From contig DYQY01000005.1 in the NCBI GenBank assembly GCA_020719045.1, positions 1 through 64,000 on the forward strand: a stretch of 64,000 nt of DNA, given 5' to 3'. Below are positions 1-64,000 of the stretch, piece by piece (position 1 is the stretch's first letter; each line of letters opens with the position of its first letter). This stretch comes from Candidatus Termititenax sp. (GTDB lineage: Bacteria > Margulisbacteria > Riflemargulisbacteria > GWF2-35-9 > DYQY01). The notes below the pieces were generated by a model. The model did not search any database. It saw only the letters and a list, made by a program, of their open reading frames with translations, and was not told the DNA's origin. The position numbers and the translations under genes were made by a program.

Positions 1-5
1 TTCAG

Positions 6-248
6 TTAAGATTGCTTTAGATACCCTGTGGTCTTGCCACAGGGTTTTTCATTTTTTTTTGTTTGACTCCAAGTTGCGATGGCAGTGAAGTAATACACAT
101 TTTTTAATATATCTTTATTTTTTAGAAATTGTTGAGACAATCTTTTGAGGTCAAGCCATCTATATTTTTCCCAAGACGGAAATGGATACCTGTCGCATAT
201 GGAGTGGTATAGGTTAAACCCATCTATAAATACAATTGTTTTATTCAT
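6..248 (-). pseudogene. NYN-domain (LabA/DUF88-like) nuclease, N-terminal fragment
   Basis: The 80-codon frame starts IVFIDGFNLYHS, the first strand and metal-binding Asp of NYN/PIN-like nucleases (FIDGFNL, residues 7-13), and continues to YYFTAIATW near residues 52-59. Family members usually run to about 180-250 residues with further acidic residues, so the C-terminal two thirds is missing. The last ~20 codons cross a plus-strand terminator hairpin and do not look like the family. A plausible site AGGGATT precedes the ATG. I read it as a gene cut short by a rearrangement. Nuclease function is unlikely to remain. Confidence 0.7.
23..60 (+). terminator. Rho-independent terminator of a gene left of the window
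   Basis: A 9-bp stem ACCCTGTGG / CCACAGGGT (23-31 and 37-45) with loop TCTTG is followed by a T-rich tract at 45-60 on the plus strand. It should end a plus-strand transcript entering from the left. It lies inside the 3' end of the minus-strand NYN reading frame. Confidence 0.85.
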
Positions 249-260
249 ATAAATCCCTAT

Positions 261-314
261 AAAATAAAAAACCCGCTGCCCTAGGACAAGCGGGACTAGT
301 AGACAAGCTACTAG
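261..314 (-). terminator. Tandem hairpins, possible attenuator or small-RNA terminator
   Basis: Read on the minus strand, a 7-bp hairpin CTAGTAG / CTACTAG (296-302 with 308-314) is followed at once by a 6-bp stem CCCGCT / AGCGGG (272-277 with 289-294) and a TTTTTTATTTT tract (261-271). This is an intrinsic terminator about 15-45 bases upstream of the NYN fragment start. No coding sequence on that strand lies upstream in the gap, so it would end a short leader or small RNA. The two hairpins each contain GCTTGTC. Confidence 0.55.
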
Positions 315-354
315 GAATATGACGTAATTATAGCAATTAATTCAATTCTTGTAA

Positions 355-385
355 AATATAGCGGCCCCTTATAAAAGAAAGTCAA
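355..385 (-). promoter_or_regulatory. Possible minus-strand promoter for the hairpin leader
   Basis: On the minus strand TTGACT (380-385) and TATATT (355-360) are 19 bases apart, longer than the ideal 17. A start near 347 would give a leader of roughly 85 nt ending at the tandem-hairpin terminator. The long spacer makes this uncertain. Confidence 0.35.
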
Positions 386-397
386 GAAATCCCTTTT

Positions 398-424
398 TTG
401 AAAAACTACTTGGTATGTTATACT
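398..424 (+). promoter_or_regulatory. Promoter of purM-purN-purH
   Basis: TTGAAA (398-403) and TATACT (419-424) are 15 bases apart. The -10 is preceded by TG at 416-417 (extended -10), which can make up for the short spacer. Transcription would start near 431, about 47 bases before the chosen purM ATG. No purine riboswitch fold was seen in this short leader. Confidence 0.55.
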
Positions 425-477
425 AATCTCTGTTAATTTTTACCTATTATGGAACAATGATTGGAGCGGAAAAACAA

Positions 478-1491
478 ATGAGTGAATCACTATCATACAA
501 AGATGCAGGCGTTGATATCGAAGCAGGTTATGCATCAGTTAAGAAGTTTACCCCAAAGGTTAAAAGTACTTTTAATTCACAAGTATTAGATAACTTTGGT
601 AGTTTTGGTGGTTTGTTCTGCCCAGATATTTCTGATTATGAAGAGCCTGTTCTTGTTTCTGGTACTGATGGTGTTGGTACTAAAGTATTACTAGCAATTG
701 AACAAAACAAGCATGATACAGTAGGTATAGATTTGGTAGCTATGTGTGTAAACGATATTATTTGTTTAGGCGCAAAGCCACTTTTTTTCTTAGACTATAT
801 TGGAATCCATCAGCTGGATCCAGATAAAGTTGCTGCGATTGTTGGTGGTGTTGTTGATGGTTGCAAGATGGCCAGATGTGCTTTGATAGGTGGCGAGACA
901 GCCGAAATGAGAGATGTATACAAAACAGGAGACTATGACTTAGCTGGGTTTGCAGTTGGAATAGTTGATAAGAAGAAAATTATTACTGGCGATAAGGTTG
1001 CTGCAGGTGATGTTATTCTTAGACTTCCATCTTCTGGGCTACATAGCAACGGTTATTCTTTAGCTAGAAAGGTTATTGATATGTTAGAGGGAGAAGCTAA
1101 AAAAGCATTAGCAGAAGAAGCATTAATCCCAACAATTATTTATGTGCAAAAAGTTTTACTGCTTTGCGCCAAGTATGATATTCATGCCATTGCCAACATT
1201 ACTGGTGGTGGACTACGAGAGAACGTTGAACGTGTTCTTACAACAGACTTAGATGCAGTGATTGATACAACCAGCTGGGATAAACTACCTATTTTTGAAG
1301 CTATTCAAAGAGTTGGCAACATCAGCGACCATGAGATGTATAAAACCTTTAATATGAGTGTTGGTATGGTTATGGTAACAAATCAAGAAACAGCAGATAA
1401 GATTATGGAAGAAGATCCAACGATTTCTATTATTGGTAAGATTGCTAATGGTTCTAAGAAAGTAATACTTGAGGGGATAATTGAGCCTTGA
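478..1491 (+). CDS. purM: Phosphoribosylformylglycinamidine cyclo-ligase
   Basis: Closes the imidazole ring, turning FGAM into AIR with ATP in de novo purine synthesis. The sequence carries the PurM signature: SYKDAGVDIEAG at the N-terminus, VSGTDGVGTK, GIDLVAMCVND, GGETAEM and SSGLHSNGYSL. Length is about 337 residues, usual for the family. An upstream in-frame ATG at 457 exists. I prefer 478 because GGAG at 463-466 is well spaced for it and family members begin near MSES. Its TGA overlaps the TTG start of purN, so the two are likely coupled. Confidence 0.97.
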   Translation: MSESLSYKDAGVDIEAGYASVKKFTPKVKSTFNSQVLDNFGSFGGLFCPDISDYEEPVLVSGTDGVGTKVLLAIEQNKHDTVGIDLVAMCVNDIICLGAKPLFFLDYIGIHQLDPDKVAAIVGGVVDGCKMARCALIGGETAEMRDVYKTGDYDLAGFAVGIVDKKKIITGDKVAAGDVILRLPSSGLHSNGYSLARKVIDMLEGEAKKALAEEALIPTIIYVQKVLLLCAKYDIHAIANITGGGLRENVERVLTTDLDAVIDTTSWDKLPIFEAIQRVGNISDHEMYKTFNMSVGMVMVTNQETADKIMEEDPTISIIGKIANGSKKVILEGIIEP

Positions 1492-2057
1492 TTAAACTTG
1501 GGTTTTTAGGATCTGGCAGAGGCTCTAACTTTCAAGCTATTTATAAGAATATATTAAACGGAACGCTCCAAGCAGAAGCTGTTGTTGTTATTTCAAACAA
1601 ACAGTCGAAGATGTTAGAAATATCAGAGGAGCATGGTTTATCATCTGTATTCATTGACCCAAAAGGCTTTAGCTCAAAAGAAGAATTTGACGCAGAACTA
1701 GTAAAGAGACTTGAGTCTCATGGAGTTGACTTAGTTATATTAGCTGGTTACATGAAGATACTTACTCCAGTTTTTATTAATGCTTTTCCTAATAGGATAT
1801 TAAACATTCATCCATCATTGCTTCCTTCTTTTAAGGGATTACATCCTCAAAAGCAAGCACTTGATGCGGGTGTTAAGTTCGCTGGTTGTACAGTTCATTA
1901 TGTTACTTTAGAATTAGATTCAGGCCCAATTATTATGCAGGAAGTTGTTCCTGTATTGCCTGATGATAACGAAGACAGCTTGTCAAAGAGAATATTAGAA
2001 AAAGAACATATTATTTATACAGAAGCTATTAAGATTGTAGCTGGGAAATACAATTAA
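1488..2057 (+). CDS. purN: Phosphoribosylglycinamide formyltransferase (10-formyl-THF type)
   Basis: Formylates GAR to FGAR using 10-formyl-tetrahydrofolate, an earlier purine step than PurM. Visible motifs are the N-terminal FLGSGRGSNF loop, NIHPSLLPSFKG with the catalytic Asn/His, and the Asp-containing DSGPIIMQ stretch. At 189 residues it is full length. It starts at TTG, overlapping the purM stop in a TTGA arrangement, with GAGGGG at 1471-1476 as ribosome site. The folate dependence links it to PurH, which uses the same one-carbon donor. Confidence 0.96.
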   Translation: MIKLGFLGSGRGSNFQAIYKNILNGTLQAEAVVVISNKQSKMLEISEEHGLSSVFIDPKGFSSKEEFDAELVKRLESHGVDLVILAGYMKILTPVFINAFPNRILNIHPSLLPSFKGLHPQKQALDAGVKFAGCTVHYVTLELDSGPIIMQEVVPVLPDDNEDSLSKRILEKEHIIYTEAIKIVAGKYN

Positions 2058-2058
2058 T

Positions 2059-2111
2059 AATCCTTCCCTTTAAAAGGGAAGGTGTCTCAGCTTTGCTGAG
2101 ACGGAAGGGTC
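2059..2111 (+). repeat. Palindromic intergenic repeat, copy 1
   Basis: AATCCTTCCCTTT is followed by AAAGGGAAGGTG, an inner hairpin GTCTCAGC-TTT-GCTGAGAC and GGAAGGGTC. The outer CCTTCCC can pair with either GGGAAGG or the distal GGAAGGG, so two folds compete. A second copy at 5411-5456 keeps both arms but has a different inner hairpin. The class resembles REP/MITE-like intergenic repeats. It sits between purN and purH. Confidence 0.8.
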
Positions 2112-2131
2112 AAAGAGAGGAGAAAATAGAA

Positions 2132-3661
2132 ATGAAGGCATTAATCAGTGTATTTAAGAAAGACGGGATAGAGGAGTTTGCTAAAGGGTTAGCAGAGTTA
2201 GGAGTAGAGATATTTTCTACAGGAGGAACGCTAAAAAGACTTAACGAAGTTGGAGTTAAAGTAGCATCAGTTACAGAGCTTACAAATTATCCAGAGATTA
2301 TGGATGGCAGAGTAAAAACTCTTAATCCAAACATCCATGGTGGAATACTTGCAAAGCGTGACAATAAAGAACATATGGATACCGTAAAGGATCTTAATAT
2401 TCCACTTATTGATATAGTTGTTGTAAATCTTTATCCATTTGAAGAGACCATCACTAAAGCGGGTGTTTCTTTAGACGAGATTATAGAAATGATAGATATT
2501 GGTGGACCAACAATGATAAGGTCTGCTGCTAAGAACTTTATGGACGTTATCATAATTGTTAACCCAGCACGATATAGTGAGGTTCTATCAGAGCTTAAAG
2601 AAACTGGTAAAGTTTCAGTTAAGTTAAGACAGCGTTTAGCTCTTGAGGCTTTCTCGCATACTGCTAGATATGACGCAGTTATTTCTTCTTACTTTGCGCC
2701 AATCTTCGCTCCGGATGAGCTGTTTCTTGAAGAAATGTCCTTTGGGCTAAGTAGAAGCCAGATTTTACGTTATGGAGAAAACTCTCACCAGCAAGCTGCT
2801 CTTTATCAGCTTGGTTCACCGTCAGGGCTTCTGAATGTAGAGCAGTTGCAGGGCAAGGAGATGAGTTTTAATAATTATCTAGACATGAGCGCTGCGTATT
2901 CTGTCTGTAAACGATTTATGGAGCCTTGTGCAGTAATTGTTAAACATACTAACCCATGTGGCGCTGCTGTGGCAGAAGATATTGTGGATGCATATAAGAA
3001 AGCTTACGAGGCTGACTCTGTTTCTGCATTTGGAGGGATAGTTGCACTTAATAGAGAGTGTGATGGAGCTACTGCAACAGAAATAGCAAAGATATTTGTA
3101 GAAGTAATCATTGCACCTTCTTTTTCAGAAGAAGCAGTGAGGATTTTTAGTGAGAAAAAGAATCTTCGCTTGATTGCAAAGGAAGATTTCTTTGAGGATA
3201 TTGGAGAGTTTGATGTTAGGAAAGTAGATGGTGGACTATTGGTTCAAGAGAAGGACATTGACCCAACTACGGCTGATGACTGGAATGTTATGACTATCAG
3301 AAAACCATCCGAGAAAGAATTACATGATATGGAGATTGGCTGGAATATTTTACCAACAGTTAAGAGTAATGCCATTATTTTAGTTAAGGATGGTGTTTTA
3401 GTAGGTGTTGGTGCTGGGCAAATGAGCAGAGTAGAGGCAACAGAGCTTGCTATCAAAAGAGCAGGCGATAGAGCTAAAGGTTCAGTGTTAGCATCAGACG
3501 CGTTCTTTCCATTTGGAGACAGTTTAGAGCTTGCAGCAAAAGCAGGAATAACAGCAGTAGTTCAGCCAGCTGGTTCAGTAAAGGATGAAGAAAGCATAAA
3601 AGTATGTGATACAAATAAGATGGCAATGGTGTCTACTGGAGTAAGGCACTTTAAACACTAG
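2132..3661 (+). CDS. purH: Bifunctional AICAR transformylase / IMP cyclohydrolase
   Basis: Does the last two steps to IMP. The N-terminal MGS-like cyclohydrolase domain (about residues 1-190) shows ALISVFKKDG, FSTGGT, GRVKTLNPNIHGG and DIGGPTMIRSAAKN. The C-terminal transformylase shows RYGENSHQQAA, VKHTNPCGAA, GGIVALN, TVKSNAI and SDAFFPFGDS. The start is ATG 2132 after AGAGGAGA (2115-2122). The open frame extends upstream only through the repeat at 2059-2111, which is not coding. At 509 residues it is the usual length. Confidence 0.97.
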   Translation: MKALISVFKKDGIEEFAKGLAELGVEIFSTGGTLKRLNEVGVKVASVTELTNYPEIMDGRVKTLNPNIHGGILAKRDNKEHMDTVKDLNIPLIDIVVVNLYPFEETITKAGVSLDEIIEMIDIGGPTMIRSAAKNFMDVIIIVNPARYSEVLSELKETGKVSVKLRQRLALEAFSHTARYDAVISSYFAPIFAPDELFLEEMSFGLSRSQILRYGENSHQQAALYQLGSPSGLLNVEQLQGKEMSFNNYLDMSAAYSVCKRFMEPCAVIVKHTNPCGAAVAEDIVDAYKKAYEADSVSAFGGIVALNRECDGATATEIAKIFVEVIIAPSFSEEAVRIFSEKKNLRLIAKEDFFEDIGEFDVRKVDGGLLVQEKDIDPTTADDWNVMTIRKPSEKELHDMEIGWNILPTVKSNAIILVKDGVLVGVGAGQMSRVEATELAIKRAGDRAKGSVLASDAFFPFGDSLELAAKAGITAVVQPAGSVKDEESIKVCDTNKMAMVSTGVRHFKH

Positions 3662-3669
3662 GAGTATAA

Positions 3670-4203
3670 GTGAATAGACCTTTGTATAGGATTAGACAAT
3701 ATTTAGCAACTCGTAAATCTAAGTTGTCTTATTTAGAGATAGACTTTGTTAGAAAGTATCTTAATCATCAAGAGCAGATTCTGTTTTTTAGGATGAAAGG
3801 CTTTGATCAAAGGCATGGGATTACAGTTGCTAATAAATGTCTGGAGAAGACGCTAGAGGTTAATTGGATAAATAAAACACAGATGGCTAGGGTCGCATTA
3901 CTCCATGATATAGGAAAAAGTTCTGCTGATATTGGAGTAAATTATAGAGTTTTATACGTTTTATTAGGTGCAATAGCAAAGGGTAAGTTACTTAAATCTT
4001 TAGCAAAGAAAAATTCACGAATAGCTCTTAAAAGAAAATTGTTTGTTTTAGATAATCATGGTCTGCTTGGTGCTAAGATGCTTATGGATGTAGGTTGTAC
4101 AGATAATGAGGTTTTGCAAGTTGTTGCAAAGCATCATGATACCCCAGAAGTTGGTGAATCTAAGTTGCTTCCATTTTTGCGGGAAATAGACGCAACTCTT
4201 TAA
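3670..4203 (+). CDS. HD-domain phosphohydrolase
   Basis: A 177-residue HD-superfamily protein with H49 (RHGITVA), H79-D80 (LLHDIGK), a further His pair (KHHDTPE) and a C-terminal Asp (REIDATL). These are the expected metal ligands of the fold. The substrate cannot be told from sequence. It starts at GTG 3670, eight bases after the purH stop, with GGAG at 3661-3664, so it is probably the last gene of the purine operon. It is distinct from the much larger HD protein at 52795. Confidence 0.8.
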   Translation: MNRPLYRIRQYLATRKSKLSYLEIDFVRKYLNHQEQILFFRMKGFDQRHGITVANKCLEKTLEVNWINKTQMARVALLHDIGKSSADIGVNYRVLYVLLGAIAKGKLLKSLAKKNSRIALKRKLFVLDNHGLLGAKMLMDVGCTDNEVLQVVAKHHDTPEVGESKLLPFLREIDATL

Positions 4204-4221
4204 GGGGTGCCTTTAAAATCC

Positions 4222-4599
4222 CTATTTTTTTATTAATTGCACGTAATACGCAAAATTATTTTTGTTAGCGAGGCTAACTAGCTTTATAAAAGTAAACTTT
4301 TTAATTCTTTCTAATAAGGCCTCAATTGCCGGCCTTATTAATCCGCTGTCCCTACGCAAATTCACTTCATTAAAATCTGGGAAATTTTTTATCACCCTGT
4401 GAGCTTCGTTGGTGTTTCAATACAAAAGTTCAACCTGCGGGAGCATTGCGATGTTGTCTTTTTTTGATTCGTTTAGGTTAAATGATTGCAAAATTTCTGC
4501 AATTTTATATTCGCTCAGGGTGCTCCGGGACGATTTTTGAATCCGTGTATCATTAAGGTACGTGTTTATACTATAATAATTATATGGAAGTTGGATATT
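4222..4599 (-). pseudogene. Decayed coding sequence, copy A of an inverted pair
   Basis: On the minus strand a frame stays open for about 124 codons (fragments DTRIQKSSRSTLSEYKIAEI, NEAHRVIKNFPDFNE, RPAIEALLERIKKF, ending YYVQLIKK) except for one in-frame TGA at 4417-4419. No start codon or ribosome site is visible at the 5' end, so it is truncated as well as interrupted. I do not recognise the family. DNA at 7010-7258 is clearly the same sequence on the opposite strand and more decayed. This fills most of the 446-base gap 4204-4649. Apart from it I see only the upstream region of the next gene. Confidence 0.65.
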
Positions 4600-4649
4600 T
4601 TATAGTCAGCACAAGAATAAAAGCTTAGTAAAATAAAGGAGAAAGAAAA

Positions 4650-5180
4650 ATGAGTACAGACAACATAGTTCATATAGCGGTTGATTCGTTCCCTCTTTCA
4701 GATGGAACATGGATTGATATTTTATCTGCTTTATTAGTTCCCCTAATAGCAATACTAAGTGCATATATTGCATATCAACAGTATCGTATTAATTTGCAAA
4801 GATTACGGCATGAAACATATGAGAGAAGGTTGTCTATATATAGATGCGTTCAGGTTTATTTGTCAGAAATACTTAAAAACAGTGAAACAACAGAAACCAA
4901 GGCTTTAAAATTTTATTCAGATGTTGCTGAAGTAGGTTTTTTATTTGATAATTCTATTCAGAATAAAATAGATGAGATATATAAGAAGTCCATTAAAATG
5001 ATTTCTTTGAGTAAAAAACTTTACCATGAGGATGGTTCTGTGGGTTTGCCTATAGGTGATGAGAGAGACAATATAGCTAAAGAAGAAGATGAATTGTTGG
5101 CTTGGCATATAGAACAGTTAACAGAAATAAGAGCATTATTTGGTAAGAAGTTAGGGGTGTGCTACATAAAGGAGGAATAA
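4650..5180 (+). CDS. Hypothetical protein with one N-terminal membrane helix
   Basis: The 176-residue product has one hydrophobic segment at about residues 21-42 (ILSALLVPLIAILSAYIAY). A basic, helical cytoplasmic part follows (YRINLQRLRHETYERRLSIY) that resembles small membrane-tethered proteins often found in accessory islands. No catalytic motif is seen. AAAGGAG at 4635-4641 gives a good ribosome site. It is followed four bases later by a small frameshifted membrane gene with its own GGAGG site inside this gene's 3' end. Function unknown. Confidence 0.7.
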   Translation: MSTDNIVHIAVDSFPLSDGTWIDILSALLVPLIAILSAYIAYQQYRINLQRLRHETYERRLSIYRCVQVYLSEILKNSETTETKALKFYSDVAEVGFLFDNSIQNKIDEIYKKSIKMISLSKKLYHEDGSVGLPIGDERDNIAKEEDELLAWHIEQLTEIRALFGKKLGVCYIKEE

Positions 5181-5184
5181 AAAA

Positions 5185-5390
5185 ATGAAAAAAGAAATAG
5201 ATCGTATTGTGTCTGATTTAAAAATGAATTTTTATTTTTTAGCTATAGTTATAATTGTTGGTATTTTGTCAGGTTTTTAGATAAAAGCATAACTTTGACT
5301 ATGTCAGTATTAACAATCGCAATATTTCCAGCTCTTAGCATAAGAAGTATTGCAAGAAAACTAAAAACATTATCTGATAATTATTTGTAG
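5185..5390 (+). pseudogene. Small two-helix membrane protein split by a frameshift
   Basis: ATG 5185 (after GGAGG at 5171-5175) opens a 31-codon frame ending KMNFYFLAIVIIVGILSGF and TAG at 5278-5280. The sequence continues at once in another frame as LDKSITLTMSVLTIAIFPAL and ends DNYL at TAG 5388-5390. Adding one T to the run of five Ts near 5273-5277 joins both into a single ~68-residue protein with two hydrophobic helices. Either the gene is recently broken, the homopolymer is a sequencing error, or the slip is used. It follows the 4650 gene as its likely partner. Confidence 0.55.
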
Positions 5391-5410
5391 CATAAATGAA
5401 GTGTTATCTT

Positions 5411-5456
5411 AATCCTTCCCTTTTCAAGGGAAGGTGCCCGTTAGGGCGGAAGGGTC
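5411..5456 (+). repeat. Palindromic intergenic repeat, copy 2
   Basis: Same arms as the repeat at 2059: AATCCTTCCCTTTT, AAGGGAAGGTG and distal GGAAGGGTC. The inner hairpin here is the short GCCCGTTAGGGC instead of the 19-base one. The conserved arms with a swapped but still self-complementary centre show that structure is kept while sequence changes. It lies between the split membrane gene and the toxin-antitoxin pair. Confidence 0.8.
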
Positions 5457-5508
5457 TTTAGCTATTTTTTAAAATTAGCATTAGGAGTATTAGGATTAAT
5501 AAAACTAC

Positions 5509-5558
5509 ATGTTTCGTAAACATATTTAGTGGTATACTATGTATATACGAGGTATATA
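5509..5558 (+). promoter_or_regulatory. Promoter and candidate operators of the toxin-antitoxin pair
   Basis: TATACT at 5533-5538 is a likely -10. Two palindromes flank it: ATGTTT-CGT-AAACAT at 5509-5523, where the -35 would lie, and TATATAC-GAG-GTATATA at 5542-5558, which covers the ribosome site of the toxin gene. Such placement fits autoregulation by a ribbon-helix-helix antitoxin, as is known for related pairs. That the antitoxin binds here is inference. Confidence 0.45.
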
Positions 5559-5559
5559 T

Positions 5560-5829
5560 ATGAAACATATTAGATTTGATAAAGAAAAGAATAGTTTATT
5601 AAAAGAATCTCGAGGTGTTGGGTTTGAGGATATAATTTTATCAATCAGCGAAAACAAAATTTTAGATGATATGGAGCATCCAAATCAAGATAAATACAAG
5701 GGACAAAGATTGTTAGTGGTTGATATAAAGGGTTACATTCATATAGTGCCTTATGTGGAAACAGAAGATGAGATATTTTTGAAAACAATAATACCTAGCA
5801 GAAAAATGAATAAAAAATTTAAGAGGTGA
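5560..5829 (+). CDS. BrnT/DUF4258-like toxin
   Basis: About 89 residues. The sequence shows IRFDKEKN near the start, GVGFEDII, DHPNQ-like MEHPNQDKY, RLLVVDIKGYIHIVPYVE, and FLKTIIPSRK at the end. I associate this pattern with BrnT-type RNase toxins of type II toxin-antitoxin systems. An ATG at 5539 is also in frame. I chose 5560 because GAGG at 5549-5552 is spaced seven bases before it. Six bases separate its stop from the antitoxin ATG. The toxin-first order is typical of this family. Ribonuclease activity is inferred from the family. Confidence 0.7.
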   Translation: MKHIRFDKEKNSLLKESRGVGFEDIILSISENKILDDMEHPNQDKYKGQRLLVVDIKGYIHIVPYVETEDEIFLKTIIPSRKMNKKFKR

Positions 5830-5834
5830 TAAGA

Positions 5835-6113
5835 ATGGCTAAGAAAACAATTTTAGATAATTATGAAAAAGATATTTTAGAAAGTTATGAGAATAACGAG
5901 TGGAATAGTTCTAAAAATTTAACCAGTAGAGCTGAAGAGTTGAAGAAATATGTTGAGTTTACACAAAAGGCTAAAATAGCCATTTCTTTAAGAGTACCAG
6001 AAGATGATCTTTATGATATCAAAAAAAAGAGTTTAGAGCTTGGTATTCCATATCAAAATCTAATTCAAGGACTCATCCATAAGTTTAATGCTGGTGAAAT
6101 TAGATTGGTGTAA
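5835..6113 (+). CDS. CopG/BrnA-like antitoxin
   Basis: A 92-residue protein with an acidic N-terminal half (YEKDILESYENNEWNSS) that could wrap the toxin. The C-terminal ribbon-helix-helix signature is ISLRVPEDDLYDIKKKSLEL then GIPYQNLIQGLIHKF. These are features of CopG-type antitoxins paired with BrnT-like toxins. The start is ATG 5835 with AGAGG at 5822-5826. A GTG at 5826 is in frame but overlaps that site. It would neutralise the upstream toxin and repress the shared promoter, by analogy. Confidence 0.72.
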   Translation: MAKKTILDNYEKDILESYENNEWNSSKNLTSRAEELKKYVEFTQKAKIAISLRVPEDDLYDIKKKSLELGIPYQNLIQGLIHKFNAGEIRLV

Positions 6114-6200
6114 CACAAACTAGAGTAAACTTGCATATGAGGTGAATAATGATTTAATGATGGTGTGATATGCTTAGTGAAATATAGGAGGGTAAGTTTT

Positions 6201-7001
6201 TTGGAAATTTTAATGGGTATTTTGATAGTGCTTGTCGGTTTTAACACTTTTATTGAGCCAGAAATCGAGAATAGCCTTATTTATTTGCCGTATAAAGAAA
6301 TAGTTTCTACTCCAAAGGATGTTGGTTTAATTTATGAGGATATTGTTTTAGAGACAAAAGATAAGATAAAGATTAATGGTTGGTATATGGATAACCCAAG
6401 CTCAAATAAAGTTATTCTTTTTTTTCATGGTAATGGTGGAAATATTAGTTTATATCCAGTTGATTTTTTTTATAATCTACCTTGTGATTATTTCGTCATA
6501 GATTATAGGGGATATGGGAAAAGTGAAAGTACTCCCTCTGATGAGGGTCTATATTTGGATGGAGAAGCAGCTTATGATTTTTTGAAGAATGAAAAAAAGT
6601 ATACTGAAGAAAACATTATTGCTGTTGGTTGGTCATTGGGTGGCTTTATTGCCTCATATATAGCAGCTAATCATAAAGTTGGTGGTTTGGTTCTGATGAG
6701 TAGTTTAACTTCTTCTAGAGAGCAAGCGTCAAAGAAGATTCCTGCATATTTGCAACCTTTTATATGGTTAAAGACGAATTATAATACGCTTATTAATCTT
6801 GAAAATATCTCATCTCCAGTATTAGTTATTCACGGAGAAAATGATGAAATGGTTCCCTTTGATATGGGAAGAAGGATTTTTCAAAAAGCAAATGAACCAA
6901 AGTATATGTTGAGTTCATTAGAGGGAAAACACAATGATATTTTTGAGAAAAATAATCGAGCGAAAATAGCTGAGTTTATATCTGAACATTTGTTGAAATA
7001 A
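6201..7001 (+). CDS. Membrane-anchored alpha/beta hydrolase
   Basis: A 266-residue serine hydrolase. A hydrophobic N-terminal segment (residues 2-18) should anchor it. Then come the oxyanion region FFHGNGGN (74-81), nucleophile elbow GWSLGG with S145, acid D215 in HGENDEMVP and H244 in GKHNDIF. I place the start at TTG 6201, eight bases after AGGAGGG (6186-6192). An upstream GTG at 6165 has no such site. The substrate is unknown. It closely resembles the family of small esterase-like proteins related to BEM46. It is the last gene before inverted copy B. Confidence 0.8.
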   Translation: MEILMGILIVLVGFNTFIEPEIENSLIYLPYKEIVSTPKDVGLIYEDIVLETKDKIKINGWYMDNPSSNKVILFFHGNGGNISLYPVDFFYNLPCDYFVIDYRGYGKSESTPSDEGLYLDGEAAYDFLKNEKKYTEENIIAVGWSLGGFIASYIAANHKVGGLVLMSSLTSSREQASKKIPAYLQPFIWLKTNYNTLINLENISSPVLVIHGENDEMVPFDMGRRIFQKANEPKYMLSSLEGKHNDIFEKNNRAKIAEFISEHLLK

Positions 7002-7009
7002 TACATTCA

Positions 7010-7258
7010 TATTTAGTATCAACTTAGCATTCATAAAACATTGTCCCAGAGCACTTGAGAGAATATAAAATCGTAGATATTTCGAAGTCATTTAACGGTG
7101 TGAAATAAGAAAAAGATAGCAAATCAATGCTCCTGCAGGTTCAGTGCTATATTATGAAAAGGGCATTAGCTCACAAGGTGACTAGAAATATCCCAGATTT
7201 TAATGAAGCGAGTTGCGGAGGGACTAGCGGATTGTTAAGGCTGGCAATGAAGCCTTAA
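7010..7258 (+). pseudogene. Decayed coding sequence, copy B of an inverted pair
   Basis: Aligns along its length with the minus-strand sequence at about 4310-4580. Shared stretches include AATGCTCC-GCAGGTT, TCCCAGATTTTAATGAAG and AGCGGATT. In the matching frame it reads EYKIVDISKSFN and later RNIPDFNEA, but it carries frame changes and stops. It ends where the ilvE stop codon begins, cutting off the last ~30 codons present in copy A. With copy A it brackets a 2.4-kb accessory segment in inverted orientation. Confidence 0.65.
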
Positions 7259-8326
7259 CTATAGTACGACTGTCCAGCCAAACGTATCCTCTGTTCTTCC
7301 ATACTGTATGTCAGTTAGTTCTTTGTAGATTCTTTCCGTTAAACTCTCTGAAGAATGGTTTACTATGTTATAGTCTTTGCCTTTATAGCAGATTGTACTT
7401 ACAGGTGTGATTACAACAGCTGTTCCAGAACCAAAACATTCAGTGATTTTACCAGCCGCGATGTCTTCAGCTATTTCATTAATGTCTAGCTTATATTCTT
7501 CAACCTCTATTCCTAGATGTTTAGCTAAGGTAATAACGCTGTTTCTGGTTATTCCAGGTAGAATGCTTCCATTAAGCACTGGAGTTTTAAGCTTATCTTT
7601 ATAGACAAAGAAAATATTCATTGTTCCTACTTCTTCAGCATATTTTCTATGTACCCCGTCTAGCCAAAGAACTTGAGAGTAACCTTTCAGCTGAGCTTCT
7701 TTATTCGCCAGAAGAGATGCTGCGTAGTTTCCGCCAGTTTTAGCCTCACCAGTACCTCCCGGTACTGCTCTTACGTATTTATCCTCAGCAATGATTCTTA
7801 GACCGCCTTTGGTTTGATAATATGCTCCAACAGGGCTAAGAATAACAAAGTAAAGATAGTCATTAGATGCTTTATGTCCAATCATTGCATCAGTGCCAAT
7901 CATGGTTGGGCGGATATATAAACTAGAGTTGTCGAGATTAGGTATCCATCTTTTTTCAAGTTTGATAAGTTTGTATAGTGACTTTAAACAAAAATCAACA
8001 TCTAGTTCAGGCATACACATTCTAAGAGCGCTGTTATTTAGTCTAAGAAAATTTTCTTTAGGTCTGAATAATCCAATGTTTCCATCTTCTCTATAGTAAG
8101 CTTTCATGCCTTCAAATATTTCTTGGGAGTAATGTAAACAGGTCATTGCTGGTGATACTTCAAAGTTTTTATACTCTTTAATTTTTGCATCATGCCATTC
8201 TTTTTCAGGTGAATAAGAGATGGTCAGCATTCTGTCAGTATAGTTTTTGCCAAATACTAGATTGTTAAAATCTGGAAGGTCCTTTTTGTTAACTGTATCT
8301 TGTATTGTCAGATTTGTGATATCCAT
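7259..8326 (-). CDS. ilvE: Branched-chain amino acid aminotransferase (group II type)
   Basis: Transfers the amino group between glutamate and the keto acids of leucine, isoleucine and valine, with pyridoxal phosphate in the cytoplasm. The 355-residue length and motifs are those of the longer BCAT class: LHYSQEIFEGMKAY, YIRPTMIGTD, K196 in GTGEAKTGGNYAAS as the PLP lysine, EEVGTMNIFF, and ECFGSGTAVV. It has its own promoter (8357-8385) and AGGAG before ATG. No T-box or leader-peptide attenuator is visible upstream. Confidence 0.96.
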   Translation of the reverse strand: MDITNLTIQDTVNKKDLPDFNNLVFGKNYTDRMLTISYSPEKEWHDAKIKEYKNFEVSPAMTCLHYSQEIFEGMKAYYREDGNIGLFRPKENFLRLNNSALRMCMPELDVDFCLKSLYKLIKLEKRWIPNLDNSSLYIRPTMIGTDAMIGHKASNDYLYFVILSPVGAYYQTKGGLRIIAEDKYVRAVPGGTGEAKTGGNYAASLLANKEAQLKGYSQVLWLDGVHRKYAEEVGTMNIFFVYKDKLKTPVLNGSILPGITRNSVITLAKHLGIEVEEYKLDINEIAEDIAAGKITECFGSGTAVVITPVSTICYKGKDYNIVNHSSESLTERIYKELTDIQYGRTEDTFGWTVVL

Positions 8327-8356
8327 AAGAAGCTCCTTGATGGTTTTTGTAAAGCA

Positions 8357-8385
8357 ATTATACGAAGATTAGTCCATTCGTTCAA
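8357..8385 (-). promoter_or_regulatory. Promoter of ilvE
   Basis: Minus-strand TTGAAC (8380-8385), a 17-base spacer and a perfect TATAAT (8357-8362). Transcription would start near 8350, giving a leader of about 24 bases that includes the AGGAG site. It is divergent from the promoter at 8404. Confidence 0.75.
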
Positions 8386-8403
8386 CCGTTCATTCTTGAA
8401 TCT

Positions 8404-8432
8404 TTGCAACATAACAAAAAATTTGGTAAACT
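8404..8432 (+). promoter_or_regulatory. Promoter of the membrane gene at 8453
   Basis: TTGCAA (8404-8409), a 17-base spacer and TAAACT (8427-8432) preceded by TGG. The start would be near 8439 and the GAGGGG ribosome site follows closely. Confidence 0.5.
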
Positions 8433-8452
8433 CTATCTAAAAGAGGGGTAAG

Positions 8453-9112
8453 ATGTTATTTAAGATAATAGATTGTTATACAAAAGGTTGGCAAATTGCT
8501 AAGAAAAATATTGTTTTTTTAATTGGCAGTTTTGGTGGCGTTTTTTTATTTCTAGAAGTAATCAGGTACTTAAGTAATCTAGCAGTAGAGAGTTTATTTA
8601 TTGGTCTAATAACAACAGCCTTGTTTGTTTTTTCAATATGTCTTTTTTATTTGGGAATTACGAAAGTGATGGTTAGCCTAAGTAAGGACGAAGAAGCAAG
8701 CATTAAAGACCTTTTTAGTCAGTGGAACCTTATTTTAAATATGCTTTTCTTATATGTGTTTTCTATAGCTATTTTCTTTGTTATCCATGAGTTCTTTATG
8801 TTTTTTGCAGAGGTTTCAGGTTTCCCTAACCTTTTTGCATTAGCTTGGATAATAATTGTTACTGTTGTGTTTGTGGTGTTTTTTTCTTTTGTAAATTTAT
8901 TAATGGTTAAATATCAGGATGGTCCAGTACATAGTCTTAGGCATAATTTATTAATTTCAAAGTCAAGTTTACTAGAGATAATTATTTTTTATGTTATATT
9001 TTTTATTATAAATATGGTGGGATTAATGGTTTTTTATATAGGACTTATCTTCACTCTCCCACTTACTCTTTTAGCTCAAGCAATTTTTTTAGACAAACTA
9101 GAAGAATTGTAG
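8453..9112 (+). CDS. Polytopic membrane protein
   Basis: A 219-residue protein with about five or six hydrophobic helices. These are at roughly residues 20-45, 48-72, 97-122, 124-152, 172-195 and 197-215. Soluble loops are short (SLSKDEEASIKDLFSQWN). The pattern recalls DUF975-like integral membrane proteins, but I cannot assign a function. GAGGGG lies just before ATG. It stands alone between ilvE (divergent) and the rpmG promoter. Confidence 0.65.
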   Translation: MLFKIIDCYTKGWQIAKKNIVFLIGSFGGVFLFLEVIRYLSNLAVESLFIGLITTALFVFSICLFYLGITKVMVSLSKDEEASIKDLFSQWNLILNMLFLYVFSIAIFFVIHEFFMFFAEVSGFPNLFALAWIIIVTVVFVVFFSFVNLLMVKYQDGPVHSLRHNLLISKSSLLEIIIFYVIFFIINMVGLMVFYIGLIFTLPLTLLAQAIFLDKLEEL

Positions 9113-9124
9113 GCAAAATATTGT

Positions 9125-9153
9125 TTGACACTGCTTCTCAACTATGATAAATT
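9125..9153 (+). promoter_or_regulatory. Promoter of rpmG-trnW-secE-nusG and downstream genes
   Basis: TTGACA (9125-9130), a 17-base spacer and TAAATT (9148-9153). It is the first promoter of the 30-kb plus-strand block. The expected start near 9160 leaves a short leader before AAGGAGA and the rpmG TTG. Confidence 0.6.
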
Positions 9154-9195
9154 GACCAACTGTTGATTTTATAAACAGACATAAAGGAGAATACG

Positions 9196-9343
9196 TTGAG
9201 AGTACTTGCTACACTAGAATGCACAGAATGCAAAAGAAGAAATTACGCAACTAATAAAAATAAAAAGAATACCACTGAAAAGTTGGAGCTTAAGAAGTAT
9301 TGTAAATGGGATAAGAAACATACAATACATAAGGAGATCAAAT

Positions 9344-9345
<2 letters not shown>
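9196..9345 (+). CDS. rpmG: 50S ribosomal protein L33
   Basis: A 49-residue protein. It reads [13 protein letters not shown] near the start, then [20 protein letters not shown]. The first CxxC knuckle of the L33 zinc ribbon is intact. In the second only one Cys remains (YCKWDKKH), so zinc binding is doubtful. It begins at TTG 9196 after AAGGAGA at 9184-9190. Its TAG stop shares two bases with the first nucleotides of tRNA-Trp. L33 next to trnW-secE-nusG is a common bacterial arrangement. Confidence 0.92.
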
Positions 9346-9420
<75 letters not shown>

Positions 9421-9435
9421 GGATGATAAAAAATT

Positions 9436-9621
9436 ATGAAACTAATAGGATACTTACAAGACACTAAACAAGAGCTAAAAAAAGTTACTTGGCCAACAAA
9501 GAACAAAGTATTGTCTTTAGTGGTTGTTGTTTTTGTGATAGTATTAGTGGTCCTTGGATATGTGTTTATCGTGGACTCGTTGGTAACATTCGTTTTTAGG
9601 CTATTAGGAAGGTTAATATAA
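9436..9621 (+). CDS. secE: Preprotein translocase subunit SecE
   Basis: A 61-residue single-membrane-helix subunit of the SecYEG channel. The conserved amphipathic stretch QELKKVTWPTKNKV (residues 12-25) precedes the transmembrane helix (about 29-52). This is the short bacterial form with one helix, not the three-helix form of E. coli. No strong Shine-Dalgarno is seen before ATG (only GATGATAAAAAA). It follows tRNA-Trp by 15 bases. Confidence 0.95.
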   Translation: MKLIGYLQDTKQELKKVTWPTKNKVLSLVVVVFVIVLVVLGYVFIVDSLVTFVFRLLGRLI

Positions 9622-9634
9622 TAAGGATATGGAA

Positions 9635-10243
9635 ATGACAGAAGAAATAAATGAAGTAGAAGTAACAGAAGAAGTAGAAGTAACAGAAGAAGTTGAAGTT
9701 AAAGAAGATAAGAACCAAGGCGATTGGTATATTATTCAGACATATTCGAATTATGAGCATAAAGTTAAAAGTAGCTTAGAGAACAGAATACAAACACTTA
9801 AGCTTACTGATAAAGTTTTTGAAATATTAATACCTGAAGAAGAAGTTGTTGAAGTTAAGAACAACAAAAAGGTAGAAAAAGTAAGAAAGATGTATCCAGG
9901 ATATATTTTCGTTAGAATGGTTTTTGATTCTGAACTATGGTACGTAATGAAAAAAGTACCTGGTCTATCAAAATTTATGGGTGACGCAACAGCACCAGTA
10001 CCTGTTAGAGATGAAGAGATGCTAAAGGTATTAAGACAAGTTGGAGTTAAGGTTCAGAAGTTTCAAGTGGACTTTGAGGTCGGAGACATGGTTAAGATTA
10101 TTTCTGGTCCATTCAGAGGATATAATGGTCCAGTTAAAGAAATTAATGCAGAAAAAGGAAAAATCAAATCTACAATTCTCATATTTGGTAGAGAGACGCC
10201 AGTGGAAATTGGATTTGATCAGATAGAAAAAGCAGCAGAATAA
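9635..10243 (+). CDS. nusG: Transcription termination/antitermination factor NusG
   Basis: Binds RNA polymerase and couples it to Rho or the ribosome. The NGN domain (WYIIQTYSNYE, MYPGYIFVRM, VPGLSKFMG) covers about residues 30-135. The KOW domain (VGDMVKIISGPFRGYNG) lies at about 145-200. The N-terminus has an unusual acidic extension of ~25 residues with repeated VEVTEE units. I choose ATG 9635 because AAGGA at 9623-9627 is too close to the in-frame ATG at 9629. Confidence 0.96.
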   Translation: MTEEINEVEVTEEVEVTEEVEVKEDKNQGDWYIIQTYSNYEHKVKSSLENRIQTLKLTDKVFEILIPEEEVVEVKNNKKVEKVRKMYPGYIFVRMVFDSELWYVMKKVPGLSKFMGDATAPVPVRDEEMLKVLRQVGVKVQKFQVDFEVGDMVKIISGPFRGYNGPVKEINAEKGKIKSTILIFGRETPVEIGFDQIEKAAE

Positions 10244-10264
10244 TATTGTACGGAGGGTTCGGCA

Positions 10265-10690
10265 GTGGCAAAGAAAATTAAAGGTTACATAAAGTTACAA
10301 ATACAAGCAGGTAAAGCCAATCCTGCGCCACCTATTGGTCCAGCATTAGGACAACAAGGTGTTAATATTATGGAGTTCTGTAAGTCATACAATGACAGAA
10401 CAAAGGATATGGCAGGACAGGTAATTCCAGTAGTTATTACTGTTTATGATGACAGGAGTTTCGAGTTTATATTAAAGACACCTCCAGTTTCTGATTTATT
10501 AAAGAAATATGCGAAGATTCAAAAAGGTTCACCAGAGCCAAACAAAAATAAAGTTGGTACTGTTTCTATGCAACAGATTAAAGAAATTGCCGAGATTAAA
10601 ATAAAAGACTTAAATGCAAATACTATGGATGCCGCGATGAAAATCGTTATGGGATCAGCAAGAAGTATGGGCATTAATGTAACGGAGTAG
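10265..10690 (+). CDS. rplK: 50S ribosomal protein L11
   Basis: Forms the GTPase-associated centre on 23S rRNA. 141 residues with [20 protein letters not shown], the proline-rich thiostrepton-binding N-domain, and the RNA-binding C-domain ending [12 protein letters not shown]. It starts at GTG with GGAGG at 10252-10256. It is followed 13 bases later by rplA. Confidence 0.97.
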
Positions 10691-10703
10691 ATGGAGGACC
10701 AGA

Positions 10704-11393
10704 ATGAAAAAGTATTCAAAAGTATATAATCAGAATCTAGCATTAATAGAAAAAAACTTATATTCATTAGACGAAGGCATTGAGTGTCTTAAGAAAATGG
10801 AATCAGCAAAGTTTGATGAAACGGTAGAGTTTACAGTTAAGTTAGGCGTTGATGTAAGACAAAGCGATCAACAAGTTAGAGGAACATTAATTCTTCCTCA
10901 TGGTATTGGTAAGAAGATAAAGATAGTTGTAATTGCTAAAGGTGAAAAAGTTACAGAAGCTGAGAAAGCTGGAGCTGATGAAGTTGGCAGTGAAGATATG
11001 GTTGATAAGATTAAAGCTGGATGGGTAGATTTCGATATATTACTAACAACACCAGATATGATGAAGGATGTAGGTCAACTTGGTAAAGTTTTAGGTAAAA
11101 GAGGATTAATGCCTTCACCAAAAACTGGAACAATCACCTTTGATATTAAGAAGGCAATTGATGAGTTTAGAAAAGGTAAGATTGAGTATCGTGCTGACAA
11201 ATATGGAATAGTTCATATGCCTGTTGGTAAAAAGGGTTTTGATAACCAGAAGTTAAAAGAAAACATCTTAGCTGTTTACGATGTTTTACAAAAAGTAAAA
11301 CCAGCTTCTGCAAAAGGAGTATATTTGAAGGGAGTATATCTAGCAGCGACAATGAGTCCTGGTATAGATATAGATTCTTCGACAATAGCATAA
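10704..11393 (+). CDS. rplA: 50S ribosomal protein L1
   Basis: Builds the mobile L1 stalk at the ribosomal E site and in many bacteria represses its own operon. 229 residues, usual length. Motifs are KFDETVEF, LPHGIGK, GKVLGKRGLMPSPKTGT and VYLKGVYLAATMSPG. ATG is preceded by GGAGG. The L10 leader follows it directly. Confidence 0.97.
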   Translation: MKKYSKVYNQNLALIEKNLYSLDEGIECLKKMESAKFDETVEFTVKLGVDVRQSDQQVRGTLILPHGIGKKIKIVVIAKGEKVTEAEKAGADEVGSEDMVDKIKAGWVDFDILLTTPDMMKDVGQLGKVLGKRGLMPSPKTGTITFDIKKAIDEFRKGKIEYRADKYGIVHMPVGKKGFDNQKLKENILAVYDVLQKVKPASAKGVYLKGVYLAATMSPGIDIDSSTIA

Positions 11394-11398
11394 GTTTT

Positions 11399-11505
11399 TA
11401 ACCTAAGACAGTAGGGGCGTTATGCTTAAAAATAACCCTGCCGAGGATAAAAGTACTTTAAAGAAACTTAAAGTGTCTCTTTGTTCTGCGGTTTGGGAGA
11501 AGAGG
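11399..11505 (+). ncRNA. Ribosomal protein L10 leader
   Basis: The 124-base gap before rplJ holds the L10-leader core AGACAGTAGGGG (11406-11417) pairing toward CCCTGCCGAGGAT, then a longer imperfect stem ending near TTTGTTCTGCGG. In many bacteria the L10-L7/L12 complex binds this kink-turn-containing leader and represses rplJL. Recognition is from sequence pattern. Exact ends are approximate. Confidence 0.8.
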
Positions 11506-11517
11506 AGGAAATAGATA

Positions 11518-12045
11518 GTGGTAAACCAAAAGAATAAAGATGCTTTACAAGGTATCAAACAAACATTCTTAGAAAATCAATATGTGTATATGGTAGATTA
11601 TAAAGGTCTTACCGTAAGCAAGATTTCAGAACTTCGTAATCAACTTAGACAAAGTGAATCAGAAATGAAAGTATTGAAGAATACTTTAGTATTGATTGTT
11701 TTACAAGAAATGTACCCAGAGGTATATGCTCAAGTAAAAGATGTTCTTAAGGGGCCAACTGCAATAATTTTTTCACAGAAAGACCCAGTTGCACCAGCTA
11801 AGGCATTAGTTGATTTTTCCAAGAAGAATGAAAGTATGACACTTAAGGGTGGCATTCTTGAATCAAAGATTATTAACGGAGATGAGATAAAAGTTTTATC
11901 TGCATTACCATCTAAAGAAATTCTTATTGCTAAATTACTTATGTTGCTCAACAGTCCAATTACAGGATTCGTTGGTGCATTACAAGGTAATATTAGAAAT
12001 TTTGTTTATATCTTAGATGCTATAAAAGATAAGAAGTCAGCTTAA
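11518..12045 (+). CDS. rplJ: 50S ribosomal protein L10
   Basis: Base of the L7/L12 stalk. 175 residues. The rRNA-binding N-domain shows VDYKGLTVSKISELRNQLR and VLKNTL. GPTAIIFS and the KGGILESKII segment follow, and the C-terminal helix that carries L7/L12 dimers ends the protein. GTG start after GAGGAGGAA. Preceded by the L10 leader, so likely autoregulated with rplL. Confidence 0.97.
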   Translation: MVNQKNKDALQGIKQTFLENQYVYMVDYKGLTVSKISELRNQLRQSESEMKVLKNTLVLIVLQEMYPEVYAQVKDVLKGPTAIIFSQKDPVAPAKALVDFSKKNESMTLKGGILESKIINGDEIKVLSALPSKEILIAKLLMLLNSPITGFVGALQGNIRNFVYILDAIKDKKSA

Positions 12046-12080
12046 ATTAAATTTAAAATAAAAAGGAGGTGAGTATAGAG

Positions 12081-12476
12081 ATGGAAATAACATTAAGTAA
12101 AGAAGCACAAGCAGTAATGGATACTGTAGAAAAGATGTCTGTTCTAGAACTTTCACAATTAGTGAAAGCATTAGAAGAGAAGTTCGGTGTAACTGCTGCT
12201 GCTCCTGTAGCTGTAGCTGCTCCGGCAGCTGTTGGTGGTGGAGATGCTGTAGCACAAGAAGTAAGTGATGAGGTCTCTGTCGTATTGGCATCAGCTGGCG
12301 ACAAGAAGATCGCTGTACTTAAAGTAGTAAGAGAGATTACTGGGCTAGGACTTAAGGAAGCTAAGGACGTTGTAGACAATTGTCCAAAGCCAATTAAAGA
12401 AGGCGTTACAAAGGCAGAAGCTCAAGAGATAAAAGCTAAACTTGAAGCTGAAGGCGGAAAAGTAGAAATAAAGTAG
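12081..12476 (+). CDS. rplL: 50S ribosomal protein L7/L12
   Basis: Stalk protein that recruits translation GTPases. 131 residues: N-terminal dimerisation domain (1-38), Ala/Gly/Pro hinge (about 40-58), and a C-domain with [20 protein letters not shown]. An in-frame GTG at 12069 overlaps the GGAGG (12065-12069), so ATG 12081 is the start. Its low-complexity Ala-rich hinge makes long spurious open frames on the other strand. Confidence 0.97.
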
Positions 12477-12497
12477 CATTTAATGTATTGGTAGATA

Positions 12498-12527
12498 ATT
12501 GAGGAGGAAGGAAACTTTCTCCTCAAT
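12498..12527 (+). promoter_or_regulatory. Hairpin between rplL and rpoB
   Basis: A stem ATTGAGGAG / CTCCTCAAT extended by GAAG / CTTT with a GAAA tetraloop, 13 bp in all. It is followed by AAATTTT, not a full U-tract. It fits a partial terminator or RNase III processing site that sets the lower level of rpoBC relative to rplL, as known in E. coli at this junction. The role here is inference. Confidence 0.65.
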
Positions 12528-12554
12528 AAATTTTATATAAGAGGTGATTTATTA

Positions 12555-15500
12555 GTGGCTACGAAAACAATTGCTCCAAGAGAAAATTTATATAATTCAG
12601 AGGTTATAGATAAAATAGATGTTCCCAATCTAATTAGTCTACAAGTAGATTCGTTTGAAGATTTCGTAAAAAATGGTATTAAGGAAGAATTAGAAGCTAT
12701 ATCTCCAATAAAGGGGTTTGGTAATAGACTAGAACTTGAGTTTCTAGATCAATATAAATTAGATGAGCCAGATTTTGATTTGGAAGAATGTAAAGAAAGA
12801 GAACTAACTTATTCTGCTCCGTTAAGGTGCAAAGTAAGGTTGCTTGATAAAGAAACAGGTGAAGTAAAAGAGCAGGAAGTATATATGGGGAATATTCCTG
12901 TTATGACAAAGAAAGGGACTTTTTTAATTAATGGAGCTGAAAGAGTCATCGTTAGCCAATTTGTTCGTTCACCAGGTGTTTATTTTAAAGAAAAAAGAGA
13001 TAAGCAAGGTTTTATAACCTTTCATGCCACTGTAATCCCTAATAGAGGAGCTTGGTTAGAAGTTGAAACGGATAAGCAAGGAAACTTTTATGTACATATT
13101 AATAAGGTAAGAAAATTACATTTAAACGTTTTTCTTGGAGCCTTAGGCATTGAAGAAAAAGAGATGATTAAGAATATTGCAGAAAAAGACCTTATTAAAC
13201 AAACAATAGAAAAAAGTGGCGTTCATGGTTTAGAGGATTCACTAAGAGAAGTTTATTACAAACTAAAACCAGGTGATCCTTTTAATAAAGATGCTGCTCA
13301 TAACTTAATGAAGGGTTTATTCTTTAACTCAAAAACTTTCGATTTAGGTAAAGTAGGACGTTATAAAATGAACAACAGATTAGGTCTAAAAGTTGATGAG
13401 AATCAAGTTCTCTTAACTAACGAAGATATTTTTGCTGTAGTTAATGAAATTGGTAAATTAATGACTGGCGAAGGTTTAACAGACGATATCGATCATTTAG
13501 GTAACAGAAGAGTAAGATGTGCTGGCGAGTTAATGCAGAAACAATTAAGAGTTGGTCTTGCAAGACTTGAGAGACTAATTAATGAGCAAATGACTGTTAA
13601 TGAGCCTGATCAGATTGTTCCTCAGAAACTAATCAACATTAGACCACTAATGGCAGTTATGAGAGAATTTTTTGGTACATCACAATTATCACAGTTTATG
13701 GACCAGACTAATCCTCTTGCTGAGTTAACTCACAGAAGAAGATTATCAGCTTTAGGTCCAGGAGGTTTAACAAAGGAAAGAGCTGGATTTGAAGTTAGAG
13801 ACATTCATCCATCTCATTATGGCAGAATATGCGTTGTAGAAACACCTGAAGGACAGAACGCAGGTCTTATTGGACCATTGTCGTTATTTGCTAAGACAAA
13901 CAAGTTTGGTTTTATTGAAACTCCATACTTAAAAGTAACAAAAGGTAAGATTACAAAAGAAGTTGTTTATTTAACAGCTGATATTGAAGATTACTACAGA
14001 ATTGCTCCTTATGATGTTAAGAGCAGTGATAATGTTATTGTTGAGGACAGAGTACCTGTTAGATACAGAAAAGAATTCGTTTATGCTAAAAAAGATGAGG
14101 TTAATTACATTGGTATATCACCAAGACAAATGTTTGGTATATCAACAGCGTTAATTCCATTCCTTGAGCATAACGACGCAAATAGAGCGCTGATGGGTTC
14201 AAACATGCAACGTCAAGCTACTCCACTTGTTAAACCAGATAGAGCATATGTTGGTACAGGTCTAGAAATAGATATTGCTAAATATGCAGGTTCATTATGT
14301 TTAGCAGATGCAGACGGTGAAGTTACTTATGTTGATGGCAACAAAATAGTTGTTAAAGAAAAAGATAAAGAAACCACTTATGGCTTATTAAAGTTCCAAA
14401 AGAGCAATCAGAATACTTGGGTAAACCAAAGACCGATTGTTTCTATGGGACAAAAAGTAAAAGAAGGTGACGTTCTTGCTGACGGAGCATCTGCAAAAGA
14501 TGGCGAGTTAGCACTAGGTAAGAACTTACTAATTGCGTTTATGTCTTGGGAAGGTCTAAACTTCGAAGACTCTATTGTAATCAGTGAGAAGCTAGTTAAG
14601 GATGATATGTTTACAACAGTTCATATTAGTAAGTTTGAAGTTGAAGTTAGAACAACTAAACTAGGTAATGAAGAACTAACAAGAGAAGTAGCAAATGTTT
14701 CAGAAGATTTGCTAAGTCAGCTAAATGAAGACGGTATCATCAGGGTTGGTTCTGAAGTTAAACCTGGCGATATTTTGGTTGGAAAAGTTACTCCAAAGGG
14801 TGAGTCTGAACCTCCTGCAGAAGAAAAGCTATTAAGAGCTATCTTCGGTGAAAAAGCTAGAGATATGAAAGACACATCATTAAGAGTACCACCAGGAGAA
14901 TTTGGAAAGATTATTAAGGTAAAAGAATTTTCAAAAGAAAATAAAGATAATTTACCGCCTGGAATTCTTAAGATTGTTAGAATATATATTGGTCAGCTTA
15001 GAAAAGTTCAGATTGGTGACAAAGTAGCTGGAAGACACGGAAACAAAGGTATTGTTTCTAAAATATTACCAGTTGAAGATATGCCAATGTTACCAGATGG
15101 TACACCAATTGATATGATTCTAAATCCACTAGGCGTTCCTTCTCGTATGAACGTTGGTCAGATTTATGAAACATTATTGGGTTCTGCTGCTCATTCTTTA
15201 AAGAAGCATTATGAAGTTAATCCTTTCGACGAAGTATTAGGTGAAGAAAACTCTTTAAAGGCTATAGCTACTCAGATAGACAAGGCTAAACTAGTGCCTG
15301 GGTATGAGTGGTTAGACAGTGATGGCAGAGTTACATTAAGAGACGGAAGAACTGGTATTCCTTTTGAAAGACAAGTATTTACTGGCTATATGTATATGTT
15401 AAAGTTAATCCATCAAGTTGATGATAAGATTCACGCAAGATCAACTGGTCCATACTCCTTAGTTACTCAACAGCCACTAGGAGGAAAAGCTCAGTTCGGT

Positions 15501-15755
15501 GGACAGAGATTTGGAGAGATGGAAGTTTGGGCACTAGAAGCTTATGGTGCAGCACACGTATTACAGGAAATGCTGACTATTAAATCGGACGATGTTACTG
15601 GAAGAGCAAAAGCTTATGAGTCAATCATTAAAGGTAAGACTATTCAGCGATTAGGTGTTCCAGAGTCATTTAAGGTACTTGTTAGAGAACTAAGAAGTAT
15701 TGCACTTGACCTTAAATTGTTGAATGAAGACAACGAAGAAATCGAAAGATTATAG
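12555..15755 (+). CDS. rpoB: RNA polymerase subunit beta
   Basis: 1066 residues, among the shorter bacterial forms and lacking the large insertions of the 1342-residue E. coli protein. Conserved parts include GTFLINGAERVIVSQ, the rifampicin region TSQLSQFMDQTNPLAELTHR, SHYGRICVVETPEGQN, SWEGLNFEDSIVIS, KVAGRHGNKG and the C-terminal GGKAQFGGQRFGEMEVWALE. Residues matching E. coli D516, H526 and S531 are D383, H393 and S398, the drug-sensitive state. GTG start. rpoC follows after 28 bases. Confidence 0.98.
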   Translation: MATKTIAPRENLYNSEVIDKIDVPNLISLQVDSFEDFVKNGIKEELEAISPIKGFGNRLELEFLDQYKLDEPDFDLEECKERELTYSAPLRCKVRLLDKETGEVKEQEVYMGNIPVMTKKGTFLINGAERVIVSQFVRSPGVYFKEKRDKQGFITFHATVIPNRGAWLEVETDKQGNFYVHINKVRKLHLNVFLGALGIEEKEMIKNIAEKDLIKQTIEKSGVHGLEDSLREVYYKLKPGDPFNKDAAHNLMKGLFFNSKTFDLGKVGRYKMNNRLGLKVDENQVLLTNEDIFAVVNEIGKLMTGEGLTDDIDHLGNRRVRCAGELMQKQLRVGLARLERLINEQMTVNEPDQIVPQKLINIRPLMAVMREFFGTSQLSQFMDQTNPLAELTHRRRLSALGPGGLTKERAGFEVRDIHPSHYGRICVVETPEGQNAGLIGPLSLFAKTNKFGFIETPYLKVTKGKITKEVVYLTADIEDYYRIAPYDVKSSDNVIVEDRVPVRYRKEFVYAKKDEVNYIGISPRQMFGISTALIPFLEHNDANRALMGSNMQRQATPLVKPDRAYVGTGLEIDIAKYAGSLCLADADGEVTYVDGNKIVVKEKDKETTYGLLKFQKSNQNTWVNQRPIVSMGQKVKEGDVLADGASAKDGELALGKNLLIAFMSWEGLNFEDSIVISEKLVKDDMFTTVHISKFEVEVRTTKLGNEELTREVANVSEDLLSQLNEDGIIRVGSEVKPGDILVGKVTPKGESEPPAEEKLLRAIFGEKARDMKDTSLRVPPGEFGKIIKVKEFSKENKDNLPPGILKIVRIYIGQLRKVQIGDKVAGRHGNKGIVSKILPVEDMPMLPDGTPIDMILNPLGVPSRMNVGQIYETLLGSAAHSLKKHYEVNPFDEVLGEENSLKAIATQIDKAKLVPGYEWLDSDGRVTLRDGRTGIPFERQVFTGYMYMLKLIHQVDDKIHARSTGPYSLVTQQPLGGKAQFGGQRFGEMEVWALEAYGAAHVLQEMLTIKSDDVTGRAKAYESIIKGKTIQRLGVPESFKVLVRELRSIALDLKLLNEDNEEIERL

Positions 15756-15783
15756 ACCATAAAGAAGGAGATGTGGAGCAGAT

Positions 15784-18700
15784 ATGCTAATTAGAAACTA
15801 CGATGAATTTAAGAAGTTAAAGATAACACTTGCTTCTGCCGAAAGGATCAGATTATGGTCTCACGGAGAGGTAACAAAGCCAGAAACTATTAACTACAGG
15901 ACTTTTAGACCTGAAAGAAATGGTTTGTTTTGCGAAAGAATTTTTGGCCCAGTTAAGGATTGGGAGTGTTCTTGCGGAAAATATAGAAGAGTTAGATACA
16001 GAGGTATCGTTTGTGAAAGATGCGGAGTTGAAGTAACTCATTCTAAGGTTAGAAGAGAGAGAATGGGCCACATTGAGTTAGCATCACCAGTTTCTCATAT
16101 TTGGTATCTAAAGGGAGTTCCATCCTTTATGGGTGTTCTTCTTGATATGACAGTAAAAGCATTAGAAGAAGTTATCTATTATGATAGCTATATCATTACT
16201 GATGTAGCACCAGAATTAGAAGCAATTCTTGAGATTAAGCAACGTTTATCAGAGCAACAATATTATGAGCTTAGAGAAAAATATGGCGATAAGTTCAAAG
16301 CTGATATTGGTGCAAAAGCTATTAAAACTTTATTGAAGAAGATGGATCTTAGAAAACTATTAGTTGAGCTTAAAGAAGATATTAAAGATTCAACTAATCA
16401 AAAGAGATTAAAGCTAACAAAAAGATACAGAGTTGTTGACTCATTTCTAACATCTGGTAACAAACCAGAGTGGATGATTATGGACGCAGTTCCAGTAATG
16501 CCACCAGATTTGAGACCAATGGTGCAGTTAGAAGGTGGTAGATTTGCTACATCTGACCTTAATGACTTATATAGAAGAGTTATCAACAGAAATAACCGTT
16601 TAAAGAGACTATTAGATATTGGTGCTCCTAACATGATTGTTAAGAATGAAATGAGAATGCTTCAGGAAGCAGTTGACGTACTTCTTAATAATGGTAGAAG
16701 AGGAAGAATTGTTACAGGTGGTAATGGCAGACCATTAAAGTCACTTAGTGATATTATTCAAGGTAAGAATGGTCGTTTCCGTCAGAACCTACTTGGTAAA
16801 CGTGTAGATTATTCTGGTCGTTCAGTTATCGTTGTAGGTCCTAAATTAAAGATTCATCAATGTGGTCTACCAAAGAAAATGGCATTAGAGCTATTTAAGC
16901 CTTTTGTTATTAGAAAATTGGTTGAAAAAGGATTTGTTCAAAACGTTAAAAGTGCTAAGAGAAAGATTGATAGAAAAGATGTTGAGGTTTGGGATGTATT
17001 AGAAGAGATTATTGATGGTTATCCGGTTCTTCTAAACAGAGCACCTACACTACACAGACTTGGTATCCAGGCTTTTGAACCTGTATTAGTTGAAGGTAAA
17101 GCTATTCAACTACACCCATTAGTTTGTACAGCATTTAACGCTGACTTTGACGGTGACCAAATGGCAGTACATATTCCACTTACGGTAGAAGCAAAGACTG
17201 AAGCAAGACTATTAATGTTAGCGAATAACAATGTACTTGCTCCTGCCAATGGAAGATCAGTTATCACTCCTTCACAGGATATGGTTTTAGGTATTTACTA
17301 CTTAACTATCACTGATAAGGAAATGATGAAAGTAAAACCAAGAATTTATAGTGATTTTGATGCTGTAATAAAAGCATTTGGAATGGGTGCTGTTACTCTA
17401 CACGTTAGAGTTCAGGTTAAACACAAAGGCGAAATTCTTGATACTACAGTTGGTAGAGTTATTTTTAATGCTTCAATTAGTGATTCGTTGCGTGAGGATA
17501 ATCTTCCGGAACAAGCTTTTATTAATGAAATAGCTGGTAAGAAACAACTTGCTAACTTGATTTCAGAATGGCATGACAATTATGGTAGTAAAGCTACAGC
17601 GAGATTGGCTGATAAGTTAAAGGATTTGGGCTTTGCTTATGCAACTAAGGCTGGAGTATCAATTGCTATTTCTGACTTGATTGTGTTCCCAGAGAAGAAG
17701 GAAATTCTCGCTAAGGCATTCGTTGAAGTAGAAAGAATTGAGAGCTTAAAGGAACGAGGAATTATTACAAACCAAGAAAGAAAGCTAAGAGAGCTTGAAG
17801 TTTGGAGAACAACAGTTGAAAAAGTTACTAATGCCATGAAAGACTCATTTGATGAGTTGAACAGTGTATACATGATGGCAAACTCAGGGGCAAGAGGAAG
17901 TATTGACCAAGTTAAGCAGTTAGCTGGTATGAGAGGTCTTATGTCAGACGCGACTGGAGACACGGTAGACATTCCAATTCTAACTAACTTTAGAGAAGGT
18001 TTAACATCAACTGAGTACTTTATTTCTACATATGGTGCTAGAAAAGGTCTTGTAGATACTGCGCTACGTACAGCGGACTCTGGTTATTTAACCAGACGTT
18101 TAGTTGATATTGGGCAAGATATTTTGATTACTGAAGAAGACTGCCAGACTAATAATAGCGTTAGAATAACAGCTATTAAAGAAGGTTATGGCGAGGTTAT
18201 TTCATTAGAAGAAAGATTGATTGGTAGAGTTTGTCTAGAAAAGATAGTTGATCCAGAAACTGGTGAAGTTATAGTGGATATAGACGAAACAATAAGTCCA
18301 AAAATGGCTAAAGCTATAGGCAAGGTTGGAGTAAAAGAAGTTCAGGTTCGTTCAGTTATTACTTGTGAGGCTAAGAGAGGTCTTTGTCAGAAGTGTTACG
18401 GAGAAGATTTAAGTAGCCGCCAATTAATTAACCTTGGTGAAGCAGTTGGTATTATCGCTGCTCAGTCAATCGGTGAACCTGGCACACAGTTAACTATGAG
18501 AACGTTCCATACTGGAGGGGTTGACCTTTCAAGAGCTGCAAAATTAGAAGTTGTTTCTGATTTGAATGGAAAAATTAGCTTCTTAGATAACCTTGCATCT
18601 CAGGACGTTTTGGATGAGTTTGGTGATAAAGTAACGGTAGTTACTCAAGCAGGAACAATAATGGTGAAGGACAGCGAAGGAAATGAGCAGTCTATCAGCG

Positions 18701-19947
18701 TGTCAGAAGGTTCTGAGCTTCACGTTAAAGATAAAGCTTCTATTAAAAAGGGAGACACAATTCTTTCTCATGATGCTACTGTTGATTATTTAAAAGTTAC
18801 TGTTTCTGGTGAAGTAGTTTATTCTAAATCACTTGAAATCGTCGAAAATATTATTGGTGGAAAGACTCTTAACTATGTTGCAAAAACAGAAGGCGAAATC
18901 TACGTATTAGACGGTTCCAAGAAAAAGACTTATGGTATTGCTGAAAGCGATAAGACAAAGGTTGTTGTTGGACAGTATGTTGATGCTGGAGAGGCCATTT
19001 CTGTTAAGAACAAGGCTGAATTTGCTGGTGTAGTTTATAGCGTATCTGCTGGTAGCGTTGAAGTTATTCAAGCAAGAACATATAACATTGCTGCAGGTTC
19101 AATTATCTTCAGAAAAGCTGGTGAACAGATTGCTGATGGCGAGTTGCTAAGAAAAGAAAAGAGACTTGCACTTGGAGCTAAGGCAAAAGATATCGTTGCT
19201 GGTCTTCCAAAAGTTGAAGCGTTGTTCGAATCTAGAACTTCGAAGAATAAAGCAATTATTTCTTCAATTGCTGGTCTAGTTGAAATTAATACTAAGGATG
19301 CTCAAAAGGTAGTATCTGTTATTAATGAAAATGAGCAAGTTGACTATAAGATACCTTTAGACAGCAGAATTATTGTTCATGCAGGCGACATGATTATCAA
19401 AGGATCGCTTATTACAGAGGGTGTTGTATCACCTCATGATATTTTAGAGGTTCTTGGTGTTCAATCAGTTCAAGAATACTTATTAGAGGAAGTACAGAAG
19501 GTTTATCGTGGACAAGGTGTAACCATTAATGATAAGCATATTGAAGTAATCCTTAGACAAATGACTAAAAAGGTTAAAATAGTTTCAATGGGAGACTCAA
19601 CAATGCTTCCAGGTGAGTTAGTAGATATTAATCAGTTTAGAGCTGAAAATATCGAGCTAATTGAGCAAGGTAAAGAGATTGCTTTAGGTGAAAGAGTACT
19701 ATTAGGTATCACTAAGGCATCATTAAATACAGAATCATTTATTTCAGCAGCATCATTCCAAGAAACAGCTAAAGTTTTAACAGAAGCTGCAATAAAAGGT
19801 AAAGTTGATGAAATGTATGGTCTGAAAGAGAATGTTATTATCGGTAAAATTATTCCAGCAGGAACAGGTTTTTATGCCTCACTTCCTGTTAGCATTAAAG
19901 CTACTCTAGAAGCTAAAAAGGATGAACTTTTAGAGCTAGAAATATAG
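15784..19947 (+). CDS. rpoC: RNA polymerase subunit beta-prime
   Basis: 1387 residues. The N-terminal zinc site has C62, C64, C77 and C80. The catalytic NADFDGDQM is at 452-460. The second zinc site has C787, C861, C868 and C871. The trigger-loop region contains HTGG at 909-912, and [11 protein letters not shown] resumes only at about 1140. Between them lie some 215 residues of beta-rich repeats (sandwich-barrel hybrid type), equal in place and size to the SI3 insertion of many diderm bacteria. AAGGAG precedes ATG. Confidence 0.98.
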
Positions 19948-19972
19948 ATAATTTAAATTCGGTTTTTTTTAG

Positions 19973-20009
19973 TTGACAAAGCCTGGTTGCTTAAGTTAGA
20001 ATACCAGGC
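19973..20009 (+). promoter_or_regulatory. Promoter of the rpsL-rpsG-fusA-tuf genes with overlapping inverted repeat
   Basis: TTGACA (19973-19978), an 18-base spacer and TAGAAT (19997-20002) lie in the 95-base gap after rpoC. The arms GCCTGGT (19981-19987) and ACCAGGC (20003-20009) enclose the -10, so the palindrome sits on the promoter DNA. It could be an operator or, in transcripts from upstream, a hairpin. A run of eight Ts at 19963-19970 precedes it. Confidence 0.65.
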
Positions 20010-20042
20010 GTTGTCTAAAAATAGGAAGAAAAAGGAGCAGAA

Positions 20043-20420
20043 ATGCCAACGGTAAATCAGTTAATTAGAAAAGGTAGAAAGAATAAAAAAGTTAAGAATA
20101 ATGTTCCAGCATTGCAGGAATGTCCTCAGAGAAGAGGAGTATGTACAAGAGTATATACCGCTACTCCGAAGAAACCAAATTCTGCCTTAAGAAAAGTTGC
20201 GAGATTAAGATTAACAAATGGGCATGAAGTTACTGCTTATATTCCAGGAGAAGGACATAACCTTCAAGAGCACTCAGTTGTACTAGTGCGTGGAGGAAGA
20301 GTAAAAGACCTTCCTGGTGTTAGATATCATATTGTTAGAGGTAATTTAGATACTACTGGTGTTGCTAATAGAAAAAGAGGCAGATCAAAGTACGGTACTA
20401 AAAGAGCTAAAAAGAGCTAA
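20043..20420 (+). CDS. rpsL: 30S ribosomal protein S12
   Basis: Decoding-centre protein, 125 residues. It shows [36 protein letters not shown] and [18 protein letters not shown]. The lysines at the two classic streptomycin-resistance positions (TPKKPNS and RVKDLPG) are wild type. AAAAAGGAG precedes ATG. First gene after the str promoter. Confidence 0.98.
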
Positions 20421-20442
20421 GAAGTAATAGGAGAAGTAGAAA

Positions 20443-20913
20443 ATGTCCAGAAGAAGAGGAAGTATAGAGAGAAGAGTCGAGCCTGACGTACGTTATAACA
20501 GTGTTTTGGTAACAAAATTCATAAATAAACTAATGTTACACGGCAAGAAAGAAACTGTTCGTAGTATTTTTTATAAGTCATTAGATAAAATAGCTGAAGT
20601 TAAGAAGGAAGATCCTTTTAAAGTATTTAATGATGCAGTAAAGAACGCAACTCCTTTAATGGAAGTTAAAAGTAGAAGAGTTGGCGGAGCTACTTACCAA
20701 GTTCCTATGGAAATTAGAAAAAAGAGAGCAATTTCTTTAGCGTTTCGTTGGATTGCAAAATATGCAAAGGAAAGAAGCGGTAAATCAATGGTTGATAAAC
20801 TATCAAGAGAACTTATGGATGCTGCAGACGGTAACGGAGCAGCAGTTAAGAAGAAGGACGATGTTCATAGAATGGCAGAGGCAAATAAAGCTTTCGCACA
20901 TTTCAGGTACTAA
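20443..20913 (+). CDS. rpsG: 30S ribosomal protein S7
   Basis: Nucleates assembly of the 30S head and contacts E-site tRNA. 156 residues, standard length. Motifs are MSRRRGSIERR, KFINKLMLHGKK, VKNATPLMEVKSRRVGGATY and DVHRMAEANKAFAHFRY. AGGAG lies before ATG. It is 22 bases after rpsL and 16 before fusA. Confidence 0.98.
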   Translation: MSRRRGSIERRVEPDVRYNSVLVTKFINKLMLHGKKETVRSIFYKSLDKIAEVKKEDPFKVFNDAVKNATPLMEVKSRRVGGATYQVPMEIRKKRAISLAFRWIAKYAKERSGKSMVDKLSRELMDAADGNGAAVKKKDDVHRMAEANKAFAHFRY

Positions 20914-20929
20914 TTTAAGGAGATATTAA

Positions 20930-23020
20930 GTGACAAAGAAAGTAACTTTAGATAAATTAAGGAATATTGGTATCGCTGCTCACATCGATGCAGGTAAAAC
21001 TACATTAACTGAGCGTATCCTTTATTATACTGGTAAGAACTATAAGATTGGTGAAGTTCATAATGGCGCAGCTACTATGGACTGGATGGTTCAAGAGCAA
21101 GAAAGAGGTATTACTATTACCTCTGCTGCTACAACGTGTTTTTGGAAAGATAACAGAATTAATATTATCGATACTCCAGGCCACGTAGACTTTACTGTTG
21201 AAGTTGAAAGATCTCTTCGAGTACTCGATGGTGTAGTATCTGTATTTTGTGCTGTTGGTGGAGTTCAACCTCAATCAGAAACAGTATGGAGACAAGCTAC
21301 AAAATATCATGTACCTAGAGTTGCTTTTGTTAATAAAATGGATAGAGTTGGTGCTGACTATTTTAAAGTAGTAGACCAAATTGAAAAGAAGCTTGATGGT
21401 GGACATCCAGTAGTTATGCAAATCCCAATTGGAAAAGAAGAAGGATTTAAGGGCATCGTTGACGTTGCAACAAAGAAAGCATACATATGGGATACAGATG
21501 ACCAAGGTCAAAAGTATGATGTTATTGATGTGCCAGCTGAATTAAAAGAGTTAGTTGATACGTATTATGATAAATTAGTTGAGAAAGCAGCAGAATTTGA
21601 TGATGCTTTAATGGAAAAGTATTTTGAAGAAGGTGATCTTTCTTTAGAAGAAATTAAAAAAGGAATCAGAAAAGGCGTTGTTGATTGTATGATAATCCCA
21701 GCATTTTGTGGTACAGCTTTCAAGAATAAAGGTGTTCAGCTTTTATTAGATGCTGTATTAGATTATTTGCCTTCACCAATCGATGTTCCTGCTATTAGTG
21801 CTATTGATGCAGTTACTGGTGCTGAAACAGAAAGAAAACCATCTGATGCTGAGCCTTTTTCTGCTCTAGCATTTAAGATTGCTACTGACCCATTTGTTGG
21901 AAAGATTACTTATATTAGAGTATATTCTGGTACATTAAAGTCAGGTTCATATGCTATGAATACAACAAAAGATAAAAAGGAAAGAGTTGGCCGTCTGTTA
22001 TTAATGCACGCTAACACAAGAGAAGAAATTGCTGAAGTATCAACAGGTGATATCGCTGCGGCAGTTGGTTTAAAATATACAATTACTGGAGATACGTTAT
22101 GTGAAGAAGGCAAGAATAATGTAATTCTTGAATCAATGACATTCCCAGAACCAGTTATTGATGTTGCTATTGAACCAAAAACAAAAGCAGACCAAGAAAA
22201 ATTATCAACAGCACTTGCTAAATTGGCTGAAGAAGATCCAACATTTAAAGTGCATGTTGACCATGAAACAGGTCAAACAATTATTTCTGGTATGGGTGAG
22301 TTACATTTAGAAATTATAGTTGATAGATTACTCAGAGAGTTCAAGGTAGAAGCTAATGTTGGTAAGCCACAAGTAGCATACAGAGAAACCATCAAAGGTG
22401 AATCAGACCAAGAATCAAAGTTTATTAGACAATCTGGTGGCAGAGGTCAATATGGTCATGTTTATATCAAATTTGCACCATCTGAAAAGGGTAAGGGATT
22501 TGAATTTATTGATAACATTAAAGGTGGATCTATTCCTAGAGAGTATATTCCAGCTGTTGAAAAGGGTTTAAAAGAAGCATTAAACAATGGTGTGCTTGCA
22601 GGATATCCGATTGTAGATATTAAAGCAACATTGTATGATGGATCATTCCATGAGGTAGATTCATCTGAAATGGCATTTAAGATTGCAGCATCTATGTGCT
22701 TGAAAGAAGGGATGGCAGCAGCTAATCCAATTATTCTTGAGCCTATCATGGATGTTGAAGTTGTATGTCCAGAAGACAACATGGGTGACGTTATCGGAGA
22801 TCTTAACTCAAGAAGAGGAAGAATCGAAGGTATGGAGCCACAAATCGGTGGGAATTCGAAAGTTAAGGCTAAAGTGCCTTTAGCTGAAATGTTTGGTTAC
22901 TCAACTACTTTAAGGAGTAAAACTCAAGGTAGAGGTGACTATACAATGCAGTTTTTTGCTTACGAAGAAGTACCAAAAAATACTGCAGAAGGCATCATAT
23001 CAAAAGCAAAAGGTAAATAA
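20930..23020 (+). CDS. fusA: Elongation factor G
   Basis: GTPase that drives translocation. 696 residues. G motifs are AHIDAGKTT (P-loop, 17-25), [16 protein letters not shown] and NKMDR. Domain IV shows [12 protein letters not shown] and domain V shows GRRG-type [10 protein letters not shown]. Start GTG after TTAAGGAG. It lies in the usual str-operon position before tuf. Confidence 0.98.
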
Positions 23021-23035
23021 TAAAAGGAGGAAGTC

Positions 23036-24235
23036 ATGGCAAGAGAAAAGTTTCAAAGAGTAAAACCACACGTTAATATTGGTACAATAGGTCACGTAGA
23101 TCACGGAAAGACAACATTAACAGCAGCAATAACAACCATATTATCTAAACAAGGGAAAGCTAAAGCAATGGCATATGATGCTATTGATAGTTCACCAGAA
23201 GAAAAAGCAAGAGGTATTACAATCAATACCGCTCACGTAGAATATGAAACAGAAGCAAGACATTATGCACACGTTGACTGTCCAGGTCACGCGGACTACG
23301 TAAAGAACATGATTACTGGTGCAGCACAAATGGATGGAGCAATACTAGTAGTATCTGCTGCAGACGGACCAATGCCACAAACAAGAGAGCATATATTACT
23401 TGCTAACCAAGTAAACGTTCCATATATTGTTGTTTTCTTAAATAAGACAGATATGGTAGACGATCCAGAACTTATCGAACTAGTTGAGATGGAAGTTAGA
23501 GAACTTTTATCAAAATATGGTTTTGATGGTGATAACCTTCCAATCGTAAAAGGTTCAGCATTAAAGGGTCTTGAGAATGCAGACGATGCAAGCAATGAGC
23601 ATGTAAAGTCCATTCTTGAATTAATGGCAAAAGTAGACGAGTATATCCCTACGCCAGTAAGAGAAACAGATAAGCCATACCTAATGCCAATCGAAGATGT
23701 ATTCACAATTACAGGTAGAGGAACAGTAGGAACTGGTAGAATTGAAAGAGGAATCGTTAAGACTGGTGAAGAAATTCAAATAGTTGGTATGATGGAAAAG
23801 CCAAAGAACGTTATTGTAACTGGTGTTGAAATGTTTAGAAAAACATTAGACGAAGGAAGAGCAGGGGATAACGTTGGTATTCTATTAAGAGGTATTGAAA
23901 AGAAAGATTTAGTAAGAGGTCAAGTACTCGCTGCAAAAGGCACAATTACTCCACATACTAAGTTTAACGCTGAAGTATATGTTCTTAAAAAAGAAGAAGG
24001 TGGAAGACACACTCCTTTTTTCAAAGGATATAGACCACAGTTCTACATGAGAACAACAGACGTTACAGGTTCAATCGATTTACCAGAAGGTGTAGAGATG
24101 ATTATGCCTGGTGATAACGTGAATATGGTAGTAGAATTAATTACTCCAATCGCGATTGAAAAAGGTTTAAGATTTGCAATCCGCGAAGGTGGAAGAACAG
24201 TTGGAGCTGGAGTTGTAACTGAAATACTCAAGTAA
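23036..24235 (+). CDS. tuf: Elongation factor Tu
   Basis: Carries aminoacyl-tRNA to the ribosome. 399 residues. [50 protein letters not shown] and SALKG give the G domain. Domains 2 and 3 follow ([28 protein letters not shown]). Strong AAAGGAGG site. Only one copy is in this window. It directly precedes the S10 operon with no visible terminator. Confidence 0.98.
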
Positions 24236-24265
24236 AAACTTGACGAAGAAAACAGAGGTAAAAAA

Positions 24266-24610
24266 ATGACGAAGAACAATGCAGCAGTACAAACATCGAA
24301 AGTAGCACAGAAAGTTAGAATTAAACTAAAGGCTTTTGATTACAGAGTACTTGATCAGTCAAGTGAAAAGATAGTTAATACGGCACAAAGGTCTGGGGCG
24401 AAAGTCATCGGGCCTGTACCGTTGCCAACTGAAAAAAATGTGTTTTGTATTTTGAAATCTCCTCACGTTAACAAAAGAGGCGGAGAGCATTTAGAAATAA
24501 GAACACACAAAAGGTTAATTGATATTGTCAATCCACCTGCATCGACGATCGACGCATTGATGCAGTTAGATCTTCCAGCAGGAATAGATGTAGAGATTAA
24601 ACTTAATTAG
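24266..24610 (+). CDS. rpsJ: 30S ribosomal protein S10
   Basis: 114 residues, about ten longer than usual because of an N-terminal tail ([14 protein letters not shown]). The family core is [41 protein letters not shown] and the final [20 protein letters not shown]. It takes part in 30S head assembly and in NusB antitermination complexes. First gene of the S10 group, joined to tuf by a 30-base gap. Confidence 0.97.
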
Positions 24611-24643
24611 TATATAAAACTCAGGAAATAGGTAGTATTTAAG

Positions 24644-25267
24644 ATGAAAAAAATTAACAAAGGATTATTGACCAAAAAAATAGGGATGACAAAAGTCTTC
24701 AATGAAGAAGGCGAAGCTCTATCAGTTACAGTTTTACAGTTAATCGAGAATAAGATTATTCAGAAGAAAACGATAGATAATGATGGATATGAGTCTTTAA
24801 GAGTTGGATACCATATTGAAAAAGAATCAAAAATAAGCAAACCAAACAAAGGTCAGTTTAAGGCTATTGATGGTTTATTTAAGAAGATTAAGGAATTCAA
24901 ATTCTCTGATATGACAAAGTTTGAAGTTGGAGCTTCATTGCCAGTTTCTATGTTTGAGGTTAATGAAGAAGTTAATGCTACTGGAGTTACAAAAGGTAGG
25001 GGGTTTACTGGAACAGTAAAACGCTACAACTTCACAATTAGTCCAATGGCACACGGTTCAAAGAACCATAGAAGATGTGGATCTATTGGAGCAGGTACTG
25101 GTCAGGGAAAAGTTTGGAAAGGCCAAAAAATGCCTGGTCATTATGGAAATGTAAATGTAACAGTGAAGAACTTAAAGATTGTTAAAATAGATCAAGATAG
25201 ATCTCTTGTTTTAGTAAAAGGAGCTGTTCCAGGGGCTAATGGCTCTGAAATAGTTTTATATAACTAG
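24644..25267 (+). CDS. rplC: 50S ribosomal protein L3
   Basis: Early assembly protein near the peptidyl transferase centre, 207 residues. Seen: LLTKKIGMTKVFNEEGE, VTKGRGFTGTVKRY, PMAHGSKNHRRCGSIGAGT and MPGHYGNVNVTVKNLK. An AGGAAATAGG stretch lies before ATG. Confidence 0.97.
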   Translation: MKKINKGLLTKKIGMTKVFNEEGEALSVTVLQLIENKIIQKKTIDNDGYESLRVGYHIEKESKISKPNKGQFKAIDGLFKKIKEFKFSDMTKFEVGASLPVSMFEVNEEVNATGVTKGRGFTGTVKRYNFTISPMAHGSKNHRRCGSIGAGTGQGKVWKGQKMPGHYGNVNVTVKNLKIVKIDQDRSLVLVKGAVPGANGSEIVLYN

Positions 25268-25286
25268 ATAGGTGGTAGGAGAAATA

Positions 25287-25916
25287 ATGGTAAAAGTAAA
25301 TAGTTATGATTTAGTAAAGAAACAAGAGAGTACTTTCGAAGTTAATTCTGTGCTTCTTGATAGTCCAGTAAGCAGAGAGAAGTTAAGTTTTGTTGTAAAA
25401 GATTTCTTGCATCAAAAAAGATCAAAAAATTCTGCTGTTAAAACAAGAGCAGAAGTTAGTGGTGGAGGAGCAAAGCCTTGGAAACAAAAAGGTACAGGTA
25501 GAGCTAGAGCTGGTACAAGTAATTCACCAATATGGGTAGGTGGCGGAGTAGCCATGGGACCAAGTAATATAAAAAGAACATTAAAGGTTAATAAAAAAGT
25601 TAAAAGACAAGCCTTTTTAGGTTCATTAACTGCACAAAAAGAAGTTATGCTTGTTGTAGAAAATTCAGACAAGTTTAGCTCTTTAATAACAAAGATTAAC
25701 GATTTTGTTCAGATTGTTAATAATAGAAGCTTAGATGATAAAAGAATATTATATGTTTCAAAAGATCGAGATTCAAGAGAAGCAGTAATCGGTAATTACA
25801 ATAATATACAAGTATCAAGTGTTTACGGATTAAATGTTTATGATATACTTAAGGCTTCTGTGATTTTGATAGAAGATTCAGCAGTTAAGCAATTAGAGGA
25901 GATATATACAAAATGA
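25287..25916 (+). CDS. rplD: 50S ribosomal protein L4
   Basis: 209 residues. The exit-tunnel loop is recognisable as SGGGAKPWKQKGTGRARAG and RSPIWVGGG-like NSPIWVGGGVAMGP. The start is ATG 25287 after AGGAGA (25278-25283). A GTG at 25272 is in frame without a site. Its TGA overlaps the rplW ATG (ATGA). In some bacteria L4 represses the S10 operon, but no S10 leader is obvious here. Confidence 0.96.
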   Translation: MVKVNSYDLVKKQESTFEVNSVLLDSPVSREKLSFVVKDFLHQKRSKNSAVKTRAEVSGGGAKPWKQKGTGRARAGTSNSPIWVGGGVAMGPSNIKRTLKVNKKVKRQAFLGSLTAQKEVMLVVENSDKFSSLITKINDFVQIVNNRSLDDKRILYVSKDRDSREAVIGNYNNIQVSSVYGLNVYDILKASVILIEDSAVKQLEEIYTK

Positions 25917-26197
25917 TGAAGAATATTATTTTGGGACCAGTTTTAACAGAAAAGAGCTCAGCAATGGGCGCTGATAATAAGTATGTTTTCAAGGTTGTGC
26001 CTGATTCAAATAAAATTGAGATTAAGCAAGTTATTGAGAAGACATTTAATGTGGAAGTTATAAATGTTAGAACAATTAACGTAAGTGGAAAAGATAAAAG
26101 AGTAGGTAGATTTGTTGGAAGAACTAGTGATTGGAAGAAAGCTATTGTGACTATTAAAGAAGGTCAGAAAATCGCTGAATTCGAGAAGTTAAGCTAA
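25913..26197 (+). CDS. rplW: 50S ribosomal protein L23
   Basis: Docking site for SRP and trigger factor at the tunnel exit. 94 residues: [44 protein letters not shown] and [14 protein letters not shown]. Two adjacent ATGs (25913 and 25916) are possible. The first overlaps the rplD stop, and GAGGAG at 25897 serves either. Confidence 0.96.
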
Positions 26198-26213
26198 GAG
26201 AAGAGGTAGAAAC

Positions 26214-27041
26214 GTGGCAACTAAGAAAATAAAACCAATATCAAACGGAACCAGAAATATGATAGTTTCTGATTTTTCAACTATAACAACAACAAGTCCT
26301 GAAAAATCATTATTAATAAAGATTAACCCAAAATCTGGTAGAAATAATCAAGGTAGAATCACTGTTGAAAACAGAAGAAGCGGAAGCAAGAAGTTCTACA
26401 GACTAATAGATTTCAAAAGAAGTAAAGATGGAATTAAAGCTAAAGTTGTTTCTATTGAATATGATCCAAACAGAACAGCAAGAATAGCATTATTAAACTA
26501 TGTAGATGGTACAAAAACATATATATTAGCTCCTATTGGATTAAATGTAGGAGATATTCTAGAGTCTGGTTTAACTGCAGAGATTAGGGTAGGTAATTCA
26601 CTACCACTAAGCGCTATACCAGTTGGTACAATTATTCATAATATTGAAATGCAACCAGGTAGAGGCGCTCAGCTTGTAAGAAGTGCTGGAGTAAGCGCAC
26701 AGTTAATGGCAAAAGAAAATGATTATGCTGTTATTAAACTTTCTTCTGGTGAATTAAGATTAATAAGAATTGAATGCAGAGCTACTATTGGAACAGTTTC
26801 TAATACAGAACATAGAAACATTAAAATAGGTAAAGCAGGTAAGAATTTTCATAGAGGTAAGAGACCAAACGTTAGAGGATCTGCAAAGAATCCTTGTGAT
26901 CACCCACATGGTGGAGGAGAAGGTAAAGCTCCAATCGGAAGACCAGCTCCATTATCAGCAACTGGCGTTATTGCTTTAGGTTATAAAACAAGAAACAAGA
27001 AGAAACCTAGCGAAAAATATATAATTAGCAGGAAAAAATAA
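26214..27041 (+). CDS. rplB: 50S ribosomal protein L2
   Basis: 275 residues. Needed for subunit joining and peptidyl transfer. Motifs are [55 protein letters not shown] and the conserved C-terminal [19 protein letters not shown] with the functionally important His. GTG start after AAGAGG. Confidence 0.98.
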
Positions 27042-27055
27042 GGAGAAGCACAGAC

Positions 27056-27322
27056 ATGGCAAGATCATTAAAAAAAGGACCATTTGTAGACGATCACTTA
27101 ATGAAGAAAGTTGTAGTAGCTAAAGATACTAACGACAAGAAAATTATTAAGACATGGTCAAGAAGGTCTGTTGTAAGTCCAGAAATGCTTGGTTTAACTA
27201 TCGCTATTCATAATGGAAGAAAACATATTCCTATTTTTATCTCTGATAACATGATCGGACATAAATTAGGAGAATTTGTTCACACAAGATTATATAGAGG
27301 CCATACAGCCAAGAAAAAATAA
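27056..27322 (+). CDS. rpsS: 30S ribosomal protein S19
   Basis: 88 residues. [54 protein letters not shown] and EFVHTR are canonical. It forms a head complex with S13 at the A site. AGGAG lies before ATG. Eighteen bases separate it from rplV. Confidence 0.97.
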
Positions 27323-27340
27323 GGACTAAGAGGTAGCATA

Positions 27341-27679
27341 ATGGAAATAAAGACAACAATAAAATATGTAAGAATATCGCCAACTAAGGTGAATAGAGCA
27401 ATAAAAGAAATAGTTGGAATGAACGTAGATAAGGCATTAACAATCCTTAAGTTCATGTCAAACAAGCCAGCTAAGATTCTTTATGATGTAGTTAAGTCTG
27501 CCAAAGCTAATGCAGTTAATAACTATAAAATGGATGAATCAAAGTTAGTTGTATCTGAAGGATATACTGGACAAGCTTTAATCATGAAAAGAATGAGAGC
27601 TGCAAGTAAAGGTAGAGCGTCCAGAATACAGAAAAAATATAGCCATGTATCAATAGGTCTAAAGGAAGGAAATTCATAA
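27341..27679 (+). CDS. rplV: 50S ribosomal protein L22
   Basis: 112 residues. Lines the exit tunnel. Visible: YVRISPTKVNRAIKEIVGM, ALTILKFMSNKPAKIL and the hairpin end MKRMRAASKGRASRIQKKYSH. Its TAA overlaps the rpsC ATG (TAATG), indicating coupled translation. Confidence 0.97.
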   Translation: MEIKTTIKYVRISPTKVNRAIKEIVGMNVDKALTILKFMSNKPAKILYDVVKSAKANAVNNYKMDESKLVVSEGYTGQALIMKRMRAASKGRASRIQKKYSHVSIGLKEGNS

Positions 27680-28335
27680 TGGGTAATAAGGTAAATCCTG
27701 TACTATTTAGAATAGGTGTTAATAAAGAATGTGATAGCGTATGGTATTCAAATAAGAATTACGCTAATTTTGTAAAGAATGACAAAGATATTAGAGATTA
27801 TATAAGAGCTCAGTATTTAAGAGCTGGTATTGCTAAAATAATTATCAATAGAAAAAATGACGGAATTGAAGTAACTGTTAGAGCAGCTAGACCAGGAGTA
27901 TTAATTGGTAAGGGCGGAACAGGTATTGAAGAATTTAATAAAGCATTAAAGAAAATGGTAACAGTTCCTAACGTTAAAGTTAACGTTGTAGAAGAAAAGA
28001 ATATCGACACATCAGCACCTATCCTTGGTGAAGCTATTGCTAGACAACTTGAAAAAAGAGTTGCGTTTAGAAGAGCAATGAAACAAGTAGTAGGTAGAGC
28101 AATGAGATCAGGAATTGAGGGTATTAAGGTTCAATGTGCTGGTCGTTTAGGCGGAGCTGAAATTGCTAGAACAGAATGGTACAGAGAAGGAAGAGTACCT
28201 CTTCAAACACTAAGAGCAGATATTGACTATGCTTTTACAGAAGCTTTAACAGTATATGGGAAAATTGGTGTTAAGGTATGGATTTACAAGGGAGATATTA
28301 TTCCTCAGAAAGCTCAAAAGGAGGAAGTAGTCTAA
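27679..28335 (+). CDS. rpsC: 30S ribosomal protein S3
   Basis: 218 residues at the mRNA entry channel. [19 protein letters not shown] opens the protein. The KH domain has [20 protein letters not shown], and the C-domain has [20 protein letters not shown] and DIDYAFTEA. Overlaps rplV by one base. One base separates its stop from rplP. Confidence 0.97.
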
Positions 28336-28336
28336 A

Positions 28337-28756
28337 ATGTTAATGCCTAAGAAACAGAAGTATCGTAAACAACAGAGAGGTAGACGTAAAGGGACTGCAA
28401 ATAAAGGTAATAAAATTGACTTTGGTTCTTATGGTTTACAAGCATTAGATAATGTTTGGATAACAGCAAGACAAATTGAAGCAGCTCGTATTGCAATGAC
28501 AAGATATGTAAAAAGAGGCGGTAGAATTTGGATAAGAATATTTCCAGATAAACCAGTAACTGCGATTCCAGCCGAAACCAGAATGGGTAAAGGTAAAGGA
28601 TCTCCAGAGTTTTGGGTAGCAGTAATTAAAAGAGGAAAAGTATTGTTTGAAATAGCAGACGTTACTGAAGATATTGCAAAAGAAGCAATGAGGCTTGCTG
28701 CACATAAGCTTCCTTTGAAAACAAAATTTGTCTATAGAATGGATTTAGAAGGGTAA
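28337..28756 (+). CDS. rplP: 50S ribosomal protein L16
   Basis: 139 residues. [58 protein letters not shown] and [18 protein letters not shown] identify it. It contacts A-site tRNA. ATG 28337 and 28343 are both possible; the MLMPK form is common in the family. AAAGGAGG at 28317-28324 (end of rpsC) serves as site. Confidence 0.97.
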
Positions 28757-28760
28757 GATT

Positions 28761-28964
28761 ATGAAGTACGTAGAAGTAGCAAAATTAAAAAAAGAAGAAG
28801 CTGAAAAGAAGATATCTGAGAAAACAACAGATTTAATAAGATTAAGATTCGAGAAAGCGTCTAATCAACTTAAGGATCTTAAGTCTATTAGTAAAACAAA
28901 AAAAGATATTGCAAGATTAAACACACACTTAAACGCTTTAAATGGTGTTAAGGGAGAGAAATAA
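28761..28964 (+). CDS. rpmC: 50S ribosomal protein L29
   Basis: 67-residue two-helix protein near the tunnel exit. The typical part is [19 protein letters not shown] then [14 protein letters not shown]. It starts four bases after rplP. Its TAA overlaps the rpsQ ATG (TAATG). High Lys content as expected. Confidence 0.94.
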
Positions 28965-29230
28965 TGGAAGAAAGAAACAAAAGAAAAGAAAGAACTGGTG
29001 TTGTTGTTAGTGATAAAATGGATAAAACCATTGTAGTAAAACTTACAAGAAGAACACATCATCCTAAGTATGAAAAAGTAATAACAAAAAATATGAAGGT
29101 AAAAGCTCATGATGAGAACAATGAAGCAAAAAGTGGCGATATTGTTACAATCAGAGAAGTAAGACCTTTAAGTAAAGATAAAAGATGGCTTTTAATTAGT
29201 AAAGTAGAAGCTAAAGGAAAGGGTGTATAA
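28964..29230 (+). CDS. rpsQ: 30S ribosomal protein S17
   Basis: 88 residues with an OB fold binding the 5' domain of 16S r[63 protein letters not shown] are diagnostic. Overlaps rpmC by one base. Confidence 0.97.
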
Positions 29231-29232
29231 CT

Positions 29233-29601
29233 GTGATTCAGCAGGAAACTAGATTAGTAGTAGCCGATAATTCAGGTGCAAAAGAAATTCTATGCATCAA
29301 AGTATTAGGTGGTAGCAAGAGAAAATTTGCAAGTGTTGGAGACATAATCGTAGCTGCTGTAAAAAAAGCACAACCAGATGGCAACGTAAAGAAAAGCGAA
29401 GTTGTTAAAGCAGTTGTTGTAAGAACAGTTTCTCCTATTATAAGAAAAGATGGTACTTCAGTGAGATTTGATGATAACGCTGCAGTAATCATCAATAATC
29501 AGAATTTGCCAAAGGGTACTAGAATATTTGGCCCTATTGCGAGAGAGTTAAGAGATAAATCATTTTCAAAGATTATTTCATTAGCTCCAGAGGTTGTATA
29601 A
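29233..29601 (+). CDS. rplN: 50S ribosomal protein L14
   Basis: 122 residues at the subunit interface. [55 protein letters not shown] and [20 protein letters not shown] match the family throughout. Starts at GTG 29233, two bases after rpsQ, with AGGAAAGGG just upstream. Confidence 0.97.
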
Positions 29602-29611
29602 GGAGATAATA

Positions 29612-29923
29612 ATGAATAAGCTTAAAAAAGATGATGAAGTTGTTGTAATAGCTGGTAAGAATAAAGGACTTAAATCTAAAGTATTAAAGGTTCTACCATC
29701 TAAATCAAAGGTATTAGTTGATAAAGCTAATACTGTAAAAAAACACCAAAAACCTAGTTACTCAGGTGCGGGTGGTATTATTGATATGGAGAAACCAATC
29801 GATATCTCCAATGTAATGGTAGTATGCAAATATTGTAAAAAACCAACTAGAATATCTATTGAAGAAGTCAAAGGTAAGTTAGTTCGTAAATGCAAAAAGT
29901 GCAGTGAAATAATAGATAAATAA
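29612..29923 (+). CDS. rplX: 50S ribosomal protein L24
   Basis: 103 residues. KOW motif at the N-terminus ([20 protein letters not shown]), then [20 protein letters not shown]. The C-terminal [18 protein letters not shown] with CKKCSE gives two CxxC knuckles, the zinc-binding form of L24. Start at ATG 29612 after AAGGAG. A TTG at 29594 is in frame but lies inside rplN without a site. Confidence 0.95.
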
Positions 29924-29940
29924 GAGGAGATCAAATAGTC

Positions 29941-30495
29941 GTGGTTAAACAACAGTCATTAGATTTAAAAGAAAAGTACAAAGTAGATATTAAAAAAGCG
30001 TTACAAGAAAAGTATAATTATGTAAACGCTAATCAAGTTCCAAAAATAGAAAAGATTATTATCAATAGAGGTATTGGTGAGGCTATTAGTAATTCAAAAG
30101 CAGTACAGTCATCAGTAGATGAGTTTATCGTATTGTTCGGACAAAAGCCAATCGTTACAAAAGCAAAGAAATCTATAGCTGGGTTTAAATTAAGAGAAGG
30201 TCTTTCAATCGGTTGTAAAGTTACTCTTAGGGGTGACAGGATGTATGAGTTTATGAATAAACTTTTTAACATGGTACTTCCAAAGATTAGGGATTTTCGT
30301 GGTGTATCAAGAAAAGCTTTTGATAATCAAGCTAACTATACATTAGGTATTAAAGAGCAACTTATTTTCCCTGAAATTGATTATGATAAGGTTGATAAAG
30401 TTAGAGGATTCAACATTACTTTTGTTACAACAACAGATAATGAAGAACAATCTTTAGAATTGCTAAGTCTATTAGGCATGCCTTTTAGAAAGTAA
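29941..30495 (+). CDS. rplE: 50S ribosomal protein L5
   Basis: 184 residues, binds 5S rRNA in the central protuberance. Seen: [69 protein letters not shown] and the end [12 protein letters not shown] start with GAGGAGA at 29923-29930. Confidence 0.97.
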
Positions 30496-30520
30496 TAAAT
30501 AATTAGAGGAGATATATTAG

Positions 30521-30706
30521 ATGGCGAAAATATCAATGGTAGTCAGAAATGAAAAGAAGAAAAAAAGTCCTATTCAATATAGGAGAAGATGTAGTATATG
30601 TGGTAGGTCGAGAGGTCATCTTAGAAAATTTGGTGTTTGTCGTTTATGTTTTAGGAAGCTAGCTTGTGCTGGAGAACTTCCAGGCGTAACTAAGTCAAGT
30701 TGGTAG
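30521..30706 (+). CDS. rpsN: 30S ribosomal protein S14, zinc-binding type
   Basis: 61 residues, the short zinc (C+) form. RRRCSICGRSRGHLRKFGVC then RLCFRKLACAGELPGV gives CxxC-x14-CxxC. It helps assemble the 30S head near S3 and S10. AGAGGAGA precedes ATG. Confidence 0.96.
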   Translation: MAKISMVVRNEKKKKSPIQYRRRCSICGRSRGHLRKFGVCRLCFRKLACAGELPGVTKSSW

Positions 30707-30722
30707 AAATCAGGAGGTATAA

Positions 30723-31121
30723 ATGAGCGTTTCAGATCCGATAGCAGATATGATTTGTATAATAAAAAATGGAATTAATGCAAGAAAGCTTGATGTAAAG
30801 ATTCCTTATTCTAATATTAAGTTTGATATTGTAAATATTATGCATAAAGAAGGTTTTATTTCTAAAGTTGAGAAAATTGATAATGATAATAAACCTATAA
30901 TTAAGGTTGCACTTAAATACAATGAAGTAGGAAAATCAGTTATTAATAATATGGTAAAGCAAAGTACACCTGGTAAGAGACAATATTTTGCTAAAGCAGA
31001 TATCCCAAAAGTAAAAAATGGATTTGGCATATCAATACTTTCAACTAATAAAGGTGTTATTAGTGGTAAAGAAGCACGTATGAAGAATGTTGGCGGCGAA
31101 ATATTATGTTATGTTTGGTAG
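30723..31121 (+). CDS. rpsH: 30S ribosomal protein S8
   Basis: 132 residues. SDPIADMICIIKNGINARK at the N-terminus, IKFDIVNIMHKEGFI, and the conserved C-terminal GFGISILSTNKGVISGKEAR and GGEILCYVW. It binds the central 16S domain and in E. coli represses the spc operon. AGGAGG precedes ATG. Confidence 0.97.
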   Translation: MSVSDPIADMICIIKNGINARKLDVKIPYSNIKFDIVNIMHKEGFISKVEKIDNDNKPIIKVALKYNEVGKSVINNMVKQSTPGKRQYFAKADIPKVKNGFGISILSTNKGVISGKEARMKNVGGEILCYVW

Positions 31122-31133
31122 GGAGATAAAGAA

Positions 31134-31676
31134 ATGTCAAAGATAGGCGCAAAACCAGTAGAATTTAAAGATAATGTCCAAGTGGATATTAGTGAAGGTA
31201 ATGTTAAAGTTAAAGGACCTAAGGGTGAGTTATCTTTAGATATTCCTACAACAAAGATTAAGATAGAGAAAACAACTAATAAAGTAATTTTAACAAGAAA
31301 TGTTGAAGATAGTGAAGCTAAAGCTCAACACGGTTTATATAACACACTTATTAAAAATATGATAAAAGGTGTTTCAGATGGATTTGAGAAAACATTAGAT
31401 TTAGTAGGCGTTGGATACAGAGTTCAAAAAAAGGGCGAAGGATTAACTTTAGCTTTAGGATATTCTCATCCAATCGAAGTAGAACCTATTAAAGGAATCA
31501 GCTTTGAATTAGTTGGAGATACAAAAATTACTGTAAAAGGTATAGATAAGCAATTAGTTGGACAAGTTTCTGCGAATATTAGAAAACTTAGACCACCTGA
31601 ACCATACAAAGGAAAAGGCGTTAAGTATTCTGATGAACGTATAACAAGAAAAGCAGGAAAGTCAGCTAAGAAGTAA
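31134..31676 (+). CDS. rplF: 50S ribosomal protein L6
   Basis: 180 residues with two similar domains. MSKIGAKPVEF, VKGPKGELSLDIP, LVGVGYRVQKKGEGLTLALG, YSHPIEVEPIKGI and RKLRPPEPYKGKGVKYSDER are diagnostic. It sits near the sarcin-ricin loop. Twelve bases after rpsH. Confidence 0.97.
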   Translation: MSKIGAKPVEFKDNVQVDISEGNVKVKGPKGELSLDIPTTKIKIEKTTNKVILTRNVEDSEAKAQHGLYNTLIKNMIKGVSDGFEKTLDLVGVGYRVQKKGEGLTLALGYSHPIEVEPIKGISFELVGDTKITVKGIDKQLVGQVSANIRKLRPPEPYKGKGVKYSDERITRKAGKSAKK

Positions 31677-31691
31677 AGGAGAATATGTAAG

Positions 31692-32000
31692 ATGAGAAGA
31701 ACTACAAAACAAGTTATTGGCACAGCTGTTAGGCCAAGAATGATAGTAAGCAGAAGTTTGAACAATGTATATGTTCAGATTATTGATGATGAGAATGATA
31801 AAACATTAGTTGGTATTTCAAGCCAAGTATTAAAACAAAGGGCAAACAAAGACATTTCTTTTAAAGTTGGAGAAATGATTGGAGAGAAAGCAATTAGCTT
31901 AGGGATAAAGAGTGTTGTTTTTGATAGAGCAGGCAGAATATATCATGGCAGAATCAAGGCAGTTGCCGATGGTGCCAGGAGTAAAGGGCTACAGTTTTAG
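31692..32000 (+). CDS. rplR: 50S ribosomal protein L18
   Basis: 102 residues, about 15 shorter than usual because the basic N-terminal tail is reduced to RRTTKQVIGTAVRPR. The 5S-binding core remains: RPRMIVSRSLNNVYVQIIDD, ISSQVLKQR and VFDRAGRIYHGRIKAVADGA. AAAGGAGA precedes ATG. Confidence 0.96.
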   Translation: MRRTTKQVIGTAVRPRMIVSRSLNNVYVQIIDDENDKTLVGISSQVLKQRANKDISFKVGEMIGEKAISLGIKSVVFDRAGRIYHGRIKAVADGARSKGLQF

Positions 32001-32019
32001 TTAAATCATAGGAGGAAAC

Positions 32020-32526
32020 ATGTCAGAAATAGAATCAAGTAGTGAGTTTGTTGAAAAGATAGTTCAGATTAGAAGGGTTACTAAAGTAGTAAAGGGCGGG
32101 AAAAAACTTTCTTTCAGAGCTACTGTAGTTGTTGGTGACATGAATGGTAGAGTTGGAGTTGGTGTAGCTAAAGCTGCTGAAGTTCCAGGAGCAATTAAGA
32201 AAGCTATCAATGCTGCTAAAAGAGCAATGATTAATGTACATATTGTTAGTGGGACTATTCCACATGAAACAAATGGTAGTCTTGGTGCAAGTAAAGTTTT
32301 CTTAAGACCAGCACCAGAGGGTACTGGCGTTATTGCTGGTGGTGTTATGAGACTAGTATTCGAACTTGCTGGTATTCATAATATCGTATCTAAGTCATTA
32401 GGTTCTTCATCTGTTATTAATAATGCCTTCGCAGCGTTGGACGGATTGAACAATTTAAATAGTTTGGAAGAAGTTATTAAAGAACGTGGTGTTAAATTTA
32501 AGGTTAAACACATACATAGTATATAA
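32020..32526 (+). CDS. rpsE: 30S ribosomal protein S5
   Basis: 168 residues. VEKIVQIRRVTKVVKGGKKL, FRATVVVGDMNGRVGVGVAK, the HETNGSLGASKVFLRPAPEG segment and GIHNIVSKSLGS are typical. It works in decoding accuracy and mRNA unwinding. AGGAGG lies before ATG. The next gene is rplO after only 11 bases, leaving no room for rpmD (L30), which normally sits here. Confidence 0.97.
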   Translation: MSEIESSSEFVEKIVQIRRVTKVVKGGKKLSFRATVVVGDMNGRVGVGVAKAAEVPGAIKKAINAAKRAMINVHIVSGTIPHETNGSLGASKVFLRPAPEGTGVIAGGVMRLVFELAGIHNIVSKSLGSSSVINNAFAALDGLNNLNSLEEVIKERGVKFKVKHIHSI

Positions 32527-32537
32527 GGGAGTATTTG

Positions 32538-32987
32538 ATGGGAATTCTATCTGAGTTAAAAACATATATTGGTTCACAAACAAAAAGAAAAAGAGTCGGT
32601 AGAGGCGAAAGCTCTGGACTTGGTAAAACTTCTGGTAAGGGAAGAAAAGGTCAACAATCTAGAAGCGGTGGAGGAATGAGAGCTGGGTTTGAAGGCGGAC
32701 AGATGCCTTTATACAGAAAGATTCCTAAGCTGAAAGGATTTAAAGCTTTAACTCAAAAAGATTATGAAATTGTAAATTTATCAACAATTGCTAATTTAAA
32801 ATTAAAAACTGTTGATCTTGTTGTTCTTAAAGAAAAAGGAATCATATCAAATAGAACAAAGAAGATAAAAGTATTAGCTCAAGGTACTATAAAGGAAGCT
32901 GTTGTAGTAAAGGCTGATATGTTTTCAGCAAAAGCTATAGAGCTTATTGAAAAAGTTGGCGGCAAGGCCGAGGTAGTTAATGGCTAA
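32538..32987 (+). CDS. rplO: 50S ribosomal protein L15
   Basis: 149 residues. The N-terminal GRGESSGLGKTSGKGRKGQQ and GGGMRAGFEGGQMPLYRKIP are diagnostic for this late-assembly protein. ATG 32538 is preferred to the adjacent in-frame TTG 32535. AAGGGAG lies at 32525-32531. It overlaps secY by eight bases. Confidence 0.96.
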   Translation: MGILSELKTYIGSQTKRKRVGRGESSGLGKTSGKGRKGQQSRSGGGMRAGFEGGQMPLYRKIPKLKGFKALTQKDYEIVNLSTIANLKLKTVDLVVLKEKGIISNRTKKIKVLAQGTIKEAVVVKADMFSAKAIELIEKVGGKAEVVNG

Positions 32988-34236
32988 CAACTATTCTGGT
33001 TTCTTTCAGATCGAAGATCTACAAAAGAAGCTACTTTTTACTTTAGGCATTATATTTCTTTTCAGACTTGGAACACATATTCCAGTTAGCGGATTAGACT
33101 TAAATCAATTAGCAAACATGTTTGGACAAGGAGGCTTTTTCGGCTTTCTTGACTTATTTTCAGGTGGAGGACTTAGCAGGTTTTCTGTGTTTGCCTTAGG
33201 TATTATTCCTTACATCAATGCATCTATTATTATGCAGCTACTTACTATCATGTACCCATCATTAAAGGAGATACAAGAAGAAGGTGAAAGTGGCAGAAAA
33301 AAGATACAACAATATACTAGATATTTAACGATGGTAATAGGGTTCATTCAGTCTGTTGGAATTACTGTAGGGCTCAAATCTCTACTGTTACCTGGAGTTT
33401 CTTTTCCAGTTTTCTTTATTACTGCAGTTTCTTCCCTAATGGCAGGTACTGCTCTCGTGATGTGGTTAGGGGAATTGATTACTGAAAGAGGAATTGGAAA
33501 TGGTGCGAGTATCCTGATTTTCGTTGGAATAGTTGGAGAAATGCCACAGTATGTACTTAATACAGTAACCCTAATAAAAGGTGGCTTATCATTTGTGAAT
33601 GTGTTTATTATGGTGATTATGTTTATCATCGTTACGATAGGAATCATTGTTGTTCAGGAAGCTCAACGCAATATTCCAGTGCAGTATGCAAAAAGAGTTG
33701 TAGGACGGAAGATGTATGGTGGTCAAAACACCTATCTGCCCATGAAAATTAATCAAGGTGGAGTTATTCCTATTATTTTTGCTTCGTCAGTTTTGTCTTT
33801 GCCAATAATGCTTATACAGTTATTCCCTAAAATGAATTTTCTTAATGAGTGGCTTGGTTATGGTACATTCTTATATATACTAGTATTTTCAGCTCTGATT
33901 TTTTTCTTTACTTATTTCTATACTGCTATTACTTTTAATCCACAGGAACTGGCAGAGAATATAAAAAAATATGGTGGATTTATTTTAGGCATTAGACCTG
34001 GAAAACCAACAGCAGAATACTTAGACGCTGTTATTACAAGGCTTACATTGGTCGGTGCAACGTTTTTATCGCTCATTTCGATAGTTCCTATGTTGACTGC
34101 CAACATAACCCATGTAACAAGCTTTATGGGGCTTGGCGGAACTGCTTTGTTAATTATTGTTGGAGTAGCAATGGATTTGGTTAGACAGATAGAAACTATC
34201 CTTATATCCAATAAATACGAGAAATTAGTTAGATAA
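32980..34236 (+). CDS. secY: Protein translocase channel subunit SecY
   Basis: 418 residues with ten membrane helices. Seen: RLGTHIPVSGLDLNQL, the FSGGGLSRFSVFALGIIPYI plug/helix-2 region, LITERGIGNGASILIF, RNIPVQYAKRVVGRKMYGGQ and LPMKINQGGVIPIIFASSVL, ending DLVRQIETILISNKYEKLV. Pairs with SecE at 9436. Start overlaps the end of rplO, so the two are coupled. Confidence 0.98.
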   Translation: MANNYSGFFQIEDLQKKLLFTLGIIFLFRLGTHIPVSGLDLNQLANMFGQGGFFGFLDLFSGGGLSRFSVFALGIIPYINASIIMQLLTIMYPSLKEIQEEGESGRKKIQQYTRYLTMVIGFIQSVGITVGLKSLLLPGVSFPVFFITAVSSLMAGTALVMWLGELITERGIGNGASILIFVGIVGEMPQYVLNTVTLIKGGLSFVNVFIMVIMFIIVTIGIIVVQEAQRNIPVQYAKRVVGRKMYGGQNTYLPMKINQGGVIPIIFASSVLSLPIMLIQLFPKMNFLNEWLGYGTFLYILVFSALIFFFTYFYTAITFNPQELAENIKKYGGFILGIRPGKPTAEYLDAVITRLTLVGATFLSLISIVPMLTANITHVTSFMGLGGTALLIIVGVAMDLVRQIETILISNKYEKLVR

Positions 34237-34247
34237 GGAGAACAAAT

Positions 34248-34892
34248 ATGGCTTTAGATAAATTATTAATATTAGGTGCACCAGGTTCAGGAAAAGGAAC
34301 ACAAGCTAAGTTTATTGCTGATCAATACGGTTATAAACATATATCTAGTGGTGATATTCTAAGAAAAACAGCTTCAGAAGATACTGAGATTGGTAGACAG
34401 ATAGCTGCTATAATAAAGGCTGGGGAATTGGTTCCTGATGAATTAATTAATCAAATGTTTCTGAATAGTTTTAAACAGCTTGAAGGAAAGAAGATTATTT
34501 GTGATGGATATCCAAGAAAACTTTCTCAGGCAGAGTTTTTAGCTGAGAATAATTTTGTGTTTGATGCTGTAATTTATTTAAATGTTTCATTAGAAGAAGT
34601 TACTGACAGGATTAGTGGTAGATTAACTGCAAAAATCTCTGGAGAGACTTACCATATTAAACATAGACCACCTAAGGTTGAAGGTGTTTGTGATGTTTCT
34701 GGTGAAAAGCTAATCATTAGAGAAGATGATAAGCCTGAAACAGTGAAGAAAAGATACTCAGTTTATCTTAAGGAAACAGAGCCATTATTGGAATTTTATG
34801 GTTCAAAAGGTGTTGTAATTGAAGTTGATTCTGAGAAATCAATTGATGTTGTGTGGAAAGATATTGAGAGAGTAGTTTTTAAGAAAAAATAG
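34248..34892 (+). CDS. adk: Adenylate kinase
   Basis: 214 residues. Converts ATP and AMP to two ADP. P-loop GAPGSGKGTQ (10-19), HISSGDILRKT, DGYPRKLSQAEF and the LID segment GRLTAKISGETYHIKHRPPK are present. The LID lacks the four-Cys zinc site. AAGGAG lies 11 bases after secY. Unlike many genomes there is no map gene between adk and infA. Confidence 0.97.
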   Translation: MALDKLLILGAPGSGKGTQAKFIADQYGYKHISSGDILRKTASEDTEIGRQIAAIIKAGELVPDELINQMFLNSFKQLEGKKIICDGYPRKLSQAEFLAENNFVFDAVIYLNVSLEEVTDRISGRLTAKISGETYHIKHRPPKVEGVCDVSGEKLIIREDDKPETVKKRYSVYLKETEPLLEFYGSKGVVIEVDSEKSIDVVWKDIERVVFKKK

Positions 34893-34895
34893 TAT

Positions 34896-34924
34896 TTGTA
34901 ATTAAAATAATAATCTGTTAAGAT
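34896..34924 (+). promoter_or_regulatory. Internal promoter before infA
   Basis: TTGTAA (34896-34901), a 17-base spacer and TAAGAT (34919-34924) in the 60-base gap after adk. It would drive infA, rpmJ and the alpha-operon genes with a ~20-base leader. Confidence 0.5.
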
Positions 34925-34952
34925 ATTTAACCGGTTTTTTGAAGGCAGGATC

Positions 34953-35168
34953 ATGGTAAAAGATGTAATAGAAGTTGAAGGAGTAATTAGCGAAGCCCTA
35001 CCAAACGCTATGTTTAGAGTAAAGCTAGACACAGGTCAGGAAATCTTAGCACACGTCTCCGGCAAGATAAGAAAGAATTTTATAAGGATACTTTTGGGTG
35101 ATAGGGTAAAGGTCGAATTGTCACCTTACGATTTAAGTAAAGGCAGAATAGCCTTTAGACTAAAATAG
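34953..35168 (+). CDS. infA: Translation initiation factor IF-1
   Basis: 71 residues, single OB fold that blocks the A site during initiation. [58 protein letters not shown] match IF-1 from end to end. Followed 21 bases later by rpmJ. Confidence 0.97.
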
Positions 35169-35189
35169 GAAAGCAGAAGGTATAGAGTA

Positions 35190-35303
35190 ATGAAAGTAAG
35201 AACATCAGTGAAAAAGATATGCCCTAAATGTAAGGTCATTAAAAGATTTGGTAGAGTAATGGTTATTTGTGAAAACCAAAAACACAAACAAAGACAAGGA
35301 TAG
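35190..35303 (+). CDS. rpmJ: 50S ribosomal protein L36
   Basis: 37 residues: [20 protein letters not shown] then [17 protein letters not shown]. The CxxC, single Cys and His make the zinc-ribbon form of L36. GCAGAAGG lies upstream of the ATG. The infA-rpmJ-rpsM-rpsK-rpsD-rpoA-rplQ order is classic. Confidence 0.95.
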
Positions 35304-35312
35304 GGAGTAGAT

Positions 35313-35687
35313 ATGCCAAGATTAGCGGGAACAGATATACCTAATAATAAAAGAACAGTAGTTGCACTAACTTATATTTATGGAATAGGTTTAGTTAGTA
35401 GTAAAAAGATTTTAAAAAAATTAAATATTTCTGAAGATCTAAGAGCGAAAGATCTTAGTGAAAATGATATAGTTCGTTTAAGAGAAGAATTATCTAATTA
35501 TGTAATTGAAGGTGATCTTAGAAAAGAAATTACCTTAAATATTAAAAGATTAATGGAAATTGGAAGTTATAGGGGAGTAAGACATAAAAAACATTTGCCT
35601 GTAAGAGGACAAAGAACTAAAACTAATGCACGTACAAAAAGAGGAAAAAAGACCACTATAGCTAATAAGAAGAAAGCTGTTAAGTAG
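35313..35687 (+). CDS. rpsM: 30S ribosomal protein S13
   Basis: 124 residues. [52 protein letters not shown] and [13 protein letters not shown] are diagnostic. It bridges the subunits and touches P-site tRNA through its basic tail ([13 protein letters not shown]). Confidence 0.97.
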
Positions 35688-35705
35688 GAAAGAGGAGTTG
35701 AATAA

Positions 35706-36104
35706 ATGGTAGCTGCTAAGAAAAAGACAACAGTAACAAAAAAGAAAGTTAAAAAGAATGTGCCACATGGTATAGCTTTTATTAAATCTAATTTTAATAA
35801 CACTATAATTTCCATAACAGATTTAGAAGGAAATGTTATATCTTGGGGAAGTTCCGGAGTTGTTGGATTTAAAGGCTCCAAGAAGGGTACACCTTTTGCC
35901 GCTCAATCAGCTGGAGAAAAAGCAGCTATTATTGCCAAAGAAAACGGAATGCAACATATTGATGTGTTTGTTAAAGGACCAGGCCCAGGTAGAGAAACAG
36001 CTATAAGAGCTATTCAAGCAGCAGGAATTGATGTTGTGTCTATAAAAGACGTTACGCCTATACCACACAATGGATGTAGACCACGTAAAAGAAGAAGAGT
36101 ATAG
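35706..36104 (+). CDS. rpsK: 30S ribosomal protein S11
   Basis: 132 residues. [58 protein letters not shown] and [18 protein letters not shown] are canonical. The N-terminal ~17 residues are Lys/Thr-rich. AGAGGAG lies before ATG. Confidence 0.97.
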
Positions 36105-36120
36105 GAAGGGAGATATTGTA

Positions 36121-36744
36121 ATGGGTTTGTACAAGGGATCATCTTGTAAATTATGTAGAAGAGAAGGCGTAAAGCTTTTTTTGAAAAGTGATAAGTGTGA
36201 GAGTCCAAAATGTCCACTAGCGAAGAGGGCATATCCTCCTGGACAGCATGGTCCAGTTTTTAGAAGTAAGCTTTCAGAGTACGGTATTCGTATGAGAGAA
36301 AAACAGAAAGCAAAGAGATTTTACTATTTGGCTGAAGGTCAGTTTAGAAAGTATTTTCAAAAAGCTGATAATGCACATGGCAATACAGCAGAAGAGTTAA
36401 TCATGTTAGTTGAAAGAAGACTAGATAATGTAGTGTTTAGAGCTGCTTTAGCGTATACAAGAATGAACGCAAGACAAGTAGTTAAGCATGGTCATTTCTT
36501 AGTTAATGGTAAGAAGGTTGATATTCCTTCATATATAGTAGGTGTAAACGATGTAATATCCATTAAAGAATCTTCAAAAGAGTCTTTTGCTACTATTATT
36601 GAAAAGAATAAGAATAAAGTAGGATATAGCTGGATATCTTCAGATACAACTGCTAATAAATATACTTTTACAAGAATACCAACGTTGGAAGAAGCTGGCG
36701 TTCCTGTAAATATGCAGCTAATCGTTGAGTACTATTCTAGATAA
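36121..36744 (+). CDS. rpsD: 30S ribosomal protein S4, zinc-binding type
   Basis: 207 residues. The N-terminal CKLCRREG with KCESPKCPLAKR supplies four Cys, the zinc form. The S4 domain is RLDNVVFRAALAYTRMNARQ and HGHFLVNGKKVDIPSYIV. I start at ATG 36121, after GGAAGGGAG. An open frame reaching 36070 overlaps rpsK and has no support. S4 often autoregulates this operon. Confidence 0.97.
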   Translation: MGLYKGSSCKLCRREGVKLFLKSDKCESPKCPLAKRAYPPGQHGPVFRSKLSEYGIRMREKQKAKRFYYLAEGQFRKYFQKADNAHGNTAEELIMLVERRLDNVVFRAALAYTRMNARQVVKHGHFLVNGKKVDIPSYIVGVNDVISIKESSKESFATIIEKNKNKVGYSWISSDTTANKYTFTRIPTLEEAGVPVNMQLIVEYYSR

Positions 36745-36769
36745 TAAATAAGAAGGAGGCTTGTTTGCC

Positions 36770-37702
36770 GTGAAGTTAAATACAAAGGTAGATGTTACGA
36801 AGAGCGATGATAATAATTATGTGAAGATGGTGATTAATCCATTAGAAAAAGGCTATGGGAATACACTTGGGAATTCTATGAGAAGAGTTCTTTTGTCATC
36901 ATTACCTGGAGCTGCTGTTACTGCTGTTAAGATTAATGGCGCAGATCACGAGTTTTGCACACTTGAAGGTGTTAAAGAAGATGTTGTTGATATCGTAATG
37001 AATATCAAAAAGATTTTCCTTAAAAGTCATTCATCAAGTCCAAAAACATTAGTTATTGATGTTAATAAAAAGGGCGAAGTAAAAGCTTCTGATATTCATC
37101 ATGATGCTGAAGTTGAAATTATTAATAAGGATCATTACATTGCAACAGTAACTGGCAATATTAAGTTTAAGGTTGAACTTAGAGTAGAAGCTGGTGTTGG
37201 TTATAGACTTTCTGAGCTTAATCATTTTGAAGACATGCCAATTGGCACTATCCCTCTTGATTGTGATTTTTCACCTGTTTTAAAGGTTAATCATACAGTT
37301 GATAGTACAAGAGTTGGGGACAGATCAGATTTAGATAAGTTAACTTTAGAAATATGGACAAACGGAGCTATCGGAGCTGAAGAAGCTGTTGAGACTGCAT
37401 CAAAGGTGCTTATCGATAGTTTTAGTTTTTTTACTGACTATAAGCACATTATTCCTTTAGCAGTTGCTGAAGAGAAAAAGCATGAGCCAGAAAGTAACAC
37501 AACTCTAGAATTATCTATTGAAGATTTAGAGCTATCTGCAAGGTCGTCAAATTGTCTACGTAAAGCAGGCATTCAGACAGTTTCTGAGCTTATTGTTAAA
37601 CCAATGAAGGATTTAATGAAGATTAAGAATTTTGGAAAGAAATCTGCTGACGAAATAAATGAAAAGTTAGTACAATACGGACTGAGATTGAAAGAGGACT
37701 AG
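36770..37702 (+). CDS. rpoA: RNA polymerase subunit alpha
   Basis: 310 residues. alphaNTD (1-230): FVINPLEKGYGNTLGNS-like VINPLEKGYGNTLGNSMRR, LSSLPGAAVTAVKI, EFCTLEGVKEDVVDI. alphaCTD (245-310): IEDLELSARSSNCLRKAGI, VSELIVKPMKDLMKIKNFGK. GTG 36770 is ten bases after AAGGAGG (36753-36759). The in-frame TTG at 36761 is one base from that site, so unlikely. Confidence 0.97.
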   Translation: MKLNTKVDVTKSDDNNYVKMVINPLEKGYGNTLGNSMRRVLLSSLPGAAVTAVKINGADHEFCTLEGVKEDVVDIVMNIKKIFLKSHSSSPKTLVIDVNKKGEVKASDIHHDAEVEIINKDHYIATVTGNIKFKVELRVEAGVGYRLSELNHFEDMPIGTIPLDCDFSPVLKVNHTVDSTRVGDRSDLDKLTLEIWTNGAIGAEEAVETASKVLIDSFSFFTDYKHIIPLAVAEEKKHEPESNTTLELSIEDLELSARSSNCLRKAGIQTVSELIVKPMKDLMKIKNFGKKSADEINEKLVQYGLRLKED

Positions 37703-37704
37703 AA

Positions 37705-38055
37705 ATGAGACATAGAAACGGAAATAAAAAATTAGGATTACCTACAGACCAAAGAATGGCATTAATTAGAAATGGTGCTAAGTCTTTACTGGAACACAGA
37801 CAGATAAAAATGACAGCTACTAGGGCTAAAGAAGTTAGTAGGTATGTTGAAAAGATTATTACTAAAGCAAAAGGTAATGACGTTCATGCAAGAAGAGAAG
37901 TATTTAAGTTGCTTCAAGATAAAAAGATTGTAGACATAGTATTTAAAGATATTATTGATCTATACAAAGAAAGAACTAGTGGCTACACAAGAGTAGTTAA
38001 ATATGGGATACGTCGTGGCGATGCTGCGAGCATATCAGTACTTGAATTGGTTTAA
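37705..38055 (+). CDS. rplQ: 50S ribosomal protein L17
   Basis: 116 residues. MRHRNGNKKLGLPTDQRMAL, IRNGAKSLLEHRQIKMTATR, AKEVSRYVEKIITKAK and YTRVVKYGIRRGDAASISVL identify it. It starts two bases after rpoA. truA follows after six bases. Confidence 0.97.
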   Translation: MRHRNGNKKLGLPTDQRMALIRNGAKSLLEHRQIKMTATRAKEVSRYVEKIITKAKGNDVHARREVFKLLQDKKIVDIVFKDIIDLYKERTSGYTRVVKYGIRRGDAASISVLELV

Positions 38056-38061
38056 GTTTTT

Positions 38062-38850
38062 ATGCGTGCTATTAAGCTTCTTGTCAGTTATGATGGTGAA
38101 GTCTTTTATGGTATGCAGAAACAAGGTAAGTTTGAACCTACTGTTCAATCTGTTATAGAAAAGTCTTTTTCTGAGATTTACAGGAAAGATATATCAGTAA
38201 CATATGCTGGAAGAACAGATAGAGGTGTACATGCTAAACAACAGGTAGTTTGTTTTTCTGATGAAGGAGAAATTCCCTTAGATAAACTCAAAAGAGTTCT
38301 TCAGAATAGTTTAGATGGATATCCTATTCGTATTCTTTCAGTTGATGAATCAATGGAGCAGATTCACCCAAGGTATGAAGCCTTGAGTAGAGAATATGAA
38401 TATTGGTTTTATAGTGGGAATGAAAATGTTTTTTTAAATAAATATATGCTGTATGTTAACAGTATGGATATTGAAAGAATAAATGGTTATGCCAAATATA
38501 TAATAGGAGAAAAAGATTTTGCTCTTTTTTGCCGTTCAGCTGATAAGTATGAAAATACTATAAGAAAGGTTGAGAGCGCAGAATTCAGTAAGGGTTTTTA
38601 TTCTTTTCTAGGATATGAAGGAACTAGTTATGTTTTTAAAATCAGGGCAAATGGTTTTTTACATAATATGGTACGTCGTATTGTTGGATTGTTGATTTAT
38701 GCAATGAATAATAATTGGCAGGAAAATGAAATAAAGCGCGTAGTTGAGGAAGAGAAAGAATACCTCTGGCAGATGGCGCCTGCTAAGAGTTTATTTTTGA
38801 CTAGAGTTGAATATTTAGAAGAGACGAAAGGAAACGGAAATGAGAAATAA
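38062..38850 (+). CDS. truA: tRNA pseudouridine(38-40) synthase
   Basis: 262 residues. Makes pseudouridine at positions 38-40 of the tRNA anticodon arm. Catalytic D53 lies in YAGRTDRGVHAKQQ. KLLVSYDGEVFYGMQ, REYEYWFYSG and RANGFLHNMVRRIVGLL are also typical. No strong ribosome site is seen, so it is probably coupled to rplQ. It overlaps rplM by 11 bases. TruA before rplM-rpsI is common in Gram-positive and related genomes. Confidence 0.96.
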   Translation: MRAIKLLVSYDGEVFYGMQKQGKFEPTVQSVIEKSFSEIYRKDISVTYAGRTDRGVHAKQQVVCFSDEGEIPLDKLKRVLQNSLDGYPIRILSVDESMEQIHPRYEALSREYEYWFYSGNENVFLNKYMLYVNSMDIERINGYAKYIIGEKDFALFCRSADKYENTIRKVESAEFSKGFYSFLGYEGTSYVFKIRANGFLHNMVRRIVGLLIYAMNNNWQENEIKRVVEEEKEYLWQMAPAKSLFLTRVEYLEETKGNGNEK

Positions 38851-39280
38851 ATTTGATACTTTTTATCTATCAAGTAATAAGTTAGATAAGGAATGGGTAA
38901 TAGTAGATGTAGACGGTGGTACTTTAGGAAGAGTTGCTTCTAAAATTGCTGCTATTTTAAGAGGAAAGAATAAATCTAATTTTCAACCAAATATGGATAA
39001 TGGTGATTATGTAGTTGTTATTAATGCTGGTAAGGTAAAAGTTACTGGTAGAAAAACTCAAGACAAACTTTATCATAAATATACTGGTTTTCCAGGAGGG
39101 ATTAATACAACTAATTTCCAAGATATGATGAACACAAAACCAGAAAGAGCTTTAGAGATTGCTGTTAAGAGCATGCTACCTAAAGGACGTATGGGAAGGC
39201 AATTATATAGAAACCTTCACATTTATGGAGGATCTGAACATCCTCACATTGCACAAAAACCAAAACAGGTCGTGTTATAG
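38840..39280 (+). CDS. rplM: 50S ribosomal protein L13
   Basis: 146 residues. WVIVDVDGGTLGRVASKIAA, LRGKNKSNFQPNMDNGDYV, YHKYTGFPGGI, LEIAVKSMLPKGRMGRQL and YGGSEHPHIAQKP are diagnostic. In the truA overlap, AAAGGAAACGGAA is the likely site. Cotranscribed with rpsI. Confidence 0.97.
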   Translation: MRNKFDTFYLSSNKLDKEWVIVDVDGGTLGRVASKIAAILRGKNKSNFQPNMDNGDYVVVINAGKVKVTGRKTQDKLYHKYTGFPGGINTTNFQDMMNTKPERALEIAVKSMLPKGRMGRQLYRNLHIYGGSEHPHIAQKPKQVVL

Positions 39281-39297
39281 GATAAAAGGAGATTCAG

Positions 39298-39705
39298 ATG
39301 GCAGAAAAAACAAAGCAACAGATTAAATATTACGCAACAGGAAAAAGAAAAGAAGCGATTGCAAAAGTTTGGTTAGTATCAGGAACTGGTAACATAACAG
39401 TTGATGGGACTAAAGTTGAGGAAATGAATATATCTATTACTCAAAAACACAAACTAATGAAACCATTGTTGCTTACAAAGACTAATGATAGATACGATGT
39501 TATTGCATCTGTTACTGGCGGAGGAGTTAGTGGCCAGGTGGAAGCGATTATGTATGGTATTGCTAAAGGTTTAAACGTTATTTCTGAAGAATATAGAACT
39601 CTTTTAAAAGTTGAAGGATTGCTTACTAGAGATAGTAGAATCGTTGAACGAAAGAAATACGGAAAAAGAGGAGCCAGGAGAGGCGCACAGTACAGAAAGA
39701 GATAA
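39298..39705 (+). CDS. rpsI: 30S ribosomal protein S9
   Basis: 135 residues. YYATGKRKEAIAKVWLVSG, VTGGGVSGQVEAIMYGIAKG and LTRDSRIVERKKYGKRGARR, ending QYRKR whose tail reaches P-site tRNA. Last gene of the block, ended by the terminator at 39709. Confidence 0.97.
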   Translation: MAEKTKQQIKYYATGKRKEAIAKVWLVSGTGNITVDGTKVEEMNISITQKHKLMKPLLLTKTNDRYDVIASVTGGGVSGQVEAIMYGIAKGLNVISEEYRTLLKVEGLLTRDSRIVERKKYGKRGARRGAQYRKR

Positions 39706-39708
39706 TTT

Positions 39709-39735
39709 AAAAGCACCCGAAAGGGTGCTTTTTTG
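39709..39735 (+). terminator. Rho-independent terminator of the ribosomal block
   Basis: AAAAGCACCC-GAAA-GGGTGCTTTT (39709-39732) followed by further Ts. A 10-bp stem with GAAA tetraloop, placed four bases after the rpsI stop. It is the first strong terminator after the promoter at 9125. Confidence 0.95.
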
Positions 39736-39765
39736 TTTATTCGGAAATGAAGGGTTCAATTGTCT

Positions 39766-40695
39766 ATGGCTAAGATTTTAGTTAGTGATAAGTTGTCTGA
39801 AGAAGGCCTAATCTTATTAAATAAATATTTTCAGGTTGATGTTCTTATTGGACTGCCTGAGAAAGAGCTAGTATCTATAATAGCTGACTATGATGCCATG
39901 ATAGTCAGAAGTGAAACAACAGTTACCTCCAAAATTATTAAAGCTACAAAAAAAATGAAGGTTATCGGACGAGCTGGAGTTGGTTTAGATAATATTGATG
40001 TAGTAGCAGCACATAAGAAGGGGATTAAGGTTGTTAATTCACCTGAAGGAAACACTGTTGCTGCGGCTGAGCATACTTTTGGTTTAATCCTATCACTTGT
40101 TCGTCATATTACTTTTGCCCATAATAGTATTCAGAGTGGTTTATGGGATAGACCAGCTTTTCTCGGCACAGAGCTTTATGGAAAAACATTAGGTATCATT
40201 GGTCTTGGTAAAATAGGAAGAAGAGTTGCTATGTATGCAAATGCCTTTGGAATGAACATTTTTGGTTATGATGTTAATGTTAAGGCAATTGATGAAAAAT
40301 ATATCCAGCTTATGAAAATGCAGGACGTTTTAGCTAAATCTGATATCTTAACATTACATATTCCTAAAAACGAGAAAACAGAGGGTTTGTTTGATGATGC
40401 TATGTTTGCTAGCATGAAGGATGGAGCTTGTTTTATTAATTGTTCTAGAGGTGGGATTGTTGTAGAACAAGATTTAAGAGATGCAGTGATGTCTGGTAAG
40501 ATAAGAGCTGCGGCAGTTGATGTTTTTTCTGAAGAACCTACCAGTATTAGCAACGTTTTATTGGGAGTTCCGAACATTGTTACAACTCCACATATTGGAG
40601 CTGCTACAATTGAGGCAAAAACAAAAGTAGCAATTGATGTAGCAAAGCAGGTTATTGATGTTATAAATGATGAACAAATAAGTTCTGTGATATAA
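39766..40695 (+). CDS. serA: D-3-phosphoglycerate dehydrogenase (short form) or related 2-hydroxyacid dehydrogenase
   Basis: 309 residues. D-isomer 2-hydroxyacid dehydrogenase fold: GRAGVGLDNID (69-77), Rossmann GLGKIG (146-151), and the catalytic set R228 (NCSRGG), E257 (FSEEP) and H276 (TPHIGAAT). The sequence is closest in look to SerA, which makes 3-phosphohydroxypyruvate for serine. The C-terminal ASB and ACT regulatory domains are absent. ATG 39766 is preferred. TTG 39760 is in frame with AAGGG before both. Confidence 0.85.
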   Translation: MAKILVSDKLSEEGLILLNKYFQVDVLIGLPEKELVSIIADYDAMIVRSETTVTSKIIKATKKMKVIGRAGVGLDNIDVVAAHKKGIKVVNSPEGNTVAAAEHTFGLILSLVRHITFAHNSIQSGLWDRPAFLGTELYGKTLGIIGLGKIGRRVAMYANAFGMNIFGYDVNVKAIDEKYIQLMKMQDVLAKSDILTLHIPKNEKTEGLFDDAMFASMKDGACFINCSRGGIVVEQDLRDAVMSGKIRAAAVDVFSEEPTSISNVLLGVPNIVTTPHIGAATIEAKTKVAIDVAKQVIDVINDEQISSVI

Positions 40696-40724
40696 AATAG
40701 TAAGCTAAGTAATGAAAGGGTTCG

Positions 40725-40752
40725 TTTACATTTTGAGTAAAGTAAATATAAT
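40725..40752 (+). promoter_or_regulatory. Promoter giving a leaderless histidine-kinase mRNA
   Basis: TTTACA (40725-40730), a 16-base spacer and a perfect TATAAT (40747-40752). The ATG of the next gene begins seven bases after the -10 (six bases between), so transcription should start at or within a base of that A. No Shine-Dalgarno fits in between. Confidence 0.7.
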
Positions 40753-40758
40753 TAGAGT

Positions 40759-42312
40759 ATGAGCATAAGAACAGTATCATTTAAAGTAAAATTCTTTTTT
40801 ATTATTACACTTTTTTTTCTATTTTTTTTAGTTTCAGCTGTTGTGCTGTTTACAAATTTTCAAAAGGATAGGCAAATTGACAATAAGTTAGCGTTTTACG
40901 CACAGAATACAAACTCAGTTCAGAATATCTACACTTCTTTTTCTAAGCTTTTCTATTTAGCCTATAAGCACTCAAACGGAGTTACCTATGAAGCAAGGAG
41001 AGACTTTATCTATTTAATAAATAGCTTGGATTACCAGTTCAATAATTTTTTAAGAGATGGGAACAAGCATGGTAGTTCTTATTTGGCAGTTATGCAAAAA
41101 GAATATGAATACTATATAAAAACAAAAGACTTAATGCAGATGCTTTTTGAGAAAAATATGACAGTTGCAGATAGAGAGGAAATTATTCGTCAGATAAGTT
41201 TCTTAGAGGATAGTGTGTTATCTGAGCTTCATAGAATTACTAATGAGAATTATGCTGATGTTTCTTTTGTTTTCCGTCAGAGGACACAGTCATATGAGAA
41301 TTTTTTAGTTTTTTATCTAGGCGCATTAGCTTTTTTTGTAGTATTTGGTTTTGGTTCTCTAGTGTATTTTTATGTCAGGAATTTTTCTAATCCATATAGA
41401 AAATTTTTGGCTTCCATAGAAAGCATCAAGAATGGTGTTTTTGATAAAACAATAGATGTTAATACCAACAAAGAGTTTAATGAGCTTGCTTTTGCTTTTA
41501 ATAGCATGATGAAGAGATTGTTTGAGATAGACAAACAGCTTAAAGAACACATTGATAACATTGAGGATATTGTTATTGCAAAAACAAAAGAATTAGAGGA
41601 CAAGAATAAGCAGCTAATGGAGCTTGATGAGTTAAAAGATCAGTTTCTGCAAAATGTTTCGCATGAACTTAGAACACCGTTAACAAGCATTATTGGTTAT
41701 ATAGAGATAGTTTTGAATTATGGCAACATAGCGAAAACTCAGGAAACTTTTTTAAAGATAGCACACGAGAATAGCCTATCGCTACTCAAGATAATAAATA
41801 AATTATTGTTTTTAAGTGAGATAGAGTCTGGAAATACAAAACTTAATTTAGAGAAGATAGATCTTAGCGTATTAATTAATGATACTGTTAAGAAGATGAA
41901 GATTCTTGCTGATAAGAAGAATCTAGAACTAGTAGTTAATGCTACAAAAGCTAAGGGTGTAAATGATTTTTTTGTTAATATTGATGCTGATAATATGGAG
42001 AGTGTTTTTTCAAATTTATTATCAAATGCTATTAAGTTTACTGAAAAAGGAAAAGCGGAGATAAACATAAAGAGCGAAAAGAATAAAATGATTGTAGAGG
42101 TAAAGGACACTGGTATTGGTATAAGTGAAGAAGATCAGAAGATTATTTTTCAGAAATTTAGGCAGGTAGATAACTCTCTAACGAAGATGTATGAGGGCAC
42201 AGGACTAGGATTGCCAATTGTTAAGAATATTCTAGATTTGCATGGTGCTGAGATAAGTGTGGAAAGTAAGCCAGAAAAAGGTTCTACCTTTACAGTTACA
42301 ATTTCTAAATAA
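40759..42312 (+). CDS. Membrane sensor histidine kinase
   Basis: 517 residues. Transmembrane helices at about 8-31 and 181-206 enclose a ~150-residue extracytoplasmic sensor region. A HAMP-like linker (about 207-262) and a coiled stretch follow. HisKA has H302 in NVSHELRTPL. The ATPase domain has N-box NLLSNAIKFT, G1 DTGIGIS, F-box and GTGLGLPI. All catalytic motifs are intact. No response regulator lies nearby, so it is an orphan in this window. Only weak ribosome-site potential; probably leaderless. Confidence 0.92.
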   Translation: MSIRTVSFKVKFFFIITLFFLFFLVSAVVLFTNFQKDRQIDNKLAFYAQNTNSVQNIYTSFSKLFYLAYKHSNGVTYEARRDFIYLINSLDYQFNNFLRDGNKHGSSYLAVMQKEYEYYIKTKDLMQMLFEKNMTVADREEIIRQISFLEDSVLSELHRITNENYADVSFVFRQRTQSYENFLVFYLGALAFFVVFGFGSLVYFYVRNFSNPYRKFLASIESIKNGVFDKTIDVNTNKEFNELAFAFNSMMKRLFEIDKQLKEHIDNIEDIVIAKTKELEDKNKQLMELDELKDQFLQNVSHELRTPLTSIIGYIEIVLNYGNIAKTQETFLKIAHENSLSLLKIINKLLFLSEIESGNTKLNLEKIDLSVLINDTVKKMKILADKKNLELVVNATKAKGVNDFFVNIDADNMESVFSNLLSNAIKFTEKGKAEINIKSEKNKMIVEVKDTGIGISEEDQKIIFQKFRQVDNSLTKMYEGTGLGLPIVKNILDLHGAEISVESKPEKGSTFTVTISK

Positions 42313-42321
42313 AAGCTATAA

Positions 42322-43359
42322 ATGAATTTAATTTCCGAATTTGATTATGAACTCCCTAAAGAGCTGATTGCTCAATTGCCTTCTAAAAAGCGACCAGACG
42401 CTAAGCTAATGGTGCTAGATAGGAAGATGAAGACTATAAAACATAATTCAGTTAGTCAGCTTGATACATTGCTTCAGCCAAACGATTTGTTAGTTTTCAA
42501 TGATGCTAAGGTTATGCCGGCGAGGTTATATGGGCAAAAGCAAACAGGTGGTAAGGTAGAAGTTTTCTTATTAGAAGATAAAAGTAAAGACGGAGAGATT
42601 ATTTGGGAAGTGCTAGTTAAGCCAGGGTTAAAGGTTGGTACGGTTTTATATTTCCCCTTGGACTTAACAGGTGTAGTGCTTGAAATACTTGATGAAGGAA
42701 AGAGACTAGTTAGGTTTAAGGCAGAAGGTAGCTTTTTTGATGTCTTAGATAAAATAGGACAGATACCATTGCCACCGTACATCGATTATGATGAAAGCAA
42801 AACAGACTATTATAAAAACAGGTATCAGACAGTTTTTGCAAACAAGTTAGGAGCAGTCGCTGCACCAACAGCTGGACTTCATTTTAATGAAGAACTTCTT
42901 AGTTCTCTTAAAAGCAGAGGAGTGAATACTGCTTTTTTAACTCTTTATGTTGGGATAGGAACATTCAGACCAATTAAATGTGATAACTATCTTGAACATA
43001 AGATGCATAGCGAGAACTATGAGCTCTCAAAGGAAACAGTTAATCTAATTGATGAAACAAAAAAGAAGGGTGGACGAGTTATCGCTGTTGGGACAACAAC
43101 AACTAGGGTACTTGAGGGTGTTAGCCAGAAATACGGAACATTAGAGGCAGGAGTAGGACAGACGGAAATATTTATTTATCCAGGGTTTAAGTTTACAGTA
43201 GTTGATGCAATGTTAACGAATTTTCATTTACCTAAGTCATCACTGCTATTAATGATTAGTGCATTTGCAGATAAGCAGTTTATTATGCAAGCATATGAAG
43301 AGGCAATTATAAATAAATATAGATTTTTTAGCTTCGGTGACGCAATGTTAATTCTTTAG
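42322..43359 (+). CDS. queA: S-adenosylmethionine:tRNA ribosyltransferase-isomerase
   Basis: 345 residues. Adds the epoxycyclopentanediol precursor from SAM to preQ1-tRNA in queuosine synthesis. FDYELPKELIAQLPSKKRPD, NDAKVMPARLYGQK, RYQTVFANKLGAVAAPTAGL, TLYVGIGTFRPIK and TNFHLPKSSLLLMISAFADK are canonical. It begins nine bases after the kinase with no clear ribosome site. No tgt or other queuosine gene is in the window. Its stop overlaps the stop of the convergent CYTH gene. Confidence 0.96.
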   Translation: MNLISEFDYELPKELIAQLPSKKRPDAKLMVLDRKMKTIKHNSVSQLDTLLQPNDLLVFNDAKVMPARLYGQKQTGGKVEVFLLEDKSKDGEIIWEVLVKPGLKVGTVLYFPLDLTGVVLEILDEGKRLVRFKAEGSFFDVLDKIGQIPLPPYIDYDESKTDYYKNRYQTVFANKLGAVAAPTAGLHFNEELLSSLKSRGVNTAFLTLYVGIGTFRPIKCDNYLEHKMHSENYELSKETVNLIDETKKKGGRVIAVGTTTTRVLEGVSQKYGTLEAGVGQTEIFIYPGFKFTVVDAMLTNFHLPKSSLLLMISAFADKQFIMQAYEEAIINKYRFFSFGDAMLIL

Positions 43360-43826
43360 CGAAAGTTAATGCCGTAAATAGCTAGACTTTTGTTTTTGTA
43401 TCTAACATCGTCTGTGACTTCTTCTCCTAACCAAGTTGGAGGAGTGAAGGTGTCGCTTTGTTCTTCTGTACTGAATTCTATTTCTGCTGTAAAGAGACCC
43501 TTAAGGTGACCACCGTAAACATCTAGTTGAATAACAAACCCATTATGGGCAATATAGTATCTTGTTTTCTTTATTCTTCTGCCAGATGTTGTTGGCCATA
43601 ATTTTTCGTAGTGTTCAGGTGGAATGAGAATTTCATATTCATCTCGAACAAGACCCTTGCCTGTTTTAACAGTAATTGTATGAGTGTTATCCATTTTTCT
43701 AAGTCTAACTTCTGTCCCATCACCATCAACGCTGATATAACCTTGGATAATATCAGAATATTTATTTTGTTCGTAACCAAGTGGTAAAGAAGTTACTAAA
43801 TATTTTCTTTCGATTTCTTTTATCAT
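43356..43826 (-). CDS. CYTH-domain protein (triphosphate-processing family)
   Basis: 156 residues. The N-terminal EIERKYL (residues 4-10) is the ExExK signature. The beta-tunnel pattern follows: GYISVDG, EVRLRK, TITVKTG, RDEYEILI, KKTRYYI, IQLDVYGG and AEIEFSTEE. CYTH enzymes hydrolyse triphosphates or cyclise ATP. Members of this small soluble type are usually tripolyphosphatases, but activity cannot be read from sequence. TATACT ends three bases before ATG and there is no Shine-Dalgarno. Confidence 0.85.
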   Translation of the reverse strand: MIKEIERKYLVTSLPLGYEQNKYSDIIQGYISVDGDGTEVRLRKMDNTHTITVKTGKGLVRDEYEILIPPEHYEKLWPTTSGRRIKKTRYYIAHNGFVIQLDVYGGHLKGLFTAEIEFSTEEQSDTFTPPTWLGEEVTDDVRYKNKSLAIYGINFR

Positions 43827-43864
43827 ATTAGTATAAAGAATATACCTTATTTTTGTGAAAATTA

Positions 43865-45385
43865 CTACTTAATAGCTGGTGGTGTGTATTTTTTCTTATT
43901 TAGGAGGTGCTTTAAGATAGGCCATAAGAATGAAATAAGGGCTATTGCTAGGATTGTTGCACTCATTGGTCTTTGGAGAAAGACAAGCATGCCACCTTTA
44001 ACTAATGATAAACGTAAGTTTTCTTCTATCATTGCACCTAGGATTAATCCTAGTATTACTGGAGCTGTTGGGAATCCACCTTTTTTTAGTAAGAACCCAA
44101 TTATTCCGAATACAAAACAAATTATGACGTCAAAAATGGAGGTATTTACAAAGTAACTGCCTATGAATGATGTCGCGACAATAATCGAGTAAATGATACT
44201 GTCTGGGAAAGAAATTAGTTTTACCCATAACCTGTTCCCAATAAGACCAAGTATTAATAAAATAATGTTTGTTAAGAAGAAAGCAATAAACAATCCGTAT
44301 ATTAATTCCGGATGCCCGTATGGTGCTGGTTTAAATAGGTCAGGTCCAGGTGATATTTTATGAATCATAAGTGCTCCAAGCATGATAGCAGTAGATGCAC
44401 TTCCTGGTATTCCAAGGCTAAGTAGAGGAATCATCGAGCCAGCAACTACAGCGTTGTTTGCTGATTCTGGTGCTGCTACACCTTCTAAAGAGCCGTGTCC
44501 AAACTCTTTGGGAGTTTTGCTTGTTCTTTTAGCTTCGTTGTAGGAAAGAATAGATGCTATTGCTGCTCCTGCTCCTGGAATTGCTCCAATGATAGTACCT
44601 ATAATAGCAGATTTAGCTATAATAAATTTTAGTGGCAAAATCTGAGAAATTGCAGGAAAGGTGTATGACAATTTCTTCTTTTCTGTTCCTTTATCCTTAA
44701 TTCTGGCAATATTGTAGAAAACTTCGCTTAAGGCAAAGAGTCCTATAACAGCAGGGATAAATTTAATTCCATCTTGCAGTTCGGATATGCCAAAAGTAAA
44801 GCGTGAGAAGGATAACTCATGGTCATAACCTATGGTCATTATAAGAAGTCCAAGTGAAGCTGCAATAAATCCTTTAAGATAATTTTCGCTTGATAGAGAA
44901 GAAATGATTGTTAGTCCAAGTATACCAAGAGCAAAATATTCATAAGACTCAAAATTTATTGCTAAGTTTGCTAGAGGAACAGCAAAAACAATTAGCCCTA
45001 TTGTTCCAATTATTCCACCAATAACTGATGACCAGAGAGAAACACCTAAAGCTATTCCCGGTTTACCTTGTTTTGTTAGTGGATAACCGTCGATAGAGGT
45101 AGCAACTGCCCCAGCAGTACCAGGTGTGTTTATGCAAATAGCCGAAATGGAGCCTCCATATTCTGCGCCAGCATAAACAGATACAAGTAGGAGTAATGCA
45201 TTTATTGGTGATAAGTAAAAAGTAAAAGGAAGCATCATTGCACAACCGACTGCTGGTGATAGACCAGGTAGAGCACCAACAACTATTCCTACAGCCATGC
45301 CAAGGAACATGACCCAGAGAGTGCTGAAGTTCATTAGTTGCATTAGGCCTGCATAAAAGTTGGTTATTAGTTCAGTCATTTCCAT
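43865..45385 (-). CDS. tctA: Tripartite tricarboxylate transporter permease TctA
   Basis: 506 residues with about 11-12 membrane helices, the large channel subunit of TTT transporters. VGIVVGALPGLSPAVGCAMM, YAGAEYGGSISAICINTPGT, IGAIPGAGAAIASILSYNEA and the C-terminal VEENLR-like MIEENLRLSL are hallmarks. It lies 14 bases downstream of the fused TctC-TctB gene with AAGGAGA before ATG, so all three functions come from two genes. The substrate, probably a di- or tricarboxylate, is unknown. Confidence 0.93.
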   Translation of the reverse strand: MEMTELITNFYAGLMQLMNFSTLWVMFLGMAVGIVVGALPGLSPAVGCAMMLPFTFYLSPINALLLLVSVYAGAEYGGSISAICINTPGTAGAVATSIDGYPLTKQGKPGIALGVSLWSSVIGGIIGTIGLIVFAVPLANLAINFESYEYFALGILGLTIISSLSSENYLKGFIAASLGLLIMTIGYDHELSFSRFTFGISELQDGIKFIPAVIGLFALSEVFYNIARIKDKGTEKKKLSYTFPAISQILPLKFIIAKSAIIGTIIGAIPGAGAAIASILSYNEAKRTSKTPKEFGHGSLEGVAAPESANNAVVAGSMIPLLSLGIPGSASTAIMLGALMIHKISPGPDLFKPAPYGHPELIYGLFIAFFLTNIILLILGLIGNRLWVKLISFPDSIIYSIIVATSFIGSYFVNTSIFDVIICFVFGIIGFLLKKGGFPTAPVILGLILGAMIEENLRLSLVKGGMLVFLQRPMSATILAIALISFLWPILKHLLNKKKYTPPAIK

Positions 45386-45399
45386 TTATTTCTCCTTTA

Positions 45400-46905
45400 T
45401 TATCCCAAAATGCCAGTTGGAAATGATATTCCAAGGGCAAGTTGAAAAATTAAATAACAAACAATTGTGAAGGTGCTAGCTGTAACGAAAATAGTATATA
45501 TGTTTTTATTTTGGAGTATGAAAAGAGATATTGATAAGAAAATATAGGTTGCAACGTAGAAACCCATAAAAGGAACAGAAAGAAAATAAAGTAAAGTGAG
45601 AACTATTATTTGTATTGTTTTTACATTGTCTTCCTTAATAGGCTCTTTCTTGCTTCCAAGCAGTTCCGTTGCTATTAATGATGTGCTTAGTAAAATAAGT
45701 AATATTGACCAGATTCTTGGTATTAGGGCTGGACTTGTGATGTTTGCTTCTGGTGGTATAATGAATGAAAATGTTTGGTGTAAAAACATTAGTGATAACC
45801 AAATCATGCCAGCAGAAAACCAGATTGTAATAGATGTTTTTCTTTTTAAAATAAGTGCAAGGCTAATAATCGATATTATTAATAATGAAGAAATAGCGAA
45901 TCCAATCATAGTCGTTTGGATAGGGTTAAAGTTAATATAGCTTTGTAGTAATCCGGCTTTAGTAAGAAGTAGTTTAGTTTCATGTAATTCTTGGTTAATC
46001 TTTTTCTGAAAATTATTGTGACCGTTAAACTTGGAGAAAGCTCCTTGCTCCTCTATGTAACTAGTAAATTGTGGGTCTTTTACGATTTCTTTAAAGAGGT
46101 TTTCTAAGAAAGTTGTTACTTTTATTGGAGTTCCGTTGGCAACAGCATAACCTCTCCACATGTATTCTTCTAATGGGTATCCAAGTTCCTTAAAGGTAGG
46201 TACTTCTGGAAACTTTTTTAGTCTTTCAGGATGAGCTACAGCAAGAAGGATAAGGTCAGCTTTGCCTTCTATATCACCTGGGTTGCCAACACTAACAGGT
46301 GCTTCCTTTCTAAGTAATGCTAAGGCAGTTTGTGGGGAGCTTTTGTAGTCTACCCAAGTGCCTGAAATGCCTAGTGTTTCCCATACTTTTAGTGCCATTA
46401 GCTGGTCTCTTCCACCAGTTCCAGGTCCAGCCCATATTTGTTTGCCTTTTTTGCTTTTGGCATCTTCAACGAGACTGTTGAAATCATTTACTTGAGTATT
46501 TTTATTTCCAATAAGTACCTCTGCATCCTGCATAACCTCTGCCACATAGAAAAAGTCTTCTATTTTAACAGTTGTTGCATTTACAAGCACAGAAGACAGA
46601 AACGATTTTGTCACGCCAAGTATTGTATAACCATCCCTTTTTTGGTTTAGGACATGGTTCATAGCTACAACGCCTTGTGTTCCAGGTTTATTTTCTATAA
46701 CCATTGTTACTTTGTGTTTTCTTTGTGCTATATCCGCTATTATTCTGGACATAATATCTATTCCAGACCCTGGTTTAGAATGAACTATGATAGTTATTGG
46801 TTTTGAAGGGAAATCCTTTTTGGTTCCTTTGTGCCCATAAATATTATTGACAATCAGAAATAATGCGCATAGTAAAAAAACTGAAATAATTAGCTTTTGT
46901 TTCAT
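45400..46905 (-). CDS. TctC-TctB fusion: binding protein joined to small membrane subunit
   Basis: 501 residues. A hydrophobic segment (about 4-22) begins the protein. Residues ~33-325 match the Bug/TctC periplasmic binding fold: FPSKPITIIVHSKPGSGIDI, VIENKPGTQGVVAMNHVL, WAGPGTGGRDQ, WRGYAVANGTP. The rest has four or five helices with SPALIPRIWSILLILL, the signature of TctB. Normally these are two genes (~320 and ~150 residues). Here the receptor would be tied to the membrane. No frameshift or internal start splits them. TATAAT lies eight bases before ATG and no Shine-Dalgarno is seen. Confidence 0.85.
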   Translation of the reverse strand: MKQKLIISVFLLCALFLIVNNIYGHKGTKKDFPSKPITIIVHSKPGSGIDIMSRIIADIAQRKHKVTMVIENKPGTQGVVAMNHVLNQKRDGYTILGVTKSFLSSVLVNATTVKIEDFFYVAEVMQDAEVLIGNKNTQVNDFNSLVEDAKSKKGKQIWAGPGTGGRDQLMALKVWETLGISGTWVDYKSSPQTALALLRKEAPVSVGNPGDIEGKADLILLAVAHPERLKKFPEVPTFKELGYPLEEYMWRGYAVANGTPIKVTTFLENLFKEIVKDPQFTSYIEEQGAFSKFNGHNNFQKKINQELHETKLLLTKAGLLQSYINFNPIQTTMIGFAISSLLIISIISLALILKRKTSITIWFSAGMIWLSLMFLHQTFSFIIPPEANITSPALIPRIWSILLILLSTSLIATELLGSKKEPIKEDNVKTIQIIVLTLLYFLSVPFMGFYVATYIFLSISLFILQNKNIYTIFVTASTFTIVCYLIFQLALGISFPTGILG

Positions 46906-46913
46906 TTTGATTA

Positions 46914-46919
46914 ATTATA
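46914..46919 (-). promoter_or_regulatory. -10 box placing the tctCB start at or near its ATG
   Basis: A perfect TATAAT on the minus strand with eight bases (TAATCAAA) to ATG. The -35 is not clear (TTTTAA lies 18 bases upstream). It suggests a leaderless or near-leaderless message. Confidence 0.5.
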
Positions 46920-47003
46920 TCTTTATATCGCTTGTCATTAAAATTAAGAAACGATAACAATACTATTAAGAAAAGATTTTAAAACGTAATCTGTTGTAAA
47001 TAT

Positions 47004-47037
47004 ATACTTAATAAATATCGTTTATCTTATTAAGTAT
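47004..47037 (+). promoter_or_regulatory. 11-bp perfect inverted repeat before the PHP-glycosyltransferase gene
   Basis: ATACTTAATAA (47004-47014) and TTATTAAGTAT (47027-47037) are separated by 12 bases and end three bases before the ATG. The left arm with its flank (ATACTTAATAAATATCG) recurs with one change at 52743-52759, in the other divergent intergenic region of this part. Likely a regulator site; a hairpin over the start is the alternative. Confidence 0.55.
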
Positions 47038-47040
47038 ACG

Positions 47041-49425
47041 ATGAAAAATAAAATATTACGTGCTGACCTACATGTTCATTCAAAATACTCTGATAGACCA
47101 TCAGAATGGATACTAAAGGCACTAGGTACACGGGAATCTTACACAGAACCAGAAGATATTTATCGTATATGTAAAAAGAATGGGATGGACATAGTAACCA
47201 TCACAGACCATAACTGTATACAAGGTGCAGTATTAATAAAGAATAGTCATCCTGAAGACGTAATATTGGGTTGTGAGTTAACCACTTATTTCCCAGAAAA
47301 TGGCTGTAAAATTCATTGTTTGGTATACGATTTCACAGTAGAACAGTTTCAAGAAATGGATAAGCTTAGAAAGAATATTTATGAGCTTAGGGAATATATA
47401 ATGGCTAATGATATCGTTCATTCTGTTGCGCATGCTACTTATTCAATTAATGGTAAGCTTCAGTATGAACAGCTTGAGAGATTGATTCTTCTTTTTGATT
47501 CTTTTGAATCAATAAATGGGTCTAGAAACTCCAAGAATAACTTAGTTTGGGGTAAGGCGCTTTCAAATTTAGACCCAGAGAAAATAGAGAAACTGAAAGC
47601 AAAGCACCCTGACATTAAAGTTTATAGTGAAAAGCTTTGGGTAAAGAATTTTACCGCTGGTTCTGATGACCATGCAGGTATTTTTATAGGTAAGACTTAT
47701 ACAGAGGTTCCAGCTACAAATACGAGTTCGTTTATCGATGCACTTAAAAATAGAAAGGGGAAAGTAGGTGGAAGGCATAGTAATTTCCATAGTTTAGCTT
47801 TTGCTATCTATAAAATAGGATACCAGTTCTCGAAAGATAAAGGGTTTGATATCTCTAAATCAATGTTTATGAATATGAGTGAGTATTTATTTGAAGAAAA
47901 AACCTTGGATTTTAAGCAAAAGTTTTTTGTTAATAGATTAAAAAAGAAGTATAAGAAAAGAAATGAGAAAACTAAGGGGATGTTGTTAGATATTGTTGAA
48001 AATAACATTAAAAATAGTCATTTGGAGATGGATGAGAAGTTAGACAATATTTATGATGATATTGCTGCTATTTTTGATCAATTCTTTGCTTCCAATTTGG
48101 AGTCCTTTAGAAAAGATATTAAAAAGATTGATATTATTAACGGATTCAGAAAGGTGTCTTCATCATTTGTTGGTGTCTTTTTAGCATTGCCTTTTTTATC
48201 AACCATGAAGCATTTTTTCCAAGATAGAGACTTGCTTGAGAGATTAGAAACTGAGTTTGTGCCAGGAGTAAGTGGTAGTGACAAAAAAGTTGTTTGGTTT
48301 ACGGATACATTAATTGACTTAAATGGAGTATCAAATACGCTTAGGAAAATTGGTTGGTTGGCCCATAATAATAAGCGTGACCTTCATATAGTTACCTGTT
48401 TGCTAGACTCTGAAAAGAATAGTGACCTTCCTCCTAATGTGGTTTATTTGCCTGTTGTTTCTGACATTGTTCCTGTTGTGTATGACCAAATAACGATTAA
48501 GTTTCCTTCATTATTGAAGTCATTAAAGATTATTTATGAGTTGGACCCAGATGAGGTAATCATCTCTACTCCTGGGCCAGTTGGATTAATCGGACTACTG
48601 ATAGCAAGACTCATGAGTCTTAAAGTTAAGGCTGTATTCCATACGGATTTTACTAAAGAAGCTGAGAAGATGATTGGGAATGATAATATTCTTAGGCTTA
48701 TCGATATGTATCTTAAATGGTTCTATAACTATGTAGATTTGAATATGGTGCCTACAAATGAGTATATTAATCAGCTTAAAGAAAGAGGCTTTGAAGAACA
48801 AAAGATGAAGCTTTTTAGACGAGGTTTAGACTTAGAACAGTATCATTACAAGAAAACAGGAAGAAAGTTTGTGCTTGATTATTTTAAGTTAAAAGATACT
48901 CCAACTCTTTTATTTACTGGAAGAGTATCACAGGATAAAAATTTGAAGTTTTTGGTAGAAGTCTACCGTGATTGCTTAAAAGAGGAACCAACTTTAAATT
49001 TAATTATTGCAGGTATGGGACCATATTATGAGGAGTTAAAGAAAGAGTGTAAGAGCTTAGCAAATGTTCGCTTGCCAGGAGTTATTTCACAGAAGGAATT
49101 GCCATATATATATTCTGGGGTAGATGTTTTTGTATTCCCAAGCAATACAGACACTTTCGGAATGTCTGTGTTAGAGGCACAGGCATGTGGGTTACCAGCT
49201 ATTGTTTCTAATATTGGAGGACCACAAGAAATTGTTGAAGATAAAGTGACAGGGTATGTCATAGAATCCGATAATCATAAGTTTTGGGTGGATAAAATAT
49301 TGTTCATGGTAGAACATGCTAAGAATAAAAGTAAGTTAAATGCGGAGATGAGAGAAGCCGCTATTAAAAGAGTTAATGAATTTTATAATTGGGATAATTT
49401 ATTAGACCAATTTTTTAAAAGATAA
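47041..49425 (+). CDS. PHP-domain hydrolase fused to a GT4-type glycosyltransferase
   Basis: 794 residues. The N-terminal PHP domain (1-~250) has ADLHVHSKYSD, ITDHN, GCELTTYF, HAT-type VAHATYS and SDDHAG, the metal-binding His/Asp set. A helical linker (~250-410) follows. From W419 a retaining glycosyltransferase begins: WFTDTLIDLNGVSNTLRKIG, LLFTGRVSQDKNLKFLVEVY and FPSNTDTFGMSVLEAQACGL with the E-x7-E-type end (699-722). Substrates are unknown. It might couple a phosphoester hydrolysis to sugar transfer in glycolipid or glycan synthesis. No Shine-Dalgarno. Confidence 0.85.
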   Translation: MKNKILRADLHVHSKYSDRPSEWILKALGTRESYTEPEDIYRICKKNGMDIVTITDHNCIQGAVLIKNSHPEDVILGCELTTYFPENGCKIHCLVYDFTVEQFQEMDKLRKNIYELREYIMANDIVHSVAHATYSINGKLQYEQLERLILLFDSFESINGSRNSKNNLVWGKALSNLDPEKIEKLKAKHPDIKVYSEKLWVKNFTAGSDDHAGIFIGKTYTEVPATNTSSFIDALKNRKGKVGGRHSNFHSLAFAIYKIGYQFSKDKGFDISKSMFMNMSEYLFEEKTLDFKQKFFVNRLKKKYKKRNEKTKGMLLDIVENNIKNSHLEMDEKLDNIYDDIAAIFDQFFASNLESFRKDIKKIDIINGFRKVSSSFVGVFLALPFLSTMKHFFQDRDLLERLETEFVPGVSGSDKKVVWFTDTLIDLNGVSNTLRKIGWLAHNNKRDLHIVTCLLDSEKNSDLPPNVVYLPVVSDIVPVVYDQITIKFPSLLKSLKIIYELDPDEVIISTPGPVGLIGLLIARLMSLKVKAVFHTDFTKEAEKMIGNDNILRLIDMYLKWFYNYVDLNMVPTNEYINQLKERGFEEQKMKLFRRGLDLEQYHYKKTGRKFVLDYFKLKDTPTLLFTGRVSQDKNLKFLVEVYRDCLKEEPTLNLIIAGMGPYYEELKKECKSLANVRLPGVISQKELPYIYSGVDVFVFPSNTDTFGMSVLEAQACGLPAIVSNIGGPQEIVEDKVTGYVIESDNHKFWVDKILFMVEHAKNKSKLNAEMREAAIKRVNEFYNWDNLLDQFFKR

Positions 49426-50037
49426 TTAATATTTAAGATTAATTTTTTCTTTTAGGAATTTAATATAGTTTGTGTTTTGTTTTAAGGTTAGACCATGCTC
49501 TTTCACTAGATCCCATACCTTGTTTTGATCTTCGTTTTCAAAGGATACAGTATAGTAAGGTTTATTGTTAACGATGATTTCTGCTAACTCTGATCTAACG
49601 CCAACTGGTCTAAAACCATGCCTGATTTTACTAACTGTAACAAGGTGAAGTTCTTTGTAAGATTTTATGATTTCAAAGAATTCTTCTTTGGAGAACTCAT
49701 TCTGGTTTAGCTTTGGTAATGGTAGCTCAAGTCCTTTGAAGAGAAGTGCAAGATTATGGATGCTTAAAGGAAAAGGTGCTTTGAGTGCTACTGTCCAGAG
49801 CTCCAATTTGTTCTCATTTACTCTTAAAGGAAGTTTCATATCCATAAATTCAAAGCGAAGTTTTATATTATCGTTAGAAAGTTCAGAAAGAATATAGATT
49901 TCTTGACTTTCTAGAGACCTATAGCAATCATCTTTCGAAAAATACTTTTGTCCTTCTTCTTTGGATATATCAAATGTTCTCCATTCAAAGCGTGGAATAA
50001 TATCATCTGGATTGAAAGTATTTTGAATTTCTGACAT
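49426..50037 (-). CDS. CYTH-like (triphosphate tunnel) protein of unknown function
   Basis: 203 residues. The layout IPRFEWRTFDISKEEGQKYF, QEIYILSELSNDNIKLRFEF, MDMKLPLRVNENKLELWTVA, SKIRHGFRPVGVRSELAEII resembles a family I know from polyphosphate/exopolyphosphatase contexts with a CYTH-like fold. The classical ExExK is replaced by FEWRTF. This is a weak assignment. Its stop abuts the stop of the convergent PHP gene with no base between (TAATTA). TATACT (50045-50050) is seven bases before ATG and there is no Shine-Dalgarno. Confidence 0.5.
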   Translation of the reverse strand: MSEIQNTFNPDDIIPRFEWRTFDISKEEGQKYFSKDDCYRSLESQEIYILSELSNDNIKLRFEFMDMKLPLRVNENKLELWTVALKAPFPLSIHNLALLFKGLELPLPKLNQNEFSKEEFFEIIKSYKELHLVTVSKIRHGFRPVGVRSELAEIIVNNKPYYTVSFENEDQNKVWDLVKEHGLTLKQNTNYIKFLKEKINLKY

Positions 50038-50086
50038 GTGAAATAGTATAATCCACTTATCCTGATAGAGCTATATTAAGATTTTG

Positions 50087-52681
50087 TTAAGGGAGCATAT
50101 AGTATGTTGCGTGGAGATAGTCTAATAGTTTATCTAGAGCATAAAGTAATAGTGCTGTTGTGCCTACATGCATTCCAATAGAAGCAACTGCTGTAGATGA
50201 TTCAAACTTGTGGGTGTACCTTTCTTCTAGGGATCTATTTGCCTTTGGTATATCTCTTCTTAAGTAAGTGCCAACACGCATTGCTTCCATCGCTACTATC
50301 ATTGTTTTAATGGTGTCATTTGTTAGAATATGGTCTGGTAGCCAGATAGAACTTAAGATAGTACCAATTATTGCAATGTATCCAAATAATACATGCTTAG
50401 GGTATTCAGGCATACTTCGTTGTATTTTTTCATTGTTTAGTGGCCATCTGACAAGTGAATCCAACATGTCTAGTACGATTAGTGGAATGAATAAGTTCCA
50501 GTATGAGTCTCCTATTAGCATCATTGAACTTTTTGGTAGAGCATACATTAGTAAATATAGAGAAGCGGAGAACATTGATAGTCCATATCTAATTGAGGAT
50601 AATTTTCTTTCGCAGTTTTCAACTTGTTTTCTTAAAATATTTGTGGCTGCTATACCTCTGCTCGCTTTAAACCATAAATAGATTGAGAAACCTATTCCAA
50701 GTTCTTCCCCTTGGTCAAGCATGTTGAAGAGGGTGTCATGTGGAATTAAGAACCCAGATATTGTTAATAGTGCCAATGTTCTAAGAAAATATGGGTTTGA
50801 CGTAATCTTCCGATATAAAAGAGATAGGTCATGAGTGTTGCTGTGTTTGCTTATTACCTGCAACTGGTTTTGAAAGAACGTGTAATATATGCCTTTTGGT
50901 AGTCCAAGTTTATGAGGAAATTCTTTCAGAGCTTTTTGAAAATCATAGTTTGAAGGTAATTTTTTTAAGTTATAAGAAGGGTTACCGAAATGGTCATAAG
51001 GAAACAGAACCCATTTTTTGTCTCCGTCTTCGATTAAGAAAATCGTGAAGTCATTTAATGTATGCTCATTTGTCGCAAGTTTTGTGAATTGTATTGTTGC
51101 GTTTTCGCTAAACTTTGTTTCAGATGCTTTCTTTAGAATAGCTAATACTTGTCTTCTTTGTGCTCTAGATAATGTATGTTCTCCATTGATTATTTTAATG
51201 TCTTTTAGGACTTCAATAAGTTTTCTTTTGTTACTACTTCTAAATTTAAATAAATCATTATTATTCATTCTTCCAAGTTCATTGATAAATCCGTCTTCTT
51301 CAAGCTTTTGGAAAATTCTTGCAGAAAGTTCGGCATTAATGAGTTGTCTTCTTTCAGATTCAAGAGTATATCTTCTTCTGTTTGGAGCTGATGAGTGTTG
51401 AGTAACATAATGCTCCTTATTTACATTCATAAATGAACGTTCTGATACTTTTCCAAACGTAACCATGAACTTATCAGCGTTTGTTTCATTTATTGTTGGC
51501 ATTGTGTCCATTAGATTAGCTTCTGTTATTGTAGTAGGTGAATAGATTCTGTTTGCTGGTATTGTTTTGAGTTGTTCAAATCTGTTATGAAAAAAGCTAT
51601 AAGCGTGCTGAGGATGTTGTTGTGTCATTTGTCTTCCAACAGAACTGAAAGCCATAGCTAAGTTTGCTTGTTGCTCTATGTTTATATTGACCATAAAACT
51701 GTTTCTGAGTGCTTCAATTACTTCTGTTGGGTTAAAGCCAAGATTATTAAGTACAGGAGTGAGTACTGTTTGAACTACAGAATCATCGAATGGATCAACA
51801 AGAAGTCTTCGGTCCTTGGATAAAATATTATTTTCAATAAGCTTATTAATAAGTTGTTTAGCTGTTACAGCATCATTGTCAGGGTAACGAATAGTGGTTA
51901 GATCCTCTTCTTTGACTATACCTGCTCTCACAGATATAGATGCATAGATTTTACCCTCAGGATTATCAAACTCAATGTCAATATTGTCTCTAACTTTAGC
52001 TATTTTAATTAACTCTAAAAAGTAGTGATATCCGGAAGATAGTTTATACCAAAAATGTCTCATTGAGTTAGCCTCCAGTGAGCAATCTTCTGTTTGGTAC
52101 AATTCAAATTTGTAATCATTATTAATGTTACCTTTTATACTTTTTACTAATAGGTCATTTAGTTGATTAGTTAATGATGATAACTGTTTATTTCTGATTT
52201 TAAAGTAGTCGTGTCTTTTATTTGATGACCAGAAAACTGATAACAAAGTTTGATACCAAGTTCGTTCTTCAGGAGCTAGTTGTAAAGTATCTAAAATATT
52301 CTTTTCTGATTCATGTTCGTTTAAATTGGATAGTAATACTTGAAGGTTTTTTAGTACTTGGTTTGTTCTAAGCAGTTTAAGGAGTAGCCCACTTTTATCG
52401 TTTTCTTTAATAGTTTCAGGTGGAAGTAGCGTTGTTGCTGTTTGTAAGGTAGCCTCGTAATCTGCAAGTAAACTTTGGTCGTAACTAAGGTAATCATCGG
52501 TTCTTGACCTAAAGCTGTTCTTTGCTTCTGCTGCTGATTTTTTAATAGTCTGGATTAGATTAGAATAGTTTTCTATTTCTGTATCCAGAGGGCTTTTTAT
52601 GGAGCATATTTTATAGCGTAAAGTTATATTGTTTGTTTTCATTTCAAGTAATATATCGTAGAGATTATTAAAATATTTCAT
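50087..52681 (-). CDS. Large protein of unknown function with C-terminal membrane domain
   Basis: 864 residues, not recognised. Residues 1-~190 are helical and charged. The middle includes ASISVRAGIVKEED (about 255) and two stretches of a helical module, NDAVTAKQLINKLIENNILS and SARIFQKLEEDGFINELGRM. Then comes FTIFLIEDGDKKWVLFPYDH. The last ~240 residues have several hydrophobic helices (TLALLTISGFLIP, GLSMFSASLYLLMYAL, LFGYIAIIGTILSSIWL, VGTTALLLYALDKLL). No signal peptide, so the long part should be cytoplasmic. It is divergent from the HD gene at 52795. No Shine-Dalgarno is seen. Confidence 0.6.
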   Translation of the reverse strand: MKYFNNLYDILLEMKTNNITLRYKICSIKSPLDTEIENYSNLIQTIKKSAAEAKNSFRSRTDDYLSYDQSLLADYEATLQTATTLLPPETIKENDKSGLLLKLLRTNQVLKNLQVLLSNLNEHESEKNILDTLQLAPEERTWYQTLLSVFWSSNKRHDYFKIRNKQLSSLTNQLNDLLVKSIKGNINNDYKFELYQTEDCSLEANSMRHFWYKLSSGYHYFLELIKIAKVRDNIDIEFDNPEGKIYASISVRAGIVKEEDLTTIRYPDNDAVTAKQLINKLIENNILSKDRRLLVDPFDDSVVQTVLTPVLNNLGFNPTEVIEALRNSFMVNINIEQQANLAMAFSSVGRQMTQQHPQHAYSFFHNRFEQLKTIPANRIYSPTTITEANLMDTMPTINETNADKFMVTFGKVSERSFMNVNKEHYVTQHSSAPNRRRYTLESERRQLINAELSARIFQKLEEDGFINELGRMNNNDLFKFRSSNKRKLIEVLKDIKIINGEHTLSRAQRRQVLAILKKASETKFSENATIQFTKLATNEHTLNDFTIFLIEDGDKKWVLFPYDHFGNPSYNLKKLPSNYDFQKALKEFPHKLGLPKGIYYTFFQNQLQVISKHSNTHDLSLLYRKITSNPYFLRTLALLTISGFLIPHDTLFNMLDQGEELGIGFSIYLWFKASRGIAATNILRKQVENCERKLSSIRYGLSMFSASLYLLMYALPKSSMMLIGDSYWNLFIPLIVLDMLDSLVRWPLNNEKIQRSMPEYPKHVLFGYIAIIGTILSSIWLPDHILTNDTIKTMIVAMEAMRVGTYLRRDIPKANRSLEERYTHKFESSTAVASIGMHVGTTALLLYALDKLLDYLHATYYMLP

Positions 52682-52717
52682 AAAAGGATGTAATTAACAA
52701 AAAAGTCATATTCGTAT

Positions 52718-52759
52718 AAGTATTTGTTAGTTAGCGTAATAAATACTTAATAAACATCG
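52718..52759 (+). promoter_or_regulatory. Inverted repeat in the divergent region between the 864-residue gene and the HD gene
   Basis: AAGTATTT (52718-52725) and AAATACTT (52741-52748) form an 8-bp inverted repeat. It runs into ATACTTAATAAACATCG (52743-52759), which matches 16 of 17 bases of the motif at 47004-47020. The AAGCGATATATT just before the HD gene ATG may be its -10. Confidence 0.45.
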
Positions 52760-52794
52760 TTGGGAAATAATTTAAACTTAAGCGATATATTTTC

Positions 52795-54273
52795 ATGTTA
52801 AATAAAATAGTGGCTTGTAAGCGATTTACAATTTTACCTTTTCATAAAAGGATTTCTGATAATGTATTTGCAGAAATAAAGTTTAATGAACTGGAGAATC
52901 TTGTTTTGCAAACTATTGTTTTCAATAGGTTAAAGGATGTCACTTCTTTAAGTGCAGCTAACCAGGTGTATCCAACTACGGTTCATAAGCGATTTGAGCA
53001 TTCGCTAGGTGTTATGTCCTTAGCTTCTGATATTTTCGATAGATTATTTAGTCCTGATTCTATTTCTAGAGCTTCAAAATCAAAAAGAGATAAACTTCAG
53101 GGATTTATTAATGGGTATGATTTGGAGTATTGGAAGCAAGTTGTTAGACTAGCAGGGCTTTTACATGATTTAGGTCATTTATCTATGTCACATGTAGCGG
53201 AGCAGGCTATTTTATTTAAAAGGGGCATAAGCCATGAGACGATGTCATATATTTTAATGAAAAGTCCAGAAGTAAAAAATATTTTGTATAGCTATGGAAT
53301 AGCCGTAGAGGATGTAGCAAAAGTAGCGCTTAATCAGGATGAGTATTTGAAAATATTCCCAAATTATAGTTATTCCCCATTTGAGAAAATCATGAACGAG
53401 ATAGTAACAGGAGATGCTTTTGGGGCAGACAGAATGGAATATATGTATAGAGACGCAAAGAACTCAGGAATTGTAACAGGCGAATTTAATAGAGAGGCAA
53501 TTATTAAATCACTAGTACTTCTTCCATATAACGGGAATTACCACATAGGGGTTATGAAAAATCCAGGAGTTGATGCGGTTTGTGATTTATTAAAGTCAAG
53601 AAAAAGCATGTATCATTTTATTGCCTATCATCCATTAACTATTGCCTATGACAATATGATGAAGAAATTAATTAGAGACTTAACCCCAACAAGTTTTTTA
53701 GACGTTATAGATAGGATTGCGAAGAACATTGGAGGAGCTTCTGAAGAAGATATTAAGTCTGTAGCTATTTATTATGAACTTATTAGTGATTCTTATTATT
53801 TGTCTGCAATCAAAGAGTTGTTAGTTTATGGAGAGCATCCAGAGTTTGCTAAGAATAATTCTTCTTTGTTTGATAAAGTGGAAAGATTAAAAGTAGCACT
53901 TGGTGATAAGTTTGAGAAAGCATTAGAAACAGCTAGTCGATATTTGTTAAGACAACATGACCACAAGATTTGGACATTAGAGCCACCAAATTTCGAAGAA
54001 AAGAAACAAAATATGAATAAATTATTAATTGCGCTACGTGAACACTTTGGAGAGGAAATGATTATTGAAAGGACTATTGTTAAGAATAAACCAAACCCTG
54101 ATTTTCCAATCTTGAATTCAAGTGGGAAAGTTTATTCTTCTTTTGACGATCCAGACTATAAGCCTTTCTTAGAAGATGCTTTTGCGAGAGTGTATTTTTA
54201 TTGTCATCCAGATATCAAGGAGCAGGTTCATTCCTGGATGAGAAAAAATGCTAGTAGGGTTTTAGGGATATAA
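52795..54273 (+). CDS. SAMHD1-like HD-domain dNTP triphosphohydrolase
   Basis: 492 residues. H69 in HKRFEHSLGV, H124-D125 in GLLHDLGHLSMSHVAE, and D207/D212 in GDAFGADRMEYMYRDAKNSG give the full HD set in the order seen in SAMHD1/COG1078 proteins. These hydrolyse dNTPs to nucleoside and triphosphate; some act in phage defence. Catalysis is inferred. Triphosphate would be a substrate for CYTH enzymes and polyphosphate metabolism encoded nearby. TATATT (52786-52791) lies three bases before ATG and no ribosome site is present. Confidence 0.83.
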   Translation: MLNKIVACKRFTILPFHKRISDNVFAEIKFNELENLVLQTIVFNRLKDVTSLSAANQVYPTTVHKRFEHSLGVMSLASDIFDRLFSPDSISRASKSKRDKLQGFINGYDLEYWKQVVRLAGLLHDLGHLSMSHVAEQAILFKRGISHETMSYILMKSPEVKNILYSYGIAVEDVAKVALNQDEYLKIFPNYSYSPFEKIMNEIVTGDAFGADRMEYMYRDAKNSGIVTGEFNREAIIKSLVLLPYNGNYHIGVMKNPGVDAVCDLLKSRKSMYHFIAYHPLTIAYDNMMKKLIRDLTPTSFLDVIDRIAKNIGGASEEDIKSVAIYYELISDSYYLSAIKELLVYGEHPEFAKNNSSLFDKVERLKVALGDKFEKALETASRYLLRQHDHKIWTLEPPNFEEKKQNMNKLLIALREHFGEEMIIERTIVKNKPNPDFPILNSSGKVYSSFDDPDYKPFLEDAFARVYFYCHPDIKEQVHSWMRKNASRVLGI

Positions 54274-54362
54274 CTTTTAGCGGTTTCTTAATATAAAAGT
54301 AATCTTTTATTTACTTATACTTCATGGGATTTCTATGAGAAATCATCGATATATTATCAGCT

Positions 54363-57300
54363 ATGAAAAATAAAGTTATATCATTTATCGAGGCTCCGAC
54401 CTTTAAACCATATGATTCTTCATTGTTTCCGAAGAGTAGGTATAGAGATTTTAAGCTTATTCAGTTTCAGTTAGGAGTCTTAAATCAAAGTCTGAGAGAA
54501 TGGGTAAGGCCAATGGACCAACTATTTAAAAACTTTTTCGTGGCAAGCAATATGCGAGAGCTTTACGGAGATAGAATTTCAAGGCTTACAGATAGGATGA
54601 TTTCTGGAGAAAAATATGCTAATGGAGAATCACCAAAAGAGATATACGAGGATTTAAGAACACGCGCTGTTGAGGTTAGGGGTATGCAACATGAGGTGTT
54701 AAGCTCCTTAATGAAGAAGCTTGAGACAGATAGAGTTTTTAAAATGCATCAAGGAGAAGAGTGTATTTCAAATCTTTGTGATAATAACAAGAAGTATTTG
54801 ATTGCGCTTTTTTCAAAGAAAGTAACCAGAGAGAATATGCGTATTCTTTTAGGTGGTGTTGATGCCTCAAACATGCTCAGTGATGATCAGCTAAAAAGTA
54901 TTTTGTATGCCTTAGAAAGCCATGGATTAGTAAAAAATGGTGAATTTACAGAGCAATTCAAAAAGGAAATGATTGATAATGATCCAACATTATTTGAATA
55001 TGAAAAGCAAACACCATTTAAATTGTGGATTCAGTCAAGGGTTTTACCTAGAACACTTAAGCCCCTTATTGACGGCTTAAAGCAACAGTATTTATTAACT
55101 CATCTTGAACCAATAAAGAGAAACCTTGTTAAGAATGTAGTAGATGCTGATGTAGGATTAGTAGTGAGTAGTAACGGTTTTTGTTCTTTAATTCCATTTC
55201 ATGTTCAGCTTAATAGGGTGATTCAGTTGCCTTTTCAGGAAGGTGAGCAAAAATATAATTTTATTTATCTTGAGGATTTAGTAAGGCATAACTTAGAGCA
55301 GATTATGGGATTTCGCTCAAAAGATGCTGAGACAAGAATGGCGTTGTTTGTTAGAAACGTAAATGTACCTTTTACCATAAAGGATAGTCCTGATGAAAGA
55401 AAGGTAATGGCAAGGGGAGTATTAGCAAGAAAGACTGCTGAAATTGTGATGATAGAGGTTGAGCAAGGTTGTTCAGATAGAATAAAGGGTTTTCTTAAGA
55501 GTAAGAGTAAGTTTAAGGCTGGTTTTCACAACTACGTTCCTATTTTAAGGGGTGTTTTGCCAATTGAGGTTCCAGGAAGAATAGATGCTAGGTTTGTTGG
55601 TGATATTTATAAGGCAGTTGATAGAAAAGAATTAAAATATGAAAAATACAGAAGAATAACTCCAAAATATAATAGTTATGTCCGATATGCAATGTTTAAT
55701 GAACTTTTATTTCAATGGCCATATCATGAGTTTATTTTAGATAAAGTAGTTAATGAGACTATTGATATTTTTGAATATTTAAAGAATCCAGATGTTTTGG
55801 GACCTGATAGAGTGAAAATGTCTTTGTATCAGTCACTATACAGAACAGATGAGGAGTCTGCCCCAATGCATGCGGTAGAGAGAGCCGCAAAAGCAGGCGT
55901 CTCAGCTCATATTATTTGTGAGATAAAGGCAAGGTTAGATGAGATTTCAAACTTTAAATGGGCTAGAAGGTTAAAAGAAGCTGGTGCCCATGTTCATTAT
56001 AGTATGATGAAAAGAAAGATTCATACAAAGGTTACAGTTTCAAAATTAGAAATTAAACAAGAGGGTCTATTATCTAAAAGTAATTTTACTTCAGAACAGT
56101 GGCAAGTAATGATTAGTAGTGGGCTAATTGAGCCTGTAAAGGGGCAACCAGAAAAAGCTATTTGTACAAAATTATTAAATCCAAAATTATTGCCTGAAGG
56201 ACTACGACCTTCAAGTGACATTCAATCAATGTTGCCTGTTCAACTTATTGCTGACTTAGCTTTAACAGAAGAGCAGCAATTAATGATTAAATCTGCGGAT
56301 ATTTGTTTAAGAATTACCCATGTTGGAACAGGAAACATTCGAGAAGGTTCAGCTAAAAACTTTGAGGATATAAATGTTTTTTCCACAAAGCCTTCTTTAG
56401 GACGAGAAGCACAATATATGTTTGATAGCTTAGAGGCTAGCGTTCTTCCTGATGAGCCAGAAGGTGAGATGTGGTTTGGGAATCATTTAAAAGAACATTT
56501 AAGGGAAAAGATTAGCTGTGAAATAGCCAAAGGTAAAAATGGTTATATTTGTATAAAAGTAAATCAGCTAGAAGATGATGAAATGATTGACCTTTTGTAT
56601 CAGGCATCACAGGCAGGAGTAAATGTAGATATTTTTGTTAGAGGATTTAATATTATTCGAACTGCAAATTTAGAGCCATTAACTTTGACAAATGCAGATA
56701 TTGGCGAAACAGAGCTTAAAGCTGACGCTAATAGGATTATTACTAATGACCAGGCTATAAATATTTGGGGAAAGCTAAAGGAAATAGGAGTAATAGACGA
56801 GGCTAATCTGATAAGTAAAGACTATATGACTAATAGGAATAGAGTTTTTTCATTGTTATCTACAGAAACAGGAAAAGAAAAAGCAACACAGGTTATGGAA
56901 AAGGTTTTGGATGAAGCGTTTAAAATGAGAAAGTTTTCTGAAAATATTAGACTTTATCGAGTTATTGATAGACATTTAGAGCATTCAAGAATTTATATTT
57001 TTGGTAAAGGGGAGGACCCTTTTGTGGTTATCGGTTCTGCCGACATCATGAAGCGTAATCTTCGTAAGAGACAAGAAGCTGATAGAGTTATAAAGGAACC
57101 AGCATTAAAAAAGCAGATACTAGAAATAGTTGATATTTATAAGAAGAATCCTGCCCACATGGAAATCATGACAACTAATGAGAGGTATTACCTAATGGAC
57201 ACTGACCAGACTGGCAAGTCGGTTCAGGAACATTTACTTCCTTTATATCATCATACCAGTAGAGATGATGGGCATGCTAATAAGTGGCTGTTTTATGAAT

Positions 57301-57509
57301 GCTTACAACAAGATACAGCAAACAATATTTTTGGACAACTTTCATCGAAATTTCCTTCTTCGTTTACGTGGACGAATGGACACCTTCGGTCGGATTTTAT
57401 TGTTACGGATGAGATTATTAGTGAGCTGAGTGAGAAGATTTATGCTTATCCTGGCATGGATAGGCTTGTTGGGTATTTGATTAAGATTATGTTACAAAAC
57501 TGGGAATAG
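54363..57509 (+). CDS. PPK1-type polyphosphate kinase with large insertions
   Basis: 1048 residues versus about 690 for normal PPK1. Core landmarks: FFVASNMRELYGDRISRLTD, FIYLEDLVRHNLEQIMGF, YQSLYRTDEESAPMHAVERA, catalytic H554 in KRKIHTKV, HVGTGN (652-657), ASQAGVNVDIFVRGFNIIR, second His H874 in HLEHSRIYIF and IGSADIMKRNLRKR. Extra sequence sits near 160-265, between H554 and HVGTGN (~80 residues), and between the VRG motif and NIRLYRV (~85). Both active-site His are kept, so polyphosphate synthesis is plausible. TATATT lies seven bases before ATG; no Shine-Dalgarno. Confidence 0.85.
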   Translation: MKNKVISFIEAPTFKPYDSSLFPKSRYRDFKLIQFQLGVLNQSLREWVRPMDQLFKNFFVASNMRELYGDRISRLTDRMISGEKYANGESPKEIYEDLRTRAVEVRGMQHEVLSSLMKKLETDRVFKMHQGEECISNLCDNNKKYLIALFSKKVTRENMRILLGGVDASNMLSDDQLKSILYALESHGLVKNGEFTEQFKKEMIDNDPTLFEYEKQTPFKLWIQSRVLPRTLKPLIDGLKQQYLLTHLEPIKRNLVKNVVDADVGLVVSSNGFCSLIPFHVQLNRVIQLPFQEGEQKYNFIYLEDLVRHNLEQIMGFRSKDAETRMALFVRNVNVPFTIKDSPDERKVMARGVLARKTAEIVMIEVEQGCSDRIKGFLKSKSKFKAGFHNYVPILRGVLPIEVPGRIDARFVGDIYKAVDRKELKYEKYRRITPKYNSYVRYAMFNELLFQWPYHEFILDKVVNETIDIFEYLKNPDVLGPDRVKMSLYQSLYRTDEESAPMHAVERAAKAGVSAHIICEIKARLDEISNFKWARRLKEAGAHVHYSMMKRKIHTKVTVSKLEIKQEGLLSKSNFTSEQWQVMISSGLIEPVKGQPEKAICTKLLNPKLLPEGLRPSSDIQSMLPVQLIADLALTEEQQLMIKSADICLRITHVGTGNIREGSAKNFEDINVFSTKPSLGREAQYMFDSLEASVLPDEPEGEMWFGNHLKEHLREKISCEIAKGKNGYICIKVNQLEDDEMIDLLYQASQAGVNVDIFVRGFNIIRTANLEPLTLTNADIGETELKADANRIITNDQAINIWGKLKEIGVIDEANLISKDYMTNRNRVFSLLSTETGKEKATQVMEKVLDEAFKMRKFSENIRLYRVIDRHLEHSRIYIFGKGEDPFVVIGSADIMKRNLRKRQEADRVIKEPALKKQILEIVDIYKKNPAHMEIMTTNERYYLMDTDQTGKSVQEHLLPLYHHTSRDDGHANKWLFYECLQQDTANNIFGQLSSKFPSSFTWTNGHLRSDFIVTDEIISELSEKIYAYPGMDRLVGYLIKIMLQNWE

Positions 57510-57554
57510 CGAGAATATTGTTGAATATTTTCGATAATTTATAGGGAGACAAAA

Positions 57555-59072
57555 ATGCAAATAAAGAGTAGTGATTTAAAATTAGCAAATTCTCAACTAA
57601 GTTCACTTATTTCTGGTTCAAGTAACCTGAAGTCAGACAACAGTGCTTATCATTCAGGGGATACAAGTAAGCTGACTTTACAAGAAATACAGGATATGCC
57701 AAGAATAGCTTCCTCTAAGGGATACAAGATTCATCCGATACTTGCAGAGATTCTTGTATACAAACCTGTTTTTGAAGTTATTGCAGGTCTAGATGGTGAT
57801 AACTCATCAATTAGTTTAGCTGATATTAGTAAATCTAGTGAAGCTACTGATTCTGTAGTAAGTAAAATTCATGAGGTATTGCCAGGGACGTTGGCATATA
57901 AGACAGACGAGGAGCAAGGAGTTGTCTCTAATTTTAAGAGATCAGCGGATCTTTCGGAGATGGCTACTTTTGAGTTATCAGATGTGGCTAGTGTTGATCT
58001 TAAAGGTAGACAGTATTTTTTTGCAGTGGAGAGAGATGCTAATCTTAAGGGTGAAGCAAGAAGTGTGCTTTTTATAAGAAACTCAGAGACTAAGAGTTTT
58101 AAAATATTAGATTTAGAGCAATTTGGAGTTGTTAATACGGGATTTAGTGGAATAGATTTACAAGAAACCGATAAGGAATATATTCTTACAATACTATCTA
58201 ATAAATTCAACACAACTGCAATAGAAACAGCAGTTGATGATAAAGGACATCGGATTGAGAATAAATTTACTTTTAAGATGAGTGGAAGAGAGTATTCTTT
58301 TATCCCTCCAAAACCAAGGTTTATTGTTCGGGATGCTTTACTTACAGAAGAGTCTACTGGACTTCCAATTAAATTGTTAGTTGAGCTAAGACAAAAGGAT
58401 TTAGCCCCGATTATGATAAGTTCTTTTTATTACCTAAATCAAATACATTTTCCAAAAGAATATTTTTTTGGACAGGCAGATGAGTCAAGTGTGAAGAGTT
58501 TACGTTATTTGATGGAGGCAGGTCGTTCTGCAACAAGACAGTCTGAGATGATGGTAAAAAGATATGGAAGTAGTGCAAGGATGGAGCTAGAAGGTATCAG
58601 TGTAGTAGGAGATAGGGCATATATGATGAATAGTGATAGTAATGATGGTATTCCAACCTACTTGTATATTGATTTAAATACAGCCAGTGTTGATAAATCA
58701 AAAAAATTAGAAGAGAAGACAGTTGATGTTCAAAAGATCGGAGACTTTGGAGAACTTTCTACTCTTTTAGGAATTGAGAAGATAGTGACTTTTGGAATGA
58801 CTTCAAGAGATGGATACTTGTATACATTGCATGGTCAACCAGGTAACGATAAAGATTTCTTTGTGGTAAGAGTCAAAGAGTCAGACTTAAGGAGCGGTAA
58901 TATGCAGGAAGTTTATAAGAATATAAAGATTGTTCCTGTAAATCTAGCAGGTTATTCAAATAGAACAATAAGACCATATAGTTTGTTTTTTCAAGGAAAT
59001 GAAATAGGAGTTGGAATTAAAGATGGTAAAGATAGAACGACAGTTCTATATTTTGACGCAAAAGACATATAA
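57555..59072 (+). CDS. LDGD-motif protein 1 of a tandem trio
   Basis: 505 residues, family not recognised. After a helical N-terminus (LTLQEIQDMPRIASSKGYKI) comes FEVIAGLDGDNSSISLADIS at 73-92, an Asp-rich loop like an EF-hand or dockerin repeat. The remainder is beta-rich with alternating strands and turns (YFFAVERDANLKGEARSVLF, KILDLEQFGVVNTGFSG), possibly a propeller. No signal peptide or membrane helix. AGGGAGAC lies before ATG, 45 bases after the polyphosphate kinase. The two genes after it have the same layout. Confidence 0.6.
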   Translation: MQIKSSDLKLANSQLSSLISGSSNLKSDNSAYHSGDTSKLTLQEIQDMPRIASSKGYKIHPILAEILVYKPVFEVIAGLDGDNSSISLADISKSSEATDSVVSKIHEVLPGTLAYKTDEEQGVVSNFKRSADLSEMATFELSDVASVDLKGRQYFFAVERDANLKGEARSVLFIRNSETKSFKILDLEQFGVVNTGFSGIDLQETDKEYILTILSNKFNTTAIETAVDDKGHRIENKFTFKMSGREYSFIPPKPRFIVRDALLTEESTGLPIKLLVELRQKDLAPIMISSFYYLNQIHFPKEYFFGQADESSVKSLRYLMEAGRSATRQSEMMVKRYGSSARMELEGISVVGDRAYMMNSDSNDGIPTYLYIDLNTASVDKSKKLEEKTVDVQKIGDFGELSTLLGIEKIVTFGMTSRDGYLYTLHGQPGNDKDFFVVRVKESDLRSGNMQEVYKNIKIVPVNLAGYSNRTIRPYSLFFQGNEIGVGIKDGKDRTTVLYFDAKDI

Positions 59073-59089
59073 AAAGAAGGAGTTGAAAA

Positions 59090-60376
59090 ATGGTAAATGT
59101 TAATTACGATACAGGAAGGATAAACAGCATAAGACAGATGGGGGCTTTTCAGATTAAGGAAGCGTTAAAGGGAGGTTCCTTAAGTTCAGGTGAGGCTTTA
59201 AAAACATTGTCAGCTTCAACAAAAGGTAGTGAGGATAATATTCTCGCTTCTGTTATTTCTCAGAACTTCCAAGTATTTGCAAATCTTGACGGGAATCCAG
59301 GTCTAAGTGCTGGTGATATGGATATTTTGATGCTTTCCTCTGACGTGGTTAGACAAACAGGCAACAAAAGCTTTGTCAGTGCATCAGATAAATTACACAG
59401 TGGTATTGTTTCAGAATTAGAGAAAAGCTTAGATATGCAAGTTGCTCCAAGTAGACTTGCAATACAAGCTGATGCGATAGACGTGATTAACACTAGTCAA
59501 GGTAAAGCTATTTTTTACGTTAGAGAGGGAAATATAAGAGTTCAGAAGGATAAATTTGTTGTTAATCAGAGAGGCGTTGAATTAATAGTTGAGATAGTTG
59601 GCAAAGATGGTATTTCTTCTGAAAAATTAGTAGAGCTTCCAGTTCCTGCGAATTCCGCTTTTTCTACGACCATAAGGTCAGCTTCAGTAAACAAAACAGG
59701 TAATGGCTATCAGCTTGATGTTTATCTTGATTCAATGGACAGTAGGGTTATAAATGGAGCAAAGGTTTCTTATAGTCTAGACTCTTCTTATAATCTTGTT
59801 CGTAATGAAGAGGGCGAGCCTACTATTGATATTGCAACGCTTTCTACTGTGGTAGTTGATAGGGATAACTTAGGCGGACTTGCTTCGCTTGGTAAAGGCA
59901 AATATTGTGCAATACAAAATAAGGGTAAAGAAGGTTTGTTTTTCTATGCGTTAAAAGAACAATTAAAAGGAACAAATATTGATATGGTTATGGATGACCA
60001 AAGGACTTCAGTTAGAAATATTAAGCTTGGAAATGTTAGAGAAAATTTCTCTACTGTTGATTTAAGTAATTACTCAGTCAGTTCTGCTGAAGCAGATGAT
60101 AATAAGTTATATGTCCTTTTAGTTAGTGAGCAGAATAAGAATCAACATTTTCTTTTAGTTGTTGATAGAAATCAGCTTCAAGACTCTAATAAAACAATGA
60201 CAGAAGGCTTTGATATTGTGATGTTACCATCAGATGTTCTTGGCTTGTCAGATGTAAGAACAATGTCAGTAAACAGTGGCAGAATTCATTTTTTTAACCA
60301 CGCAGAAAATATGGTTAAAGATGAGGATTTTGGACAGGTTGTTTCTTTTGATATTAATAAACTATTAGTCAAATAG
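59090..60376 (+). CDS. LDGD-motif protein 2 of a tandem trio
   Basis: 428 residues. Same plan as its neighbours: helical start (FQIKEALKGGSLSSGEALKT), then NFQVFANLDGNPGLSAGDMD at 59-78 with Asn in place of the second Asp, then a beta-rich body, ending in DVRTMSVNSGRIHFFNHAEN like the IRSMSVSNNRIYLL of protein 3. No known domain, signal peptide or membrane helix seen. AAGAAGGAG precedes ATG, 17 bases after protein 1. Clearly an operon. Confidence 0.6.
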   Translation: MVNVNYDTGRINSIRQMGAFQIKEALKGGSLSSGEALKTLSASTKGSEDNILASVISQNFQVFANLDGNPGLSAGDMDILMLSSDVVRQTGNKSFVSASDKLHSGIVSELEKSLDMQVAPSRLAIQADAIDVINTSQGKAIFYVREGNIRVQKDKFVVNQRGVELIVEIVGKDGISSEKLVELPVPANSAFSTTIRSASVNKTGNGYQLDVYLDSMDSRVINGAKVSYSLDSSYNLVRNEEGEPTIDIATLSTVVVDRDNLGGLASLGKGKYCAIQNKGKEGLFFYALKEQLKGTNIDMVMDDQRTSVRNIKLGNVRENFSTVDLSNYSVSSAEADDNKLYVLLVSEQNKNQHFLLVVDRNQLQDSNKTMTEGFDIVMLPSDVLGLSDVRTMSVNSGRIHFFNHAENMVKDEDFGQVVSFDINKLLVK

Positions 60377-60387
60377 GGCTGATACTT

Positions 60388-61875
60388 ATGGATATTGCAA
60401 CAGTTAAGAGTGGAGCAGCAGAAGTATCAAAATACTTTTTTGAGTCTAAAAAAGGTCATTTAGATAAGGATACTGCACGCATCTCTTCTGATGAGGTGAG
60501 CTATTGTTTGAATTTTGGTTCAACGAATCTTTCCGCTAACGCAAAGGTATTTATGGAAGGGTTACTTTTTAGAAAAGTTTTCCTTTCAGTAAGCGGACTT
60601 GACGGTGATACGACTACTGGTGTTTCTTTAGAAGATATCAACATATTAGCCTCAAAGCAGGATGCAGCTCAGATAGAGAAGATATTCCAAACTATTCCGC
60701 AGATAAATGTATTAGAGAACTCAACGGAGTATGGAATAAATACAAAAGAATCAATTCATTCATTTCAGGTTTTTCCTATAGGTGGTGAAAAGAAACTAAT
60801 ATATGTTGCAAGAGGTGATTTAGGACTTTCTCCTACTGGGTTTTGGGTCGGAAATATTCAGGATGATTTTGGACAAGAGTACATTAGTTTAGAAGGTAAA
60901 CAAATCAATAATGCAGATTTCGGCGGACTTGATGTTAAGAATGAAAACGGAGAAGTAGTAATCAATATACTAAATAGACCAACATCAAAAATAGAGATAA
61001 AGAGAGTAACTAATAACATATATGAATTTAATCTTGGCGGAAAAGGTCAAAATGAAATTAATCATATTATCGTTTACGACAGAGAAGATGAGAAACAATA
61101 TTATGCTGATTTGCAAAGAAAGTTTTTTATTCATAAATCAGAGAAAGAGAAGTTTTTTAATAAGGACGGTAGACTTGTTTCTATAAGAATGAATGCTAAT
61201 AAATCACCTAATACTGTAACTTTACCTTTTTCTTTAGAAAGACTTACGGTTAGAGAACAAGACCTTAAAGGGCTTTTCCTTGAAGAGAAGATAAAGCATT
61301 CTGCGCTTACAGATGATGGAGTTATGATGGGAGTTGGTAGTATTCCTGGTGCAAATGCAGAGCAACTAGCCGTATACAAGATGTTAGCGACATCAGATAC
61401 AAGGGGTATAGTAAGTTCAGACAAAGGTGTATATGTTTTTGGTGAAGTAAATAATGACCAGAAAGTTTTTTTTATTGATAAAGATTCAAGGATAACTTTG
61501 ATAGATAAAGGTTTGTTTTTTTCTAATAATTTTGGGGTACAGAATGCAAAAGTTATAGCTGCTTCATATAGTAGTAATAGCTTTGTGTTGTTGGTACAGA
61601 ACTCAGAAAGAAAAGACGGAGATAGTATTCGTACATATTATCTAGCCAGTATTACAGAAGAAGAATTGCATTCTAGTAAAGAATGGAATTTATCTCCTTT
61701 TAAAGTAATAACAGATTCTCTTTCACCTGAAGCGACAATTAGATCAATGTCAGTAAGTAACAATAGAATATATCTATTATCAGATGACCCTTCTAGAGAA
61801 GATCATGGTAAAAAGGAACATATTATTCATGAGTTAAGCTCAGAAGTATCCTCTAAAATATTAGGAGCAAAATAA
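60388..61875 (+). CDS. LDGD-motif protein 3 of a tandem trio
   Basis: 495 residues. FLSVSGLDGDTTTGVSLEDI at 65-84 follows a helical segment (ISSDEVSYCLNFGSTNLSAN). The body is beta-rich with turns such as FGGLDVKNENGEVVINIL. It ends TIRSMSVSNNRIYLLSDDPS and a helical tail. Weak ribosome site (AGGGCTG), eleven bases after protein 2, so translation may be coupled. Its TAA overlaps the ATG of the next gene (TAATG). Function unknown. Confidence 0.6.
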   Translation: MDIATVKSGAAEVSKYFFESKKGHLDKDTARISSDEVSYCLNFGSTNLSANAKVFMEGLLFRKVFLSVSGLDGDTTTGVSLEDINILASKQDAAQIEKIFQTIPQINVLENSTEYGINTKESIHSFQVFPIGGEKKLIYVARGDLGLSPTGFWVGNIQDDFGQEYISLEGKQINNADFGGLDVKNENGEVVINILNRPTSKIEIKRVTNNIYEFNLGGKGQNEINHIIVYDREDEKQYYADLQRKFFIHKSEKEKFFNKDGRLVSIRMNANKSPNTVTLPFSLERLTVREQDLKGLFLEEKIKHSALTDDGVMMGVGSIPGANAEQLAVYKMLATSDTRGIVSSDKGVYVFGEVNNDQKVFFIDKDSRITLIDKGLFFSNNFGVQNAKVIAASYSSNSFVLLVQNSERKDGDSIRTYYLASITEEELHSSKEWNLSPFKVITDSLSPEATIRSMSVSNNRIYLLSDDPSREDHGKKEHIIHELSSEVSSKILGAK

Positions 61876-64000
61876 TGGTAACTGGGGCGGATAGCTTAAA
61901 GAGAACTAGCGTTACAACCCAGTCAGTCGATGGATATGGCGAATACATTCCGACCCATGACCCAGCAAATGAAGTTCAATTACCACAACTAAATTTAATC
62001 GAAGGTGCCGTTGTTCCTTTTGGTCCAATCGTACTTCCTGACCTTGAACCAATCGAGGGGGAGGTCCTGACTGACGAAATAATTCTACCTGAGCTAGATG
62101 CATTGCAAGAGAGTCCTCTTCTAAGTGATGATTATCAAGATATGAAGTCATGGTTTGCTGAGATAAAGAGACGCTATGTTTTAGAGTCGGATTATAAAGA
62201 ATTTTTATCAGCTATAGATAGGAAGCTGAAGGATACCAAAATTGTAGATACTGAAAAAGCTGAGTATTCAGCAATGGGTGTTGGCGTTGTGCTGTTGTCA
62301 AAGAAAAGGAATAACCTTGACTATTACTTAAAAGAGTTCGAGAAGAATTTTTTAACAACAAAATCAGATGTTAATAAACAGTCAGTAGAGTATGGCTTTT
62401 GGGTATTAGATGCTGTGTCCAAGTATACAAGTAATTCCAAGTATCGTGAGCATGTAAAATCGATTTATTCTAGATGTTTCCAAACATGCCCAATGGAAAC
62501 TTACAGCTGGTTAACCGATGGCATATATGCAGAGCACTTAAGTGAACATTTTAATAATATAACAAAACCATCTGACACAAAAAAAAGAGTAAAAAGGCAA
62601 GAAGAAGTTTTAATAGCTAGGGATAGATTTAGACAAATAAATAGTCGTTTCCTGAGTTTAGGTCTTATAGATAAAGAGATGAAGCCAGAAGACGCTAGAA
62701 AGATACATGCATACTGTCTTGAACTAGCAAAACGTCAGCAACTTGCAGGCAAGAATGGTATTAAGATTGATCCGTTTAAGCTTGATAATGTACTAGTTGG
62801 TAAGGTGTTTGGTCGTGGATATACAGGCTTATCCTCGTCAATGATGCCAGCTTCTAATGAGAGCTTAATAAATAGGCCGATAATCTCTCTTCCTGACTAT
62901 AGAATAACCTATAGAAATTTTGGTGAAGAAGGAATCAAAAGCAAGTTTGACATCATGGATATAGCAGGAGACAAGGCTAGAGAAAATGGGTTTCAATTAG
63001 ACAATGCAAGAGATATTGCAAGAGACTTAGGCGATGATGACCTTTTTAATTTATTGGATACCAATGATCCCGTAGGTTTTAAGGATACTGGTATTGATGA
63101 AGCATTTAAATTAAATGATGTTCCTAGGGGATTTGGTACTGTAGTGATTGACCCAGCTATTGCAGATATAAATAAACAGCTTGTCAGTGAGGAAGAGTTT
63201 ATTGCTCCAGACGGAAGCGCTGTTTATAAGAAAGTAGAGACAGAAGCAGCTGTGCAGGACTTAACGCTTCAGCATAATCAATTTTATTCTGAGCAAGCTC
63301 ATACAGAGAAGGATTCAGCAATTGATACTACCATTTCCCTTCATTCAGGCTATGCAAAAACAACAACGATTGTAGATGATGGTACTATTTCTGAACAAAG
63401 GACTCAAACATTTAATGACTTTCATACTAGGGAAAGAAATACAGACTTGCAACTTACGACTACAACGGTTCAAGAGTCATACCCAACTGGAGCAGAAAGT
63501 GTTACGGTTACGACTGACTTAACAGGAACACAAAAGAGAACAGACGTATATAATGCAGCTAGAACTAGAACAATAGACAGAGATATAACTCAGAGTAAAG
63601 CTGAGGTCAAAACGACAATAGACATGTTTGGAAACACAGCTTTAAATGAAGAAACTAAGGAAATAATTAATGAAAAAATAGTTGATGTAAGAAATCCTAA
63701 TCGAACAATAACAACAGATAATAAATGGGAAACAAGTAAAGAGGTAGAAACCAAATATAATCCTGATGGAACCTTGGCTGTTGAAGGAACAAGAACATAC
63801 CAACTTGAAAGTGATAGAAGTGATGTGAGAACAGGTAGGACTATTAACTCGGAAATAGACGGTACTATTGTTAGAGAGAGTAAAGGTACGATAGGTTTGG
63901 ATGGAAATGAGGCTGAGGATTATATTGAAACTCAGGACTTTGATGTAACGAAAAATGATAAACGTGTTGATAGAGAGATTGATACTGTTAGTGAGCAGAA
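61875..64000 (+). CDS. Very large Thr-rich protein, 5' part (runs off the window)
   Basis: The frame opens at ATG 61875 and has no stop to the window end: at least 708 residues. The first ~80 residues are Pro/Glu-rich (IVLPDLEPIEGEVLTDEIIL). Residues ~80-400 are helical (EIKRRYVLESDYKEFLSAID). From ~470 on the sequence is Thr/Asp/Arg-rich with repeating beta-like units (ITQSKAEVKTTIDMFGNTAL, TYQLESDRSDVRTGRTINSE, DGTIVRESKGTIGLDGNEAE). No Rhs YD or RTX GGxGxD repeats are seen. It overlaps protein 3 by one base, so it belongs to the same operon. Confidence 0.65.
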   Translation, partial: MVTGADSLKRTSVTTQSVDGYGEYIPTHDPANEVQLPQLNLIEGAVVPFGPIVLPDLEPIEGEVLTDEIILPELDALQESPLLSDDYQDMKSWFAEIKRRYVLESDYKEFLSAIDRKLKDTKIVDTEKAEYSAMGVGVVLLSKKRNNLDYYLKEFEKNFLTTKSDVNKQSVEYGFWVLDAVSKYTSNSKYREHVKSIYSRCFQTCPMETYSWLTDGIYAEHLSEHFNNITKPSDTKKRVKRQEEVLIARDRFRQINSRFLSLGLIDKEMKPEDARKIHAYCLELAKRQQLAGKNGIKIDPFKLDNVLVGKVFGRGYTGLSSSMMPASNESLINRPIISLPDYRITYRNFGEEGIKSKFDIMDIAGDKARENGFQLDNARDIARDLGDDDLFNLLDTNDPVGFKDTGIDEAFKLNDVPRGFGTVVIDPAIADINKQLVSEEEFIAPDGSAVYKKVETEAAVQDLTLQHNQFYSEQAHTEKDSAIDTTISLHSGYAKTTTIVDDGTISEQRTQTFNDFHTRERNTDLQLTTTTVQESYPTGAESVTVTTDLTGTQKRTDVYNAARTRTIDRDITQSKAEVKTTIDMFGNTALNEETKEIINEKIVDVRNPNRTITTDNKWETSKEVETKYNPDGTLAVEGTRTYQLESDRSDVRTGRTINSEIDGTIVRESKGTIGLDGNEAEDYIETQDFDVTKNDKRVDREIDTVSEQ

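What the first reader, a model, noticed from the sequence alone, without database searches (positions are those of the whole stretch)
54363..57509. PPK1-like polyphosphate kinase enlarged by about 350 residues
Both active-site histidines (H554, H874) and the HVGTGN and GSADxMxRN elements are visible, yet extra blocks sit near 160-265, ~560-645 and ~765-855. The inner two fall inside the catalytic core. I know of no common PPK1 with such inserts, which could add regulation or partner binding.
Basis: partly seen in the sequence, partly recalled or inferred. Interest (0 to 1): 0.7.

Follow-up and report, generated by a model that had tools for sequence, protein, structure and literature searches.

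The report
Polyphosphate kinase with three inserted blocks
A bacterial polyphosphate-making enzyme (PPK1) keeps a complete active site, yet carries three extra blocks of about 80 amino acids, two of them inside its catalytic core; at least one block belongs to a small module also seen in giant proteins of the same lineage and in restriction enzymes, which makes it an unusual variant of a well-known enzyme.

Summary
Window 54363-57509 encodes an intact 1048-aa PPK1-family protein. Three internal inserts (residues ~134-209, ~566-649, 769-854; excess ~78, 80 and 86 aa) and a C-terminal extension are absent from all 80 cellular and all checked phage PPK1s. All PPK1 catalytic and nucleotide-contact positions checked are kept (His554, His874, Asn63, Arg494, Arg524, Arg760, Arg903, Glu905; one conservative Tyr-to-Phe), although 47 of 124 otherwise near-invariant columns differ. 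The AlphaFold2 core matches solved PPK1 (TM 0.83-0.87 by target length). It is highly divergent (longest branch) and scores below NCBIfam's equivalog cut-off, so I file it as a divergent PPK1-family protein, probably an active polyphosphate kinase. Insert 3 belongs to a ~75-aa module that recurs in giant proteins of this phylum and in the helical-spacer region of Type III restriction Res subunits; insert 1 probably does; insert 2 is unassigned. The gene lies in a ~32-kb region missing from the only held congener, which, like almost the whole phylum, lacks PPK1. The genome has two PPK2s and no Ppx/GppA. What the inserts do is inferred only: most likely partner binding or gating of the active site. 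New variant of a known kind.

The parts
54363..57509 (+). PPK1-family gene, 1048 aa
   Evidence: Pfam PF13090 2.8e-35, PF17941 4.5e-27, PF02503 1.2e-12
54762..54989 (+). Insert 1, residues 134-209, at the end of the N-terminal domain
   Evidence: 98 vs at most 21 residues between anchors in 80 PPK1s; helical with a short hairpin in the model
54870..54971 (+). Module-like core in insert 1 (residues 170-203), probable only
   Evidence: HMM without PPK copies gives only E=0.14-0.17
56022..56024 (+). Codon for His554, counterpart of the phosphorylated His435 of E. coli PPK1
   Evidence: invariant in 53 PPK1s
56058..56309 (+). Insert 2, residues ~566-649, in the catalytic core just after the strand that follows His554
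   Evidence: 101 vs at most 32 residues between anchors; mostly low model confidence; no family match
56319..56336 (+). HVGTGN motif, residues 653-658
   Evidence: H653, T656, G657, N658 invariant
56667..56924 (+). Insert 3, residues 769-854, in the catalytic core between the VRG strand and the strand leading to His874
   Evidence: 103 vs at most 17 residues between anchors
56733..56837 (+). Module core in insert 3 (residues 791-825)
   Evidence: HMM built without any PPK copy: E=2.2e-6;
56982..56984 (+). Codon for His874, counterpart of His592 of E. coli PPK1
   Evidence: invariant in 53 PPK1s
57033..57059 (+). GSADIMKRN motif, residues 891-899
57273..57506 (+). C-terminal extension, residues ~971-1048
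   Evidence: low-to-moderate model confidence
52795..54273 (+). HD-domain phosphohydrolase, 492 aa, 89 bp upstream on the same strand (possible operon partner)
   Evidence: PF01966 8.6e-8; phmmer 2hek 1.8e-24, SAMHD1 about 1e-9
50087..52681 (-). Divergently placed 864-aa protein of unknown family carrying one module copy (51242-51346, -)
57555..61875 (+). Three closely spaced downstream genes (505, 428 and 495 aa), unknown families; the 505- and 495-aa ones are related
43868..64000 (.). Part inside the window of a ~31.8-kb variable region (contig 43868-75652) missing from the congener
   Evidence: collinear flanks in G001:C9

Best explanation
It is a fast-evolving, probably catalytically active polyphosphate kinase of the PPK1 fold. 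Shown: the two-half PLD-like catalytic core, the phosphate-carrying His554, the second His874 and the ATP/Mg contacts are retained; three blocks of ~80 residues were added at three sites, two of them in the catalytic core near the active-site histidines; the gene lies in a ~32-kb region that the congener lacks; and insert 3 (probably also insert 1) belongs to a small helix-hairpin-helix module used in giant proteins of this phylum and in the helical-spacer region of Type III restriction Res subunits. Inferred: the enzyme makes polyphosphate from ATP through phospho-His554, in a genome with two PPK2s (able to use polyphosphate) and no Ppx/GppA; the inserts project from the core as docking or gating elements that couple polyphosphate synthesis to a partner protein or cell structure, possibly one encoded in the same variable region.
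For: Pfam domains above cut-off for three of four PPK1 domains. All contact positions tested conserved except Y468->F667, while 47 of 124 near-invariant columns deviate, as expected if selection spared catalysis (contact list from memory of E. coli PPK1). Predicted core superposes on 1xdo (TM by target 0.83) and ATP-bound 9uuh (0.87). Inserts absent from 80 cellular PPK1s and the checked phage PPK1s. Insert 3 recovered by an HMM without PPK copies, E=2.2e-6, with no other PPK1 scoring; module in the congener's giant protein and in Type III Res subunits. Two PPK2s, no Ppx/GppA. Host-like coding statistics throughout.
Against: Whole-protein score 280 bits against an equivalog cut-off of 466 in TIGR03705; N-terminal domain just under Pfam's cut-off (22.4 vs 23.8); terminal branch of 2.4, nearly twice the next longest. 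Inserts 2 and 3 are modelled with low confidence, so that they are compact and do not block the ATP pocket is not shown. No orthologue was found, so purifying selection cannot be measured. No direct evidence for any function of the inserts.
Confidence: 0.68

Rival explanations
1. A repurposed PPK1-fold phosphotransferase: the phospho-histidine chemistry is kept but the natural substrate or product is no longer polyphosphate (for example a nucleotide or another phosphorylated acceptor), with the inserts reshaping the tunnel.
For: Extreme divergence; loss of otherwise near-invariant residues, including the N-terminal S31/W32/N36/R38 motif and C763 in the second catalytic half; score below the equivalog cut-off; an HD phosphohydrolase related to SAMHD1 next door; most of the phylum has no PPK1.
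Against: All ATP- and phosphate-contact positions tested are kept; PPK2 partners present.
Confidence: 0.17
2. A decaying or structural pseudo-enzyme: the inserts are neutral expansions in a gene on its way out, or a scaffold that no longer works as an enzyme.
For: Long branch, inserts inside the core with low-confidence structure, no orthologue in the congener or elsewhere.
Against: Intact 1048-codon frame with normal coding bias in every segment; full set of catalytic residues in a strongly diverged background; high-confidence core.
Confidence: 0.12
3. The inserts are unrelated, lineage-specific expansions; the apparent shared module is a chance match to a common helix-turn pattern (L..L...G.I...G.I). 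(This rival concerns the inserts only and is compatible with an active PPK1.)
For: Insert 1 is not recovered with confidence by an HMM that excludes PPK copies (E=0.14) and insert 2 not at all; seeds were chosen by eye and regular expression, and the model was built from hits of a search first seeded with PPK copies; a profile of the module finds nothing significant in the PDB or Pfam.
Against: Insert 3 is recovered (E=5e-4 from four seeds, 2.2e-6) and none of 80 other PPK1s scores; a tblastn with an independent family member finds Type III Res subunits at one equivalent place.
Confidence: 0.3
4. Artefact: a mis-assembled or frameshifted gene joining unrelated coding pieces.
For: The genome is fragmented into 31 contigs, and no second genome with the gene is held.
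Against: Single open frame; PPK1 homology resumes in the same frame after each insert; the same codon bias in core and inserts.
Confidence: 0.02

Closest known systems
Bacterial PPK1 (E. coli Ppk, PDB 1xdo/1xdp; ATP-bound PPK1 9uuh)
   Same: Domain order, PLD-like halves, His435/His592 pair, ATP/Mg contact residues, predicted fold
   Different: Three ~80-aa inserts, a C-terminal extension, ~25% identity, score below the TIGR03705 equivalog cut-off, diverged N-terminal motif
Eukaryotic PPK1 (for example moss), which are enlarged
   Same: Larger than prokaryotic PPK1
   Different: There the extra mass is reported as N-terminal extensions (PMC3680246); here it is internal and C-terminal
Helical spacer of Type III restriction Res subunits (EcoP15I type, PDB 4zcf; PMC4490356)
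   Same: A ~60-75-aa stretch of the spacer region in two Res homologues matches the module found in insert 3 (spacer position)
   Different: No helicase, nuclease or DNA-methylase partner here; the link to insert 3 is by profile only; EcoP15I itself is not hit by the module profile
Giant module-bearing proteins of the same phylum (5577 aa in this genome, 3590 aa in the congener)
   Same: Share the module
   Different: No PPK1 domain; unknown function

Membership tests
PPK1 (polyphosphate kinase 1) | Pfam middle, C1 and C2 domains above curated cut-off | tested here: met
   48.3, 95.1 and 121.7 bits against 31, 25.7 and 25.8
PPK1 (polyphosphate kinase 1) | Pfam N-terminal domain PF13089 above cut-off | tested here: inconclusive
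   22.4 bits against 23.8; residues 28-125
PPK1 (polyphosphate kinase 1) | NCBIfam TIGR03705 equivalog cut-off (naming rule) | tested here: not met
   280.2 against 465.85 bits. The inserts split the match and the core is divergent. Hence filed as a divergent PPK1-family protein, not as a PPK1 equivalog
PPK1 (polyphosphate kinase 1) | Catalytic His435 and His592 equivalents | tested here: met
   H554 and H874 invariant
PPK1 (polyphosphate kinase 1) | ATP/Mg contacts (N45, R375, R405, Y468, R564, R621, E623 of E. coli, from memory of the crystal structure) | tested here: met
   N63, R494, R524, R760, R903 and E905 kept; Y468 is F667, conservative
PPK1 (polyphosphate kinase 1) | PPK1 fold | tested here: met
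   AlphaFold2 core mostly at pLDDT 80-98; Foldseek top five hits are PPK1s, TM by target 0.79-0.87
PPK1 (polyphosphate kinase 1) | ATP-dependent polyphosphate synthesis via phosphohistidine | not testable with these tools
   needs purified protein
PPK1 (polyphosphate kinase 1) | Dimer/tetramer assembly | not tested
   single-chain prediction only
Recurrent spacer-like module (Type III Res / giant proteins) | Profile match of insert 3 with PPK copies excluded | tested here: met
   E=2.2e-6 to 2.8e-6, with residual circularity through the original seeds
Recurrent spacer-like module (Type III Res / giant proteins) | Profile match of insert 1 with PPK copies excluded | tested here: inconclusive
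   E=0.14-0.17, but second best of all stretches in 81 PPK1s
Recurrent spacer-like module (Type III Res / giant proteins) | Profile match of insert 2 | tested here: not met
   no hit beyond chance
Recurrent spacer-like module (Type III Res / giant proteins) | Common fold (winged-helix-like?) | tested here: inconclusive
   insert-1 model pLDDT 58; Foldseek best E 0.9, several top hits winged-helix proteins

The most novel reading that the evidence does not exclude
A PPK1 repeatedly invaded by one small recurrent module, with a copy beside the active site that gates polyphosphate synthesis in response to a signal carried by the module-bearing giant proteins or by nucleic acid (the module is otherwise seen in restriction-enzyme spacers). 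This would be an allosterically wired, multi-insert PPK1, of which I know no other.
Probability: 0.1. Interest if true: 0.72.

Novelty: new variant of a known kind. Interest (0 to 1): 0.47.

Why it matters
PPK1 is the main bacterial polyphosphate synthase and had no comparable internal inserts in any comparator examined here. A variant that tolerates ~80-residue insertions near both active-site histidines while keeping every catalytic contact would show where the PPK1 core can be extended, and would offer a natural model for control of PPK1 by inserted domains. The shared module also links three protein classes not known to be related (PPK1, giant proteins, Type III restriction spacers).

Tried and rejected
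Close relatives: none by search with the protein in genome contigs, viral contigs or 74 genomes of the phylum; the two other PPK1s of the phylum (incomplete at contig ends) are ordinary where readable. A nine-sequence alignment was too diverse for a genome scan; a three-sequence one worked but returned only the best 80 of more than 595 candidates, so the survey is broad but not exhaustive. Inserts as known domains: no Pfam match and no PDB sequence match to the module. Recent mobile DNA element: no significant DNA repeat between inserts; the one 24-nt repeat inside insert 2 (83%) is weak. Direct repeat of inserts by pairwise alignment: only insert 1 vs 2 was marginal (1% of shuffles) and not module-based. 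Insert-1 model with three window sequences: low confidence, fold search not significant. Insert 3 against plasmids by tblastn: no match. Different PLD-superfamily enzyme: rejected, since PLD enzymes score far below PPK1 in Foldseek.

Full report
Observation. The ORF at 54363-57509 (+) encodes 1048 residues without a stop. Pfam finds the middle, C1 and C2 domains of PPK1 above their cut-offs and the N-terminal domain just below its cut-off; the C1 and C2 matches are split. His554, His874, HVGTGN at 653 and GSADIMKRN at 891 are present. The inserts were measured between conserved anchors against 80 cellular PPK1s from genome contigs and, in a second alignment, 53 PPK1s including phage ones: 98 vs at most 21 (32 in the second set) residues for insert 1, 101 vs at most 32 for insert 2, 103 vs at most 17 for insert 3; after position 942 it has 107 residues where others have 44 at the median. 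Coding statistics are host-like in frame 0 for every segment, inserts included, so a frameshift or chimera is unlikely.

Is it still a PPK1? Foldseek on the AlphaFold2 model (mean pLDDT 74, pTM 0.75, core mostly 80-98) returns PPK1s as its first six hits: E. coli 1xdo E 1.4e-37, TM by target 0.83; ATP-bound 9uuh TM 0.87, rmsd 3.9. In 53 aligned PPK1s, 124 alignment columns are at least 90% conserved; this protein departs from 47 of them, but keeps N45, R375, R405, H435, R564, H592, R621 and E623 (E. coli numbering; the contact list is my knowledge of the E. coli structure) and replaces Y468 by Phe. That pattern, loose elsewhere and strict at the chemistry, is the main argument for an active enzyme. 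Against it: the NCBIfam equivalog score is 280 against a cut-off of 466, and its branch (2.4) is nearly twice the next longest in a tree of 54. I therefore call it a divergent PPK1-family protein that most likely works like PPK1, and not a PPK1 equivalog.

Where the inserts sit. Insert 1 joins the N-terminal to the middle domain; the model shows helices and a small hairpin (131-206), moderate confidence. Insert 2 follows the strand after His554; most of 602-644 is below pLDDT 50. Insert 3 lies between the VRG strand (to 760) and the strand that starts at 862 and leads to His874; it is modelled as helices at low confidence. Whether they are compact side domains therefore remains open, especially for 2 and 3.

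What the inserts are. No insert matches Pfam. Insert 3, and less clearly insert 1, carries the pattern (I/L)-T/S-x-x-(Q)-x-x-x-I-x-x-x-L-x-x-x-G-(I/V)-(I/V). Within this genome a five-sequence profile finds it only in this protein, in the divergent 864-aa neighbour (51242-51346, -), and in 5577-aa and 1231-aa proteins on another contig. In other genomes of the phylum it finds further large proteins, including a 3590-aa protein of the congener. An HMM built from non-PPK copies only recovers insert 3 at E=2.2e-6 and insert 1 at 0.14, while no other of 80 PPK1s scores. There is residual circularity: the first seeds were chosen by eye and regular expression and the later set was gathered with a profile that included PPK copies; a model from four non-PPK seeds alone finds insert 3 at 5e-4. 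A tblastn with a family member from another genome of the class finds Type III restriction Res subunits (Rhizobium E 1e-4, E. coli 2e-3, Methanomethylovorans 9e-3); in the two annotated ones it lies at residues ~628-691, between helicase and endonuclease domains, the place of the helical spacer (aa 620-810) in EcoP15I (PMC4490356). Those two Res proteins match the phylum's module HMM at about 30 bits each. The module is not in Pfam and has no PDB sequence match. A stand-alone model of insert 1 is weak, and its non-significant Foldseek list is partly winged-helix proteins.

Context. PPK1 is nearly absent from this phylum: of 74 genomes only this one and two distant ones (family f22) have any PPK1, and those two are ordinary where readable. 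The congener (99% complete) has none, and its chromosome is collinear with this contig on both sides of a ~31.8-kb stretch (43868-75652) that it lacks; the PPK1 gene lies inside that stretch. Gain here or loss there cannot be told apart. The upstream gene (89 bp away, same strand) is an HD phosphohydrolase related to 2hek and SAMHD1, and three genes of unknown family follow at short spacing. The genome holds two PPK2s and no Ppx/GppA; PPK2 also occurs in other members of the order. A polyphosphate economy of PPK1 (maker) and PPK2 (user) is consistent with this, but not shown.

Mechanism. Shown: conserved chemistry, fold, inserts at three defined sites, module identity for insert 3. Inferred: ATP phosphorylates His554, polyphosphate grows in the tunnel, and the inserts, placed near both active-site histidines, dock a partner or gate access. 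The literature examined does not describe this: enlarged eukaryotic PPK1s are described as having N-terminal extensions (PMC3680246), and the paper searches made gave no multi-insert PPK1; the library holds open-licence papers only.

Limits. The genome contigs survey was capped (80 of more than 595 candidates) and metagenomes were not searched, so relatives with the same inserts may exist. The organism could not be named. Without an orthologue no selection test is possible.

Noticed in passing
window 43868-64000, continuing to contig position 75652: A ~31.8-kb region absent from the congener's collinear chromosome; it holds TctA, a fused TctC-TctB transporter gene, a PHP-glycosyltransferase fusion, the PPK1 cluster, a 2385-aa protein and two related lipoprotein-like proteins.
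   Followed up: partly
window 43356-43826 (-): CYTH-domain protein (PF01928) at the edge of the variable region, conserved in the congener; CYTH/TTM enzymes often act on triphosphates or polyphosphate (function from general knowledge).
   Followed up: partly
L030-L039 (IMG/VR contigs of 85-250 kb): Ordinary-sized PPK1 genes on large viral contigs, several over 200 kb, one beside a tail-fibre-like gene (L035) and one beside a phage-type helicase (L038). PHROGs has no family for the one tested, and no held paper joins 'jumbo phage' with 'polyphosphate kinase'.
   Followed up: partly
L040, 3074-5162: A viral contig whose PPK1 is split into two overlapping ORFs of 534 and 171 aa that share a repeated stretch (EIDEEISKRN-like), as if by a local duplication or frameshift.
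   Followed up: no
L013+L014 (G000:C20), 5577-aa ORF on the minus strand: Giant protein with a tandem duplication of period 1384 aa in which 1322 consecutive residues are identical: a very recent duplication or an assembly artefact.
   Followed up: no
window 50087-52681 (-): 864-aa protein with no Pfam family, hydrophobic stretches towards its C-terminus and one copy of the module, divergently oriented from the HD-PPK1 genes.
   Followed up: partly
L173 aa 628-691, L174 aa 637-690: The module lies in the helical-spacer region of Type III restriction Res subunits, a stretch with no Pfam model.
   Followed up: partly
window 57555-61875: Three consecutive ~430-505-aa proteins with a GLDGD / NLDGN motif near residues 60-80; the first and third are detectably related.
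   Followed up: no
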